From the NCBI GenBank assembly GCA_037952775.1, contig JBANAY010000003.1:23994001-24058000 (forward strand): a stretch of DNA of 64,000 bases. The letters run 5' to 3'. Below are positions 1-64,000 of the stretch, piece by piece. Source of the stretch: Clonostachys chloroleuca (taxonomy: Eukaryota > Ascomycota > Sordariomycetes > Hypocreales > Bionectriaceae). The translations under genes were made by a program, and so were the position numbers. The notes below the pieces were generated by a model. It searched no databases and had not been told where the DNA came from. It saw only the letters and a list, made by a program, of their open reading frames with translations. The stretch's first letter is position 1; every line of letters starts with the position of its first letter.

Positions 1-1089
1 TAATATTATATATCTACTAGATTAAGAACTAGTTTTATATATTATCTATATAGTAATTATATTCTAAAATATAATCTTTCTTATAGATATCTTAGTAGAT
101 ACTATATAGGAAGTATTAAAGAGGATCTAGCTAGATATATATCTAGGACTACTAGACTGTATTATATATAATATAGAAATCTAATTTATAAGTAATTAAT
201 TTTATATAAATATAAGAATTATTAGTTCTAAGTATAAGTAAATACTAATTAAGGCCTATTAGTTAATTAGTAAGATTAAGAGATATTATAGACTATTATA
301 ATATATATTTAATATCTTATATAAGGAACTTAAGAAGATAACCTTAAAGGAATTAATATTATAAGTAGTAGTTAAAGTAGTTAATAATATAGTAGGACCT
401 AATAGTCTTATACTAATACTCCTTATATTTAGAGTATATCTAAGAGTTATTATATTCTCTCCTCTATTATAATTTATAGTTTAAAAAGTATAAGTAGTTA
501 ACTTTATAATAAAAGCTTTAAGGGAACTATATACTAAAGAGAGAACTATACTTATACTAGCTATATATAATAGCCCTAATCTAATAGAACTCTTTAAACT
601 CCTATTCCTAAGTAAGATTATAGTATATAGAGAGAATAAGAAGTAGTTTAGGCTATATAGACTTTTATTAAATAACTCCTATAATATTATAATTAAAATA
701 TATAATAAACTAAAGATCTTTTAGTTTATATATATAAAGCTATATTATAGAAATAAATAGATTAAAAACCTAGCCTAAGAGAGTACTAGCCTAGTAATAT
801 ATCTAAAAGATCTCTTACTACTTATAATAAGTAAACTACTATAAAGAAGGGAATAACTAATAGGCTTAAAGAATAAACTAAAAGTATATATATAATATAT
901 AGTATAACCAGTTAGACTATATACTAACTATATAATATATAAGGAGTAAGATACTCTTAAGCTAGCTAAGAAACTTTAAAAGGAAAGAGTTATTATAACC
1001 CTAGGTAATCTATTTAAGGCCTCTATAATAGCTAAAATTAACTAATTTATTAAAGCAGGTATATTTAAGTTTATATAGTTTAATTATAA

Positions 1090-2560
1090 TATTAAAAGTA
1101 GTTAACTATTTAAAGTATATATTATTAATAAGGTAAAAGAATAAAATATATATCTATATAAAAAATCCTATCTGGTTATATAAGGATATAATAATACTAG
1201 TAAGGAGATAATTCTTATATAGTTACTAATAATCTAATACTATAGCTAATAGCTTATCCTTATACTAATATTATTACTACTAGTAGTAGGAACTTATATT
1301 CTAATAGGTAAAGATATTATATAAGCCTACTTATAGTCTGAATTAATACTATAATATATAATTTATATAATACTTCTAAAAAACCTTAAGTAAAGCTACC
1401 TATAAGAAATAGTTATAAAAATTATAAAGCTACTATATAGGATTACTAAGTCTAATATATATTAGTATACTATATACTATAAGTACTTTATAATATATAT
1501 AAAGATAGTAACCTCCAGCTTTAACTTATACCTCCTAATTATAGAAAGTAATATATTTAGTTTTAGGATTATTAGAATATAAACTAATAATATACTTAGA
1601 TTATTTAATAAGATATTTACTATAGAAAAAGAATATTAGTTAAAAGAGATTAAGTTTAAAGTAAAAGCTAGGATTAAGCTTTCTAAGGAAATAGATCTTA
1701 AATTTAATAGAGGAAAGATATCCCTCTATAGTATAATAATTAAGTTCCTTTAAAAGAGCTAAACTAATATACTTTAGAAAGCTATAGATATAGAGAGCTA
1801 TAAAGCCTAAAGAGTATATAGTATATAGATTATAAGTATTATATAATTAGAAGCTTTATATAATTTATCTATAGTAGTATAATTATAATAGAACCTATTA
1901 AAAGATAATATTAAGAAGTTAAATAAAAAGCTTATATAGTAAATTAAGAACTATAACTATAGATTGAAATTTATACTACTTAATCTATATAATCTAAAGC
2001 TATATATCTTTATAGATAGATCTCTTACTAATAATAAAGATATAAGCTCCTAAATTAGCTTTATAATTATATTTAGAATAGAGATAAGAATTAAGAGCTA
2101 GGAGCTTATATTTTAACTAACTAGGAATATTATATACTAGTTATTAATAAAGTATAAATATATTATAAGAAATAGCTTTATATTAAAAGTCTATAGTATA
2201 GTAGCTAGATTTAATATAGATATTATAATTATAAGTACCCTTTAAATAATTATTTTAAAAATAATACTATTAGAAATACTACTAGTAATTTATATAGATT
2301 CTCTCTTACTATATAAATATCTTATTAAGCTTAGTATAACTATAGAGAAAAAACTAATAATTAATATAATAGCCTTATAGTAATTATATAAATACTATAA
2401 AATTACAAAGATAAGATAGATTAATAGAGAGAATAACCTAGTAGATATCTTAATAAAAAGAAAGCTTAATTTAGTACTCTTAAAACTTATAGAAATAAAT
2501 AAGTTAAGAATTTAAATTAAAGGAGATATTAAGAGGCTATCTAAACTAGGTATAGCTTAG
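1090..2560 (+). pseudogene. Ty1/copia-type reverse transcriptase-RNase H relic
   Basis: Conceptual translation in one main frame, full of TAG/TAA, still shows the order of fungal copia pol. Near 1117 a stretch reads like the F-x-S-R-F-V-D-E-x-K start of the RT domain. Near 1310-1330 comes the K-D-I-I-x-A-Y block (normally R-D-I-T-Q-A-Y). Next are a P-L-Y-x-I block and a W-Y-x-x-Y-Y-K-Y block. Near 2260-2380 the RNase H end can be read (L-L-V-I-Y-I-D-S, then I-E-K-K-L-I-I). Near 2500 is a terminal N-K-L-R-I. Stops and replacements fit RIP. Family assignment is from pattern memory; upstream integrase and gag are not confidently readable. Confidence 0.65.
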
Positions 2561-5500
2561 TAAATACAGATAGACTGAACCTATATAATAAGCTGCTTTA
2601 AACTAAGAATTTAAATATATTATAAGTAATTAGAATATATAAGGGGGGAGGCCTTCTATAAGAGGCTATTCTATTCCCCTATCTATCTAAGCTATCTATT
2701 AATAATTAAATCTATCTATCTATCTAAACTAGCTAAGTTATTTAATTTTTTTTTATTTTTTTTATTTTATTCTCCTCTTTTACTCAGGTTTAGGGTATAT
2801 AGGAAAATAGTATCTAGAGGGTTAGAATTAAATATTAGAGAAATTACTCTTAAGTTTATTATTACTATATATTAGAATTAGATATTAGAGGAACTATCCT
2901 TAGATTTATTATTATTATTAGACCTATTAATACTCCTATAGATAGTACTATTATTATTATTAGGCTTTATAAATTAATAATAAATAATATAGTACTCTAA
3001 AAGAGGTTTAACCTCCTTAGAGATAATATTTTTAAAAATATAGCTAGAGCTAGATTCTAATCTATATTACTAATAGATAATTAAACTATTAAAAGTACTA
3101 TCTATAGTAAGATTATAAGCTATCTTCTAGATAGTACTAATATATATAACTAGAAGGTATACCTTAGTATACTTATAGAAAGATTTCCTAGTAGGTTTAC
3201 TAAGCTTAGTAAGAGCTTTATAAATAGTAACTAAGTTATATATAAAAGATATTAGAACTTTAGATATAGTAATATAAATATTACTACCCTTATTATAATA
3301 TATATACTATATTCTATTACTATTATAGTTAAAGTAATAACTATTACTTTTCCCTAAGGTAAGTAACTTAATATATACTATATATTTATTAGAATACTTA
3401 CTACTAATAAATATATTAACTAAGGAAGTAAGAAAAAGAAAGACTACTAATATTTATACTTAGTTAAAGTACTTCTTAGCTATATAATATTCCTATCTCT
3501 TAAGCTTTTTAAACTTCTTTTATATTCTTCTAACCTTAGCTTACTACTAGGCTAGTATACTTAATATTCTTTAGATTACTATATAAGCTTATTAATAAAA
3601 GTTTCTAAAACTAAGTATCTGAGTATATATAATTAATAACTATTTCCCTAGTTATACTATAGTAGGGTAGTATTATAGGCTTAGGGGAGGGGCTCTAAAG
3701 AGTAGATAAAAGAGAGAAGGAGGAAGGTATTATATCTCTATATTTAATTAGCTCTAAAATATATAAGGAGGGAGTAACTACTTATAGAGAAAAAAATAAT
3801 AAGTTAAAAGTTTAATTATATACTACTAAGATTAGCTATAAAACTATATTCTAGAGTATATATATCTCTATATATAGAAAGAGAATTAGAGTATAACTAT
3901 CCTATAAAATAGTTAGCTATAAAACTTTAATCTAAAATAGTAAGGATTATTATAGAGAGTATATATAATACTAGGGTAGCTATATAAAAAAGAAAAAGAG
4001 AAATATTATAGTAGTATAGAATAGAGTTTAATATAGATAGAGTATATATCTATAATTACTTATTACTAGGGGTAACTATAATAATAAGTAGGGAAACTTA
4101 ATAATAAAATATATATATATCCGGACTAATATATATAGTATACCTTTTTAATAAAGATATAAGGAATTAGAATTATATATATTTATTTCTTATATTTATA
4201 GAGATTATAAAGGGTCTATAATTATAAGAGCTATTTATATAGAATAAGAAAATAAAAAACTACCTATATTAGTATACTAAATACTACTGACTAGTAGTTA
4301 CTAGCTGGAAGCTAGAAGCAGAGTAGTTTACTTAGTTAGGACTGCTCTAGAACTGTATTTATAACTGGTTTACTTCTGTAGCTAGGATAGTAACTTAATC
4401 AATTACTTTTAACCTATCTACTCTATAGTATACGCTTTAGAAAAGCCTTCTAATATAGATTATATATTATCTAATCTTAGAATATACTCTTATTTATAGT
4501 AAAACTAATAAAAAAAATAGAATATTCTTAAGTTATTCTTCTTTCTTTAAATATTTCTTTTATTAATACTTATACTAAGTATTACTTTCTTTATTTTATT
4601 AAGCTTTTTATTTATTATTTATTTAGTTCTATTCTTTAATTTTAATATTAAAGGGTTCTATAGATAGTTTTTTTATTTCTTTTTACTAGTAACTATATTT
4701 AACTTTATATTCTTATTATTATTTTTTATTAGTTATTTCTAATTAATTAGTACTAAAAATATATCTAAGAGCTATTCCTACTTTTATATCTATCCTAAGA
4801 TTTATATTATTTATCTTAGTTTTTATTAGAATAAGTTTCTTATTATATTAGATTATAGTACTATTAAGACTATAACTATTATATCTACTTATTATTATAA
4901 ATTATTATTTTTATAATAGTATCTTTAGTTATTAAAGAGTTATTCTATCCTTCTAATATCTAATAAGATTTTAATTTCTATTAATTCTAATATAGATTTA
5001 TAAGAGTATCTCTCTACTCTATATAGCTAGTAAACCAGTTTATTAATAGATTTATATCTTATAACTATAGTAAACCTAGTATTACTTTATAGGTTCCTAG
5101 TAATACTAAGTTATAAATAATATTAAATTTCTATTCTTAGATTTTAATTATAAAATAATTAGTTTTAGAGTTAATAATCTTATTATTATATTTAAATTTT
5201 AAGCTTTTAATATTAGCTACTATATAAGTTTTTTCCTTCTTTTTCTATAGTAAGTAGAGTTATTTAATTACTACTAGTAAAATATAATTTTCCTATACTC
5301 TATAGTTAATAAATACTATAAGCTAGTTCCTCTTAATCTCTATTTCTATAAGAATATAAAGTAAGTTTCTTATTTTAATAGCTCCTAGGGTTTTCTAATC
5401 TATTATTAATACTATTCTATACTATAGCCCTATTATAAATAGTTTAGATTATTTTTTACCTAGTTAATTTATTATTTAAGTTTTTCTTATTTATTATTAT

Positions 5501-5869
5501 TCTTAAGTATTTATTTTAAGACTTTTTCTAGTATCTTAAGTACTTATAGTTTTAGAATAAACTATTAGAACTCTATTATCTATTCTTATAGTTTCTTTTC
5601 CTTAGAATATACTTTTCCCTATTCTCTTTTATTAGTAGAGATAATTCCTAGTTCTTCCTTATTATTATTTTCTTTACTAGTTATTAGGAATAATTATCCT
5701 TCTAGATAGTTTTTTTATAGCTTTTCCTCCTATAGCTATTATTATTAAAGATATAGTTTAGTAGTATTTATATTATTATTATTATATTTTACTAATTTTA
5801 ATACTTTTTACTTTATATCTAGATATATCTTATAGTTCTAGTTATAATATTATTTAATCTAGTTATTAT

Positions 5870-6380
5870 TATATATTAAAGAAGGCCCCTATATAGTAAT
5901 ATTATTAAGAAAGAGTTAAACTATATTAGGAATAAGGTCTATAAGAATCTAATTAATAATTTATATAAATTAAGCTACTGAATTTATTACTTCTTAAGGG
6001 AGTATATATATTTTATATAGTTTAATAGGTATTAAGAATATAGTTAAGTCCCTGCTTATTAGATTAAGAGTTATTTAATTATACTCTGAAAAGAAGTTAA
6101 TAAGTAATAGGATTTTATATATTATAAAGTTCTATAAGAAGCTATTTATACTAGGGGGAATAAAAGTATTCCTAATTATAAATTAGTTAATCCTAATTAT
6201 AGAATTAATAAATCTTATATTACTATTCTTTTTAATTATAAGGAACTAAGGGTTCTTATAGGATATATAAAACTCCTTAAGTACTTCTTTCTTAATATAG
6301 TTCCTTAGGATATCTATTACTTTACTTTCTAAACCTTTAGGAATAGGAATTAAACTAGCCTGCTATATCTTATATTTAAT
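5870..6380 (-). pseudogene. Ty3/gypsy-type reverse transcriptase relic
   Basis: Read on the minus strand from about 6380 downwards, the decayed frame gives a P-I-P-K-G-L-E segment, then I-K-K-E-V-L-K-E-F-Y, N-P-x-F-L-I-I-K-K and R-F-I-N-S, followed by S-R-D-L-T-I-F-L-I-P and L-P-x-E-V-I-N-S-V-A, and ending near N-N-I-T-I-x-G-P-S. This is the block order of fungal gypsy RT (E-V-L-x-E-x-x-S-P-Y-R-N-P-W-F-L-V-K-K, S-R-D-M-T-A-F, L-P-Q-G-A-T-N-S-V-A, D-D-V). The catalytic aspartates appear replaced, consistent with heavy RIP. RNase H and integrase should lie at lower and gag at higher coordinates, but I cannot delimit them. Confidence 0.6.
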
Positions 6381-8028
6381 AACCTGAATAACTTATAGTA
6401 GTACTACTATAGGGTTAATATAGCTATAATCCTTAAATATCCAGATTATTATCTTTTTTTAGTTATAAAGTATTTAAATAAATACTTCTAACTTCTTTTC
6501 TATTAAAAAACCTCTTACTTATAATAGAATAGTATTTAGTTATTCTTCTATAAGCCTAAAACCCTTTTTAATATCTAAGAATTTACTAATAATCTATTTA
6601 GGAAAAAGATATAATATATTAAGTATTAATAGAGCTTTAATCTATTTCTTCTCTTACTAATTAGTATTACTATCTAGTACTAAACTATTAGATAGAATAT
6701 TATTAAGAGAGTTAATTTTCTTATACTTTAGTTTATATATTATATTTATATTAATATTTAGTAAGTTAGTACCTCTACTAAGATATTTTTTAAAGAATTT
6801 TATCTTTTTCTTATAAGAATTACTTTATTTAGTAGCCTACTTATACTATTTATTATATATAGATAACTAAGTTCTTAAGATTTTTTAGAGAATAATTTTA
6901 GCTTTATTATTAGAGATAGGAATAATAATATCTCCTTTCTTAATTTCTATACTTATAATTCTATTAGTATCTTCTAGAGAGATATAAAATATTTAAAAAG
7001 GTTATTTAGGATTAGAATCTACTTAATTAAATAGTTTATTAGGTTTTTCTATTTCTTAGGGTTTTATATCTATTATTAATACAGAATATATACTAAGTTA
7101 TTCCTTAGTATAGAGAGCTATAATTACTTTTAGTATATCTAGATTCCTATAGTAAATACCTCCTGTAATAGTAGTTATATAGATACTATTAATAATAGCT
7201 TATATAAGCAGATTACTATCTCTATTTCTATAATTAAAGGAAATCTAGTAAAACCTAATAAAAGATATTCCTAAAATAAACTTAATAGATAATACTTTCT
7301 TACCCTTTATTATATAGATAATCTGCTTAGAGAATATACTTCTAAAGAATACCTTTATATAAGTCCTCCCTATTATCTTTATTATATAGTTTAAGAAGGA
7401 AGTTATAATTATATTAGGTATTAGATAGACTATTAGGTTGTACTCTTAGGCTATTTTAAGGGCTATAATATTTACCTATACCTCTGTATTAACTAGGGTA
7501 TTATAGACTTAACTATCTGCTCTTTATAGCTAAATAGATATATAGAGGAGGTCTTAGTAATCTTTAACTATCTATTCTTCTAGATAATCTAAGAGTATAT
7601 AGTTAATAAATATCTAGTTAGTCTGTATAGTTTCTTAAGGGTTTATAATAGCTTACTTCTAAGTCTATATCTTTTCTTATATATTAACTAAATTATATTC
7701 TACTTTATTAGAATCTAATTAATTAAATACTTCCAGATACTAGCTATAGTCTAACTTATATAGTTATAAAGTTATAAATTAATAAATAGTATTTTTATTA
7801 TTCTTTAAAAAATAATTCCCTATATTATTTTTAATTATATATCTATAAATCTTATTATATAACCCTTAGGCTACTATAACTTTATCTATAACTTATCTAG
7901 AACTCTCTAGATCTTAGATTTTAATTATATTAGCTCCAGTATTATACTTCCTAGATTAATATAATAGGATATTATTATTTAATATAGTATTCTTGATTAC
8001 TTATTTAGAGCTATATACTTAAATAAAG

Positions 8029-8895
8029 TTGTTGAAATTACAGTGGCCTACAAGGTGTATTAGGCCTTGAGACCGCTATAACTAGCAGCAGTGGAAATTT
8101 TAGCTTCTAACTTATAGCGAACACTCCTCTATAACTTAGTCAAACTTCACACTAGAAAGTCGGTTTATAGTGCATTTTATAGCGCAAAAGGATCTTATTT
8201 TGGTGAGAGGAACCGGAAAAATATACCAATTTCTCTCATAGGTCTACCGACTAAAAACTACTCTAAAACCCGCTACAGCAGCTTCCCGGGCCACTTTTGA
8301 TTTTCCGCAAAATTCATTACTATAGGAAATCTAAAAAATCGACTCACAACTACCAAACCATAAGATAGATATATATAACCTTTTTAAGACCCACTTTTAT
8401 CTGAAAGAGCTAGTTAAGCTGATCAGTTAAGTATAGATATTAGATATCTTATCTTTAAAGCTGAAAGAGATATCTAAGATCTAAGGTCTAGTCTAGGGTA
8501 GGTTGGTTATAGGGTAGCTTGGGTATAGGTTAGGCTACTAGAAGTTACTCAGATTTTTTTCCTGAATTTTCTAGACCCTTATTTAGGCTAATATAGCCTA
8601 ATAACCTATAAATAACGCTGCTGACGCTCCTAGCCCTAAAGAGGAACTGGAGCCTGCTAAGCCGTAGCGGTCATAGCGGCCTGTAGCCACTGACCCACAG
8701 TGGCTGCAACCGCTATTGGCTCGTGATCGTAGTCGCTATCGGATAGCGGTCTCAATCGCTATTGGCTAGCTGTTACAGGGGATAGCAATCGCTAACAGTT
8801 AGTGGTTGCGACCGCTAGAGGTTAGTGGTTGTAACCGCTAACTTATAGCGATACGGTCACTAACTTATAGTGGCTATAGTCTCTCAATTCAACAA
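8029..8895. mobile_element. 867 bp non-autonomous TIR element
   Basis: A GC-richer island inside the RIP block. The ends are imperfect inverted repeats: TTGTTGAAATT at the left, and a right end whose reverse complement starts TTGTTGAATT. AAG flanks both sides (8026-8028 and 8896-8898), compatible with a 3-bp target duplication. There is no coding capacity. The right part (about 8650-8890) has several imperfect palindromic units of the type AGCGGTTG-CAACCGCT separated by short spacers. The class is unknown; 3-bp target duplications occur in PIF/Harbinger elements, but that is only a hint. Confidence 0.55.
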
Positions 8896-9761
8896 AAGTA
8901 TTCTTCTATAAGGAGCTCCCTAAAGATAGAATTAAATTAGATAATTTCTAAGATCTTTAGAGTAATCTTACTACTCTTAATAGCTTTTATAACTAGTTAC
9001 TTTCTAGCTAGTTCTTACTCTATAACTTCTTTATATAGACTATTAGTTACTTTAGATACTTATAGAGAGCTATAATCTATTAGGCCCTTATATCTTATTA
9101 ATATACTCTTAGGTTTATACTATATAATATATAAGAAGCCTTCTTTATCCTACTTTCTATATTTTAGATTAGCTAAATTTATCTTAATAGTATAAATATA
9201 GTCTATTTAATTAAATAGTTCTAATTTATTATAATTTAATTTAATACTTAGATTAGCTAAGCTAATATAAGATATTATTATTAAGCCTAGTTTTTTAAAT
9301 CTACTTTCTCTTATTATTACTATTATATAGATTAGAAGATACTTATTATTTTCCAGAGTAGGGATCTTAAGAGTCTAATAGTTCCCTACTCTCTTTATAA
9401 TATAATCTATAGCCTCTTCTTCCTTCAGGGTAATTACCTATCTTATTAGATTAGAGTTATATATCTTTTTTATATACTAGGCTAGATTAGGATTATAATA
9501 GGGGAATTATTTTATATAATAAACTATAAGCCTTCTTATACTTAATATCTATTTATAGTAATTAACTAGGGCAGGGGGAACTTCCTCTCTCTTAGGTTCT
9601 AAATATAAGATACTAGCTAAGTATTTATAGTAGATAAACCCAGCTTCTTTATTAACCTTAAGATCTATATATTAATTAGGATAATAGTTAGATCCTCTAT
9701 AGTACTAGTATAAATTATTATAATTATAAGTTATTAGGGTATTAACTTCTATTAGATTTAT

Positions 9762-9936
9762 TGTTGGAAGGACTTCCTTAGCATATGCTGTTGGATAGGT
9801 TCTGTTGTATTCTGTGTATGTTCTTCTCTAGCTAGCTGACCTACGGGCCCGTGGCCCGGGGTTAAATAGAGGCTGGAGCGGTCACGTGGTTAGGCCACGT
9901 GATCGCAAGAGCCCTGACTAACTAGCTATCCCGACA
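9762..9936. mobile_element. Solo LTR, 175 bp
   Basis: Starts TGTTGG and ends CCGACA (inverted ends with one mismatch). It is flanked by a perfect 5-bp direct repeat TTTAT (9757-9761 and 9937-9941). It is GC-richer than its surroundings and keeps CpG and CpA sites, so it arrived after most of the mutation of the block. No internal retroelement sequence adjoins it, so it is a solo LTR left by recombination, or a very short non-coding element. Confidence 0.75.
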
Positions 9937-12145
9937 TTTATTTAATTAAATTCTCTATTATTAATTAATCTATCTTATATCTTAATTAAGTTTATATAAG
10001 TATCTCGGGAGTTTTACTTTATTAAGATTTAGATTTATAGTTAAACCTTAGTTATTTTTAAAGAGAAAGAGATTAAGATTTCTATCTTTTCTCCTATCTA
10101 TTATATAGAAATAGCTAAGTTATTTATTTAGGCTATTAGATTATTTATAGAAATCTCTATAGTTTTTTTCTAACTATCTTAAAGTTCTATAGGAGCTCTT
10201 TCTTAATAGGAAGGTAGTTCTAAGATCTATATTTATTTTAAAGCCTTAGTTTATTTAATTAGCAGGTCTTATAACTAAGTTATATACTACTCTTACTATC
10301 TGGCTTTATATAGGCTATTTTTATTATTAATTTATCTATAGTCTTTAGAGGTTTTAATTCAGTTTTAGATAAACTTAATAAGTATTTCCTAGAGGGTCTT
10401 ATATAGGAGGGAATAGAGTTCCTTTATAGTTAAACCCTTTCTATTTTAAACCCTATAGAATATCTCTAAAGATATTAATTTATAAAGGTTCTCTAACTAG
10501 CTTATAGATATCTCCTAAGTAGATCCTTAGTTTTTCTTCTAATAGTAATAATATTTAATTAGAGTATTTTTAATCTTATAGAGGTTATTCCCTAGTCTTA
10601 TCTTATTAATCTATTTAACTTCCTATATTAGGGAGATTATCTAATTATAATTAAGATATTAGTATTCCTTCTTAAGGATAATCTTAATATTATTCTAGTA
10701 GTTCTAATCTTTAATATAATACTTAACTCTTAGCTATTTATTATTAGAGATATTAAACTCTAGCTAAATAAGATAATACTTCTTTAATAAACCTCTTAAA
10801 TCTATTATATTATTATAGTTCTTAAGAAATAAGGTTATATTATAATTATTAAATTATTAGTTAATTATAAATATATAAGTAAAGGGGTTAATTTTCTTAA
10901 TAGTATATATTAATACTAATATAAGTTTACTCTAGGGTAATTTATCTTAATAGCTATTACTAGTTAGATTACTCTTAGTATTCTTAAATATTATTAAAAG
11001 TATCTAATTAAATAATTAAATTAGTTTTTATAATTAACTTTATTATAGAAGTTAGGAAAATAATAGAATAAATAGTAAGAAAAGAGATTATTTATATTTA
11101 CAGGATAGTATTATATTTCCCTATATTAATCTTTCTCCTAATAATATTAATTTAATTCCCTTTTCTTTTTTATCTCTTAATTAAGTTAATAGAAGGGATA
11201 GATAGTAATATTCCTATTTATTATTTAATTTCCTTTTAAATACCTAGAGTTATATAGTAATCCTTCAGCTCTTTAGGATTAGACTAGTTAAGAAATAATT
11301 AGCTTTTATTAATATTAAACTTCTTAATAATCTTTTAAAACTAATTAGAAAGTTAGAGTCTTAACTAAGGTTCTTAATTAATATATTAGTTAGTAGTTAG
11401 GGTTAAATATATATCTATAGTAAGGTATTTTTCCCTTCTTATATTTCTTACTTATAGGCTCTTATATATAGATTCCCTAGGAGAGGGTTCTTATAATAGC
11501 TAAAAAGTACTATATTTAGTCTCTTTTTACTTAATTACTTTAATCTATAGATTAAAGCTCTTAAGTTATTTAAAGTATAGTAGTTATATATCTCCCTACT
11601 AAGATCTCTATTTATATTAGGGAAAAATAAATAATACTATAGCTATTAGTAAGCCTAAAATACAGACTATTAACTATATAAAAATCTAATAACCTTCTAT
11701 AATAGCTATAAAAAGAAGGTTTTAAGTTTTATATATATTCTTAATTAATTAAATAGTTTATATTTATAGCTAGTTAATTAACCTATTATAGCTGCTATAA
11801 TATAGATAAAAGACTTATCTTTTAAAGAAGGGATTTTTAAAAGTAAAATAAAAAAGGGAAAAAAAGAATATTATTTTCTACAGATACTAAAAAATAGCTA
11901 ATTTATCTAATTTAGCCGGTTTAATAAGTGGGCCCCGACTTAATACTAATTTAATTTATATACTAGTAGATTATATTAGTTATAATCTAGGCTTTTATAT
12001 AATTTTTATTATACTACAATATAAGGATAGTAAGAGCTTATCTGCTACCCTGGAACACTAGAACGCTAAGCGAGCTAGCTTATCTTCTCTTAATATAGGT
12101 AGTCCCTATGTCCGTAGTGATCCGTGGCAAAAAAAAATGCCAATA

Positions 12146-13534
12146 AAGTGGGCTCTCAAAAGTCCGTGATGTTTTTCGCGTTTTCCGCCCCAACCAAAAC
12201 GCGTTCTCCTACTTACACAATTTTCAACTGGCCACATAAATTCAAAATGACCTCTGATAAGCGATCTTTTGGTACCGTTATAACGGGAAATCGTCAGAAA
12301 GGTCAAGAATTAAGTTCTGAACTCTGTGCAGTCATTTTGGCTGCAATTGACGCGGGCGAAAGCAAGGCCGCCGTTGCGCGACGTTTTAACGTGTCGCGCG
12401 CCGTGGTCTACAAGACTATTGAACGGTTCAACACAACCCAGAACTTTGAAGCATTACCTCGTTCTGGACGGCCCAAGAGCCTTACACCTAGGCAAACTAG
12501 GGCTCTTACAAGAGCTGTGCGTACTGACTTCCGTATGCCGCGAAAATCGCTTGTTACGGCCCAGGGTCTTGAGGTTAGCCCCTCGACTGTACGCCGCGCT
12601 CTCAATGAACAGAACTTGCGCAAATGGAGGGCTAAAAGAAAAATTCCTCTAAGCTAGGAATCAGCTGCTTTCCGGCTATCTTTTGCAAGAGATTGGGTGA
12701 AAAGAGAAGACGAATTGGTCCGGGTTCGTGGCTTTGGAAAAACGCTGTTGTTCCTGCCTCTGACTGGCTAGCTAGATGATCTTTTCAGATGAATACACCA
12801 TTCAGAATTCATCTGCAAACTGAATATTTGGGTTTGGCGATATTCTTATGAGGCACATGATCCGAAATTCGTTAATTTAGAAGATCATGGAAAGCCAGAT
12901 ATTCGAATTATGGTGTAGGCAGCGATCTGGGATTCCGGCCGTACAGATCTTGTGATTATAACGCGTGACGAGCTCGCAAAGAAGAAGGGATTTACCTTAA
13001 ATAGCTATATAAAGGCATTAGAGGAAGGTTTACTTCCTAATTACGATGGAACACGTCATTTCCAGCAAGATAATGCCTCTATTCATCGCTCAGCTGCTAC
13101 AACAGAGTGGCTGTTGAATAACACGGTCAGTGTTATTGACTGGCCTCCTCATAGCCCGGATCTCAACCCCATTGAACACGTATGGGCTATGTTGAAAAGA
13201 AGGCTCTATAAGATATTCCCTTATCTCTCTAATTTACATGCAAATAAGCTGGATATAGCAGAATTCAAAGAGTGCCTGCAGAAAGCGTGGCAGTCGCTTG
13301 ATCAAGTGAAAATCCGGAACCTGATCCTTTCAATGCCGCGCCGGCTAGCTGCCTGCGTTGCTGCAAAAGGCTGGTATACAAGGTATTAAAATTCAGACGT
13401 GTGGCTCCCGATAGATACGTCATTTCCTAATAAATTACTATGTGATCGTATGTATCTTGCGGATTGAATTGTCCTGTTAGATGTGACGGATGACCAAATG
13501 GGGGGTGGTGTCACAGACTTTTGAGAGCCCACTT
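12146..13534 (+). mobile_element. Tc1-type DNA transposon, 1389 bp, inactive
   Basis: Bounded by terminal inverted repeats that begin AAGTGGGCTCTCAAAAGTC at both ends (12146 onwards; reverse complement from 13534), with TA on both flanks (12144-12145 and 13535-13536). TA is the target duplicated by Tc1/mariner elements. It contains a broken DD34E transposase. It sits exactly at the border between the RIP block and gene-containing DNA. Confidence 0.9.
12247..13389 (+). pseudogene. Tc1-family transposase, broken (DD34E)
   Basis: The ATG at 12247 lies inside the TIRs and opens a frame with two helix-turn-helix segments (residues about 20-110: a V-A-R-R-F-N-V-S-R helix and a proline-rich S-G-R-P-K linker). 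The frame stops at 12655. The next part can be read in shifted frames (F-S-D-E-Y near 12783, the first catalytic Asp). A TAG at 12916-12918 replaces the Trp of the usual V-W-A-A-I, a TpG-to-TpA change. From 12952 the last third is open: Q-Q-D-N-A-S-I-H and N-P-I-E-H-V-W, with 34 residues between the second Asp and the Glu, which defines the Tc1 DD34E type. Several frame changes plus stops make it non-functional. Confidence 0.85.
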
Positions 13535-13623
13535 TAGCTCATTAGAGAATAGAAGCGGATGCGCCAACCTCACGAGCGAGCGCAGCAATAAGAAACTAGA
13601 AATATTTCGCAAAAAGCTAACAG

Positions 13624-16600
13624 CTATTCAAAATCAACATACATGGCCCGGATTCTCTCCTTCCACTCCTGAAACGTAATCACCTCGTCTTCGAGGCGCA
13701 CGCACGCTTCTGGCAGAGCATCCATGTCGGCTTTGTCAAATACCAGCAGCTTCGTAAACTCGTGACCGCCATCACAGCCCTGAACAGAGAGCTCTCCTGC
13801 TTGCAATTTGCGGTAGCATTCTTCATCGTACTGCATCCGTCCTCCTTCTGTCAGGCACATCCAAATGCCACTAAAGGAATTGCACAGGCGATCACAGCCT
13901 TCGCAGCGGAGAGCATGAACCGGCTGATACCAGGGATCATCGTTAACATCGTCTTCTTTCGGCTCAGTTCCCATATACCACCACATCTTGCCATCCGTGT
14001 CCTCTTCATCGTCACTATCACTCTTTTGGTCCCCCCCATCCCCTGTTCCGTTACTTCATTTGGCTCCCCTCCTCCTCCGTCTTTCGACGAGGTGGATCCT
14101 TCTTGGCCATCTCCCACGCCCTCTGATTTTACATCTTCGGCCTCGTCTTCCCATTCATACTTTGGCCGGTTGGCTTCTTTCTGTTTCCAAATATCTATCC
14201 TTCGTTTTCGGTCAAGCTTCTTCGCCTTGTGTGCCAGGTGCAGCAACATGCCATTAACATGAAGGTTGGGCATATCCCGCATCAAAGCAAAAACCATGTT
14301 GAGAGTCCACAGGGACAGGTCATCATTCGATAGGTCATCATCGGAGAGCATCACTAAAGCCTCGCGGACCCGTATTCTCGTCAATCTCTTCAAATGCAAA
14401 ATGTCCTTCCGCATCGCGAAATGGCGTGCGACACCCACCAGCAGGCTATCATGGCGTATGATGTGGTGCTCGAATTCTTCAAAGCAAGCTTCGATCTTTC
14501 TGTGGTACAACTCTTTGTCCCCGGCCGTGGTGGATTCGTTCAAGAAAATCTTAAGCCACACCGGGAGACAGATACCGACGGCTTGCAACCTCTGTTTATC
14601 GTTGGCAATCTTGAAATTCTCATCCCATACCTCCATGGCCGCTTTTTCCTTGCCTTCCATCTCAAGAAGAATACTGGCATGGTAAGACCTGAGATCGAAT
14701 AACTTCTTAGGATTCGGATCTGCTGCTATGGCGGTGTCGATGATGGCGTCAACTATATCAATTCGATCCATCACCTGGGCAGTGCGGGCAACGATACCCT
14801 GGAAGTTCTCAGATACAAAGCCCGTTTCGTCTAGCTTTTGATAAAAGAAGTTGCTGATAGTACCTTTCTCATGCTTAGCGTACCCTATAAGTTGCTCAAT
14901 GAGTTGGATGATGGCATCCCGGAGATGCATCTTATCATAGTCTTCAAATACTGGAGAGAATCCATTGAGGACGCCTTCAGACTGATCAATTTCGAGAACT
15001 GAAGAGTATGTCTTCACAGCTTCGTCAATTCTATCAGCTTGCCAATACTTGTTCCCAAGGTCAAACATGACGGTTGCCAGAATGACTCGATGGTTCTCCT
15101 CAGATAACCATTTTTTGTCAGCTTCGAGAGTAGATATTACGTTTTGTAAGAGTTTAATTGCCTCCTCGTTAGATTCGATTACCTTTGAAACAGCATAAGA
15201 TGCTCTCCAGTTCTTCGAGCCGCTGGCTACAGCTTTTTTTGCTCTCTCCAGTGCCATGGCAGACATGCCGTCGCCATGGAGGTAGATTAGGAGATCAGCT
15301 GCATAAGCGTCCCAAATTATTTCGTCCACTGGTCCCTCGATTACTGTTCGAGCATAATCTTCAACAAGGTGAAACATGTCAATTTGCGGCTCCCACACTT
15401 GAAAGGGTGATTGATCTGTTTTCTATCATTTCATGTCAGCTTTCGGTCAGTCTTTTGTCTATCAAGCGGGCTGAACTGACTTTGCAGAATATGGAGGATA
15501 TGAGTAGGTATGCCATCAAGGTGTCGTATTTGAGGGTGTCTCTTTGGAATATGTCCTTGGCAGCTCTCTTCATAGCCTCACCAAAGAGGACTGATACGCG
15601 ATCGGCTCCATCTTGCTTGAATGATGCAAGCAGTGGATGATCTTTAACGCGCTTGATGACGGCAGAATCGTTGAACCATTGTGCCAACTCATTCACAGCA
15701 TCATCTCTCAGTATCCAGTCTATCCATGCCATTGGTCGCTGGTAATTGTAACTGTCAAACTTGACCCGGCTGGACTTCTCTCCTCCCCCATTGAGACCCA
15801 GAAGTGAATCGGTGGCGTAACCCTCAGAAAAGAGCCGGACGAGCATGACCCCCAACTCTTCCAACAACTGTCTATCTGCCAAAGACCGATCCGCAGCCAC
15901 GAGATGTTTAAGGAGAGCATGCTGGGAGTACTCCAGCATCATCTCAGTCTTCTCATTGCGCGGTTCGACTAGGCATCGCAGGCAGCGAAGAGCAAGCATG
16001 ACTTGTACATTGTCCAAGTCTTGATGAATATAGACGCCTTCGCGCACGAGCTTTGATTCGAAAAATTCCTCGAATTTGAATTTTTGGTAGAGCTCTTCGG
16101 GACAGACTGTGCTAAGATAATGTCTGATAATCTTCACTTCGCCAGGTGTGATTTGCTGGCTGTCTAATACTTGTAGCTCGGAAGAGATTGATGTGTCTTT
16201 GTTGGGAATCTTCTCCCTAATTTCGTAGTTTTTGAATTCAATAAGGTTGCCGGTCATCTTAAAAATGGTGTACTTCGTTTCGATTTTGGCTCTGAGGGAC
16301 ATGAGTGACGAGCTGCTACCCCCCTAAGCCTAGCTCTAATGCTCCCTCCAAGGCTTCTGGGCTGAGTAGAAGTGATGCACTGTCGACCCATTTAATCAAT
16401 TCGTTGATTTCTTTAATCTCCTTGTTAGTTCTTGTCCGGTTTATGCTCTCTATTTCCGCTTCAAGTTGTTCCGAAAGAGTGCTGCCCGCAGACTCGAGAT
16501 GCGATCGAATCTCCTCAACATCGTCCGTCTTAGCAATGTTGTCAAGAACCCGATTCACTTGGTAATAGTCTCCCTCGGTCGACTCCACCAACGAATCGGT

Positions 16601-18205
16601 TATTTCTCTTCGGATTTGATTCACACCAGGGCGATTAGTCTCTTTCAGGATGTCCATCTGGTTCATCCGTAGCTTAACATAGGCCTCAAGATCCCTTCTA
16701 TTGTTGTGTTTCAGCACGATTTTCTCCACTTTGATGCCCCCTGCTTGGTGAATCTTCTGAAATGTTTCACTTGTTCCTGTTAACAGAATTCGTACACGCT
16801 TTCCAAAGCCCCTGTTCGTAAATTCCTGGAAGATGTTGATGAATTCGTCAATCTTGTCCTGAATTCCATCAAGGACAACGAAGAGTGCAGCATCTATTTC
16901 TTCAAGGTCTTCATTCTCGAAGAAAATCCGGGTCCAAGTCTCCAGTGCACTGCCGAAGAATTTGCTCCGATCACAGATTCCAGCAACACTTTTCATGAAG
17001 GGCTCATCGTCCAGAGCAAGCTGGCATATCACATACTTGGAAAGAGACAGAGCGTCGGAATAGTCAGTCACCTCCATAAAGTCGTGAGCAACAATGGCCC
17101 TGCTGCTGAGCTCCTTGATGGGGCCTGTCTTTCCCTTTTTGATTTGGAGAATCACGTTAGAAGCAAGAAAGGTCTTTCCAGTTCCCTCACCCCCCTGTAG
17201 CCCCAGAATTGGACTTGTTCCCTTTACCCAGGAACGAAATCTTGTATCTTCCATGAGCCACTCGCCACTTCCCGGGCCGATTTCAGTCCTGTATTTCTTC
17301 CATGCCAATTCCCACGGCGGGGGGATATTGGAATCCAGTATAGACCGATCACAGTCTAGGGTCTTGATAATGGATTGTTTCCAAGCTGAAATTTCCTTCT
17401 CCCGCTTCATCTGCGTCTTGTCCTCCAACAAACTATTATGCACTTTTCGCGTTAATACCAGACCATCCCTCGAATTCTCGGCAGCTTCGTTACTTGACTT
17501 CCATGTCTGAGCGGCTACTAAGCCGCGCTCCTTGTCAATCAGGCTTTCCATGGCGCCCAGGAGGCCTTGGACGCTATCGTCGTTGAGGAAGAGCTGCTTC
17601 ATGAAAGCAGCCAACTTGTGCCTTTTCTGCCTCAATTGAAGGGAGCGGTCGCAAATATCGACAAACAGCTGCAGATGACGGCAAGCCACCCTGGTCAATT
17701 TTGCATCCATGCTCGCCTGCGTGTAGTAACTAAGTCGGTCCAAAAACTCGGTACATTTCTCCAACAGGGAAGCCAGGCTGTCGAAGATACCCTCATACCC
17801 TTTCCAGGCGCTGATCACAAAGGTCAGTGCATTGTAGCAAGTGTTTGCCGGAGCAAAGACCTATATTTGAAAAGACGCCGAGTGAGCTCAGCTGTTTGCA
17901 TAAAATAAGACGAAGTCTTCACTTACAGCAGACACATGAGTAGTGACGATGCCGCCAACAGTCTCAATGCACTGAAGGGTCCGTTTGAAAATGGTTTGTA
18001 TGGTGGCGTACTTCTCCACCGACTTTTTGTCTTTGGCTTGTGCTTGGCCTAGTTGGGCCAGAACGGCGTCAATGTCAAGGCCGGGCTGGATTTTGGAGGC
18101 GTCGCCGCCGGCCATCTGGATCACGCGTAGTTCGACCCGCTTCCATGCTTGACTTATTTCCGTTTCCACACCTGTATCCGGGGATAGGCTATCTGATTGT
18201 TTCAT
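13624..18205 (-). pseudogene. Goodbye-NACHT STAND (NLR-like) protein, three frame breaks
   Basis: Fungal NLR-like signalling ATPase. The frame starts with ATG at 18205. Intron 1 is 17862-17926 (GTAAGT donor, TATAG acceptor); intron 2 is 15416-15476 (CTGAC branch site, ACAG acceptor). Exons total about 1,484 codons. The N-terminus (to about residue 200) matches the Goodbye domain (F-A-P-A-N, I-S-A-W-K-G-Y, F-L-D-R-L). A NACHT P-loop G-G-E-G-T-G-K-T lies near residue 315 and a Walker B-like F-V-V-L-D-G about 80 residues later. Helical TPR/ARM-like repeats follow, then a C-terminal Cys/His module ending G-H-E-F. The frame is broken three times: a 4-T run at 17819-17822 (fits with 3), a 6-G run at 16319-16324 (fits with 5) and a 7-G run at 14031-14037 (fits with 8). 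No in-frame stop exists between breaks, so either recent loss or assembly error. Such proteins act in heterokaryon incompatibility and xenorecognition. Confidence 0.8.
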
Positions 18206-19415
18206 TGTCTTGATGCAAGCAGAAGGTGTTTATATCCCACAGACAGTTCCTTTCAATTTCGATTTCGGGCGGCGTGAGGTTTGACACCTATAGGAGCGAG
18301 AGAAAAGAGATAGATGCGCCAAAGCTAAATAAACAAGAAATGAACAACATCCTGGGGCCGGAAATTTATATGGGGTTCTCTTACCTCATCGTCAGCATTG
18401 GTTACAAGGGCTGTTATTGGTGGTTCGTAGGGACAACTGTAAGCACTAATTGGCCTGCAATCTATTAAGTAGCATATCCATGCTCGAGGCCTTGCTTGCA
18501 TAACCGAATGAGGTAGGTGAGAAACCTTTTCCGAACTATATTTGTGCAATCTAACAATCATAGCGGAGTAAAGGTTGGCGCAAGAGAATCGTCAAAGATC
18601 TCCACGAGGCAATCTCCCAATGGCGGTTTGAACCAGGATGGAAGGGACGATACCAATTGAACCAGCAGTATATGTAAGATAATGGAATGTACAGTATAGG
18701 GGATTATCTACCGTCTTGGCGTATGAATTCCTGAAGCATGTATCGAACTTGTAGCCTGAGTCTGATACGCGTAGTTTGTAACAAAGGGGCTTAAACGCAC
18801 TAATCAGGTTCAACTAAACAAGGGTTAAGAAGAAGGTAACTAACAAAAGGGCAATTACTCTACGCCTTAGATAGGCACTTCGGCGGTATAAAATTATAAA
18901 AACGATACGGGATTTGATTCGCCCTCTACAAGAAAACAGGGATGAGGACTTTTATGAATAATCTGAGATAATACGGTACCCGCTGATTATCACTGCCGCT
19001 TCTCTTGCCCTTATTGCTATGTTTTTTTTTTCTTTTTCATCGCTGCACTTGTTCGCTCCTCCGCCCACGACCGGAAGGACAGAAGCCAAGCTTCAAAAAG
19101 GTGCCCTCAGCCCTATAAATCGCGTTCTGGCTAGGTATGAATCCATTTCCATTGATTCAGCCGCACTTACAAGCGGAAATCCCTTAGACCATTGGTTCCC
19201 TACCAAGAAGCTCGTATTCAGCGCCTTCACATTTTGCACCTGCTTACCATGCTCAGACGGATGAGTAATTCCACGAATGTGAGGCGACACAAGTCAGCAG
19301 CTACCTTCTATTCCCTTCTGGCAAGTACAGCAGGCACTCACAGAATTGCGGTTGACTTTACATAGAAATCACGCTTAATTGTATCGTGGGGAATATAAGA
19401 AGACATAACCAAAAA
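18206..19415. other. Intergenic, upstream of the STAND gene
   Basis: About 1.2 kb without a credible gene. Open frames here are short, lack family patterns and are not supported by splice sites. It should contain the promoter of the leftward STAND gene. I see no repeat ends, tRNA or clear regulatory site. Confidence 0.5.
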
Positions 19416-20819
19416 CTACATGCTAGCCGTAGAAAGGTCCCAAGCCGGCGGGGCAGATCGTTCAACCTCAACATCCATATCAAGAGCAGCTTTTCCTAAT
19501 ATCTTATCAAGCTCCTTATTTTCCACGCAATCCTCATCCTCGTCAATAATCTCGACGCATCGTAGTCGCGGCAGACTGGTAGGACGACTATCGGCCAAGC
19601 CTCGAAGCAGTTGTAGAATATCCTGGGTCGCTAGTCTATTGTTGCCCGAGATCCACTCCACTGCATTATTGAAGAACATTCCGGTCGAGAGGGAAAGCGT
19701 CTCAGCTCTGCGGGGGATATGGCGGCTCAAGGACCGAGGCTCAGACCCAAACTCGGCAAGACATACTAATAGTACGTCGAGGTGGGATACTCGGTCAAAG
19801 TCAGCAAGGCCGCTGAAGGATCCCGAGGCATTCATCCTATCTTCCCCATTATGCATGGTAGTATGGATAGTGCTTCCGAACTGCAGACTCTCTAAGGAAC
19901 CTCTGATGTGTGATAGAGCCACCATAACCTCGTCAAGGTCAAGATTTCTCGTCATCAAATAATCGTCAGTCCAAGGGGTATATTCCCACCTCCATGAGAG
20001 CGACGTTAGGTTCCGAGCGAGAGGTAGTATCTCAGTCATCGTGGCTGCCCGAGACTCTTCAATGTCGAGAGAGGTCAGGTGGCTAAGGGCAGGTTTACCT
20101 GAGGGCCAGCTGAAAGCGCCGCCCTGAGCATTGCCTATCCAAGCTGCCAGGCGCGTCATGGTCGGTAGATGAAATAGGCCCATCACTTCATTGAACCTGT
20201 GTGGGGGAGCAGGCGCGTAGTAATCCAGGCCATGATAATAGACCAGTTGCCTGAGCTGTTCAAACTTGGGCAGCTGGCCGCCGACTTTCGGCTGCAGGAC
20301 GTTGCCAACCAGATCAAGCCGGCGGATATATTCTCCAGTGATGGTCAGGCGGCGAATCTTGGAACGGCGTGCAATCAGCAGAGCAGCAAAGGCATCCATG
20401 CTGCCTGCGTTGAGCTTTCGCACTCAGAGGCCGGTGATTGGCGTCTTGAGCTTCTGAATAGCCTGGGTAAAGCTGGCAACTGCAGACCTCGAAGGCGTCA
20501 GAGCCCGGGGCGGATCCTCATCGCCGACGAATTCATCTCTATCTAGCGAGAGGGCGTGGATGCAGTCGAAAAGCTCTGGCTTGCGGAGAAGTATTTCCAG
20601 GAGAGTAATGATCCGGGGTTCCAGCTCGTGGTTCCACTTAAGGGTGATGGCAGAATACAGAGCAGACTCGGCAGAGCGACGAATAGATTTGCTGGCCAGG
20701 CAAACGTTGCGCAGGCCCGACGTCTGGAGGACATTCCAAATATGGCTGGTGATTTCAGGTGGAGCGTTGGAGAGTCACGGGCGCTTTTGCTTGGATCGAT
20801 TGCGATTGCGATTGCTCAT
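19416..20819 (-). pseudogene. F-box/LRR-like protein with two in-frame TGA codons
   Basis: A single uninterrupted 468-codon frame from ATG 20819 to the stop at 19416, except for TGA at 20775-20777 (codon 15) and TGA at 20424-20426 (codon 132). After a basic start (N-R-N-R-N-R, from a CAATCG-type hexamer repeat) comes an F-box: P-P-E-I-T-S-H-I-W, then L-R-N-V-C-L-A-S-K (residues about 20-60). The rest is leucine-rich, as in fungal F-box proteins that bind substrates for SCF ubiquitin ligases (L-T-S-L-D-I-E-E, L-T-S-L-S-W-R). Both TGAs could be CGA-to-TGA transitions. From the second TGA on, the frame is fully open to the end, so the loss looks recent. Reinitiation at an internal ATG (20399) would lack the F-box. 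Confidence 0.65.
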
Positions 20820-20875
20820 ATTGGCGATTGGGCTTCGCGAGTAGAGGTCTGGTTAACCCTTGCAGCTGGCTCCTT

Positions 20876-21010
20876 GTTAGTGCTTGCACATTAGCCATGA
20901 CTCGTACAGAACCACAAGACAACCTGATCACCCCACTTATTATAACTCTGGTTAGCTACATCCTCAACCTACCCTAGACCCTATTCAGTACAAGTCTCTA
21001 ATCTCTCATA
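20876..21010 (+). repeat. 3' fragment of an LTR related to the one at 24.4 kb
   Basis: Shares ordered blocks with 24590-24720: GCACATT, TGACTCGTA, GACAACCTGATC, CAACCTACCCTAGACCC and a GTCCAGTG/ATTCAGTA block. The 5' half of the LTR is absent. The fragment lies about 60 bp upstream of the F-box gene's ATG, so a truncated LTR now occupies that promoter. Confidence 0.6.
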
Positions 21011-21604
21011 AAGCTCCGCTCAAGACTCCATTAAAAACTTCGTAAAGATTTGCAGACTCGGTCTTACAATTAAAACTAAAGAGATAAACAGAATCTCCTT
21101 AGTAACTATTTAAAGGGTCCGAAATTCCTCCTTGTTCAATATAGTTATTTATTCTTATACTCCTTTCTATTACTTGTGAATTTCGTACTAATCCTCCTTC
21201 AATTAAATAAGATCAACCTACAGTTTATAAAACATCAACAGACATAGGTATTGAAGAAGACGGGATGGCGACATCAACCGCTTCCGTTCCTACCACCGGA
21301 TCACGGACCAGGTTCGGATCGGATGAACAGGCCCCAACCTTGTTGCGCTAATATCAAGACGTGTGGCATTCATCAACACAAGATTTAACTCGTCTTTCTT
21401 TTGCCTTCGGGAACGGGAAGAATGGCGAAATACCGTTTCATCTGTACGCCATACTTGTACCTCGTTCTTTGTTAGGCCGCGTCTAATGGAGAGATTGAAA
21501 TGGCTTAAGTCACAATCGGCTGCCCCCGAATTCCAAGATGAGGCAACTCGCTCGTTGGCAGAACTCATCATTTGTTGCTCAGGAGCACTTTCCAGACGGT
21601 CAAA

Positions 21605-23971
21605 ATGAAGCACCCTTCTTTGTGCCTGGTCCCATGCCTGATCGCGTTGGGCGCGTTGGTCGTTGCGGACAGCCGCTTCGTCACCCGCCCAGAGCTCGCT
21701 GTGCCAAAACTCAATATCACAGTCCCGGCTCGTGCTGGTGAGGAGGGAGAGGGCCTCATCTTTGTTGCCCCGTACCTTAGCTTCGAGGAAGGATCGCACG
21801 GGCCAACTCAGCCAGGCGCCTACATTTTCCGCGATGACGGAGAGCTAGTCTGGTCTGGCGTCGGCTACCATGCCGGCTGGGTGGCCAACTTTAGGCCGGA
21901 TATATGGCGTGGCAATTCATACCTCAGGGCATTCCAGGGCCGGCTTGACGGTCCCCATGGCCGTATGTATGGTTTCCATACCCTGTTGGGAGACGACTAT
22001 GAGCTGGCCAAAAAGGTTCAGGTCGGGAACCATCGTCTGGTATCAGCGCACGAGTTCAAGTTGATTGAGGGCAAGACCGTCCTCGTGGAAACGCCTACTC
22101 CGGTTGTTGTATCTCTCAGCCCTTGGGGCGGCAGCAAAGACCAGAACTGGATTGTCTCGGGTGGCTTTCAAGGCAAGTTTTAGATACAACTATAAGGAGG
22201 ATTCATTACTGATTGTGAACCCAGAGCTTGATATCGAGACGGGTGATGTCTTGTTTGAGTGGCAGAGTTTCGACCATGTCGATCCCAAAAGTGAGTCATC
22301 ATCATTTACTTGTCGAATCGATGAGGCTGACAATGTCAACGTAGAGAGTGCGTTCCCGCTCAACTTTGGACCTGGAATCCCCGGCTCGGGTCGGAATGAA
22401 ACGGATGCTTGGAATTATTTCCACATTAACAGTGTTGACAAAGATATCGAGGGCAACTACCTCATCTCAGCTCGTAACCTGGCAGCTGTGCTGAAAATCA
22501 ATGGCACAAGTGGCAATGTGATCTGGCAGCTTGGGGGTTAACAAGGTGGCTCCGACTTTGCGCTGGAGGAAGAGGATATTTTCGCCTTTCAACATCACGC
22601 ACGATTCCGTGGCCGTTCTGATGATGGCAACATTGAGATTATTTCCCTCTTCGACAATGGCGCTCACTCCGCGCCCATCAACTAGACCCATCCCACGTCT
22701 CGTGCGCGGATCTATGAGTTGAACCACCGCACATCAACTGCCCAAGCCATCAGAACATATGAATCCCCCGATGGTCTGTCTGCCCACACGCAAGGCAGCA
22801 TCCAGCCTCTGGAAAATGGCAATATATTTGTGAACTGGGGTCAAGTGGGAGCCGTGACCGAGTTTAGAAATGACGGCAAGGTCCTATTCCACAGCTTCCT
22901 TTGTTGGTGTCGCCACTTAACAGCTTCCAGTTATACAGGTAAAAGGGGTATATTGAGACTGTTACTTCTCACTAGTAATTACAGGAGGGATCCATTGACC
23001 CTTATATCCCATGGAATCCCTTGATCGTATCTTCATGCGGGCAGCCCGGTCTCGGGCTTGTAAGGTCCGTCAATTATCCCGTTGGCATACAATTAGTTAG
23101 GGATCTTCATATCCGTTAGACCGCGGTTGTGATCTTCCTTCAACTCGTGCGTTTGATAGGATCGGAACGCTCTTCGAGCTATCGGGCCTGCGCCGATTAC
23201 TCGGTCTTCGGTTGATCGTCACAGCCGTAGTTCGCGATAGATCCTACCGGCTAGGGTTGCTCGATCCGATAGGTCAGGGGTTTGACGATCGGGTCTAGTT
23301 AGGTTGCAACCTTCCAACCTGACTAATTGACCCCTCTCGGTGAAACTGATCCTTCTAGGTCGGTTGTATCACGGCCGCGGCTATCGTGCGATTGAACCTT
23401 ACTTTTGCAATCGCGGCCGGTCCGGCTTCCACGGAATTCCTGATGGTATTTGCTAGTAAATTGTGTGTGCGTTCGAACAGGCTGGACTGCGGGCTTCAAT
23501 CTTCATGGATTATCTCGGTAGTTGACGATATCTCCCTATCGCCCGCTTGGCACCAACAACCTTGATTCGAAGCCTAATCGCTTTGCTCAGAGCTATAGGG
23601 GATGGAGGCTGCCTTGGGTCGGTAAGCCAGCCGAGGAGCCAGCCGTGACTGCCAGAGTATCTGACAGCGCAACATTGGACATACACGTATCCTGGAATGG
23701 AGATACCGAGACATTAACGTGGCGCTTCTACGCCCAGCAAACAGGGGGCAAGTCCCGTCTTCTAGGGGAGGTGAAGCGGGAGGGTTTTGAAACCCATGTG
23801 ACTTTTAATGAGGAATCCGCCACCAAGGGAAGCCTGATCACTGCACAGGCAATCGGTGGCGATGGAGCGGTTCTCAGACAATCCAAACCTGTCTTGGTGT
23901 ATCATGTGGCAGCTCATCCTCATAGATTTGACGGATCCAGCCTCCAGTGGGCTCTGAATGAGGAGCTATAG
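21605..23971 (+). pseudogene. Fungal arylsulfotransferase (ASST) family gene, disrupted
   Basis: Secreted ASST-type beta-propeller protein, by analogy transferring or binding aryl sulfate esters. The ATG at 21605 gives a signal peptide (hydrophobic L-I-A-L-G-A-L-V-V-A). Exon 1 ends at 22172; intron 1 is 22173-22224, a GC-AG intron with donor GCAAGT and branch TACTGAT. Exon 2 is 22225-22290; intron 2 is 22291-22344 (GTGAGT, GCTGAC, TAG). Family landmarks are E-L-D-I-E-T-G-D-V-L-F-E-W, D-Y/Y-F-H-I-N-S-V, Y-L-I-S-A-R, F-A-F-Q-H-H-A-R-F and, at the C-terminus, V-S-W-N-G-D-T-E-T. Damage: TAA at 22539-22541 and TAG at 22683-22685, both explained by CpA-to-TpA change of Gln codons, and a 657 bp LTR (22902-23558) inserted after the Leu of S-F-L. 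The coding frame resumes exactly at 23564 (D-S-K-P-N-R-F). Confidence 0.85.
22902..23558. mobile_element. Solo LTR, 657 bp, inserted in the ASST gene
   Basis: The ends are an 8-bp perfect inverted pair: TGTTGGTG at the left and CACCAACA at the right, with the TG...CA dinucleotides of an LTR. The flanks are TCCTT (22897-22901) and ACCTT (23559-23563), a 5-bp target duplication with one mismatch. Removing the LTR plus one flank restores the reading frame of the host gene, which confirms the boundaries. GC content is normal and CpG sites are kept, so it is recent and not RIPed. No internal retroelement sequence is present. Confidence 0.9.
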
Positions 23972-24353
23972 GATAAGGAACCTGCCTGGAGTTATCCTCG
24001 GTTGTATATACTTTGGTAGTATTCTACTCCGTCTAAAATCTACCGTTCGTCTTTCTTTATTTGAGGAAACTAGATATACTAGAAGTAGTATAAGAGAAAT
24101 CAGCTTCTAATTTGCTTCAGGCTATCTAGTAGATATAATTATAAATAATTATCTCTTAAATATTTACTATATTAATATAATATAAAATTTATTTATTTTA
24201 ATAGATATTAAAATAAAATAATAATTCAAATAAGTATTATTAATATATAATATTTTAATATATAACTAATTATATAAATAGTAGAAAAAAGTGAAATACT
24301 TCTGTAATCTGTATTATATATCTATTAAGAGAGGGGGAAAAACTCCCTCTCTC
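23972..24353. other. AT-rich intergenic stretch
   Basis: The downstream flank of the ASST gene. From about 24060 it turns very AT-rich with the same CA/TG loss as the first 12 kb, suggesting an old mutated repeat fragment. No gene or repeat end is readable. Confidence 0.5.
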
Positions 24354-24720
24354 TGTTACGAATTTCATCCCAACGCACGGATCACGTGTAGGACCCCACA
24401 CTTTTCAACCAATCACCTACGGATCATTGGGATCTCGCAATGATCCTCATGATCCAGGAACACGGATTATTGCCAAGCTTCAATAATCCCTTGATATATA
24501 TACACATTCATTTCATTAGATAGAACACTCCTTTAGACAGTTATCAATAACCTCGTCTACGTATCTATTGTTACTAGCTCCACAATACTCGCACATTGAC
24601 AGTGACTCGTATTTGCACAGCCTACGACAACCTGATCGCGCCACTCGGAACAACACCCTGATTGGTTCAGTCCCCGACCTACCCTAGACCCCGTCCAGTG
24701 TAGGTCAACCAACCGTCACA
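24354..24720 (+). mobile_element. Solo LTR, 367 bp
   Basis: Starts TGTTACG and ends CGTCACA (inverted ends with one mismatch). Direct repeats CTCTC flank it at 24349-24353 and 24721-24725, inside slightly longer CT tracts. It contains a TATATATA box near 24493. The 3' third is repeated in decayed form at 20876-21010. No polyprotein follows, so it is a solo LTR. Confidence 0.75.
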
Positions 24721-24899
24721 CTCTCTCCCTTAGTAAACCAGCACGAAGTCATTGACCTACAAGTATCTCCTTAGTGCCCCTAAGACTACAGTCAGGTATT
24801 TCTCTACTTTTACTAAAACTCTCAAGCTGTAACTTCAGGTTACATATAGCAACATAAGAAGCTTCCCCACACAAATTACTATAGCAAGCATTCCTCCCT

Positions 24900-26700
24900 T
24901 TCCTGACCCAGCCCTAGAGGCACTATTTGAGGTTTCTGACGATGTGGAGTTATACATCCGGGTTGATAAAGCCCAACGCGAGCAGCCCGTTAACTGCACC
25001 TATCGCCCGTCAAAGCCAGCAACCGAGTAACACGGCACACGCTTTATACCCTTTATAATTAGCTTTATTCGCAAACTATATATTATACAGCTGCTATTAA
25101 CACCCTTATTACTTTTCCAAGCCTTTATACCTGAATCCCTAGCAAATTTATAGGCTAGCTATATAAATCTCAACCTTCTAGCTAATAAGGTAAGTAATTG
25201 AGCTAGGTTTAAAGCCAGCTCTTCCAACTATATATACAAAAGTAAGCTAATAGTTAAGACATCTAGGCTATCTCCTCTAAGCAAGTATATCTCTTACTTA
25301 GGGTCTTAATTTATATAGGAAATTACCCTGAAAAGCAGCTATAAGGCTATTAGGGTACTTCCAAGCGTAAGAAGATAAAGCCGATCTATCCTATTAAGCA
25401 GTTCCTGAGCTTCAAGACCTTTGAACAGCTTTATTATACCTTCCAGCCTTATAACCTAAGGGTCAGTTACAAGAGCTCTTTTGACCGTATTTATAAGTAG
25501 TCTGAAGTTATATAATAAGCCTCTCTTAAATTCTGGATCCCAGGTATAAATATAGCTGTAGATAAGTATATTTAGTACTTTAAGAGCAGAGCAATTAAGA
25601 AGGTTATTATCAAGTTAAAGCTAACGCTAGAAGGGTTTAAAATCTGGGCTGTAGCTAAAGCTGGCTATTTCCTCTCATAGCTACTATACTTACCTCAGAA
25701 GGTATTTAACTCTATTAATAAGAAAGAGCTTCGAATAAGGAAGAGGAAAAGAGATAGTAAATACAGCCTTAATCCGATATAAGCCGTAGTAGTTAACCTA
25801 GTAAAACAGCTGCCTCCAGCTATTTATTATATCTTCTTAGATAACCTCTTTTTAAGCCCGGACCTCTTTATCGTTCTTAAAGGTTTAAGGGTCAGGGCTA
25901 CAGGTACCTGCTGAACTAACTATAGTATCTTTAAAGGTCTTATACAGCTGAAAAAAGCAGATAATAACAGCTAGCTTTATTAGAATTAGGATCAGGTTGA
26001 GATAGTTCTAATACCAGATAATAAGGTTAATTAACCTAGGAATCCCCTGCCTAGTAAATCCCCTACTAATAGCTTCTTAGGTTAATCAAATCGCTTGGAA
26101 GGATAATACCCTTATACTATTCCTTTCTACAGTCTACGAAGGCTCTGAGATAATAACCCGGCTTAGGAAGCGGCCGATAATAATACACACTCGAGTATAT
26201 ACTATTAAGCAATATTTTAGTACAGAGCTAGTTAAAGAGGCTCCTATTCTATCTATATCTGCTGATTATAATAATTATATAGGAGCAGTAGATAGAGGTA
26301 ATCAGCTATAAAGCTAAGAGGGATTCGAATACTGAATTAATAAGGGACCTTAGTATATATTAGTATAGGGATTTCTACTTAAAGTTACTCTTTATAATAG
26401 CTTCTTACTATAGAAGAATAGCCAGTCAAATTGGAAGCCGCTCCGGACCTTATATAAGTAGTAGGAGCAGATTTCTTACAATCTCCTAACAATATACGGC
26501 TATAAGAGCGATCTCCGTCAGAAATACCGTACAGGAGACATAACTACAGCTATTTCACAGCATAATCGCGTCTTTAAGCAGTCTCCATCTCAATACCTAG
26601 CCTGCAAGGGTGTCCGTTGTAGCGAGGAACGCGAAAAGCCCCTTGCACCGGCTTCATCAGGCAGCTCGAACCGACGTCCCTCAATCGCGTTCTCGCTGTA
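24900..26700 (+). pseudogene. piggyBac-like transposase relic
   Basis: Conceptual translation in the + direction, with many TAG/TAA, gives the block order of fungal piggyBac-type DDE transposases. An N-terminal start lies around 24950. K-L-T-L-E-G-F-K-I-W is followed by A-K-A-G-Y-F-L-S near 25640-25670. D-N-L-F-L-S-P-D-L-F comes near 25840 and A-T-G-T-C-x-T-N-Y near 25910. D-Y-N-N-Y-I-G-A-V-D-R-G-N-Q-L lies near 26265-26310 (the D-D-Y-N-x-x-M-G-G-V-D block). A Cys-containing tail (C-K-G-V-R-C) follows near 26600. It is moderately RIPed: stops are frequent but CpG sites survive. The termini and TTAA duplications were not located. Confidence 0.7.
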
Positions 26701-27017
26701 AGACATGCAAAGCCGCTCTTTGTAACCGTCAGTATTGTTGGGACTTCTACCATAGGCTAATTTAGTATAAGAGAGCATGTACCTTTTATCCGAGACTTTT
26801 CCGGGCCTGTCGAGCCAATCAAACCCCTGCAAATCCCTGTCGGGTACAAACTGTAGTCTTAGGGGCACCAAGGAGATAAAGCACGGCCTCACCGCCTCTA
26901 AGTTGGTCACTAACCTTATACTCACATCGCGCAAAGTTTCACACAATCCACAACTTGCCACTCATGCCTACCTCTACTTACCTACATACCCACCAAGATC
27001 AGGATACCAAGATCAGG

Positions 27018-28058
27018 ATGCCACGTATGAATCTAGGCCTTCCCTACGGCAATTGTAGCCTCCAGTCTCCCCCGTGCCTGGTTGGTTTTCAAAGCCCCAG
27101 CCTCCTCCGCTGTGGTGGATGCCATGCCGTTAAATATTGCGGACAGGCGCACCAGAAAACCGACCGACGCAGGCACAAGGCCCAATGCATCCCAATCAAA
27201 CAAACAAGAGACAAGATGTCAGAGGAAGAGGCAAAGCTGCGGGCCAACCCTGGCGCGGACACGGACGGGAACCCTTTCGACAACATCGTGGGCCTTTTCT
27301 GGTTTTTCCAGAGCACTCGCCCTTATATGCAAGCTCGCTTTGACTATATCACTTCCATCCTCAACGTCCGCACCGGCGAAGCAGTCGAAATCGCCCTCGA
27401 TCATTCCCTCGATCTGCTTCGGCTCTGCAGGGGCGATAATTTGGGTGTTCGCTCCCATGTTCCTGCGCTGTATCTCCGCCTTGGGAGGGACCAGGATGCA
27501 TACGACTTCATCAAATGGTATGCTGACAGAGGTGACTCGAACTACAACTGGCGCGACATGAGCTTGCCGTATCTAGACATGCATGGAGAGGATACCTTTG
27601 AGGCTGTTAACGAGAAACCCCACCACGCCGACTTATCCTTCCTCATAGCCTTGACTCTTATTAAGACACGTTTGATGAAGGACTTAGAGTCCCTCCAGGT
27701 ACTCTTGCAGAACAACCCTAACGCGACAGGGGAAGCAAGGTATGACCACCTGCAGGAGGAGGCGATGAGCGATGTACTTCTGAAACGGCCGGACGTTGTT
27801 GCGCAAGACAACTACGAAGAAACAATCGCCGAGCTACGGCGCCAGGTGCTCCAGCTCTACAGATTGGTCAAGGGAAAGAACCCACACTTCTGGCCGGGCA
27901 TTATGAATCCGGTCCTGTTCGCTTACAGTATGCCGGGGATTTACACCCCGGGTTCAAGAGAAGAGGCTGTGCTTGTGTTTCGAAACTCGTGGTATTCATG
28001 GTCGGAAACGGAGCCGGCCATACAGTTTATCAGAGGAGTGATAGGTAGCGATACGTAA
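27018..28058 (+). CDS. MYND-type zinc-finger protein
   Basis: About 346 residues from the ATG at 27018; an in-frame ATG at 26955 is possible, but the added residues are low-complexity and the finger lies at the N-terminus from 27018. The MYND finger is at residues about 12-58: a Cys pair, then L-L-R-C-G-G-C, V-K-Y-C and a closing R-R-R-H-K-A-Q-C. MYND fingers mediate protein-protein contacts. The rest is an all-helical region of the kind found in uncharacterised fungal MYND proteins, with no SET domain. No intron is needed. Its promoter abuts the piggyBac relic. The frame is intact; the function is unknown. Confidence 0.75.
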   Translation: MPRMNLGLPYGNCSLQSPPCLVGFQSPSLLRCGGCHAVKYCGQAHQKTDRRRHKAQCIPIKQTRDKMSEEEAKLRANPGADTDGNPFDNIVGLFWFFQSTRPYMQARFDYITSILNVRTGEAVEIALDHSLDLLRLCRGDNLGVRSHVPALYLRLGRDQDAYDFIKWYADRGDSNYNWRDMSLPYLDMHGEDTFEAVNEKPHHADLSFLIALTLIKTRLMKDLESLQVLLQNNPNATGEARYDHLQEEAMSDVLLKRPDVVAQDNYEETIAELRRQVLQLYRLVKGKNPHFWPGIMNPVLFAYSMPGIYTPGSREEAVLVFRNSWYSWSETEPAIQFIRGVIGSDT

Positions 28059-29515
28059 AGTGGCAAAAATTAAAAAGTTTATATAATCTAACCAAAAGTA
28101 AACAATCTATTTTCAACTTGATTTGACTCTGAAGCCCTGAGTAAAAAGGCGAGAGCTATCTACAGAATGCAACCATGGAATTCTCTACCACCACCTCGAA
28201 CCGTTAGCGAGCGAAGTTCAGCGCAGCCATCCTGTGCAGGACGTTGATCGGCAGCACCCGCTGCTTCAAACGCGATGTAACGGGAGGGCAGCTCCATGAG
28301 GCACATCTGGGCTAGCTAATCCCCCTTCTATATGCTTCAAATAGCTCTCTGGCACCGTGACTTTCCGGTCGCGGAATGACGTGAAGAGTCTGTCAATGAG
28401 CAGTTTCATCACGGTTGCTCTAAAATAAACATGTTAAATCAAGGATCTATGCCAGGGGATTGAATAAGATTACCTTCGTTGCACTTTATTGTTTGCTTGT
28501 GGTATCGGTGGCAAGCGCTTCCTTTGTACTTGCGCTTGGATACTCTTGATTGCATCATGGACATCACTCAACACGCGCATCCGTAATCAGTGGGCTTGTT
28601 GCAGGCCTCGTTCCGGAAGATATATGCAGATATTCAAGTCCAGTCACGTTATCGGCTTCCTAAATCGGTATTTCTTTTAAATGTCTATCGTTGGGAGCAG
28701 AGGGGAATTAGCTCCGCATACCTGCTTGAGCCATGGGATTAGCATCCAAGAATATCCGTAGCTATGCAGAGGCAACGTTCCACGAAGAATGAAGAGCCAA
28801 TGAGCGTTACTTCGTTAACAGTGGGTCATGACTTGAGGCTGACTCCTGCTTACTGTGAGAACCAGCACGTTCGATAGCATTGTGCTGTAATACCGTTCTT
28901 GGGTTAATATTAACCAAGACTATCATGATTGACTGGAGACTTCCTTACTCCCGAGATAACTGCGAATTCAGCTATTAATGTAGAATTTGTACAAAAGCCT
29001 AATATTCCTTGTCGTGACCTGTGGAGCGGCCCTTGGACTAGTCAAGGTTAGATCCTTAGAGCGACAAAGAATTCGAAGAGATTTGCGTTACAAGGCGGGA
29101 TGTCTTATCCGCTCTCAATTGGATGGCCGTAAACTGGCTGCTAGTCTCGTTCTTATTTAGTACGGCAGTATCGGTCGGCATCTCAAAACAACAAATCCAC
29201 TTCTAGGATCCGTATTCTGACCAGTAGTAACTCCCTCATGATTTCAGCATCATTTCAGTATCACGGAAACTTCGGGCCGACTGCTATTTGATGACAGCCA
29301 GCAGGATCGTTCATCAAAAGGTCTCCGCTAAGAGTCCGGTTTCGTCTCCAGCTAGGGAAGGTGTAACTAAACGGAATGTCACTTCCACAAGGATCTTGTG
29401 CAGTCTTAAAGGCAAGCACTCCCACCAAAGACTGAGAGAGATAATATTAAATCTTAGCACAGTGCTATTCCTCGTCTTTATTCTTCCCGCATCCAAAAGT
29501 TTTGGTACATCCTCA
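28059..29515. other. Intergenic, no supported gene
   Basis: About 1.45 kb. A minus-strand open stretch near 28150-28440 gives a plausible peptide after a possible acceptor (T-V-M-K-L-L-I-D-R-L-F) but matches no family I know and has no defined start. The in-frame extension upstream of the methyltransferase ATG (29288-29515) is basic and repetitive and is not counted as coding. Confidence 0.45.
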
Positions 29516-30331
29516 ATGTCTCATTACGACAATATTGGCCTCAAGTATAATGCCGTCAAATCTACACCCTGGGGCCGGCCTGAGCTTTTCAACTTTAAGA
29601 AACATATTCAGCCATTTCTATCCAAGCCACAAATAAATGTCTTGGACCTCGGCTGTGGAACTGGTTTCTACACAGAACTCCTGGCAGAGTGGGGTGCCGC
29701 AACTGTTACTGCAGTAGATGTTTCCACTGCTATGCTCGCAGGAGCCAAGGCTCGTATAAGGAACAGCCGCTACGCATCCATGGTGGAGTTATTTCAAGGA
29801 GACGGTCTTAAGCCTACGGTTTATGGCCCTAAGCCTCAATCATATGATTTGATTGCTGGTGTATGGTTCTTGAATTATGCAAAAGACTTCAAGGAACTAA
29901 TATGTATGTTTTCGACTATTCGCAAAAACCTCAAACAGGGTGGCGTCTTCGTCGGCGTCTGCATGCATCCTGCGGAGGATGTGTATAATTTCATCGTCCA
30001 TCACAATTCAAAACTATGGGCAATGACTGGTCTCGAAGACATCTACCACGATAGACTTCCAGGCGACGCGGGATTTGTGTTCAAAGCGGTCTTCCATCCT
30101 CCCAAAGCTGTCAATTTTGGTCAAACTATCGAGTTTGAAGCCTATCATTTAAAGAAATCGTTGTATGAGGCAGCGGCACGGTTAGCCGGACTACAGGGCA
30201 AGCTCGAATGGCAACATTGCGAATTTTCGGATAATCTTCAAGGTGAATTAGGCGTAGATTTTGACGCGGTGAGCTGGGAACGACTACAAGCATATCCACA
30301 ATTCTCTATACTTATAATTCGCGATAGATAG
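29516..30331 (+). CDS. SAM-dependent methyltransferase
   Basis: 271 residues from the ATG at 29516 (M-S-H-Y-D-N). An upstream in-frame ATG at 29288 would add 76 residues with no match to the fold, so the internal start is preferred. The class I Rossmann methyltransferase motifs are in order: motif I V-L-D-L-G-C-G-T-G-F-Y near residue 44, an acidic V-D-V-S motif II, and D-L-I-A-G-V-W-F-L-N-Y-A (motif IV region) near residue 113, then G-G-V-F-V-G-V (post-motif). This fold methylates small molecules or proteins; the substrate cannot be told. The frame is intact without introns. The next gene converges from the right. Confidence 0.8.
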   Translation: MSHYDNIGLKYNAVKSTPWGRPELFNFKKHIQPFLSKPQINVLDLGCGTGFYTELLAEWGAATVTAVDVSTAMLAGAKARIRNSRYASMVELFQGDGLKPTVYGPKPQSYDLIAGVWFLNYAKDFKELICMFSTIRKNLKQGGVFVGVCMHPAEDVYNFIVHHNSKLWAMTGLEDIYHDRLPGDAGFVFKAVFHPPKAVNFGQTIEFEAYHLKKSLYEAAARLAGLQGKLEWQHCEFSDNLQGELGVDFDAVSWERLQAYPQFSILIIRDR

Positions 30332-30793
30332 AAGCTTCTCATATATCTAATTTCAATACTACAGAATCCATCTAGATATTCAGTTAGGTCAAACAAGTAA
30401 ATAAGGAGTTGAAATTTACTATAGTGAGAAATAAGTAAAATTAACTAATAAGAAGTACTTACTTCAGACTAATACTATATAATTCAATGTTTTGAGGTCT
30501 GCAGCGCTATTCGCCATTCTCGGATTACTTTAGATTGGAACATAATATGGGCTAGAAGCTGATGTTTCGTCTCGACTAGTATACATCGGTTGTAAAATAG
30601 CTAAATCAAAGCTCATGGCAAAAATAGAAATATACCTTCCACAAATAATCCAAGCTCAAGATAAATTCCAGGCTTGAATACATATTACATGTCTTTGAAA
30701 GTCTTGCAATAGCATTAAGGCCTTAGTAGAAATTCCAGCCTAATACTAACTAGCCCTCATGTTCTCTCAACTCGACACCTGCTCATGAAGCAT

Positions 30794-32330
30794 TCAGACA
30801 CGATCATCATTACTTCGAATAGTGTCGCTCTGTACCTGAACAATTTCGTCGTGGGTGACTGGCTCAGGATCCCGAAGGCCAGTAACCTTTGTGAGGATTC
30901 CGCAAGCGAAGATATCGCCTGAGACATTGACCATAGTGCGGAAACGGTCGATGAACCAGTCGATGGCCACGACAACTCCAAACATTCCCTGGTTATCAAT
31001 ACCAAGGGAAGTAGCAATCATAACTGTCAGGACGAGGGAAGAGGATGGGATAGGCGTAGTACCGATAGCGCAAAGAGTTGACAGAAGCACCAAGAGGATG
31101 TACTCGCCAGGATTCAGCGACTTTCCTGAGGTTTCAGCGAGGAAGACGACTACCATGGGAAAATAAATGGATGTTCCGTCCATGTTGATTAGGGTGCCCA
31201 ATGGTACAGCAAAGTCGACGACAACGTCAGGGTTGCCTCGCTCGCGACAAACGCGAAGAGTAAGTGGCATCGTACCTGCGGACGAGGCTGTGCCCCAAGC
31301 GGTAATCCAGGCTTTGGATGACTTCAACCAAACAGGGTACGGGTTCTTGCGAACAAAGGCGAAATAAATGATAGGTAGGAGAATCCAGAGGTGGATCAAC
31401 ATCGAGCTGATAGATCCGCCAATAAGGATGCCCAGGTTGGTGCCAACTTCTTCAATATCCAACTTGAACATGTTGGGCAGAATCAGATGAAACACACCAA
31501 GGGGGGCTATCTTGATGAGGAACGCGATGACCCTAGCAATCATGTCATTGACCTCGTTTACAGCATGTAAGATAGACGAATTCCCCGGCTTGATGAGGTA
31601 TCCGACGACGATCGCTATCACTAGTACGGAGAGAAGCTCGTTGTTGGCGAATGCGCCGAACACGTTGGAGGGTACAAGGGTGTCGAAGAGCGTTTGAACG
31701 ATATCATGTGGCTTACGATCCGAGCCATCTGTCCAGGCCTTGTTAGGTTTGTCGGGGTCTTCGATATCTGCTACCTGCATCAAGGGAGCCCAGACTTGAC
31801 TGGTCATAACAATGGAGAAGGCGATGGCGAAGACGGTTGTGAGTACATAGTAGCCGACAGTCCACCGACCAAGTACCTTGCCGCCACTAGTTATCTCGCG
31901 TAGAGATTGTATGGCAAGAATCATGGCGCACACGATCATTGGAATCACTTATTCTCAAATGTCAGCAAGGTCAGTGCCCGGATGATTGGGGGTATATGAG
32001 GGCTCCCTTACCAGCGGCTTGCAGGGCACGAAGCCAGAGACGTCCAGGGATCTCAAGAATCACGATAGCAGCTTCGGGGATATTGTCTGAGCCAATACCA
32101 GCTGAAACACCCAGGCCGATGGCGAGAGCAATTACAGCAGCCACAATGATTTGCGACACGTGACCAGGTTCCATCCATCTCTTATACCACGGCTTTTTGA
32201 TGTTCTCACCCTCGGCGCTTGTGGTTAAGTCAAGAGGGGGTGGTTGCTCTTGGGGAGGTGTAAAAGATGACCGATGATGAATTTTCTTGTCGTCGACGAC
32301 TTCAATAGCGCTCGTTCTAGAGTCAGCCAT
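30794..32330 (-). CDS. Dicarboxylate/amino acid:cation symporter (SDF/DAACS family)
   Basis: Plasma-membrane secondary transporter driven by Na+ or H+ gradients, moving acidic amino acids or C4-dicarboxylates. ATG at 32330; one intron at 31948-32011 (GTAAGG donor, AATAAG acceptor), which joins A-L-Q-A-A to V-I-P-M-I. 490 residues, normal for the family. The N-terminus is hydrophilic; multiple membrane segments follow. Family motifs: HP1 region S-S-A-G-T-M-P, TM7 N-M-D-G-T-S, and TM8 D-R-F-R-T-M-V-N-V-S-G-D (usually N-V-x-G-D), which carry the substrate and cation sites. The frame is intact, including the polar ligands, so a working transporter is likely. Confidence 0.9.
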
Positions 32331-34348
32331 CTTTATCGATTAATTTAGGAACGGCAAGAGTAGTTGATAGCTGTGAAGGTTGAGAAGAGCTTGGCTGCCA
32401 CGTCGCGAAGCTTGACCTGGTGGAATCTCACAGAGAGCGGTACGGAAAGAATAAGAGGAAGAAACAAGACAGGCAGAGAGGGCAGTCCTACCCAAGTGGC
32501 TATATAGGCTTCCAAAGAAGCACAGTGGAACTCCATAGGCGTAAGGATCAGACTAACTTAAGCTTATCCGGGCAAAACAAGGTTTGGTGTGCGGGGTTAT
32601 GTAGCGCTGACCCCATTGTGGAAGGGAACAGACATGGTCATTGACAAGGTGTGCCCTCATTTACTAAAGGCAAATGGTGACGAAGCACATGGTAAGACTG
32701 TGGCCTTATCTCGCCAAGAGGTAATATTACTTCTTGGCATATTCTGAAAGGAAGGTCCCAAGGTTAGTGTCTGAATCCTTGTGATATCCAACGGCCTCTG
32801 TTGGGCTGATCCGCTGTTTTCCTGACTAACCAAGACTTTCAGTTTCTCGGCATTGTCTTGGCGACGGTGGTAACTGACTTGGCTGAGACAAAGGGTGGCG
32901 ACATATGACCAGGTCAGAATAAAAGGGTCAGTGAGTGTGCTACTAAGGTGCAGTCGTCTTGTGTGCCACCAAGGTCGACCAGGGCAAGCAGGTCTACGTC
33001 GGTGGTCGAGAAGTCGTAATTCTTTGAGTACATATCCCTGCATTCGAGGTCAGAATGCTCGACCCGATGAGTCCTTTAGCATCGTACATGAAGCCGGTGT
33101 AGATAATAACGCGATATCTCACAGAATGGAGTGTCCCCAACATAATGGGCAGGAGGCGGTTTAGGCGTTGACGGAGGCCAGATGCTCGGCTTCTGCCGGT
33201 GAGTGTTTGTATGATCAGCCTATCCCTTTTCAATGTCTGTGGAGTCATCACCCATCTGTCCCGTCTTTTTGCTGGTGTTTCCTGTTGCGTCAGCATCAAT
33301 TGGTGTTATTTTCAACGATCTCTGTCATTGTAGCCAGCGCGGAAGACTACTCTGGCCGGTCGTATGTTATCTCTTCCACCGAGATTAAGCAGTAAACAAA
33401 AGCGATATCAGCCCATATAGAAGACCAACAGTCGTCTGCGATTCCTCAGTCAGGGTCTATCAGGACATCATTATGTCATCAGGTAGGTGTGAAAGGACTT
33501 GCTAAGACCACTTCTAAATTTGTTCGTAGTTGATGAAATCGGCAAAGGTGGGCAAATATCTATCATGCGTATTATGTGTCGCAGAATTACGATCTAATTC
33601 ACTGAATTCGAGAGGATTTCTCATTTGGTTTCTAATTGATTTAGTTGTGTGGGTGGTAGTAAGTAATCTGAGTAATCAACAAAAAAACCAGCAACTGGCT
33701 CCACCTGATCACGCCGGTAGATGCTGATTTCGTTCATCAAGATCCACCCAGTTTACAACTTTTTCTGCAAGCCTGCGACCTTGGTGGTGCAGCATTAGTA
33801 GCTCTTCTTATCGCTTTGTTGACAAATCCTTGTATGAAACCTGCTATAATGGTGAACACAGGCGCTGCAATAACACCTGCGACATCGGTGACCCAATTTG
33901 ATGATGTGCGTCACTTCCATTTCCACGCACATCAAGCACGCCATGAGCCAATGCTGGACAGCTTCACTTTGACCCAGAGGTCAGATTATCATCAACATGG
34001 TGACCAAGAACGATGTTTCTGCGGCCAGCGCTGTGGAAGGAATAGTCACCCTCAGTTCGGCCACCGCAGCTTCTTCTGCCGATAATGCTTTTTACCGCCA
34101 TGCTTCAAATGTCTCGCTCACCATTCATGCTCTGTCAATGCGCATCCCACACTATCAACAATCCAAACTCGTTGAATTTTGCATTCGCCTCGACAGGTAA
34201 CTGCACCCGATAAAGGGCCAGGTTTTCTGGTCGCAAATGCCTCAAATGTCTATCACTTTAGCTGAGTATCAGCTAACTCGCGGTGCGTTTCGCAATACAC
34301 CAACAGCCCTATCTTCTATCCAAACCACAAGAGAGAGGAATAAAGTAA
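32331..34348. other. Long intergenic stretch
   Basis: About 2 kb without a supported gene. Short frames around 33816-34200 are unconnected. One segment at 33997-34200 has an alanine/serine-rich start faintly like the N-termini of fungal STAND proteins, too weak to call. No repeat ends were seen. Confidence 0.45.
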
Positions 34349-34672
34349 ACCTCAGACTGTCTGACTCCATCGGTAGCTGCAACTGGAAGCAATGAGGACG
34401 CGAGTTATAGATATGAAAACTGCACAGCTTGGCGTGCTCAACTATCCGAATCAGGATTTTGCAACTACAAAGAGGATATATTTTGGAATTATGACCATCT
34501 GATGAGCGTATTCCAGCATAATTACAAGCCCACCAGAAAGAGAGAGGACGTACGATTGATGTGCATTTGGTTTATTTATGCCCCCCAAAAGGTCCGGCTC
34601 GACTTTCAGCTGCACCGCAAGCGAGAGAACCGCTATCTACGTACGACGGAGGAGTTTCAGTCATGGTTCTAG
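34349..34672 (+). pseudogene. Unrecognised open frame, probably an exon or gene relic
   Basis: A 107-codon stretch between TAA 34346-34348 and TAG 34670-34672 with balanced codon use and protein-like composition (aromatic- and Arg-rich: D-I-F-W-N-Y-D-H-L, W-F-I-Y-A-P-Q-K-V-R, Y-L-R-T-T-E-E-F). No ATG near its start, so if real it is an internal exon or a truncated remnant. I do not recognise a family. A different frame (34578-34898) overlaps its end and carries an acidic Asp/Glu-rich tail; only one of the two is likely to be real. Confidence 0.3.
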
Positions 34673-35258
34673 CCAAGTTGGAAAAATGTTTTTAGAAGAC
34701 TGCCAGAAACTGCCTTCAGAAGACAGCGAGGATGAAGACATGCTCTCTGATGGTAGTAATAATGAGGATGATAACAAGGATGCAGGGGATTTTGGCGTCG
34801 AGGACGGACAGGATGTCTCAGACAAAGATACGCAAGAGCTTATTGGGCGTGCACTGAATAATATAGAGGAGGTAGAGATAGAACAAGGAATGTATTAAGA
34901 TGAGATGTTAAGGAAAGTTTTCTTTACTAGAAGTATTTGTTATAATAAAAGTATACTGATGGTGTTCTAATACGATCCTCTTTCTATTGTAATTTTAAAT
35001 TCTTAAAAGTATATTGTGCTGCTTCCAAGGTGCATTGTTAGATTCTCGCTCCACAGCAACTTTCGGGTTAGTCCTCATACTCTCCTCCACATGCCCGAAA
35101 ACTTATGCAATCAAGAAGCTCTCCTCCACATACTGACGACCTTTTCAATCAAAAAGTCCCCTCTCTGCCGGTCTGCTTGTCATCCTCAAGTTGACGCTTG
35201 AATTAAACAACTGTTCCCTACCAACCTCCCCTCAACTCTACTGGATCAAGCTACGAGA

Positions 35259-36815
35259 ATGGGTCTTACTGACGCGGCTTCTCCGCCCTTCTTAGCGGGT
35301 GCGCTCAATACCCTCACAGCTGCTTACGCGCTCTTTTAGCAATTATATCGCCTCTACGCAGTATTTCCGGACCCTGGCACAGTCGTTTCACCTCCATCGT
35401 GCTCAAAGGGTACATATTGGCGGGTCGACGCATCCATTATGTCGACTCGCTACACAGAGAATATGGGACTGTCGTTCGGCTATCTCCCGACGAAGTAGCC
35501 ATTAGCAACCTCGAAGCTTTTTCCCAGATTCACAAGGTCGGCTCCGGATTCATAAGGTCTGCTTGGTATGATAAACTATGATTCGGCCGGGAGCCTGGTA
35601 TTTTCTTGATGCGCAATCCTCACGAGCACGCTGTCTGAAGACGACTCTTTGCACGTGCTTTAGCAACGGCTCGCTTCTGGCGCACCGGGAGCCGGAGATC
35701 AGACAGAAAGCTGAGCTCGCCGTAATAAAGATCAGAGAGGACGCGCAGGCTGGTAGCGCCGATATTCTAAAGTGGTGGACTCTCATGGCAACTGATGTTG
35801 TTGCTCACCTCTCGTTTGGAGAATCATTCCGCATGCAAGAATTGGGCAAGGTATAGCCTTTCTGGTTGATCATTATTAGTCTGAGATCTGACAGTTTTCA
35901 AAGCAAACACCTTATATTGACGCAATTCAAGCTGCCCTTCTCTGTGGAGTCGTACGAAACGAGCTGTCTTGGTTCTATCCAATCTCAAGACGTCTTCCTT
36001 TCAAAAGTACCAGGAACATAATGAACGCCGACAACATCGTTTTTGCGCAGTGCTAATGATGGGCTCAGCACGGTGAATATATTCAGTCAAATGCTTGGCC
36101 AGGCGGATGGCCAGGAAAAGACAGAAATAACAGATATTGCCGTTCGAACTGAGGCAGGGAATCTGATCGTTGCCGGCTCTGATACCACGGCAGTCACTTT
36201 GACCTATCTTATCTGGGCAGTTCTGAAGCAGCCTCAGCTTCAAGCCTCGTTGGAGCTCGAAGTTAGTGATCTAAGTCCCGACCTGACTTCTGAAGAACTG
36301 AAGAACGCTCCGCTTCTGAACAGTGTTCTTGAGGAAACTCTGCGGTTGTATGGTGCCGCACCAGGCGCACTTCCACGTGTTGTACCGGAAAAGGGGCTAT
36401 CAGTGTGTGGCTATTTCATTCCCTCGGGCATAGTTGTTAGTACTCAAGCATACACACTTCACCGTGACTCTACCATCTTTCAAGACGCACAGAGGTATAC
36501 TTGTTCATCTTCTAGCCGTATCGGGCCTAACCTTGTATCTGTATACTAACATTCTGCAGGTTCGATGGCTACAGATTTATAGACAAGTCACAAATGACAG
36601 CAGTTCAAAAGACAGCCATGTCGCCTTTTGGTGCAGGCTCTCGCATCTGCATCGGACTTCATCTGGCTTGAATGGAGCTACGACTTGGAGCGGCATTATT
36701 CTTCCGTGAATGTCGAGGAGCCAAGCTCAACACTGAGATGAATGATGAAATGATGGAAATGGATAATAGGTTCTTGATTGCTCCAAAGGGCCACTGCTGC
36801 AAAATCCAGTTGTAA
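35259..36815 (+). pseudogene. Cytochrome P450 monooxygenase, decayed
   Basis: ER-anchored haem monooxygenase of the kind found in fungal secondary metabolism. ATG at 35259; an in-frame TAG (35337-35339) stops it inside the N-terminal anchor. Readable blocks in changing frames: Y-V-D-S-L-H-R-E-Y-G-T-V-V-R near 35440; D-V-V-A-H-L-S-F-G-E-S near 35800; an intron at about 35850 (GTATAG...CTGACAG). The I-helix A-G-S-D-T-T-A follows near 36175; the ExxR helix E-E-T-L-R-L near 36335; an intron with donor at about 36496 and acceptor before 36561; and the haem loop F-G-A-G-S-R-I-C-I-G near 36640. A TGA follows the haem loop where Arg is expected (CGA to TGA). At least two frame breaks in the first half and the stops make it non-functional. 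It lies next to the gasdermin-like gene. Confidence 0.8.
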
Positions 36816-37057
36816 AGGTAGTAGTGGTAGAGTTTGTTACGCCCGGGAGAACTGGTCTCAAAGGGCCGATAGATACAATAGTTTAGCTATGATTTCCTCC
36901 ATCTTGATCAGGTCTCCACGAACGAAAGCCCAATCCAGTTTACCCTTGGGATATAAAGGCAGGCGACGGTGCGCTGTGAATGACCGTCCATGTACAAAGT
37001 GAGGCTTCCTTTGATCACACACAACTTATGCTTTGATAGCTTATGTGAGAGAGATGG

Positions 37058-37888
37058 TCATTCAGTCTCGATGCGTATCAAAAGAGTCTCGCCCCCAGAC
37101 GCATTAATTCTATCCCATTTTCCCTCAAGAGCCTCCTCCGGCATTGGCACGGACTCGACTTCAATAGTATCATCATCGTCTTCCTCATCCCTACCCCGCT
37201 CAACTGATGTCCAGCGGGGAGATTTGGAGAGCCGCAAGGCGTCGAAAGTCTTACTAGACAACCACCGATGCTGGACCTTGCGATACTGGAGGGCGCAAAT
37301 CTGTTCACCGGGCGCCGTGAAATTGGTGCGCACGTTGTTGGTTCGGTAATTACTAGCCTGCATCGAAGGCTTAAAAACGCTCCCCAAAGGACCCAACGCA
37401 GCCAACGAGAGGCTGGTGGGGACGTGAGTCTTGCCGTGGGTATTTGTTCCGGAAACGATCTGCTGGGCAATGCGGGCATTCGTGACAGTGTGGAAGCCCA
37501 CAATCATGAACATGTCGTTGTCCCGGTCCACCTGCCTCTCGATCCAGGTCTTGGTCGCCAGAAAATCTGTCGCCTTGATGAACCACTCGTCCGAGTTGTT
37601 GAGCACATAGGTTCTGACATGGTCTACGGTAATCTCCACCTCCACCTTGGCTCGCCTGGCAAATCCCACTGACAGAAGGGACGTGAGAGCGGTTGTGAAG
37701 CCAATGTCATTTTCTTTACTATTCAACCCGATGAATCCTTCGCGGAGGGTTATAATGGGCTCTGGTGCTTCAGTCCATGAGGGGTCGTGATATCCCTGAT
37801 GTGGATGATCAATGTTGGTAATGAAACGGCCCAGCTTGACGGGGTCTTGCGGTAACAAGAGATCCGGGATAATGACGCTGAGTGACAT
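37058..37888 (-). CDS. Candidate gasdermin-like (RCD-1/HET-Q1 type) protein
   Basis: An intact intronless frame of 276 residues. It starts with a short beta-prone N-terminus followed by a K-L-G-R-F-I-T-N pattern. Later it has a strand-rich core (V-E-V-E-I-T-V-D; D-M-F-M-I-V-G-F-H-T-V) and a strongly acidic segment near residue 235 (E-E-D-D-D-D). No signal peptide or transmembrane helix. I infer a gasdermin-like identity from three things: length, remembered pattern similarity to fungal proteins of that group, and position beside a divergently transcribed TPR-CHAT protease gene. Fungal gasdermins are known to cluster with CHAT or subtilisin protease genes and to be cleaved near the C-terminus to release a pore-forming domain. 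The family call is not proven; otherwise it is a conserved fungal protein of unknown function. Confidence 0.5.
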   Translation of the reverse strand: MSLSVIIPDLLLPQDPVKLGRFITNIDHPHQGYHDPSWTEAPEPIITLREGFIGLNSKENDIGFTTALTSLLSVGFARRAKVEVEITVDHVRTYVLNNSDEWFIKATDFLATKTWIERQVDRDNDMFMIVGFHTVTNARIAQQIVSGTNTHGKTHVPTSLSLAALGPLGSVFKPSMQASNYRTNNVRTNFTAPGEQICALQYRKVQHRWLSSKTFDALRLSKSPRWTSVERGRDEEDDDDTIEVESVPMPEEALEGKWDRINASGGETLLIRIETE

Positions 37889-38250
37889 ATTGCGAGTCGT
37901 GAGCAGAGAAGGGATTCAGAAAGAAATGAGATCTCGAGAAGAATAGAGACGGCCGGTGCATTCAAGGTGGGATGTACAGTACCTTATGCGAGAACTATTC
38001 AGGATCAAGTGTGTGGTTAGAGCTCGCAAAGTGTCGTGCCCCTGCTCTGTATGACAACCTGGTGTAGCAAATAAGCCATTAGCCGTCAGCATACATGTAG
38101 TTACCTAATTAATAATTTGGAGTCGAGGTCCGGACATTGCGCCATTTAATTATTCTATGCTCAACTGAGGTTCTGCAACTGTAGTCACTGAAAAACAACC
38201 ACCACGCTATAAACAGTCCTCCCACTGCAGAAGTGGCTGGGCTGGTAACG
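37889..38250. promoter_or_regulatory. Divergent promoter between gasdermin-like and TPR-CHAT genes
   Basis: 362 bp separate the two start codons, which point away from each other. The space is enough for a shared bidirectional promoter and too short for another gene. I see no strong TATA or operator motif. Shared control is inferred only from the arrangement. Confidence 0.4.
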
Positions 38251-41200
38251 ATGGAGTCCAGCAACCCACCGGGACAGCACAAGATCTTTGGGGGAGATCT
38301 GCCCGCTTTCCTATCGCGGATCACGCTGGATCCCTATGGTGCTTACAGGCGTACCGGTCAAATCGATCATGTCGACACGGCAGTCCTCAGTGCCCAGCAG
38401 GCCGTCGCCAATACCGCAAATAATAATCCAAATCGTGCAGGCAGATTGTGCAACCTGGCAATCATGCTGGAAAGCCGATATCAGCGGACTGCGGTCATAA
38501 GCGATCTTAGAGAAGCCGTTAGTGCGGCTCAGCAGTCAGCCCTGATCACGCCAGAGGACCACCCAGACCGTGCAGGTAGGTTGAGCAACCTGGCGAATTA
38601 CCTCGAGGACTATTATAAGCGGACTGGAATGGTGGATGACCTCGATGGAGCAGTTGATGCAGCTCGACAGGCAGTCGCAGCCACGCCAATCCAACATCCG
38701 AACTGCGCTGGCAGGCTGAACAACTTGGGGATGGTGCTCGAGACTCGGTTCGAGCGAACCAAAGTGATGGATGATCTCAAGGAAGCCATCAATGTGGGTC
38801 GACAAGCAGTCGCTGCCACGTCTAATAATCGCCTGCTTGAATAACCAAGCCAGAAGGCTCTATTGTCTATATACATATACTGGGGCGCTGCGCGACCTTG
38901 AGGTAGCGGCGGATTTGGCTAGGCGTGCGGTCGCGGCTACACCTGATAGTCATCCTGATCGTGTGGGTTGTTTGAACCACCTAGGAAACATTCTCGAGAG
39001 TTGGTATAAAGCTACCGGTTCGATGAAGCACCTCGAGGAAGCCATCAATATAGCCCAGCAGGCCGTTGTCATTGCGCCAGACAATGACTCGGACCGAACA
39101 GCATGTCTTATCAATCTGGGAAACAAATTTGTTCTTCGATACGAGAAAAGCGATGCGATACGCGATCTTGACGAAGCGATTGACATGGTCCAAGAAGCAG
39201 TCGCAGTGACATGTAAAGACCACCCAGACTACGCAAGCTACCTAAATAATCTAGCAAGCAGACTAAGCCGTCGTTTCAACCGGACCGGAGAGGTCACTGA
39301 TAGCGAAAGAGCAATCCATACAGCTCGAAAACTACTTGAAGCAGTTCCCCAAAGCCATCCAGACCACGCGGGTTGGTTGAGAAACCTAGGGATAATGCTT
39401 GAAAGCCGATATAGGCAACTGGGGGTAATGGACGACCTGGAGGAGGCGATTAGCGTGACACGGCAAGCTGTTGCAAATACGCTTGCCAATCACCTCTTTT
39501 ATGCAAGCTATTTGAATAATTTATCAAACAAGCTTCAGCGCCGTTATGAGCGCACGGAAGAGATGAATGACCTCCAGGAAGCGATTGGCCTGGCTCGGCG
39601 CCCAATTGAAGCCGTGGCCCCTGATCATCCAGACCGACCAGGTTACTTGGATAACCTAGGAAGCAAGCTCGAGAGCCTGTATGAGCACACCAAAGAAATG
39701 AGCGACCTAGAGGCAGCAATTGATGCGTCTAGACAGGCAATTTAGCCACAGCCATGCCTATAAATCATCTTGACCACTTGGGTCGCTTGAACAACTTAGG
39801 GAGCAAGCTTTCGAGCCGATATGACCGAACCGGAGTGATGGGAGACCTCAAGGAGGCGATTGATCTGGCTCGGCAGGCAGTTGCGACCATACCCAAAGAT
39901 CATCCAGACCGACCGGGTTACTTGAACAACCGGGGACTCGAGCTCGAGAGACGGCACAAACAAACCGGGTCGTCCGACGACCTCAAGGAGGCCTGCGACT
40001 CCTTCATCGAGGCTTGGGAGACTCCCTCGGCTATCCCATTTCATCGCATCAGGTCGGCCACTCACTGCATCAGGCTACTCGTCCTCCAAGGCAAAGCAAA
40101 GGCCGCCGCCGAGATTGGCACAGGAGCCATTGGCCTGCTCCCTATGGTCAACACGAAACTCCTTAGCCGCACCGATCAGCAGTATGTTGTGTCGACTTTT
40201 GCAGGTATAGCCGCGAACACGTGCGCGCTATTACTAGCAATGGGCAAGGTCAAGGATGCTCTGCTCGATCTTGAACAAGGCCGGGCAGTCATTCTTGGCC
40301 AGCTGATGGATGGCCGGAGTGATATAGCTGGTTGGGCGACGAAAAAACCCAAACTCGCTCGACGATATGAGAAGCTCAGAAACAAAGTAAACTTCCCAAT
40401 ACATATCCAAGAACAGGGGAATGGCAGGGGATCGAGCACGGCAAGAGCGCATCCAATCCATCTCTGATCTAAACGACTGCATAAGCAAGATTAGAAAGAT
40501 TCCAGGCTATGAGCGCTTCTTACGCTGCCAGACAACAAAACAGATGAAGGAGTGCGCTAAGGGAGGCAGCATCGTGATCATCAATCTTACAGAATTACGC
40601 AGCGATGCCATTATTGTCTCGCCTACTGTCATCAAGAGAATTCATCTCCCGGACCTATCAGCAGATGAGGCGACGACGTGGCTCAACACGTCTTGGACCG
40701 GTCGTAGGGCAGAACGGGCAAGGAGGAATAAAGAATACGCCATTTATCTATCCTGGCTCTGGAAGACCTGCGTCAAAGTGGTTCTGGATGCTCTCCGTGC
40801 TCTGCACAAGCCTACGGTATGCGAGCCCTTCAGAGTATGGTGGATCGGGAGTGGACTCGCCAGCTCAATGCCTTTCCATGCAGCAGGTATCCATGATCCC
40901 GGCTCGACAGAGACTTCGTACCACCAGACAATCTCGTCATATACGCCCTCCATCAAGGCTCTCGCCCATGCCCAATGGAAGGAACGGGGCTGCGAGGCGT
41001 CAAGCGACGCCCTCCTCTCAGTGACGATGCCGACAACGCCCCATATCGGTGGCAAGGCACAAGAAATGGAAAATGTTATTGAGCTGAGCAAGGGGCATAT
41101 GCCAGGGGAGGGCATGGTGCAACCCAGCGTCGGCCAGGTGTTGTCCCATCTTGAGGGATGCTCAGTTGCTCACTTTGCTTGCCACGGAACGACAGATCCT

Positions 41201-41662
41201 TTGGACCCGTCAAAGAGTGGCCTCATATTGCAGCGGCAAGGACAGGTTTCCACTGCCAACGACGAGCAGGATGGATGCCGCGAAACAGCTGGGCTCATCC
41301 AAGACAGGCTCACCGTCATAATGATCTCGGAAATGGACCTAAAGCATGCCAAGCTCGCCTATCTATCCGCGTGCTCAACCGCACAGAACAGGGTTGAGAA
41401 CCTGTCAGACGAGGTGATTCACGTGGTGAGCGGCTTTCATGTGGCAGGCTTCTCTCATGTGGTTGGCTGCCTCTGGCCGTCGAATGACAGGGTGTGCGTA
41501 GAGGTGGCGAGGCTCTTCTATTCCTCGCTCTTTGCTCAGGGCTGGCGCAAGTGGAACGATGGGAAGGTCGCGTGCGCTCTTAGAGAGGCGTTGATGGTTG
41601 TCCTGGCAGATGACATGACAATGCCCCTCAATTGGGCGCAGTACGTCCATTACGGGATGTAG
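38251..41662 (+). pseudogene. TPR-CHAT protease, three frame breaks
   Basis: A long TPR array of about 42-residue units (pattern H-P-D-x-A-G-x-L-N-N-L-G, then R-Y-x-R-T-G, then D-L-x-E-A-I, then A-R-Q-A-V) from 38251 to about 39970. An alpha-helical linker follows, then a caspase-like CHAT domain in the open 40421-41662 frame. The catalytic His (F-A-C-H-G near 41180) and Cys (L-S-A-C-S-T-A near 41380) are both present. ATG 38251 is chosen because the upstream in-frame codon is GTG. Frame breaks: near 38830 (part of a TPR unit missing), at 39740-39743 (one base short in a T run), and near 40415-40421 (one base extra). None has usable splice sites. CHAT proteases cut partner proteins; the neighbour on the left is the natural candidate. 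The breaks suggest a pseudogene, or a gene with assembly errors. Confidence 0.75.
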
Positions 41663-42686
41663 AAAGGGGTTTTTGGCCTAGTGGTTGATATTATGACGGC
41701 ATATGCCGATCATGTTTCATGAACCCTGGCCTCACTAGCCCGACGCGTAAGCCTACAGGGTGCTCCGCTTCCATCGTGTCATCAGAGCTGTGGTGAGGGT
41801 TAATTGTCTAAACCACGAGGATCTGGTAGATTATTGTTCTATTCAAGGAAGTGAGGCTATGCACGAGCAGTAGACCAGGAATCTAATGTTGGCGAGGTCT
41901 TTATTATTTCGAAACGCAACACCTAGGTTGTTACAACTAATAGTTGAGGTTATCATCTGATTCAGGCAGGGAGCTCTTTGGTAGACATTTGAAGTATTTA
42001 CTTTCAGCAAATAGTAAACAACTCCCACTCACATGATCAGAGACGGGGAAAATAACAATTATACTACAACTGTACTATTACTTTGCCTGTAGGGAAGGAA
42101 CTTCCTTTATTATTATTGTTATGATAAGTCCGGGAGAATTGCCCCGAGGTGTAGGGTAACCAATTCCGCGACTATGGTATACGACATCACGACCATCTGC
42201 TCCACAACGCGACCAGCACCGTTTCGCGTCATTCCATACCTCCGCGCCCAAAACATCATTTATGACGCGCGACGGAGCTCAGATCACGGGTTATTTCACG
42301 TGATACACTTCCTTCAGACAGTAGATAACTTATCCGCAGACCCTCATTATTAGTAATGGAAAATTCAAGTGTTCAACAATTCTGCTTCAATTGGTGACCT
42401 CTAGCTGTGGCGAATCGTTGCATTTCTCCGTTATCTCGCTCCCGGACCCCGGCTTTGTGTAAAAGTGGATGGACTTCGGGGAATACGGTATTCTCGACGT
42501 AATCGATCTATTCCTCACAAGTCTTGACCATGCGTTACCAAAGACTTCCAGAGCCATGCTTTGGAATCATCCCTGTCACACTTTTCGCCATGTCCGATAT
42601 GAAAATCAATCTCAGGGCACAAAGTCCACCGCCTCAGCTGCTTCCAAACGACCCTGCTAAGCAAGAAGAGAAAGTTGCCATTGAAA
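41663..42686. other. Intergenic stretch
   Basis: About 1 kb downstream of both flanking genes, which converge here. Holds no supported gene; short frames at 41843-42028 and 42469-42660 show no family pattern. Confidence 0.45.
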
Positions 42687-44418
42687 CTATACAAATGGTG
42701 TAAGTGAACTTGAAGAGCTCACGACAGAGCTAATCAGACCATAATAATTTATCAATACATCGCTGTCGGCGTGAAGATCCTGCTGGACCCATAAAGACTG
42801 GACCGCGATCCTCAGCGCCTGTAATTCTCGTCCGCCGGGCCCGTGGCCGGACCTCTTCAGAAGGCGGAGAATCCAGAGTCTTCTTTCTTCTGTCCGCGCT
42901 TCACAAGACAATATGAGCACGGGAAAGAAGTGAAAGCAGCATGGCCATTCATTGGTCATGGAATACGCCCTATTGGCCAAAGATTCAATCTCTTCCGATG
43001 ATTGAAGAAAGCCTTGTGATGCACGGTATAGGTATATTATAGTGACAATCCTATACAGCTCTGTAGTTTTCGGACAGGGGCTTGTATTTTTATACAACGG
43101 AGTGATGGGGAAGGCCTGGATAATTTTCTTAAGAACTATAAGCCGATCTTTGTAGCCTTCGCTTTGACCTGTTTGACTTCTTGGGTCGATGATGGTGTCA
43201 AATGCAGTAGAAAGCAAGTTAAGAATTTTGGTTTGTGAGCTGGGATAGTTAAGGATCTGAATTTAGATATTAGGCGACATTTAGAAATAACACGCGATAT
43301 TTGTACTGTCTCTTTCTTACCGTAGGTGATTTTGAAATTGCTGTAATGTCGGGAGTATCCGACTCAAAGCTGTTCAATTCCACGGCAACGCCTTTCATGT
43401 GGGCCGTGGTAAATTTGGAGAGTGCAGATTGGTAATGAACCCAGTCAAGGACATTTCTGACATCGTCTCCATCCAGATGCACTTCGAGTTGATTTCGTTG
43501 GACCAGGCCAGCGGCCATTCGTATATATCTAAGCCACTCTCCAGAACTCTCATTCGGAGTGAAAATCTGAGCAAAAAGAGCTGTTACTTTGTATCCAACA
43601 GTTGTATCAAAGTCTTCTTAACGTACCTCAAAGGCGGCTAGAAGCATGCACGCAGCAACATGTTGGGCAACGTCGGCCGGACTCATACTCCCACCCTTCA
43701 CAGATTCAAATAGAAAGTGGATTGCAGCAAGTTTATATTGAACGGCTTCTTGGTGAAGGCCGCTTCGACAAAGTGAGGAGATGGCAAGTATTGCGTAGAA
43801 AATAGCCAGCCCTGAATTTGTATCACGAGCTAGGGCCATGCGGAGTACTGAATCTCGGATAGGTGATGTGTCAACAGCAAACGTAATTAACGACCGATGG
43901 GCAGCTGTTTGAACTGCCATATATAAGCTGTGAGCTATGCCTTCCATTACCAATAAGGAGGGGCATCCTGAACATACAATAATCGACTAGGTCTTTGTGC
44001 CCAACTTTTGGTTGAGGCTGAGCGTATAAGTCCGGAGCTGGCCAGACTGTACAAGTCCGGTGTTGCATTGTACTCTGTTGGGAGATGCAGTAGAACCATC
44101 CAACGTCATCCAAATAGGTGTTAATAACATGGATGCCGGATCCTCGGCTGCCGTAACCGTTTATAATTGTCGGTGACGGTCCAATGATGGCACGTTTGTT
44201 GTTCCCACTCGCCGGCCATGACAACCGCATTCCGTATCCTTCGCATTGGCGCTTGAGCTGGGAACATCTCTGGCATGTAGGGAGTATGCGGTCACATGGC
44301 GTTTTTCGGGCTGACCGACCTGTGGTTAGTTCAAGATCTAGGGAGACGTGGGCAAGGCTATCCACCAACCTCTACACGTCCAACATGCCCTCTTTGCCGT
44401 CTTCGTCTGGTTGGCCAT
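42687..44418 (-). pseudogene. Zn(II)2Cys6 transcription factor, one frame break
   Basis: A fungal binuclear-cluster regulator. ATG at 44418. Exon 1 44370-44418; intron 44311-44369 (GTTGGT...GTCAG). The splice joins C-W-T-C-R to A-R-K-T-P-C, giving the canonical C-x2-C-x6-C-x6-C-x2-C-x6-C cluster at residues about 11-37. Further introns: 43567-43626 (GTACGT...CTCAG) and 43257-43320 (GTAAGA...TTCAG). The middle and C-terminal helices are typical of the fungal-specific regulator domain. Between about 43990 and 43950 the frame shifts by one base without a convincing intron, so the copy may be broken, or hold one assembly error. It is divergent from the NmrA-like gene and is a candidate regulator of it. 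Confidence 0.7.
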
Positions 44419-44971
44419 TGTAGGACCGATATTAGATCCGAGCTCTGGGTAGACGATTCTTCTTGGAATGATGCAAACAAGATCCCTTAAAACATGAGGA
44501 TTTGTCGGACGAAAGTTGCCAGGGCTATTATTAGTCATGGTCCCCCCTCAGACAAGTTTTCTCCGGGTCAATTATTAATCTTGAAGCTATATATAGTGCT
44601 TCTCCACCAAAAGCAACTTTCCTCCCGGCAATCTTGAATTTGTCATCCAATCATACCATTGTGATCGTGTTCCTGATTGCAGAAAACGGCATCCGGCATT
44701 CTGGACCCTTGCGCGACAAACATGATGTTCAGCTTTGAAACGCTCCGCCATAAGCTGTGCCATCTGCAGAATGTATATGCGTGGAGGGGGTGTGATGTCT
44801 AAAGTTATTGGCACATAGATACCATTAGAGGCCGCGTGCGGATATGCCATTCATCGCCTATATATTCCATCCGTTGCTCACCTCGAGTTGGTTGCTGAAT
44901 CCTCAATTCCGTCATCTACACTGTCACGCCTTCCATCGATCGTCTGCAACATAAAAGTCTGAGTCATCATC
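44419..44971. promoter_or_regulatory. Shared upstream region of regulator and NmrA-like gene
   Basis: 553 bp between two divergent start codons. An 87-codon minus-strand frame (44587-44850) lies inside but has no family match. I saw no clear CGG-type palindrome for a binuclear-cluster protein. Confidence 0.35.
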
Positions 44972-45907
44972 ATGAGCACCTACCTTGTTACGCAAGCTAC
45001 TGGCCGACAGAGCCAATGGACCATTAGACACCTACTTGCGGCAGGCGCCATTGTCCATGCTGTGGTCCGAAACCCCGAAAAGCTTCCAGCAATCTTGAAC
45101 GAGGCCAACGTCACCGTGTTTAAAGGAGAAAGCACCGATTCTGAAGCCGTTTTTAAAGCTGCACAAGGTTGCAAGGGCGCTTTCCTGAATACGTTCCCTT
45201 ATCCTCCAGGGATTGAGGCGCAACAAGCTACAACTGTTGTCGAAGCGTGCAAGAAGGCAGGCGTGGAAATTATTGTCGCATCGACAACTTTCAATACTGG
45301 AGACAAGGCCCTATGGGATAACACTGTCACTAAAGAGATTGGCTTGCACGGTTATTACCAATCTAAAGCCTTAGTTGAGGATATTGTCCGCGGGGCTGGG
45401 TTTCAGGCGTACACCATCCTTCGACCGTCATTCATTCACTTTGACTACCTGCTGCCGAGCGTGTACATGAACTATCCTACGCTTCCGGTTGATGGGATAT
45501 TGCTTCATTCGCTGGATGATGAAGTTCCAATAGCCCACACGGATGCATGTGATATCGGGAAGTACGCAGCAGCGGCGTTACAGGATCCTGAAAAGTTCGG
45601 TGGGGAGGAGATTGATCTCGCTAATGAATTCCTGACCCCAGTGGAGGCGGCAGAGATTTTGAAGAGAGTCAGCGGTAAGGATATACAAGCGAGGAAGCGG
45701 ACCGAGCTAGAAATGGAAGAGGCGAGTAACACTGTTGGCTTGCACAAATTTCATGCTTGGATCAACACTCGAGACCTCAAGCATGGCCCGGAGCGCACAA
45801 AAGCCGTCCAGGCTGAATTCGGCATCCCCTTCAACTCCCTGGAGTCAGCTTTCCAGAGGGAGAAAGCTGCTCTGCTGGAGTGTTTGGCCAACGTGAAGCA
45901 GGCTTGA
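44972..45907 (+). CDS. NmrA-like NAD(P)-binding protein
   Basis: An intact 311-residue frame of the atypical short-chain dehydrogenase (NmrA/HSCARG) family. These proteins either reduce small molecules or sense NAD(P) redox state and bind regulators. N-terminal beta-alpha-beta: Y-L-V-T-Q-A-T-G-R-Q-S. The family pattern is T-G-A-T-G-x-x-G, so two glycines of the nucleotide loop are replaced (Gln and Ser), which may weaken NAD(P) binding or change it. V-V-R-N-P follows strand 2, as in the family. Y-Y-Q-S-K-A near residue 128 is in the place of the Y-x-x-x-K pair. No intron. It diverges from the Zn2Cys6 gene on the left. Confidence 0.8.
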   Translation: MSTYLVTQATGRQSQWTIRHLLAAGAIVHAVVRNPEKLPAILNEANVTVFKGESTDSEAVFKAAQGCKGAFLNTFPYPPGIEAQQATTVVEACKKAGVEIIVASTTFNTGDKALWDNTVTKEIGLHGYYQSKALVEDIVRGAGFQAYTILRPSFIHFDYLLPSVYMNYPTLPVDGILLHSLDDEVPIAHTDACDIGKYAAAALQDPEKFGGEEIDLANEFLTPVEAAEILKRVSGKDIQARKRTELEMEEASNTVGLHKFHAWINTRDLKHGPERTKAVQAEFGIPFNSLESAFQREKAALLECLANVKQA

Positions 45908-47734
45908 TTGAATTATTGGGACAATATAAATGGCGATGCGACATAAATGTAATTTATGAAATTATATTATAGTCAAGATTAAAGTAACGCACTTTGTAAG
46001 CTTTGCGGATGATGGCATCGATGTTAGAAATAGGATACCGTATAGTATGGTTCTCCTAAACTCCAAGTTCCTATACTAACTACATTGCATCGATCTGGTT
46101 CGAGGCATGATGTGCACCGCACAGCTAGATTTAGCATGATATAGACAAGGAAGACCTCTGGATATAGGCCAACAACCGTAAGAAACCCTTTGAGGGTGTG
46201 CTCGTTTAATAGAACCCTACATTCTTAAAAATAATACATCTTAGCCCATAAAGTGAACACTTTATTATTTCGTAGTATAAGACGCTGTGTACAACGACTG
46301 AAGTAGACATATGGTCTAAGGTGCAGCAAAACTCTTTTATGATTGTACGGTAGTTTTAGTTGATAAGGGTGCCCCAAAAGATCAGCCAGGACCTTCCCGC
46401 CAATACTAAATTTCAGATAAGCGTCAATCTGCTTGCTCATTGACTGGGAAGAATCTGCCGTGGCTCCCATTTTGATTCCCGACCAACACTTCTCTTATAG
46501 CTCTTCACTTGCTTAAAGCGCAGTCTATATATCCTTGCTTATTACATTTAGTCGGCTATCCTGACTATCTCCCCATTACCCACTGTTGAGATCGTCACGA
46601 GACTTCGTTTATTCTCCAATGATGCTAGGCCTATCCAAGGCCGGGTGTCTGTCACCGATGCATAACTATGGTTCAGCTCTCCTGCAGAGGCTGTAGTCCA
46701 ATGACGTACGTCGGTTACCTCCCGCTATACTTAAAAAAGGCCCGATAAGGTTTATTATTAGGGCATTGCTACCTTTGAAGAATTATTTCTTGTCTTAAGG
46801 ATCAAGCTATTGAATTCAAATCATCATCTCGGAACAAGGGTTAGGCTAAGCTACACATTCAGCTCGTCTGAATCAGTCCAGCTCCCCGGAAAGGGCAGGG
46901 ATTAAATCCCAAAAGGGACCTTAGCTAGGGTCGATCACCCCATTCAGTGCATTTCAGTAAGGGTGGCAACCTCCCGGTCAGTGGTCCACGTTTCCTAATC
47001 TTGACACACCCAGCCATATATCCGAAACTGGAATGGGCAGTGAGTAATTTCATTGAGATGCCCACTTAATATCGGGGGTAATAGTGCGCTATTGAAGAGC
47101 ATCCCGGCTCACCCACGTCCAACCTTGTCGTCTGCCGGGCCGGGCCTCCGCACTAACCCTAACTTCACCATCCTTTACCACATGATCCTTCTTGATATTC
47201 CGTACATTGCCCTCGCTTGTAGGTCGATGCGGGCTCAATGCACGCCAAGGCAAGCCGCTGACGACATACAGGCCGATTCAGCGCCAAAACCACGATTTCG
47301 GAATAATCAATCGACCCAGGCTTGTCCAACGGGGTTACGGGGAAGTCAACCTCGCTTAACTGATATACGCAAAATCTAGTTGGAGACTTTACTTATTTGG
47401 AATCTGTTTAATGTGATTGGTACATTTAGTTATGGCACAGCCATAGAAGGATCTTTGTCCAAGGGGCCATGTGTTTGATAGGCTCGCTTATGCATTATGT
47501 TTGAGCTATTCTGCAGGTTTCATCCCTCAATGCATATACGCCTAGTCCTTAGCCTAATGTGAGAAAAATACATGTTTGAGTGGCGGTCAAACATATTTAG
47601 GGACTTCCTTCCATCGGTAATGGTATAAAGAGACTAGATTATGCCCATGGCTATATTCCACAGTGCACGCTCAAACTCAAAATATATAAGTTTTATTCCA
47701 CATCTTATCTTATCCAGCACATAAGACTTCAGAG
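45908..47734. other. Long intergenic stretch
   Basis: About 1.8 kb. An 81-codon minus-strand frame (46225-46470) has protein-like composition but no recognised family. A 108-codon + frame (47053-47379) is low in information. No tRNA, repeat or transposon end was found. Confidence 0.45.
47683..47690 (+). promoter_or_regulatory. TATA-like box of the FAD oxidoreductase gene
   Basis: TATATAAG about 45 bp upstream of the ATG at 47735, followed by a pyrimidine-rich stretch, as in many fungal core promoters. Confidence 0.4.
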
Positions 47735-49219
47735 ATGCGCATCCTCAGTGCTTTGTCTGCGGTGCTGTTCATAGCGCTCGCTAGAGCTGATACCTGCACA
47801 TCTGTTGAGGCTCTTGGGACCATCCAAGTTGCTCGTCCACTCACATTGGCATACGCGAGCGAGCAGAATGAGTACTGGTCTGAGACATGCAGTCTGATCA
47901 AGCCATCATGTATCATGTTCCCAAAGTCCGCAGAGGAGGTTGCCGCCATTGTGAAGATCCTCAAGGACACCGACGAGGACTTTGCCATCAAGTCTGGCGG
48001 CCATAACCCGAACAACTACTTCTCATCAGTTGAAAACGGACCCCTCATATCCACAGCGAAGCTCGACCACGTTGAACTTGACCAACAGACGGGTGTCGCC
48101 AAAGTTGGACCCGGCAACAGGCTTGATGGTATATCTGCTAAGCTTGACGGCACTGGCTGGACGTTTGTGGGCGGACGTATCGGTAATACTGGAGTTGGGG
48201 GTTTAATCCTTGGAGGGGGTTTGTCTTATATGTCTGCACAATATGGCTGGTCAGCCTCTAGCGTGCTCGCCTACGAGGTCATCTTGGCTGACGGCTCTAT
48301 TGTCACCGCCTCGGCGACGGAACATGAAGATTTATTCAAAGCTCTCAAGGGCGGTGGCAATAACTTCGGTATTGTGGCCTCCTATCTACTCCAAACCTAC
48401 CGACAAGGTGATATATACGGAGGCAATCTGGTCTACGCGCGGACTGAGAAAACAGACAAGAAGCTACTCAAGGCTGTGCGCGACTTTACTGAATATAATA
48501 CCGACGATAAGGCTGCAGTCATTGTCACAGCTGAGCGCACCAACGTGAATTTGGTTGACTCATGGATTCTGTTCCTCTTCTATGACGGTCCTAACCCTCC
48601 ACAGGGGATCTTCCAAAATTTCACCGACGCCAATCCTATACTTAATACTCTCAGAACTCAGTCGTACGCCAGTCTTATGGCAGGAAGCAACTGGGTCATT
48701 GTCGAGGGCTCGACTGTTCAAATTGCTACGGAGACTGTCCCTCTACCCTCCGAAGAGAACAGCGACAAGTTCTTTGACAGCATCCATGCCCACTGGCGTT
48801 CCATGTCTCAATCTGTCCTTGCCGTCCCTGGCATCGTCGCATCTATTGCATACCAGCCATTTCCCAAGCGTATCGCCCAGCAAGCCCTCCAGCGCAGCGA
48901 CGATCTCATCGCGGCAGAGCCTGATGCAGACAAGCTGATCATTGAGATGAACTACAGTTTCCTCCCTGGGCCGTACGATACCATGGCAGATATCATGGAA
49001 GCGACATATACGGGTGTGCGCAACAGGGTTCTTGGATGGCAGCAAGATGGAACTTTAGCCAGCGGGGTGTACCTACCATTATTCATGAATTACGGTTTCT
49101 ACCGCCAGGATTACTTTGCTAGACTGAAGCCAGAAAATGCAGCTCTGGCGAAGAGGACGTCGCAAAAGTATGACCCCCGGGGTTTGTTTCGTGAACGCAC
49201 AGGAGGATGGAAACCTTAA
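47735..49219 (+). CDS. Secreted FAD-binding (PCMH/BBE-type) oxidoreductase
   Basis: 494 residues, intact, no intron. The signal peptide is at residues 1-18 (hydrophobic L-S-A-V-L-F-I-A-L-A-R-A). A PCMH-type FAD domain spans about residues 60-235: K-S-G-G-H-N-P holds the His that links covalently to FAD. G-G-R-I-G-N-T-G-V-G-G-L is in the place of the second attachment loop but has no Cys, so FAD should be held by His only. L-G-G-G-L-S and G-G-G-N-N-F-G-I-V complete the fold. The C-terminal Y-D-P-R-G-L-F matches the end of the berberine-bridge family (Y-D-P-x-x-x-F). Such enzymes oxidise sugars, alcohols or secondary metabolites; the substrate is unknown. A TATA-like box lies about 45 bp upstream. 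Confidence 0.88.
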   Translation: MRILSALSAVLFIALARADTCTSVEALGTIQVARPLTLAYASEQNEYWSETCSLIKPSCIMFPKSAEEVAAIVKILKDTDEDFAIKSGGHNPNNYFSSVENGPLISTAKLDHVELDQQTGVAKVGPGNRLDGISAKLDGTGWTFVGGRIGNTGVGGLILGGGLSYMSAQYGWSASSVLAYEVILADGSIVTASATEHEDLFKALKGGGNNFGIVASYLLQTYRQGDIYGGNLVYARTEKTDKKLLKAVRDFTEYNTDDKAAVIVTAERTNVNLVDSWILFLFYDGPNPPQGIFQNFTDANPILNTLRTQSYASLMAGSNWVIVEGSTVQIATETVPLPSEENSDKFFDSIHAHWRSMSQSVLAVPGIVASIAYQPFPKRIAQQALQRSDDLIAAEPDADKLIIEMNYSFLPGPYDTMADIMEATYTGVRNRVLGWQQDGTLASGVYLPLFMNYGFYRQDYFARLKPENAALAKRTSQKYDPRGLFRERTGGWKP

Positions 49220-49340
49220 AGGGGAAAGTGGTATTTTTAACTATACCTGCTGATGTAGCTCAATTTTACTGTCAACTGCTGGTAAAGGTGCCTACCTGTC
49301 TAATACCTACGAAATAATACTAATGCTAGTCCCAAATTTA

Positions 49341-49530
49341 CGATCCTGTGCAGCAGCTTGTATAGCCTCTTAGATGTGATCAAACTTGTACCTAACGACT
49401 TCGAAGCCTACGTTCTTCAGGTGGTCCAAGTTTCCCGCCATCGCCGTCATGATCAAGTTTTGAACTTGATTCCGTTGATAGGTAAGATTTCCGCGAATAT
49501 TGATATTCTTCAAAACCACCATGACATCTG
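49341..49530 (-). pseudogene. C-terminal fragment of a zinc-type alcohol dehydrogenase (MDR)
   Basis: The minus strand gives I-N-I-R-G-N-L-T-Y-Q-R-N-Q-V and then G-F-E-V-V. This is like the last strand-helix unit of medium-chain dehydrogenases (I-R-G-x-F-x-Y-x-R-x-x-V). It ends after a stop in a K-F-D-H-I context. No other part of the enzyme is nearby, so it is a relic. Confidence 0.45.
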
Positions 49531-49821
49531 TTATCTCAAATTTCCCTTAATTTTTACCTTTATAGTTATCATACTCAGATTCGCCCTCGTTTGGTGCTTT
49601 CTATTAGTTGATACCAAGTGAGTAACAATCACATGGCATATCGAGTCTGATAACTTCCAACTTTTCAATCTTGGTCTAGTACGTCAGCTTCTCTCAGGGT
49701 ATGACTTTCCACAGATAATCGTGAAAATACGTTCCTTGGTGTGCGTCTTACTAAATCCGTTGTATTTTGTATTCTTGCTGGCATCTTATATTGGACCCCA
49801 AAAAACCCTGCCTCTACTCGT

Positions 49822-50517
49822 CTATGGATTTTCAATAGCCTTCTTGTCACCCAGAACCAGAACCCAGTAACTATGCTTCCAGCCCAGATGGTTATATAGA
49901 AACTGTCCCTCTGGCGTTGCAATTAACCAACCCGTCTTTGCACCTCTTGCATGCGCCTCTGCGCCTAGCGAGCGCATAATCAGCGACCCCAGCCCTTTCC
50001 GTCGCATATCCTCCTCCGTCTTGATTCTATCGAAGACGGCCATGTCCCTTTGAATGCCGATTTGTCCTGATGCCGCCAGCTTGCTGCCTTGTTCCTCGGT
50101 CGTTGTCACCGTAAGCCGGCACCTCGTCGCGGTACCCATGTCCTTGGCCTCGATGTCCTTGACAAACGAGGCCGTTGTTGCCGAATCGGCCGACAGGCCT
50201 GACAGGTCCACCGTCATGAGCGCTTCTTGCGCGAGGATGTCGATCCCATGCGCGGCGGCCATTTCCCGGTACTGGGTCATGTCCTTGCCAATGACTGTAA
50301 GGAAATGGTTCTTGTTTTTGAGCACGGCGTCGACGGTTGCGTCAAACTCTTGCTTTGTAGGCTCGAACCCGACATACTCCCACGTCCCCGCGGGCCGGTC
50401 GGTGCGCAGACAGGCAATGTTACCGGATGGTTGCCGCTCCACGACGTATTCACGGATGGCGGCCCAGACGTACACATGGCGCTCAATGTCGTCCTGGCTA
50501 AATTCTATGTCAGCCAT
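49822..50517 (-). CDS. GNAT-family N-acetyltransferase
   Basis: An intact 231-residue frame without introns. The acetyl-CoA loop is R-R-K-G-L-G-S-L-I-M near residue 170 (Q/R-x-x-G-x-G/A pattern), preceded by a short beta strand. It is followed by G-W-L-I-A-T and L-Y-N-H-L-G-W-K, the C-terminal strand and the L-Y-x-x-x-G-F/W block. The N-terminal half (residues 1-130) is a less conserved domain. Acetyl acceptor unknown. The neighbours do not define a pathway. Confidence 0.8.
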   Translation of the reverse strand: MADIEFSQDDIERHVYVWAAIREYVVERQPSGNIACLRTDRPAGTWEYVGFEPTKQEFDATVDAVLKNKNHFLTVIGKDMTQYREMAAAHGIDILAQEALMTVDLSGLSADSATTASFVKDIEAKDMGTATRCRLTVTTTEEQGSKLAASGQIGIQRDMAVFDRIKTEEDMRRKGLGSLIMRSLGAEAHARGAKTGWLIATPEGQFLYNHLGWKHSYWVLVLGDKKAIENP

Positions 50518-50892
50518 TTTTAACAGTGTACCATGAATGATTTTTAATCACTCGCAATTGTTTCAAGATAATGAGGCAAGTTTAGGAAGAGGTGAAAAAC
50601 GTCTGGTTTGGTTGCGTCCAACACCTTGAAATAAACTTGATTGTCGGCGTGAGTCACGGTGACGAAGACGGCTTCGGCTTCGGCCTTGTCCCTACCGTAT
50701 ATGGCAGGTAGATTGGCTCCCGTAGCCGAAACGGCATTGCGCGGCTCCCCAGTACACGCAAGCCATTTCAAATGAGTAATCTAGGGCTAGCTCGTGTATT
50801 TCTCTCTCTTTCTTCTCTAATACGGGCTCTGATAAGGCGGGAAAAAAAAAAAATCAGCAGTCGCGTTGAAGTAGCTTAGCCAACTAGGTACA

Positions 50893-51860
50893 TTACGCAG
50901 AGCTTACAAAGTTCCGAATCACTAATACCGGATCAACGTGACCAACAGCCCAACTAACAAAGATCCCCCACATAAGGTTTATACTTAAGAATGCCAAACA
51001 AACAACTCTCAATTCTCGTCGACCATTCGCGTGTCCTCCTAGCATCAAACAACCACTAAGCCCAGCAAGAGACGGTAGTGCCACCCCAGATCAGGGACAT
51101 GTAGTTCATACGCTCGGCATCGGTCGGCAAGGAGTAAGGGAAGCAGTAAATGGCAAACTAAACCACCATGTATGCACATGCAAAAGATGTGGATTGCGTA
51201 CCCAAGTGCGCCTCGGATGGGGAATGGCCCTGGCACGAGTTCCCCATTCAAGCGCTGTAGCAGATACGGCACAGCTGCCGCAATATACGACGAAGAGGAT
51301 ACACCACGACCGTTCCTGTCGCAGTTGCAGCTACGGGCATGTGCCTAGATGCACTCATACTTTGCTAAGGGTCTTCGCAAAGGGCGTGGCGTTCACTCGC
51401 GCCAAAGTCCAAAGCGTCCGTCCGAGCGTAGCATGTAGGCTAATGGTGCATAGAACTATCGGCATAAGCATAAGATCAGGAGTGCTGTGGTTCCAATGTC
51501 AGATCTCCGTGTTGCTTGAGAGTAGATTTCGGCAATGGGAAATGAATATTGAAGCGGTAAGAATGGCACTGTAGTCTCTAATGGAACAAAGAACAGCAAT
51601 TAAGTATGCGAAAGCCGACAGAAAGCCAAGCATGTATTGAGCGGCATGGCTGTGGGGGCATCCGTCCCGGGGAAAGGGATCTCTGCAGCGAGGTGGACAT
51701 TTGCATCGGGTGTTCCCATCGCAAATGCGCCATTGAGCATGCCGGCCACGAAGACGAATCCGTCCGGGTAGCCAATGTCCGCTTCCCAGCCGACCCAAAC
51801 GCAAACGCAGGAGTTCTTAGTTGGTCCAGAATCTGTGTCCATCATAGCGTCATAAATAAT
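50893..51860 (-). pseudogene. APC-family amine/choline permease, fragmented
   Basis: Pieces of one permease read in order on the minus strand in different frames. Near 51775-51635: G-Y-P-D-G-F-V-F-V-A-G-M-L-N-G-A, then G-T-P-D-A-N-V-H-L-A-E-type (here A-A-E-I-P). Near 51630-51560: F-A-Y-L-I-A-V-L. Near 51270-51050: V-P-G-P-F-P-I-R-G-A-L-G-Y. This is the order in fungal choline/GABA permeases (TM5-6 loop to TM10). At least one internal deletion and several frame breaks; the N-terminus is absent. An intact relative lies at 55463-56977. Confidence 0.6.
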
Positions 51861-52017
51861 AATAGTGGTCAACCTAGTTCTCACTATGTGGTGCAACTGT
51901 TTCAAGAGATGCAAAGCACTTGATAGAGAAAATAATTCTAATATAACCGGCCGAAGGCTGAGATGAAAACGCGCACAGTTGATCTCGGGCCGAATCAATG
52001 CCCCCAAAGGAATAATG

Positions 52018-52057
52018 TCTCTAAACCAATATACAAATCTCTAAACCAATATATAAA
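52018..52057. repeat. 20-bp tandem duplication
   Basis: Two adjacent units of TCTCTAAACCAATATACAAA, the second with one C-to-T change. Non-coding. It is the third short tandem duplication within 2.3 kb. Confidence 0.85.
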
Positions 52058-52255
52058 CAAGATATAATGATATCTAGACTAGGGAAAAGTTGAGGGCTAA
52101 GTAGCTAGGTCAGGCAGAGCCTAAAGCATATCAGACTTTCTCGCGTTCAAGGCGTAAAGTGTTTAGAATTTACGACAATTGTTATAGATATGGATCTCGC
52201 CACTTCAAGGAGAGAAACTTAAATTGGTTCGATGTTTTTATCGTGCTTATACCAC

Positions 52256-53813
52256 CTACTGATTGGCCACTTCATTGAGAAAAGGGGAAACACGGACCAA
52301 CCCGCCCAAGCCCTTGGTAGCGTAATTGTAGATGCCGTACCTGTAACCCAGGAAGAACGGCCAGGTTCGCCGAAGATCAAATCTCGCCAACTCGGCGAAG
52401 TTCAGGTTATCCGTGCTGAAGCTCAGGAGTCCCTGACCCATTCGGTTTGGATGCACGTCGGCGCTAACTCGGAGCCACACCTCACGGAAAGCAACATTGT
52501 CGACGCGGGCCAATTCCTGTACACTTTCCCCGTGTTTCTTCCTTTCATCCATGACGGATCTCCGAGCTACGAGCGACCATGAATCTCCTTCGCGCTCCAT
52601 ATCGATCATAGCAGAGTCGTCTCGGAAGAGAGACAGTCCGGCACGATCTCCATCGGCCATCCTGGTAAAGTCTAGATGGATAGTGCCCGTACCAACAGGA
52701 CCCCTGATTCGATGCGTCAATGTATTGCGAGCTAGATAAATGTCCTGCGTGATAGAGGCGGTCCTCAACTCTAGCTCATTGTTCACAGTAAAGCTACTGG
52801 TATTGGGGTTGTGTATTGGGGTTGTGGTTCCACTGCCACTGAGGCCCCATGACAGAGCCTCGGAACTCGTACAGGCCTAGAGTGTCGGGTTGTTTGACCT
52901 CTGGCAGCGGATATGAATAATCGCCCCATTCGCCGTCGGTGGTCATGAGAGTTGGGAAGCCATCGTCACCCCAAGTAATCGGAGCCAGAACAGGTGCTCG
53001 ACCTCCAGGATATATGTCTGTGAAACCCATGTAGTACCAGTTGCCATCGGGAGTATCTACCAGACTGCCCTGATGGGGAGCATCCCCGCCAGGGACTGAA
53101 GACAAGGCGATGTTGTCACACAAGACGCGATACTCAAAGGGGCCCCAGGGGGAAGATGATTTGAGCGTATATTGGGCATTTGGTGGTCGAGTTAGAAAAA
53201 TGTAGTAGTTGCCATCGCGGCGGTACATCCTCGAACCTTCAAGAGCGCCAATGTCGGTTGGAGTCTCAAACACGAGCTCGTTGGCAACCACTGAAGTCAG
53301 ATCAGTAGACAGTTGGGCTACATTGATTTTAGTGTTTCCGTAAGCTACGTAAACAGCCTCGCCTTCAAAGAGCAAGCCCGCGTCGTAGAAGCACTGGTTA
53401 ATGGTACTATGGCGAGTCCAAGTGCCTTCAGGTTCGTCGGCAATGTAGATGTAGGTTTTGGAAAACCCGACACAGGCAAGAAAGTACCATTTATTGTTGA
53501 ACTCGCGGTGGCGGAGTGTCGAAGCCCAGATTCCAGCAACATAGGCCGTTTGGGAATCGGTCATGTCGTAACTTGGGCCGAAGTCTAGTGTTGGCACAGA
53601 GTGACCGATTGGCTCCCAGTTGACCAAATCATAGGAACGCAAGATGGGAGCACCGGGAGAGAGATGAAAAGAAGAGGCAGTCATGTAAAAGGCATTATCA
53701 ACTCGAGTGACCTCGTTGTCTGGTAAGTCCTCCCAAATGACGGCGTTGCTGAATGTTTGTGCAGCGGCTATTAAGAGACCGCTGCCGATAGCCAACAGTT
53801 GTTTCAGGAACAT
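52256..53813 (-). pseudogene. GH43 glycoside hydrolase broken by a 13-bp duplication
   Basis: A secreted beta-xylosidase/arabinofuranosidase-type enzyme acting on hemicellulose side chains or xylo-oligomers. ATG at 53813; signal peptide at about residues 1-18 (L-L-A-I-G-S-G-L-L-I-A-A-A-Q). The five-bladed GH43 domain covers about residues 20-320. Possible base Asp is in E-D-L-P-D-N-E-V (family A-D-P-D), the pKa-tuning Asp in Y-D-A-G-L-L-F, and the acid Glu in L-E-G-S-R-M-Y. A C-terminal beta-sandwich follows (residues about 335-514). A perfect 13-bp tandem duplication (52801-52813 and 52814-52826) shifts the frame right after W-N-H-N-P-N-T and stops it within a few codons. Without the extra copy the frame is 514 residues with no other defect. 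It diverges from the GH62 gene. Confidence 0.88.
52801..52826. repeat. 13-bp tandem duplication inside the GH43 gene
   Basis: TATTGGGGTTGTG twice with no mismatch (52801-52813, 52814-52826). 13 is not a multiple of 3, so it breaks the frame. Confidence 0.95.
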
Positions 53814-54120
53814 GATTGATTCCGATAAATAGGGCTGAGAATAGATTGACCGAATGAAAGAGTTGTTTGCACATCCTGGACTTTTTATTTTGAAGCCTGA
53901 AAGCCGGTCATGTTCCCAAAGGTTTCCCAGGCGCAAGACAAGTTTGTAATTATCATTGAATATGACATGCCGCATCCAACAGGACACGCACCAATAAGAC
54001 AGAACTAATCGCTGACGAGCTGCTTTAACCGGTATCCCTCAGCTTAGTATAATCATGATCAACAATCACCCCCCTTGATCGTACGGTCTCCGCGCTCTCC
54101 AGGTTCTCCACAAGCCCACA
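53814..54120. promoter_or_regulatory. Divergent GH43/GH62 upstream region
   Basis: About 300 bp between the two hemicellulase genes. A GGCTGAGA near 53832 fits the GGCTRRR site of the fungal xylanase regulator XlnR, a single weak match. The GH62 start codon and signal peptide are not readable here. Confidence 0.35.
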
Positions 54121-55076
54121 TGTGATCTTCCCACCACTTACAGCTGGCAGTCAACTGGTGCGTTGGCTGAGCCGGCCGAAGGGTGGTTCAGCCTCAAAGA
54201 TTTTACTATAGTACCATATGACGGTGAACATCTCGTCTATGCAAAGATTTTACTATAGTACCATATGACGGTGAACATCTCGTCTATGCAACCAATAGCA
54301 ACGAACAGGGTTTTGCATCGCTTGGATTCAGTCCCTTCGCTGATTTCTCTGAAATGGCCAGCGCTACTCAAACCGGCATGAGTCCCGCCACTGTCGCACC
54401 CACGCTCTTCTACTTTAGCCCTAAGGGCATCTGGATTCTTGCGTACCAATGGGGAAACTCTCCTTTCTCCTACATGACCTCCCAAAATCCCGCCGACGTG
54501 GGTGCATGGTCAGCTCCGGAGCCGTTATTCACTGGTACCATTGCCAACTCTGATACCGGCCCCATCGACCAGACTCTGATTTCTGACGGAGTGAGCATGT
54601 ATCTCTTCTTCTGCGGTGACAATGGCGTTGTTTATCGAGCAAGCATGGCACTGGAAGATTTCCCTGGCAATTTTGGTACCGAATCTACCATTGTGTTGAG
54701 CGATACGAAAGAAAATCTTTTCGAGGCAGTTCAAGTCTACTCTCTTCAAGGGCAAAATAAGTATCTTATGATTGTCGAGGCTATTGGTAGTGTCGGGCGC
54801 TACTTTCGCTCGTTCATAGCTGATAGCTTGGATGGAGAATGGATTGCCCAATCTGGGTTTGAGGAGAATCCATTTGCCGGCAAGGTCAACAGCGGCGCGA
54901 CTTGGACTGACGACATAAGCCACGGAGAGCTGATTCGTACGTCGGCTGATGAGACATTTCCCGTGGACCCTTGCAACCTTCAGCTCCTCTATCAAGGAAG
55001 AGATCCCGTGGAGGAAGAACCACCAGTGGACTATGGTGCGCTCCCCTACCGACCTGGTCTCCTGTTCTTGGCTTAG
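54121..55076 (+). pseudogene. GH62 alpha-L-arabinofuranosidase broken by a 47-bp duplication
   Basis: A secreted enzyme removing arabinose from arabinoxylan. From 54121 the mature N-terminus reads [13 protein letters not shown], then W-F-S-L-K-D-F. A perfect 47-bp tandem duplication (54195-54241, 54242-54288) then shifts the frame and adds a stop. After it, the rest of GH62 is open to 55076: [27 protein letters not shown] (the catalytic Glu region); [31 protein letters not shown]. The upstream ATG/signal peptide part is also damaged (an ATG near 54053 meets TGA within 10 codons). Clearly non-functional. Confidence 0.85.
54195..54288. repeat. 47-bp tandem duplication inside the GH62 gene
   Basis: Two adjacent identical 47-bp units (54195-54241 and 54242-54288), no mismatch seen. 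Not a multiple of 3. It is therefore recent. Confidence 0.95.
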
Positions 55077-55462
55077 GTTTCGAAATAAGTTGAAGGATGG
55101 AATCTTTGGCATGGTGACGAATGGGACTTGAGTTTTTGTCTTTGCTATTATGGTCTATTGATTATGTTATGTCAAATACAAAAAAAACCTAAATTCAAAG
55201 ACTGGTCGCATTTTAAGAACACATGGGTTGTTCGATGACCTAGCATTGATCGCAGCAAAACTCTACCTGTAGTAAAAATCTCTTAAATTTACTATATCAA
55301 TATCACTGAATCAAGATTTAACGGTTCCGACATCTGACAATTTGATGAATTGCTTCTTGTTTTAATTAGCCCTAAGTTGGAGAATTATCGCCTCAAACTC
55401 TATTGCAAGCAACATCAATCCTTGAGCCTGTCTTAAGTTAGACGAGCCGCAGAAAGTATTGT
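55077..55462. other. Short intergenic region between converging genes
   Basis: Holds the 3' ends of the GH62 relic and the permease. Nothing else supported. Confidence 0.5.
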
Positions 55463-56977
55463 TTATTCATTTAGTTGCGGACCAGTAAATCGTTTTCCGA
55501 CGCTAGAGAACCAAGCGAATATCGTAACAATAAGACCAATCGCGAAGACGACGATCAAATAATTCATAGAAGTCCCAGTGATAGGATAGCTGATGGGAAA
55601 CGCCAGCACTATGTTGAAGAAAACCCCAAAGAGCGTCGCTAGTGCGTTGATGGCATAACCGAACCTTCCGAGGGAGAAAGCTCTCCTAGGCAATGATTCG
55701 CGACCTCCAAACAGCAGAGCAGCTTGAGGAAGGATTAATGTAATGTTGAGAGCGAATAATGTCAGACCGACAAAGCTGCTATAAGCCGTCTTGGAAGCTA
55801 TGTAGAGGAGGCCGACGAGAATCTGCAGGACAAGCATGATAGCAGTGGCGCGGAGAGGACTGGCCCATCTGAGGTGTGAGAAGTAACTGGAATAAGGGAT
55901 ACCGCCGTCGCGGGAGAGTGACCAGATCATTCGGCCTGAGAATATAAAGAGGTTGAGAACAATATTATAGAACAAGACAATGTAGTAAACGGCCCAGATC
56001 GTCGTTGCGACCCTCGAGTTGAGCGCGACTTCATACACTCCCAAAATCGGGATCCCGGATTCGATGAGTGCCAGGATATCTGGGACCACAAACAAGAGGG
56101 AGATGTTCCATGCGACGACTGTGACAATTCCTAAGCCCAACGTGACACCAATGGCAATGGGAACGTTTCGACTTGGATTGGGGACTTCCTCAGATATGTG
56201 TGTTGGCGCGTCCATGCCACAGTAGGCCCACAGACAGCTTGCAATGCCAATGACGGCAGCCCATCCATCTCCCCAGCCAGACACGTTCTGAAAGTTGGTA
56301 AAGACTGCCGTGCTGGACTGCTTAGTCTCGCTGATAGCTAGGAGAGTCGCCAGCGAGGCGATAAAACCAGCAATAGAGAGCCAGAGCGCCACAATACCAA
56401 TTCGACCGATGGCATCTGGGAAACGCGACGCAGATACAAAGGCAACACCACAAAGAAGGACATGTAGAAGATATACATGCCAGGCCTCCATCACATAGCT
56501 CTCGATCCATAGTGTGATTAGATTCAGCACTAACTCGCAGACAAAGAAGCTGCATGAAGCTGTAGCCGCCATGATGAATACGACCGAGACCCATCCCGTG
56601 AAGAAGGCAGCGACATGGCGTGTCTTTTGAGGGAAGACCATGAACACGATGTGATACTGCCCACCTGCCGAGGTAAACGCAGAAGCTAACTCGGCGAACC
56701 CAGCAGCAATGACGCAAGTGACGACGCCACTCACCAGTAGGCCGTAGATGAGGACCGGGCCTCCGCCGCATACCAAAGGGACGGCAAGGCCTGAGGCGAA
56801 AGCTACCCATGAGTTCATGGTAGTGAAGCCAAAAGCAATCATGGACATGAGTGAAAAGCGCTTCTTGAGGTGCATGCCATCCAATTCCCGGGCTTCGGAC
56901 TTGCCCTCTAGCTGAGACTGACATCCGACGACAGACACTCGGTCTGAGCTCTCTTTTTCTCTCTCGGTCGACCCCAT
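55463..56977 (-). CDS. APC-superfamily amino acid/amine (choline/GABA-type) permease
   Basis: An intact 504-residue frame without introns and about 12 predicted membrane segments after a hydrophilic N-terminus of about 40 residues. Family motifs: F-G-F-T-T-M-N-S-W in TM1, G-G-G-P-V-L-I-Y-G (TM2), S-A-G-G-Q-Y-H (usually S-A-G-G-Q-Y-x-W), Y-C-G-M-D-A-P-T-H-I-S-E-E (TM6 and loop) and a S-R-D-G-G-I-P-Y-S loop after TM8. Plasma-membrane uptake of choline, GABA or other amino compounds is typical. Its start faces the regulator gene 1.1 kb away, so it may belong to the nitrile/aldoxime cluster, but there is no direct evidence for that. Confidence 0.88.
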   Translation of the reverse strand: MGSTEREKESSDRVSVVGCQSQLEGKSEARELDGMHLKKRFSLMSMIAFGFTTMNSWVAFASGLAVPLVCGGGPVLIYGLLVSGVVTCVIAAGFAELASAFTSAGGQYHIVFMVFPQKTRHVAAFFTGWVSVVFIMAATASCSFFVCELVLNLITLWIESYVMEAWHVYLLHVLLCGVAFVSASRFPDAIGRIGIVALWLSIAGFIASLATLLAISETKQSSTAVFTNFQNVSGWGDGWAAVIGIASCLWAYCGMDAPTHISEEVPNPSRNVPIAIGVTLGLGIVTVVAWNISLLFVVPDILALIESGIPILGVYEVALNSRVATTIWAVYYIVLFYNIVLNLFIFSGRMIWSLSRDGGIPYSSYFSHLRWASPLRATAIMLVLQILVGLLYIASKTAYSSFVGLTLFALNITLILPQAALLFGGRESLPRRAFSLGRFGYAINALATLFGVFFNIVLAFPISYPITGTSMNYLIVVFAIGLIVTIFAWFSSVGKRFTGPQLNE

Positions 56978-57744
56978 GTTGAGGTAGGAGTTTCGGAACT
57001 GTTGGGAATGTAGTTGGAATTAAGACGAAAGTTGTGGTGTGAATAGATATGTCGCGTAAGCTAAAAGTTGGACCTTGGACAAGATGTTGAATGTCTTGAA
57101 GGTCATGACCTGTCTGAAGCCTGCAATCTGAAAAATTAAAGAGTATGCTCAGACCATAATGAAACACTTGCCTCGGGTCTTTCTATATGAACACCAGTTG
57201 AATACTTCATCCTCAATTGATAAAGCGTTCTATCGAGTACTAGACCTCGTTCCTTGGAGTGATCAATGTCTCCTGCGTCCGGAGGGCAAGAGTCTGCGAG
57301 AAAAGGACCTAGCCCTGGACGTACTAGCATATGGACTGATTATCTGGGCCCGCAAGATAAGAGAATGGCATTTTAGCTGTAGTCCAGTGCAACTACCCCG
57401 GGCGAAGGCTAAGGGGAGGGAACCAATTTCGCCATAGTGGTGGGCACATTAGTCTTAGCCTGGTATGAAAAGGTGATAAGAACTCTGTTTAGGACCGCCA
57501 GATTCAGGTTAGTTCCCTTTCCTCCGCATGTACATGTTGAGTCTATACCTGACGGCCTCCTAACGCCTACACTTCGATATATAGCCTTGAAGAGGAACAG
57601 TAAAGAGACGGTCTAAGAATATCAAACAATCATACCATTTGATAAATTCAATGGTGTATCTCTTCTGCCTCAGCAAGTGGCATCTCTTTCCGAGATGGCG
57701 TTCCGACCTGGTCGTCTGACCCCACAATCCCGCCCCACAGCGCC
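56978..57744. other. Intergenic, permease/regulator upstream region
   Basis: Divergent upstream region. Frames here are shadows or unsupported; nothing more is recognisable before the 9-bp array at 57745. Confidence 0.45.
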
Positions 57745-57771
57745 GTTGACGCCTTTGACGCCTTTGACGCC
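57745..57771 (+). promoter_or_regulatory. Three-unit 9-bp array (core TTGACGCC) before the regulator gene
   Basis: GTTGACGCC, TTTGACGCC, TTTGACGCC in direct succession, 285 bp upstream of the regulator ATG. An array with the same core and unit length lies at 61093-61119 between nitrilase and aldoxime dehydratase. This could be a binding-site cluster; a microsatellite is the alternative. Confidence 0.5.
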
Positions 57772-58055
57772 GTGCATGAACGAATTGTCATTTACATTAC
57801 CTCCTTATCTCAGTTGAACATGACTCGGGTCCACCCCGCCTTTGACACCTTCAACGTTCATCCTGCCCTTCCACAGAGAGTTCAGGAGGGGATCGACTCT
57901 CAGATCCTGTATTGCAATCAAGTCCAACACACGCACATATCAGACTTTCTCCACTCTCACTCAATTTTTGAGGTCGACATTTGCCTCTTCGCCAGGCTGC
58001 ATCCGGCGCCCTTGACGCTCGCCACTCAGAGCCTAAACATTGAAATCCATTAGCA

Positions 58056-59699
58056 ATGAAAATGTTGCCTGCAGAAACCCCACCGGAATCCCATGCATCT
58101 CAGGAGTCTCTTGGTCCCGCCATAACGTCTTCTCAACCAAGAAGAACCAAGCGGCCGTTCACGCGGCAACGCCGGGGGTGCCTGACATGTCGTCAACGCA
58201 GGAAAAAGTGTGATCAACAATCACCCGTCTGCGGGCACTGCCTACGGCTGAACCTGGTTTGCGAACATGAGCCCCCCAGAAACTAAGGGTTCACGCGGTT
58301 GCCTCAACGGCACAGGTGATGGCTACAGATGCAGGAGCAAGTAGTGATACTAGTCCCGCGATTGTGGTCCGGGTCCCGCGGCGTGGAGGAGTACGTATCA
58401 ATGAGCCTCTCGATCTAGTTCGCCCGGACGAGGGTCATCGCCAAGACTTGAGTGCCAGCCGCCGGGCCATGGTACGATATTACACCATGAATCTCGCTAC
58501 CATGCTGTCGACTACCGCAGAGAATAATTGCTTCCTTTCTGGTTGGTCCTCTTGCATCAAGTCTTCAGATTAGCAGTCCACTTACTATGGATATGCTGAC
58601 TTGTGTCGTTCTTCCAGTTCTATTACCCATGGCTTTCGATTACCCTGTTCTCCTTGACGCCATCGCCGCATTGTCATCTGCCTATCTTGCCACGTGCTAC
58701 CCAGGGTACAACGATGTGTCGCTGGAGCACCGTGGCCGCGTTCTATCGGCTCTCAGCCTCCATCTCGGACAAAATGACAGTTTATCTAGTGACATGTGTC
58801 TTGCCGCCGCTTTGATCATGTGCGCAATGGAAACTATCACAGATGGGACCAGTAAAAGTTGGATCAGTCATCTCGCCGGTGCAGCTGCGGCAATCCAATC
58901 TAATGGCCACCCGTTGTTGAGATCACAGCCCCGAGAAGGTCAACGCACCGACCCAATATCGGATAGCATGAGCTTTGAAAGCAAGTGGCTTCGCCGAACC
59001 TTTGCCTATCACAATAGTCTCATGAGTTTCTCATTAAACTGCCGACCTCTGTTGACGGATGCATATTGGAGGACATCTGATGATGCCTTGGCCGACCCTT
59101 ACTGTGCTTATGCGTCTCAAATTATCTACATACTGACCGACATCAGTGACCTCAATGTTGAAAGTGCTGAATCCATTGAGAGATCCGAGGTGATGTACGA
59201 TCACCTGCTACAAAAAGCTGGTAACATTACAAATGATCTGAGAAAGTGGGACTGTCAGCCTACCAGGACTTCCACCGAGCATCTGGCTCTGCTGAGTGAG
59301 ACATACCGTTGTGCTGCCTTTATATACCTCGAATCCGTTCTGCGCAAGTACCATCCGCATCTCGTCTCGGAACTAATACCAGAAGGAAACATGTTCTACA
59401 TCGAATCCATCTGTAAAAATGCAGAGATGATACCTGAGGGATCGCAGGTTGACTGCTCATTACTCTTTCCTTTATTTGCCGCAGGTACCGAAGTTGATGA
59501 TCCTCATTATATTGCCCTTATTCGAAATCGTCTAGTGGGGATGAATAAGTGGAGGAGTTTCAAGAATGCTGATTCTTGTGTTGATTTACTTGATGAGATT
59601 TGGAAAATGAGAAGGGAGGAGGAACATCGTATAGACCGGAAAAGAATGGATTGGCGGAATGTAGCCACGTCTCGGGGATGGCAACTAGCATTGTTCTGA
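58056..59699 (+). pseudogene. Zn(II)2Cys6 transcription factor with one frame break
   Basis: ATG at 58056. The cluster is C-L-T-C-R-Q-R-R-K-K-C-D, then C-G-H-C and V-C (residues about 43-70), complete with all six Cys. Right after the cluster a run of six C (58272-58277) puts the frame into TAA; with seven C the protein continues. The continuing frame (58316 on) leads through an intron at 58542-58617 (GTTGGT donor, CTGAC branch, TTCCAG acceptor) into the fungal-specific regulator domain, ending at 59699; about 522 residues. No splice solution keeps the sixth Cys, so this is a real one-base loss or an assembly error. The gene lies directly next to nitrilase and shares a 9-bp array with its promoter, so it is the likely pathway regulator. 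Confidence 0.75.
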
Positions 59700-59873
59700 A
59701 AATGTTGGATTTGATAAGTTTACGTGGGTATTGACATATCTACAGCCACAGGAATATCATTCCATTTACAGTCCGGAATTCAACACGGCCATTCTCACAT
59801 TGAGATTCTATCGAAATTACTGCGGTCTTTCGCTGGAAGTAACTGCCCAAATTTGATATCATCTAGTTAAGCA

Positions 59874-60830
59874 CTATAGGCGGGCCTCCTCTCTATTCAC
59901 TGAAAGTCGAAAGATGTCTGGCCTTTTGTAGTGCCCTGCTACATCAAGGTCATGCTTATAAGCAATTGTTTGTGAAAGATCGACATCGACCACCACAGGC
60001 TCTGGACCCAACACAGGTCCTACAATGTATTCGCCGTCCGGACCGATCACACCTGATCCGCCAGGAAACAAGTCCTTTGCTCCGACGCCCTTTTCGAATG
60101 CTTCGAAGAGCTCCTTTGGAACAGCCTCTGCGTCCAAGTACGTAGCCGCTGCCACCACAAAACATCTTCCTTCAAAAGCATATTGCCGAGAAGCAAGCTG
60201 GTGCGCCGAAGGCATATCGGGCCACAGAGCGATGTGAATCTGCTCGTCTTCCTCGTGAAGAGCTTGTCTAATCAGCGGATGGAAGTGTTCCCAGCAAATT
60301 GCCGCTCCAATTCTTCCCGACGGGGTGTCATGGGCTCGCAAGCCGCGAGCGTCGCCATTTGCCCAGACGATGCGCTCCGTGTGGGTGGGCGTAAGTTTCC
60401 GATGAATACCGAGCAGAGTACCGTCGCTCCCTATCAGCGCCACGCTGTTGTAAATGGTCCCGCTATTTTTTCTCGATCGTTCGTTGAATCCGAGGGCGAC
60501 TTCCATATTGTGATCCTTTGCAGCGTCTCTGATCCGCGAAATGTGAGGGCCGGAGGCTGTCGGACTCGACTCGACGAGTTTTCTGTACCATTCGCGTGCG
60601 TTGGCATCATTCCAACCTGCCATACCAAATACCCAAGCGGGATACCCGCCTAGCCATGTCTCGGGAAATGTAATAAGATTGGCTCCAGCTTTTGATGCTG
60701 CAGCAATCTCTTCAATTGCAGTTTGGATACCTAATTCTAGATCGAGCAAGCGAGGGGCTTGCTGAACAATGTAAATACGAGTGGTCTTTGCTTCGAGGGA
60801 TCCAGCATGAGGCGATTTGATAGAAGCCAT
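59874..60830 (-). CDS. Nitrilase
   Basis: An intact 318-residue frame, no intron, ATG at 60830. Nitrilases hydrolyse R-CN directly to R-COOH plus NH3 through a Cys thioester. The triad is visible: Glu in F-P-E-T-W-L-G-G-Y-P near residue 57, Lys in H-R-K-L-T-P-T near residue 143, and Cys in A-A-I-C-W-E-H near residue 177. The motifs around each (P-E-T-W-L-G-G-Y-P; H-R-K-L-x-P-T; C-W-E-x) are those of true nitrilases rather than amidases of the superfamily; cyanide hydratases share them too. Its start faces the aldoxime dehydratase gene across 763 bp, which suits a nitrile made by that enzyme as substrate. Confidence 0.9.
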   Translation of the reverse strand: MASIKSPHAGSLEAKTTRIYIVQQAPRLLDLELGIQTAIEEIAAASKAGANLITFPETWLGGYPAWVFGMAGWNDANAREWYRKLVESSPTASGPHISRIRDAAKDHNMEVALGFNERSRKNSGTIYNSVALIGSDGTLLGIHRKLTPTHTERIVWANGDARGLRAHDTPSGRIGAAICWEHFHPLIRQALHEEDEQIHIALWPDMPSAHQLASRQYAFEGRCFVVAAATYLDAEAVPKELFEAFEKGVGAKDLFPGGSGVIGPDGEYIVGPVLGPEPVVVDVDLSQTIAYKHDLDVAGHYKRPDIFRLSVNREEARL

Positions 60831-61593
60831 GGTTGATGGCTAGGTTGGGAGGAATTGCTGCTGTGGGACAGACGCATGTGAGGTTGAATATGCGAAGGAG
60901 GATTTCAAGAGTACCGGAATTACTTCAAGTTGCATTACATGAAACCGATCTTCACTCTTGTGTCCAAAGACCGAGGTCTCCTTTATGCAGGGTCCCACGG
61001 ACTACTATGGCTGAAGTGGGATGTGGATGTTGTAGGTATGGAATAGAACGATAGCTTCGTACTCGAGTTGTCCTTATTAGGTGGTCCCACACGGCGTCAA
61101 CAGCGTCAACAGCGTCCACGGCGGCCGGCGCTAAAAAGAAGAAGCGCAACAGACTCCGAAGACGATTATTCTACTCCAGTTTTTGCTCACCCTTTACGTA
61201 AAAATCGCTTGTTTAAGCCGTATAGAGCTCCTCTTGATAATGTGCAGAATCACATCTCAGTATCGAGAACAAGGTAATGGAGCGGCAGGGTTTGAAGGGG
61301 TTGAAGGGACACCCACATCTCTTGTCGTCCTACTCCTGATGATCATTCTTCACGTGCTGGCAGTACTAATACTAACTCTCATTTGAGACTAGTAAGCTTG
61401 GGGTGGAATATAAGTTTGAGAAGTCAATGACAATCATGAGTCTTGACAGCTGACTGTAAACATAGCCACATAGCCACACCAAGTTTGGGCGAAAGCAAAC
61501 CCTCTGCTCATCTCACTTTATTCTGGAAAATCGACCAACCAGCCTTTTTTTATCATAGAAATCCTTTCGTATCTTACGGATCATTTTTGAACA
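60831..61593. promoter_or_regulatory. Shared promoter region of nitrilase and aldoxime dehydratase
   Basis: 763 bp between two divergent start codons. The only striking element is the 9-bp array at 61093-61119. The remaining frames here are unsupported. Confidence 0.5.
61093..61119 (-). promoter_or_regulatory. Three-unit 9-bp array (core TTGACGC) in the nitrilase/dehydratase promoter
   Basis: On the + strand GGCGTCAAC, AGCGTCAAC, AGCGTCCAC. On the minus strand this reads GTGGACGCT, GTTGACGCT, GTTGACGCC, the same core and spacing as the array at 57745-57771. Both are also followed by GTG. It lies 263 bp upstream of the nitrilase ATG and 475 bp upstream of the dehydratase ATG. Confidence 0.5.
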
Positions 61594-62670
61594 ATGAAGC
61601 AACGCTGTCTAGAACCTGCGATCCCCAGGTACTTACAGGTCAAGCGCACCCAGCCACTTCATCAACCAGCATGCTTCAGGGGTCCCCAGCAAGCCTCACA
61701 TTCTGCAAGGTTTCCCGAAGCTGTCACAAGTATCATTTCTATGGACCTAGGTATCCAATTCATGCCTTCGAGCGACTCGACATTTGCCATCAGCCTGATC
61801 TGTGGCGCAATCAAATGCCAATTTGGGCCTCAACACCATATACGATCCAGCTTCACCGACACAAATGGCTATAAAAATATTGTCTTTACTTTGTATTGGA
61901 GTGACTTATCTCTCTACCAGAGATGGGAAGACAACATGCCTGCCGACTGGTGGCACCGAGGACTGTCACTTGATTCTGGCGTTGGCGTGTTCAAAGAGTT
62001 TTACGATACCCCAATCACAGATACAGAGACTACTTTTGCTCTCCCCGTTCCTGAAGGCTATTCAGTTATTGCGGCAGCGATGAGCGATGAAACCGATACT
62101 CATGAATACTGGGGTTCATCCAGAGACCGTCTTCCTCGAGCACAAACAGAGAGTCTCGAATCTCGTGGTTGGCCAGAGCTCGAAGATTGCGAACCCCTTG
62201 CCGATTCTCGTGGGCGACTAGTCATAGTCCGTCCTCATCAAAATCTGTGTCTGATCCGCTCTGGACAAGTCTGGGAGAACAGCGACGAGAAGGAAGTTGC
62301 CTCTTACTACACAGAAATCAAGCCAACGCTTGACAGCGGCATGGAAGAGCTTGTGGCTGATAAACGCCGCTTTGGGTGCTTCTCAAACCGTTATTTGCGC
62401 ATCGAAGACGACGAGGGTAACCCGGTTGGCAAATCCTGGAGTATCAGCTCGTGGGAGTCTTTAGGCCACCTCGAGAAATGGGCGGTTACGCCAAAGCATA
62501 AGGAGATTTTCGGGACGCAGATCAATCATTTCAATCGCATGGACAAGGAGGGCGTTGAACCCCATCTCAACCTGTGGCACGAGTTAATGGTGGTGCGCAA
62601 GGCTGATCAGTCCTTTGCTTATTTCAACTGTCACAACCAAACGGGCATGTTATCAGCAGTCTTCTATTGA
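61594..62670 (+). CDS. Haem-containing aldoxime dehydratase
   Basis: An intact 358-residue frame, no intron. The family converts aldoximes (R-CH=NOH) to nitriles using a b-type haem. Recognised blocks: A-I-P-x-x-L-Q-V at the N-terminus; E-Y-W-G-S-S-R-D-R near residue 170; L-I-R-S-G-Q-V-W near 220; S-G-M-E-E-L (P-T-L-x-x-G-M block); C-F-S-N-R-Y near 262; L-N-L-W-H-E-L-M-V near 328, whose His is the expected haem ligand; and N-C-H-N-Q-T-G-M-L near 347. The length is close to bacterial and Fusarium enzymes (about 350-410). The divergent nitrilase would finish the route to the acid and ammonia. Confidence 0.88.
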
Positions 62671-63482
62671 ATTTTCACCTTGTCCTCTACGAAGAGTAGT
62701 CAGATGATGTCATCATCCAAGAGAAATCAGTGTACCACAGATATAGAAATGACTCATTACTATTGTCAAAAATCTTAAATAATTTCTTAGTATATCCAAG
62801 CCCTAAGTGACAAACAAATGATCACCACGGGCGACAGTGGCCAATGGATACTGTTGAAAGCCCGCACGAGAGTGCGAGAATTTATATGCTTAATATCTCT
62901 TTGTGACAACAGAGGTGTCAGGAATTCCTGAGATTAAAGGCAGAGTTACCTAGTTACTCCCACCGAACCGAAACCCGAGATGCGAATGCGAGTTTCCTGG
63001 TTGGTTTATCCCTGCCTTTTTCTCCCTTTTTAGGACAAGGATTGGATTCTAAGCTACAGTTGTCCCTTTCTTTCAAAGAGCTACACTTTTTTAAAACGGA
63101 TTAGTTATACGTGAAGCATTACTTGCCTGAAAAGATCACTTTTCTCCTATAGCGACTACGATACAAGTTAGTCGTTCATAGCAATGCTACTTGTGTTGGA
63201 GAGTCCTCACCAGCTCTTATATTAAGCTTGAGCACAGATTCATCTTCTGGCCGTTAAATCCCTATCTGCTGGTTAAATCGGTTGACTATTTACTATAGAA
63301 CTAGGCTTGGCTCAATATAGCACAAGTGCGAAGTGAATCTTAAGGCTAATTTGAGACAGGAGAAGCTTCATTACCTTTTGAGCAAAATCAAACCTTACGG
63401 ATTCTCTATGCTTTGGCCAGTCATGATTAATTCCTATTCACTGCTCTATGTATTCGGGGTTAACTTTAGCTTGTAAACGGGA
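62671..63482. other. Intergenic stretch
   Basis: About 0.8 kb between converging genes. No gene, repeat or RNA recognised. Confidence 0.5.
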
Positions 63483-64000
63483 TTAGAGAGCAGTAGGTCC
63501 TGTATAATGATTGTAAATCAATATGGGACTACCTTTAAATTGCAACAAAGCCACATGCTTGTCGCTGTCATATGGTCTGACTAAAAGAGCCACAATATTA
63601 GTTAAGACGCCCAGTCTATTCGTACTAACCCCAGAAACTGGCCACCAGTTATTCAAAGGCTTACCACAGCTCCTCCCATTGGCCATAGCCTCCGGTTGAA
63701 AACCTCCATTGACCGACCCTGTTGCACGCCCAATCAGGCGCCTGGAACCTTCTAAACTGATTATCACACCAGTTTGCTCTACTGTAACATTCAGAGTTTC
63801 TCCCTCGCTAATACAGATGCTAATTTGGTACACAAGTGGCCAGTTAGGGTCTGACCCGCGCGGGTAGGGAGTGCCAACTGGCCGCACGATTACAGAGCTA
63901 GGGCCACAACTGGCATTTACAACCTCCCCGTCTTTTGCCAAATAGCCGCCAAGGTATTGCTGGTCGCCAGGAGCGAGCATACTGAACCACACGAGCCTGT
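63483..64000 (-). CDS. 3' part of an unrecognised gene, cut by the window edge
   Basis: The frame is open from the window edge to TAA at 63483-63485, at least 171 residues. The sequence is beta-strand-rich with a G-G-Y-L-A-K-D-G-E-V-V pattern followed by a Cys and V-R-P, then L-I-G-R-A-T-G. This is faintly like the C-terminal half of fungal lipocalin-fold pericyclases (Diels-Alderase-like tailoring proteins), but the resemblance is weak. No signal peptide or start can be seen because the 5' part is missing. Confidence 0.5.
   Translation of the reverse strand, partial: RLVWFSMLAPGDQQYLGGYLAKDGEVVNASCGPSSVIVRPVGTPYPRGSDPNWPLVYQISICISEGETLNVTVEQTGVIISLEGSRRLIGRATGSVNGGFQPEAMANGRSCGKPLNNWWPVSGVSTNRLGVLTNIVALLVRPYDSDKHVALLQFKGSPILIYNHYTGPTAL

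What the first reader, a model, noticed from the sequence alone, without database searches (positions are those of the whole stretch)
37058..41662. Divergent pair of a gasdermin-like candidate and a TPR-CHAT protease
Seen: an intact 276-residue frame and, 362 bp away on the other strand, a TPR array ending in a CHAT domain with catalytic His (F-A-C-H-G) and Cys (L-S-A-C-S). Known: fungal gasdermin-like proteins (RCD-1, HET-Q1) cluster with CHAT or subtilisin protease genes and are cleaved to trigger cell death. Inference: this is such a module, with the effector intact and the protease carrying three frame breaks. If real, an uncoupled effector without its activator is unusual.
Basis: partly seen in the sequence, partly recalled or inferred. 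Interest (0 to 1): 0.85.

Follow-up and report, generated by a model that had tools for sequence, protein, structure and literature searches.

The report
Fungal gasdermin beside a broken protease
A biocontrol fungus carries what looks like a pore-forming cell-death protein next to the protease gene that should switch it on, and that protease gene is broken here while close relatives and a second copy in the same genome keep theirs whole; the kind of pair is already known, but comparison suggests a testable cutting site.

Summary
The window lies in Clonostachys chloroleuca Cc878, a mycoparasite. The 276-aa ORF 37058-37888(-) is intact. No sequence search links it to gasdermins, but models of it and of a 38%-identical paralogue both match gasdermins first, the fungal RCD-1 on top. 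The opposite gene (38251-41662) is a TPR-CHAT protease with His and Cys kept and three frame breaks. Orthologues in C. byssicola and C. rosea are whole, and the genome has a second, intact divergent pair. Six of 20 homologues on contigs of 8 kb or more share a contig length with a CHAT protein. Such two-gene clusters are described, so this is a new member of a known kind whose activator is probably lost. New lead: the core/tail junction carries [DE]xxR, the separase-type motif, in 37 of 41 aligned rows. The assembly is Nanopore-only, so two single-base breaks need resequencing; the one of about 14 nt is hard to blame on base calling.

The parts
37058..37888 (-). Gasdermin-like protein, 276 aa, intact
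   Evidence: fold
37199..37888 (-). Predicted pore-forming core (residues 1-230) with the long strands 126-144 and 187-210
   Evidence: matches to RCD-1 span residues 7-270
37190..37207 (-). Residues 228-233 SVERGR: conserved [DE]xxR at the junction of core and tail, candidate cleavage site after R233 (inference)
37061..37189 (-). Acidic C-terminal tail (residues 234-276), candidate inhibitory peptide (inference)
   Evidence: part after residue 230 acidic in 40 of 41 rows of A2 with 30 or more residues there
37889..38250 (.). Shared 362-bp intergenic stretch between the divergent genes
38251..41662 (+). TPR-CHAT protease gene with three frame breaks
38251..38835 (+). Piece 1, TPR repeats, same start as both intact orthologues
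38830..38840 (+). Break 1: about 14 nt shorter than the orthologous stretch (inferred from protein)
38836..39742 (+). Piece 2, TPR repeats
39739..39748 (+). Break 2: single-base shift (inferred from protein), longest run nearby 3
39742..40419 (+). Piece 3, last TPR repeats and linker
40410..40420 (+). Break 3: single-base shift (inferred from protein), longest run nearby 4
40421..41662 (+). Piece 4, CHAT domain, 413-aa open frame
41183..41185 (+). Catalytic His codon (FACHG)
41372..41374 (+). Catalytic Cys codon (LSACS)

Best explanation
A fungal gasdermin/TPR-CHAT two-gene cell-death module whose protease half has been inactivated in this strain. In the intact module (inferred from described fungal pairs) the TPR array senses a signal, the CHAT protease cuts the gasdermin between its core and its short acidic tail, most likely after R233, and the freed core inserts in the plasma membrane and kills the cell. 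Here the gasdermin frame is whole while its own protease cannot be made as one protein. The protein should therefore stay silent unless cut by another protease: the intact paralogous TPR-CHAT of the same genome, or one supplied by a fusing strain. Shown: the two genes, their order, the breaks in the given sequence, the intact copies and the conserved junction motif. Supported by models of moderate confidence: the gasdermin fold. Inferred: cleavage, the site, pore formation, silence.
Confidence: 0.8

Rival explanations
1. The protease gene is whole in the organism and all or most breaks are errors of a Nanopore-only assembly; the module is ordinary and working.
For: Nanopore R9.4.1 reads, Canu and Racon, no short-read polishing mentioned (whole text). 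A neighbouring NLR-like gene has apparent breaks in G6-G7 runs. Two of the three breaks look like single-base shifts.
Against: The first break is about 14 nt. None of the three lies in a run of 5 or more. 16 of 21 other CHAT genes examined keep open frames of 800 aa or more, one of these with a stop inside the match; at the rates this allows, three breaks in one gene have probability 0.001 to 0.004 (rough and biased, since real pseudogenes are mixed in and long frames were counted). Excess residue change in the window lineage. The reported QV is 45.75.
Confidence: 0.17
2. An effector-only allorecognition haplotype (compatible with the best explanation): the broken protease is a null allele kept in the population, and fusion with a strain holding the intact protease cuts the gasdermin and kills the fused cell, as het-Q1/het-Q2 does.
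For: The het-Q1/het-Q2 idiomorphs and a 'pseudogenization' route to allorecognition are described (PMC12881547, PMC10197012, passages). A. fumigatus hetB has a CHAT protease allele against an idiomorph with only a short predicted protein (PMC11138114, passages). Intact orthologues exist in sister species.
Against: No population data could be reached. Proteases of such modules are thought to be gated by a sensor, so fusion alone need not activate them. Intact alleles were seen in other species only, not in other C. chloroleuca strains.
Confidence: 0.2
3. A dying module (also compatible with an inactivated protease): both genes are drifting and the gasdermin frame is intact by chance.
For: At the protease's break density no break in the gasdermin has probability 0.48. 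A P450 gene just beyond the gasdermin's 3' end also reads as broken by an in-frame stop (own reading; domain hit).
Against: A homologue differing in 2 of 276 residues is intact in other data; catalytic His, Cys and the junction motif are all kept.
Confidence: 0.3

Closest known systems
Podospora anserina gasdermin/TPR-CHAT two-gene cluster (Clave et al. 2022, not held; seen only through passages of PMC12881547 and PMC10197012)
   Same: A fungal gasdermin gene next to a TPR-bearing CHAT protease gene; the review says that the protease activates the gasdermin
   Different: In the window the protease is broken; cleavage has not been shown for this branch
HET-Q1 / HET-Q2 of P. anserina
   Same: Gasdermin with a short C-terminal inhibitory piece; HET-Q1 is likely cut at residue 238, here the candidate is 233; the effector can lack its protease in the same haplotype
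   Different: HET-Q2 is a subtilase, the window partner is a CHAT protease; allorecognition not shown here
RCD-1 of Neurospora crassa
   Same: Best fold match (8jyz, 8jyy)
   Different: RCD-1 is activated by its antagonistic allele, not by cleavage; the window protein has an acidic tail and a protease neighbour; 9-16% identity in the aligned structures
Bacterial TPR-CHAT of Craspase (Csx29)
   Same: TPR-CHAT architecture and separase-like catalytic dyad
   Different: Csx29 has Lys at the separase site that reads P1 Arg, and Craspases cut at non-Arg, non-conserved sites (PMC9729208, PMC11106740, passages); the window CHAT has Glu nearby and its partner a conserved [DE]xxR

Membership tests
Fungal gasdermins (fGSDM) | Gasdermin pore-forming fold | tested here: met
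   Two models; the best Foldseek rows (33 and 28) and VIA rows (21 and 20) are gasdermin entries, RCD-1 first. Models of moderate confidence
Fungal gasdermins (fGSDM) | Sequence match to known gasdermin profiles or entries | tested here: inconclusive
   None found: Pfam, PF04598 in the genome, PDB by sequence and by profile (profile rows all above E 0.5). Not treated as defining, since RCD-1 itself is described as a distant homologue (PMC10989679 passage)
Fungal gasdermins (fGSDM) | Gene clustered with a protease gene within 10 kb (about 80% of the family per reviews) | tested here: met
   Window (362 bp), paralogous pair, third gene beside an S8 protease; six shared contig lengths, indirect
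Fungal gasdermins (fGSDM) | Short C-terminal inhibitory piece removed by proteolysis | tested here: inconclusive
   Short acidic tail and conserved junction motif seen; removal not testable here
Fungal gasdermins (fGSDM) | Membrane pores and cell death | not testable with these tools
   Needs expression or liposome assays
TPR-CHAT proteases | TPR array followed by a CHAT domain | tested here: met
   pieces searched apart
TPR-CHAT proteases | Catalytic His and Cys | tested here: met
TPR-CHAT proteases | One continuous reading frame (needed for a working enzyme, not for descent) | tested here: not met
   Three breaks; filed as a broken member
HET-Q1/HET-Q2 allorecognition system | Subtilase partner | tested here: not met
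   Partner is CHAT; not filed here. A separate S8-paired gene lies at C3:27049111-27049944
HET-Q1/HET-Q2 allorecognition system | Idiomorphic haplotypes in a population | not tested
   No strain DNA reachable

The most novel reading that the evidence does not exclude
Fungal TPR-CHAT sensors read the same ExxR code as separase: the gasdermins of this branch carry a conserved separase-type site between pore core and acidic tail, and the CHAT has an acidic residue (E361) near the place that in separase reads the P1 arginine. At this locus the cutter has been lost, leaving a primed effector-only haplotype that a paralogous or fused-in protease could fire.
Probability: 0.3. Interest if true: 0.72.

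Novelty: new member of a known kind. Interest (0 to 1): 0.5.

Why it matters
It shows a gasdermin/caspase-like module with one half broken, beside an intact paralogous module in the same genome and intact protease orthologues in sister species. That bears on the published proposal that some fungal self/non-self cell-death systems arise by pseudogenization of older immune pairs (PMC10197012, passage). The conserved [DE]xxR junction gives a concrete and cheap test of how fungal CHAT proteases choose their gasdermin; two library searches on this point listed three papers in all, each on CRISPR-type TPR-CHAT, and the primary fungal paper is not held.

Tried and rejected
Introns as the cause of the breaks: rejected, since frames switch within a few bases, too short for introns, and orthologous protein runs straight across. 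Other folds: no non-gasdermin entry came near the top; cholesterol-dependent cytolysins and MACPF proteins appear lower. Reading E361 or D356 as the exact counterpart of separase D2151: not settled. hhalign (probability 52) aligns D356 with the Asp after LWDVT of this fungus's own separase. The separase Asp that lies 41 residues after its Cys (the spacing of D2151 from C2110 in Chaetomium thermophilum; C2110 is recalled) is 4 residues further on in that protein, while E361 is 5 further on, so the match is only approximate. Residue 361 is acidic in 136 of 165 CHATs, gap in 5. A coupling between residue 361 and the partner's motif: suggestive only. The paralogue has Lys361 and its gasdermin no strict motif, but Lys stands in 9 of 165 rows (two of them the same protein) and the partners of the others are unknown. 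Shared contig length is indirect evidence of linkage and is that of the longest contig of a cluster; one more match (5,026,707 bp, P0005) was left out as uninformative, and the 2.4-Mb match is weak. Only the best 120 of 680 and 120 of 1332 CHAT hits were listed, so counts are lower bounds. No full-length C. chloroleuca orthologue of the window CHAT appeared among those rows; weak, since gene calls are incomplete. Telomere repeats in the first 10 kb of the contig that holds the paralogous pair: none found with one pattern. The sigma-70 promoter scan does not apply to a fungus. The relative-rate test has no gasdermin counterpart, because no protein named C. byssicola was among the 46 gasdermin hits. 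In the structure paper on human separase the terms sought for the arginine pocket gave no passage. Rows dropped: A2 leaves out 4 of 47 rows of A1 (P0040, P0044-P0046); A3 leaves out 11 of the 46 homologues; one search used the first 22 of 41 rows; one search used pieces trimmed at the breaks; motif and tail counts are on the 43 rows of A2, the window and its near-twin P0001 included, and rows are related, so they are not independent.
Full report
WHERE IT IS. The window is G000:C3:23994001-24058000 in a 59,374,895-base, four-contig genome. A CHAT protein annotated as Clonostachys chloroleuca V2G26_002330 lies on a contig of 37,472,460 bases, the length of C3, and the genome note for C. chloroleuca Cc878 gives four contigs, 59.38 Mb and N50 37.47 Mb (PMC11256822, whole text). 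The organism is a biocontrol fungus.

THE OBSERVATION. The 276-aa ORF is intact. The opposite gene starts at an ATG (38251) shared with its orthologues and stops at 41662. Searched piece by piece it has TPR repeats and a CHAT domain at 2.7e-30. His and Cys are at codons 41183 and 41372. Against intact relatives the frame changes three times, near 38835, 39742 and 40410-40420: a loss of about 14 nt and two single-base shifts, sizes that I infer from orthologous protein.

DOES IT TRAVEL WITH CHAT PROTEASES? Yes. The genome has a second pair: gasdermin homologue (282 aa, C3:15593-16441, +) and an unbroken 960-aa TPR-CHAT (C3:12288-15170, -), divergent with a 422-bp gap. Its CHAT is the window CHAT's closest match in the genome, 54% identical (48% in the tblastn) against 29-39% in the other 20 of the first 22 rows, so the two pairs look like copies of one module. 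Outside this genome no DNA could be fetched, but listed contig lengths agree between gasdermin and CHAT proteins in six cases: 142,273 (both C. rosea), 513,327 (both F. solani), 2,386,716 (both Sodiomyces alkalinus), 20,936, 18,253 and 10,864. That is 6 of 20 gasdermin homologues on contigs of 8 kb or more, a lower bound because only the best 120 CHAT rows of each search are listed, and indirect evidence only.

IS THE PROTEASE REALLY BROKEN? Orthologues are whole: C. byssicola 1148 aa (92, 80, 92 and 89% identical to the four pieces) and C. rosea 1149 aa (72, 73, 80 and 77%). With C. rosea as outgroup, the window sequence has 51 residue changes of its own against 28 in C. byssicola (p=0.013), as expected after loss of constraint; piece 2 alone shows no excess (16 against 15). 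Against this stands the Nanopore-only assembly, and an NLR-like gene at 13624-18229 shows two apparent breaks in G runs of 6-7, a usual place for such errors (the error habit is recalled). The CHAT breaks are not in runs of 5 or more, one is about 14 nt long, and 16 of 21 other CHAT genes examined have open frames of 800 aa or more, which makes three errors in one gene unlikely (0.001 to 0.004, rough and biased). I put inactivation at about 0.8. That the gasdermin frame is intact is weak evidence that it is kept: at the protease's break density the chance of no break in it is 0.48.

HOW IT LIKELY WORKS. Reviews state that about 80% of fungal gasdermin genes cluster with protease genes, 17-19% with CHAT (the base differs between reviews), that a TPR-CHAT protease activates its neighbour gasdermin in P. 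anserina, and that HET-Q1 loses about 5 kDa from its C-terminus, likely at residue 238 (PMC12881547, PMC10197012, PMC10989679; passages and one section; the primary paper, Clave 2022, is not held). The window protein has a short acidic tail: the part after residue 230 is acidic in 40 of 41 rows. At the junction, residues 230-233 read [DE]xxR in 37 of 41 rows ungapped there, R233 is kept in 39 of 41, and the stricter [SDT]xExxR occurs in 24 of 42 rows in that segment against 0.014 expected per segment from the cores, relatedness ignored. All six gasdermins with a shared contig length have ExxR. Separase cuts after ExxR (PMC6858450, passages; D/ExxR in PMC4626109, passages). TPR-CHAT resembles separase, but bacterial Csx29 has Lys in place of the Asp that reads the arginine (PMC9729208, passages), and Craspases cut non-conserved sites (PMC11106740, passages). 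The window CHAT has Glu361 near that place, acidic in 136 of 165 CHATs, though the alignment to the fungus's own separase is off by one residue there. Against the rule: the paralogue's gasdermin lacks the strict motif, the rows are related, and conservation of R233 could be structural. I hold the separase-type site at about even odds and the whole novel case lower.

WHAT IT MEANS. Without its protease the gasdermin should be silent, or be fired in trans by the intact paralogous CHAT or by a partner strain. Loss of parts of such pairs belongs to the published 'pseudogenization' route to allorecognition (PMC10197012, passage), and a CHAT gene against an allele without it acts as hetB in Aspergillus fumigatus (PMC11138114, passages). 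Whether strains of C. chloroleuca differ at this locus could not be tested. No paper in the held library holds both words Clonostachys and gasdermin.

VERDICT. Observation confirmed; interpretation supported, with the warning that 'effector without activator' is not rare. New member of a known kind, with a broken partner and a testable cleavage rule.

Noticed in passing
window 13624-18229 (-): NLR-like gene (NPHP3_N hit, weak TPR hits, Cys-rich C-terminal stretch by my reading) split by two apparent frame breaks that both lie in G runs of 6-7; probably Nanopore errors.
   Followed up: partly
window 35299-36815 (+): Cytochrome P450 gene (Pfam hit in 36043-36546) that by my reading has an in-frame stop near 36670, just beyond the gasdermin's 3' end; may be a pseudogene.
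   Followed up: partly
window 1-12000: Very AT-rich block (GC about 0.20, one 2-kb step at 0.33) without ORFs of 100 aa; the second gasdermin/CHAT pair also sits between AT-rich stretches near the start of contig C3.
   Followed up: partly
L040:1480-2316 (-) and 2659-3282 (-), i.e. C3:27049111-27049944 and upstream: A third, distant gasdermin-like gene (278 aa, acidic tail, no ExxR at the junction) beside a Peptidase_S8 gene: possibly a HET-Q1/HET-Q2-like pair in the same genome.
   Followed up: partly
P0040 (metagenome protein, 483 aa): Gasdermin homologue with about 200 extra N-terminal residues, named nucleoside phosphorylase by its source; no Pfam hit at 0.01 here. Possibly a fused sensor-effector.
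   Followed up: partly
G000, many places: At least 20 CHAT-domain genes in this genome, a few with stops inside the match; a large family.
   Followed up: no
window 54195-54291: Perfect tandem duplication of a 47-bp unit (2.1 copies, 100% match).
   Followed up: no
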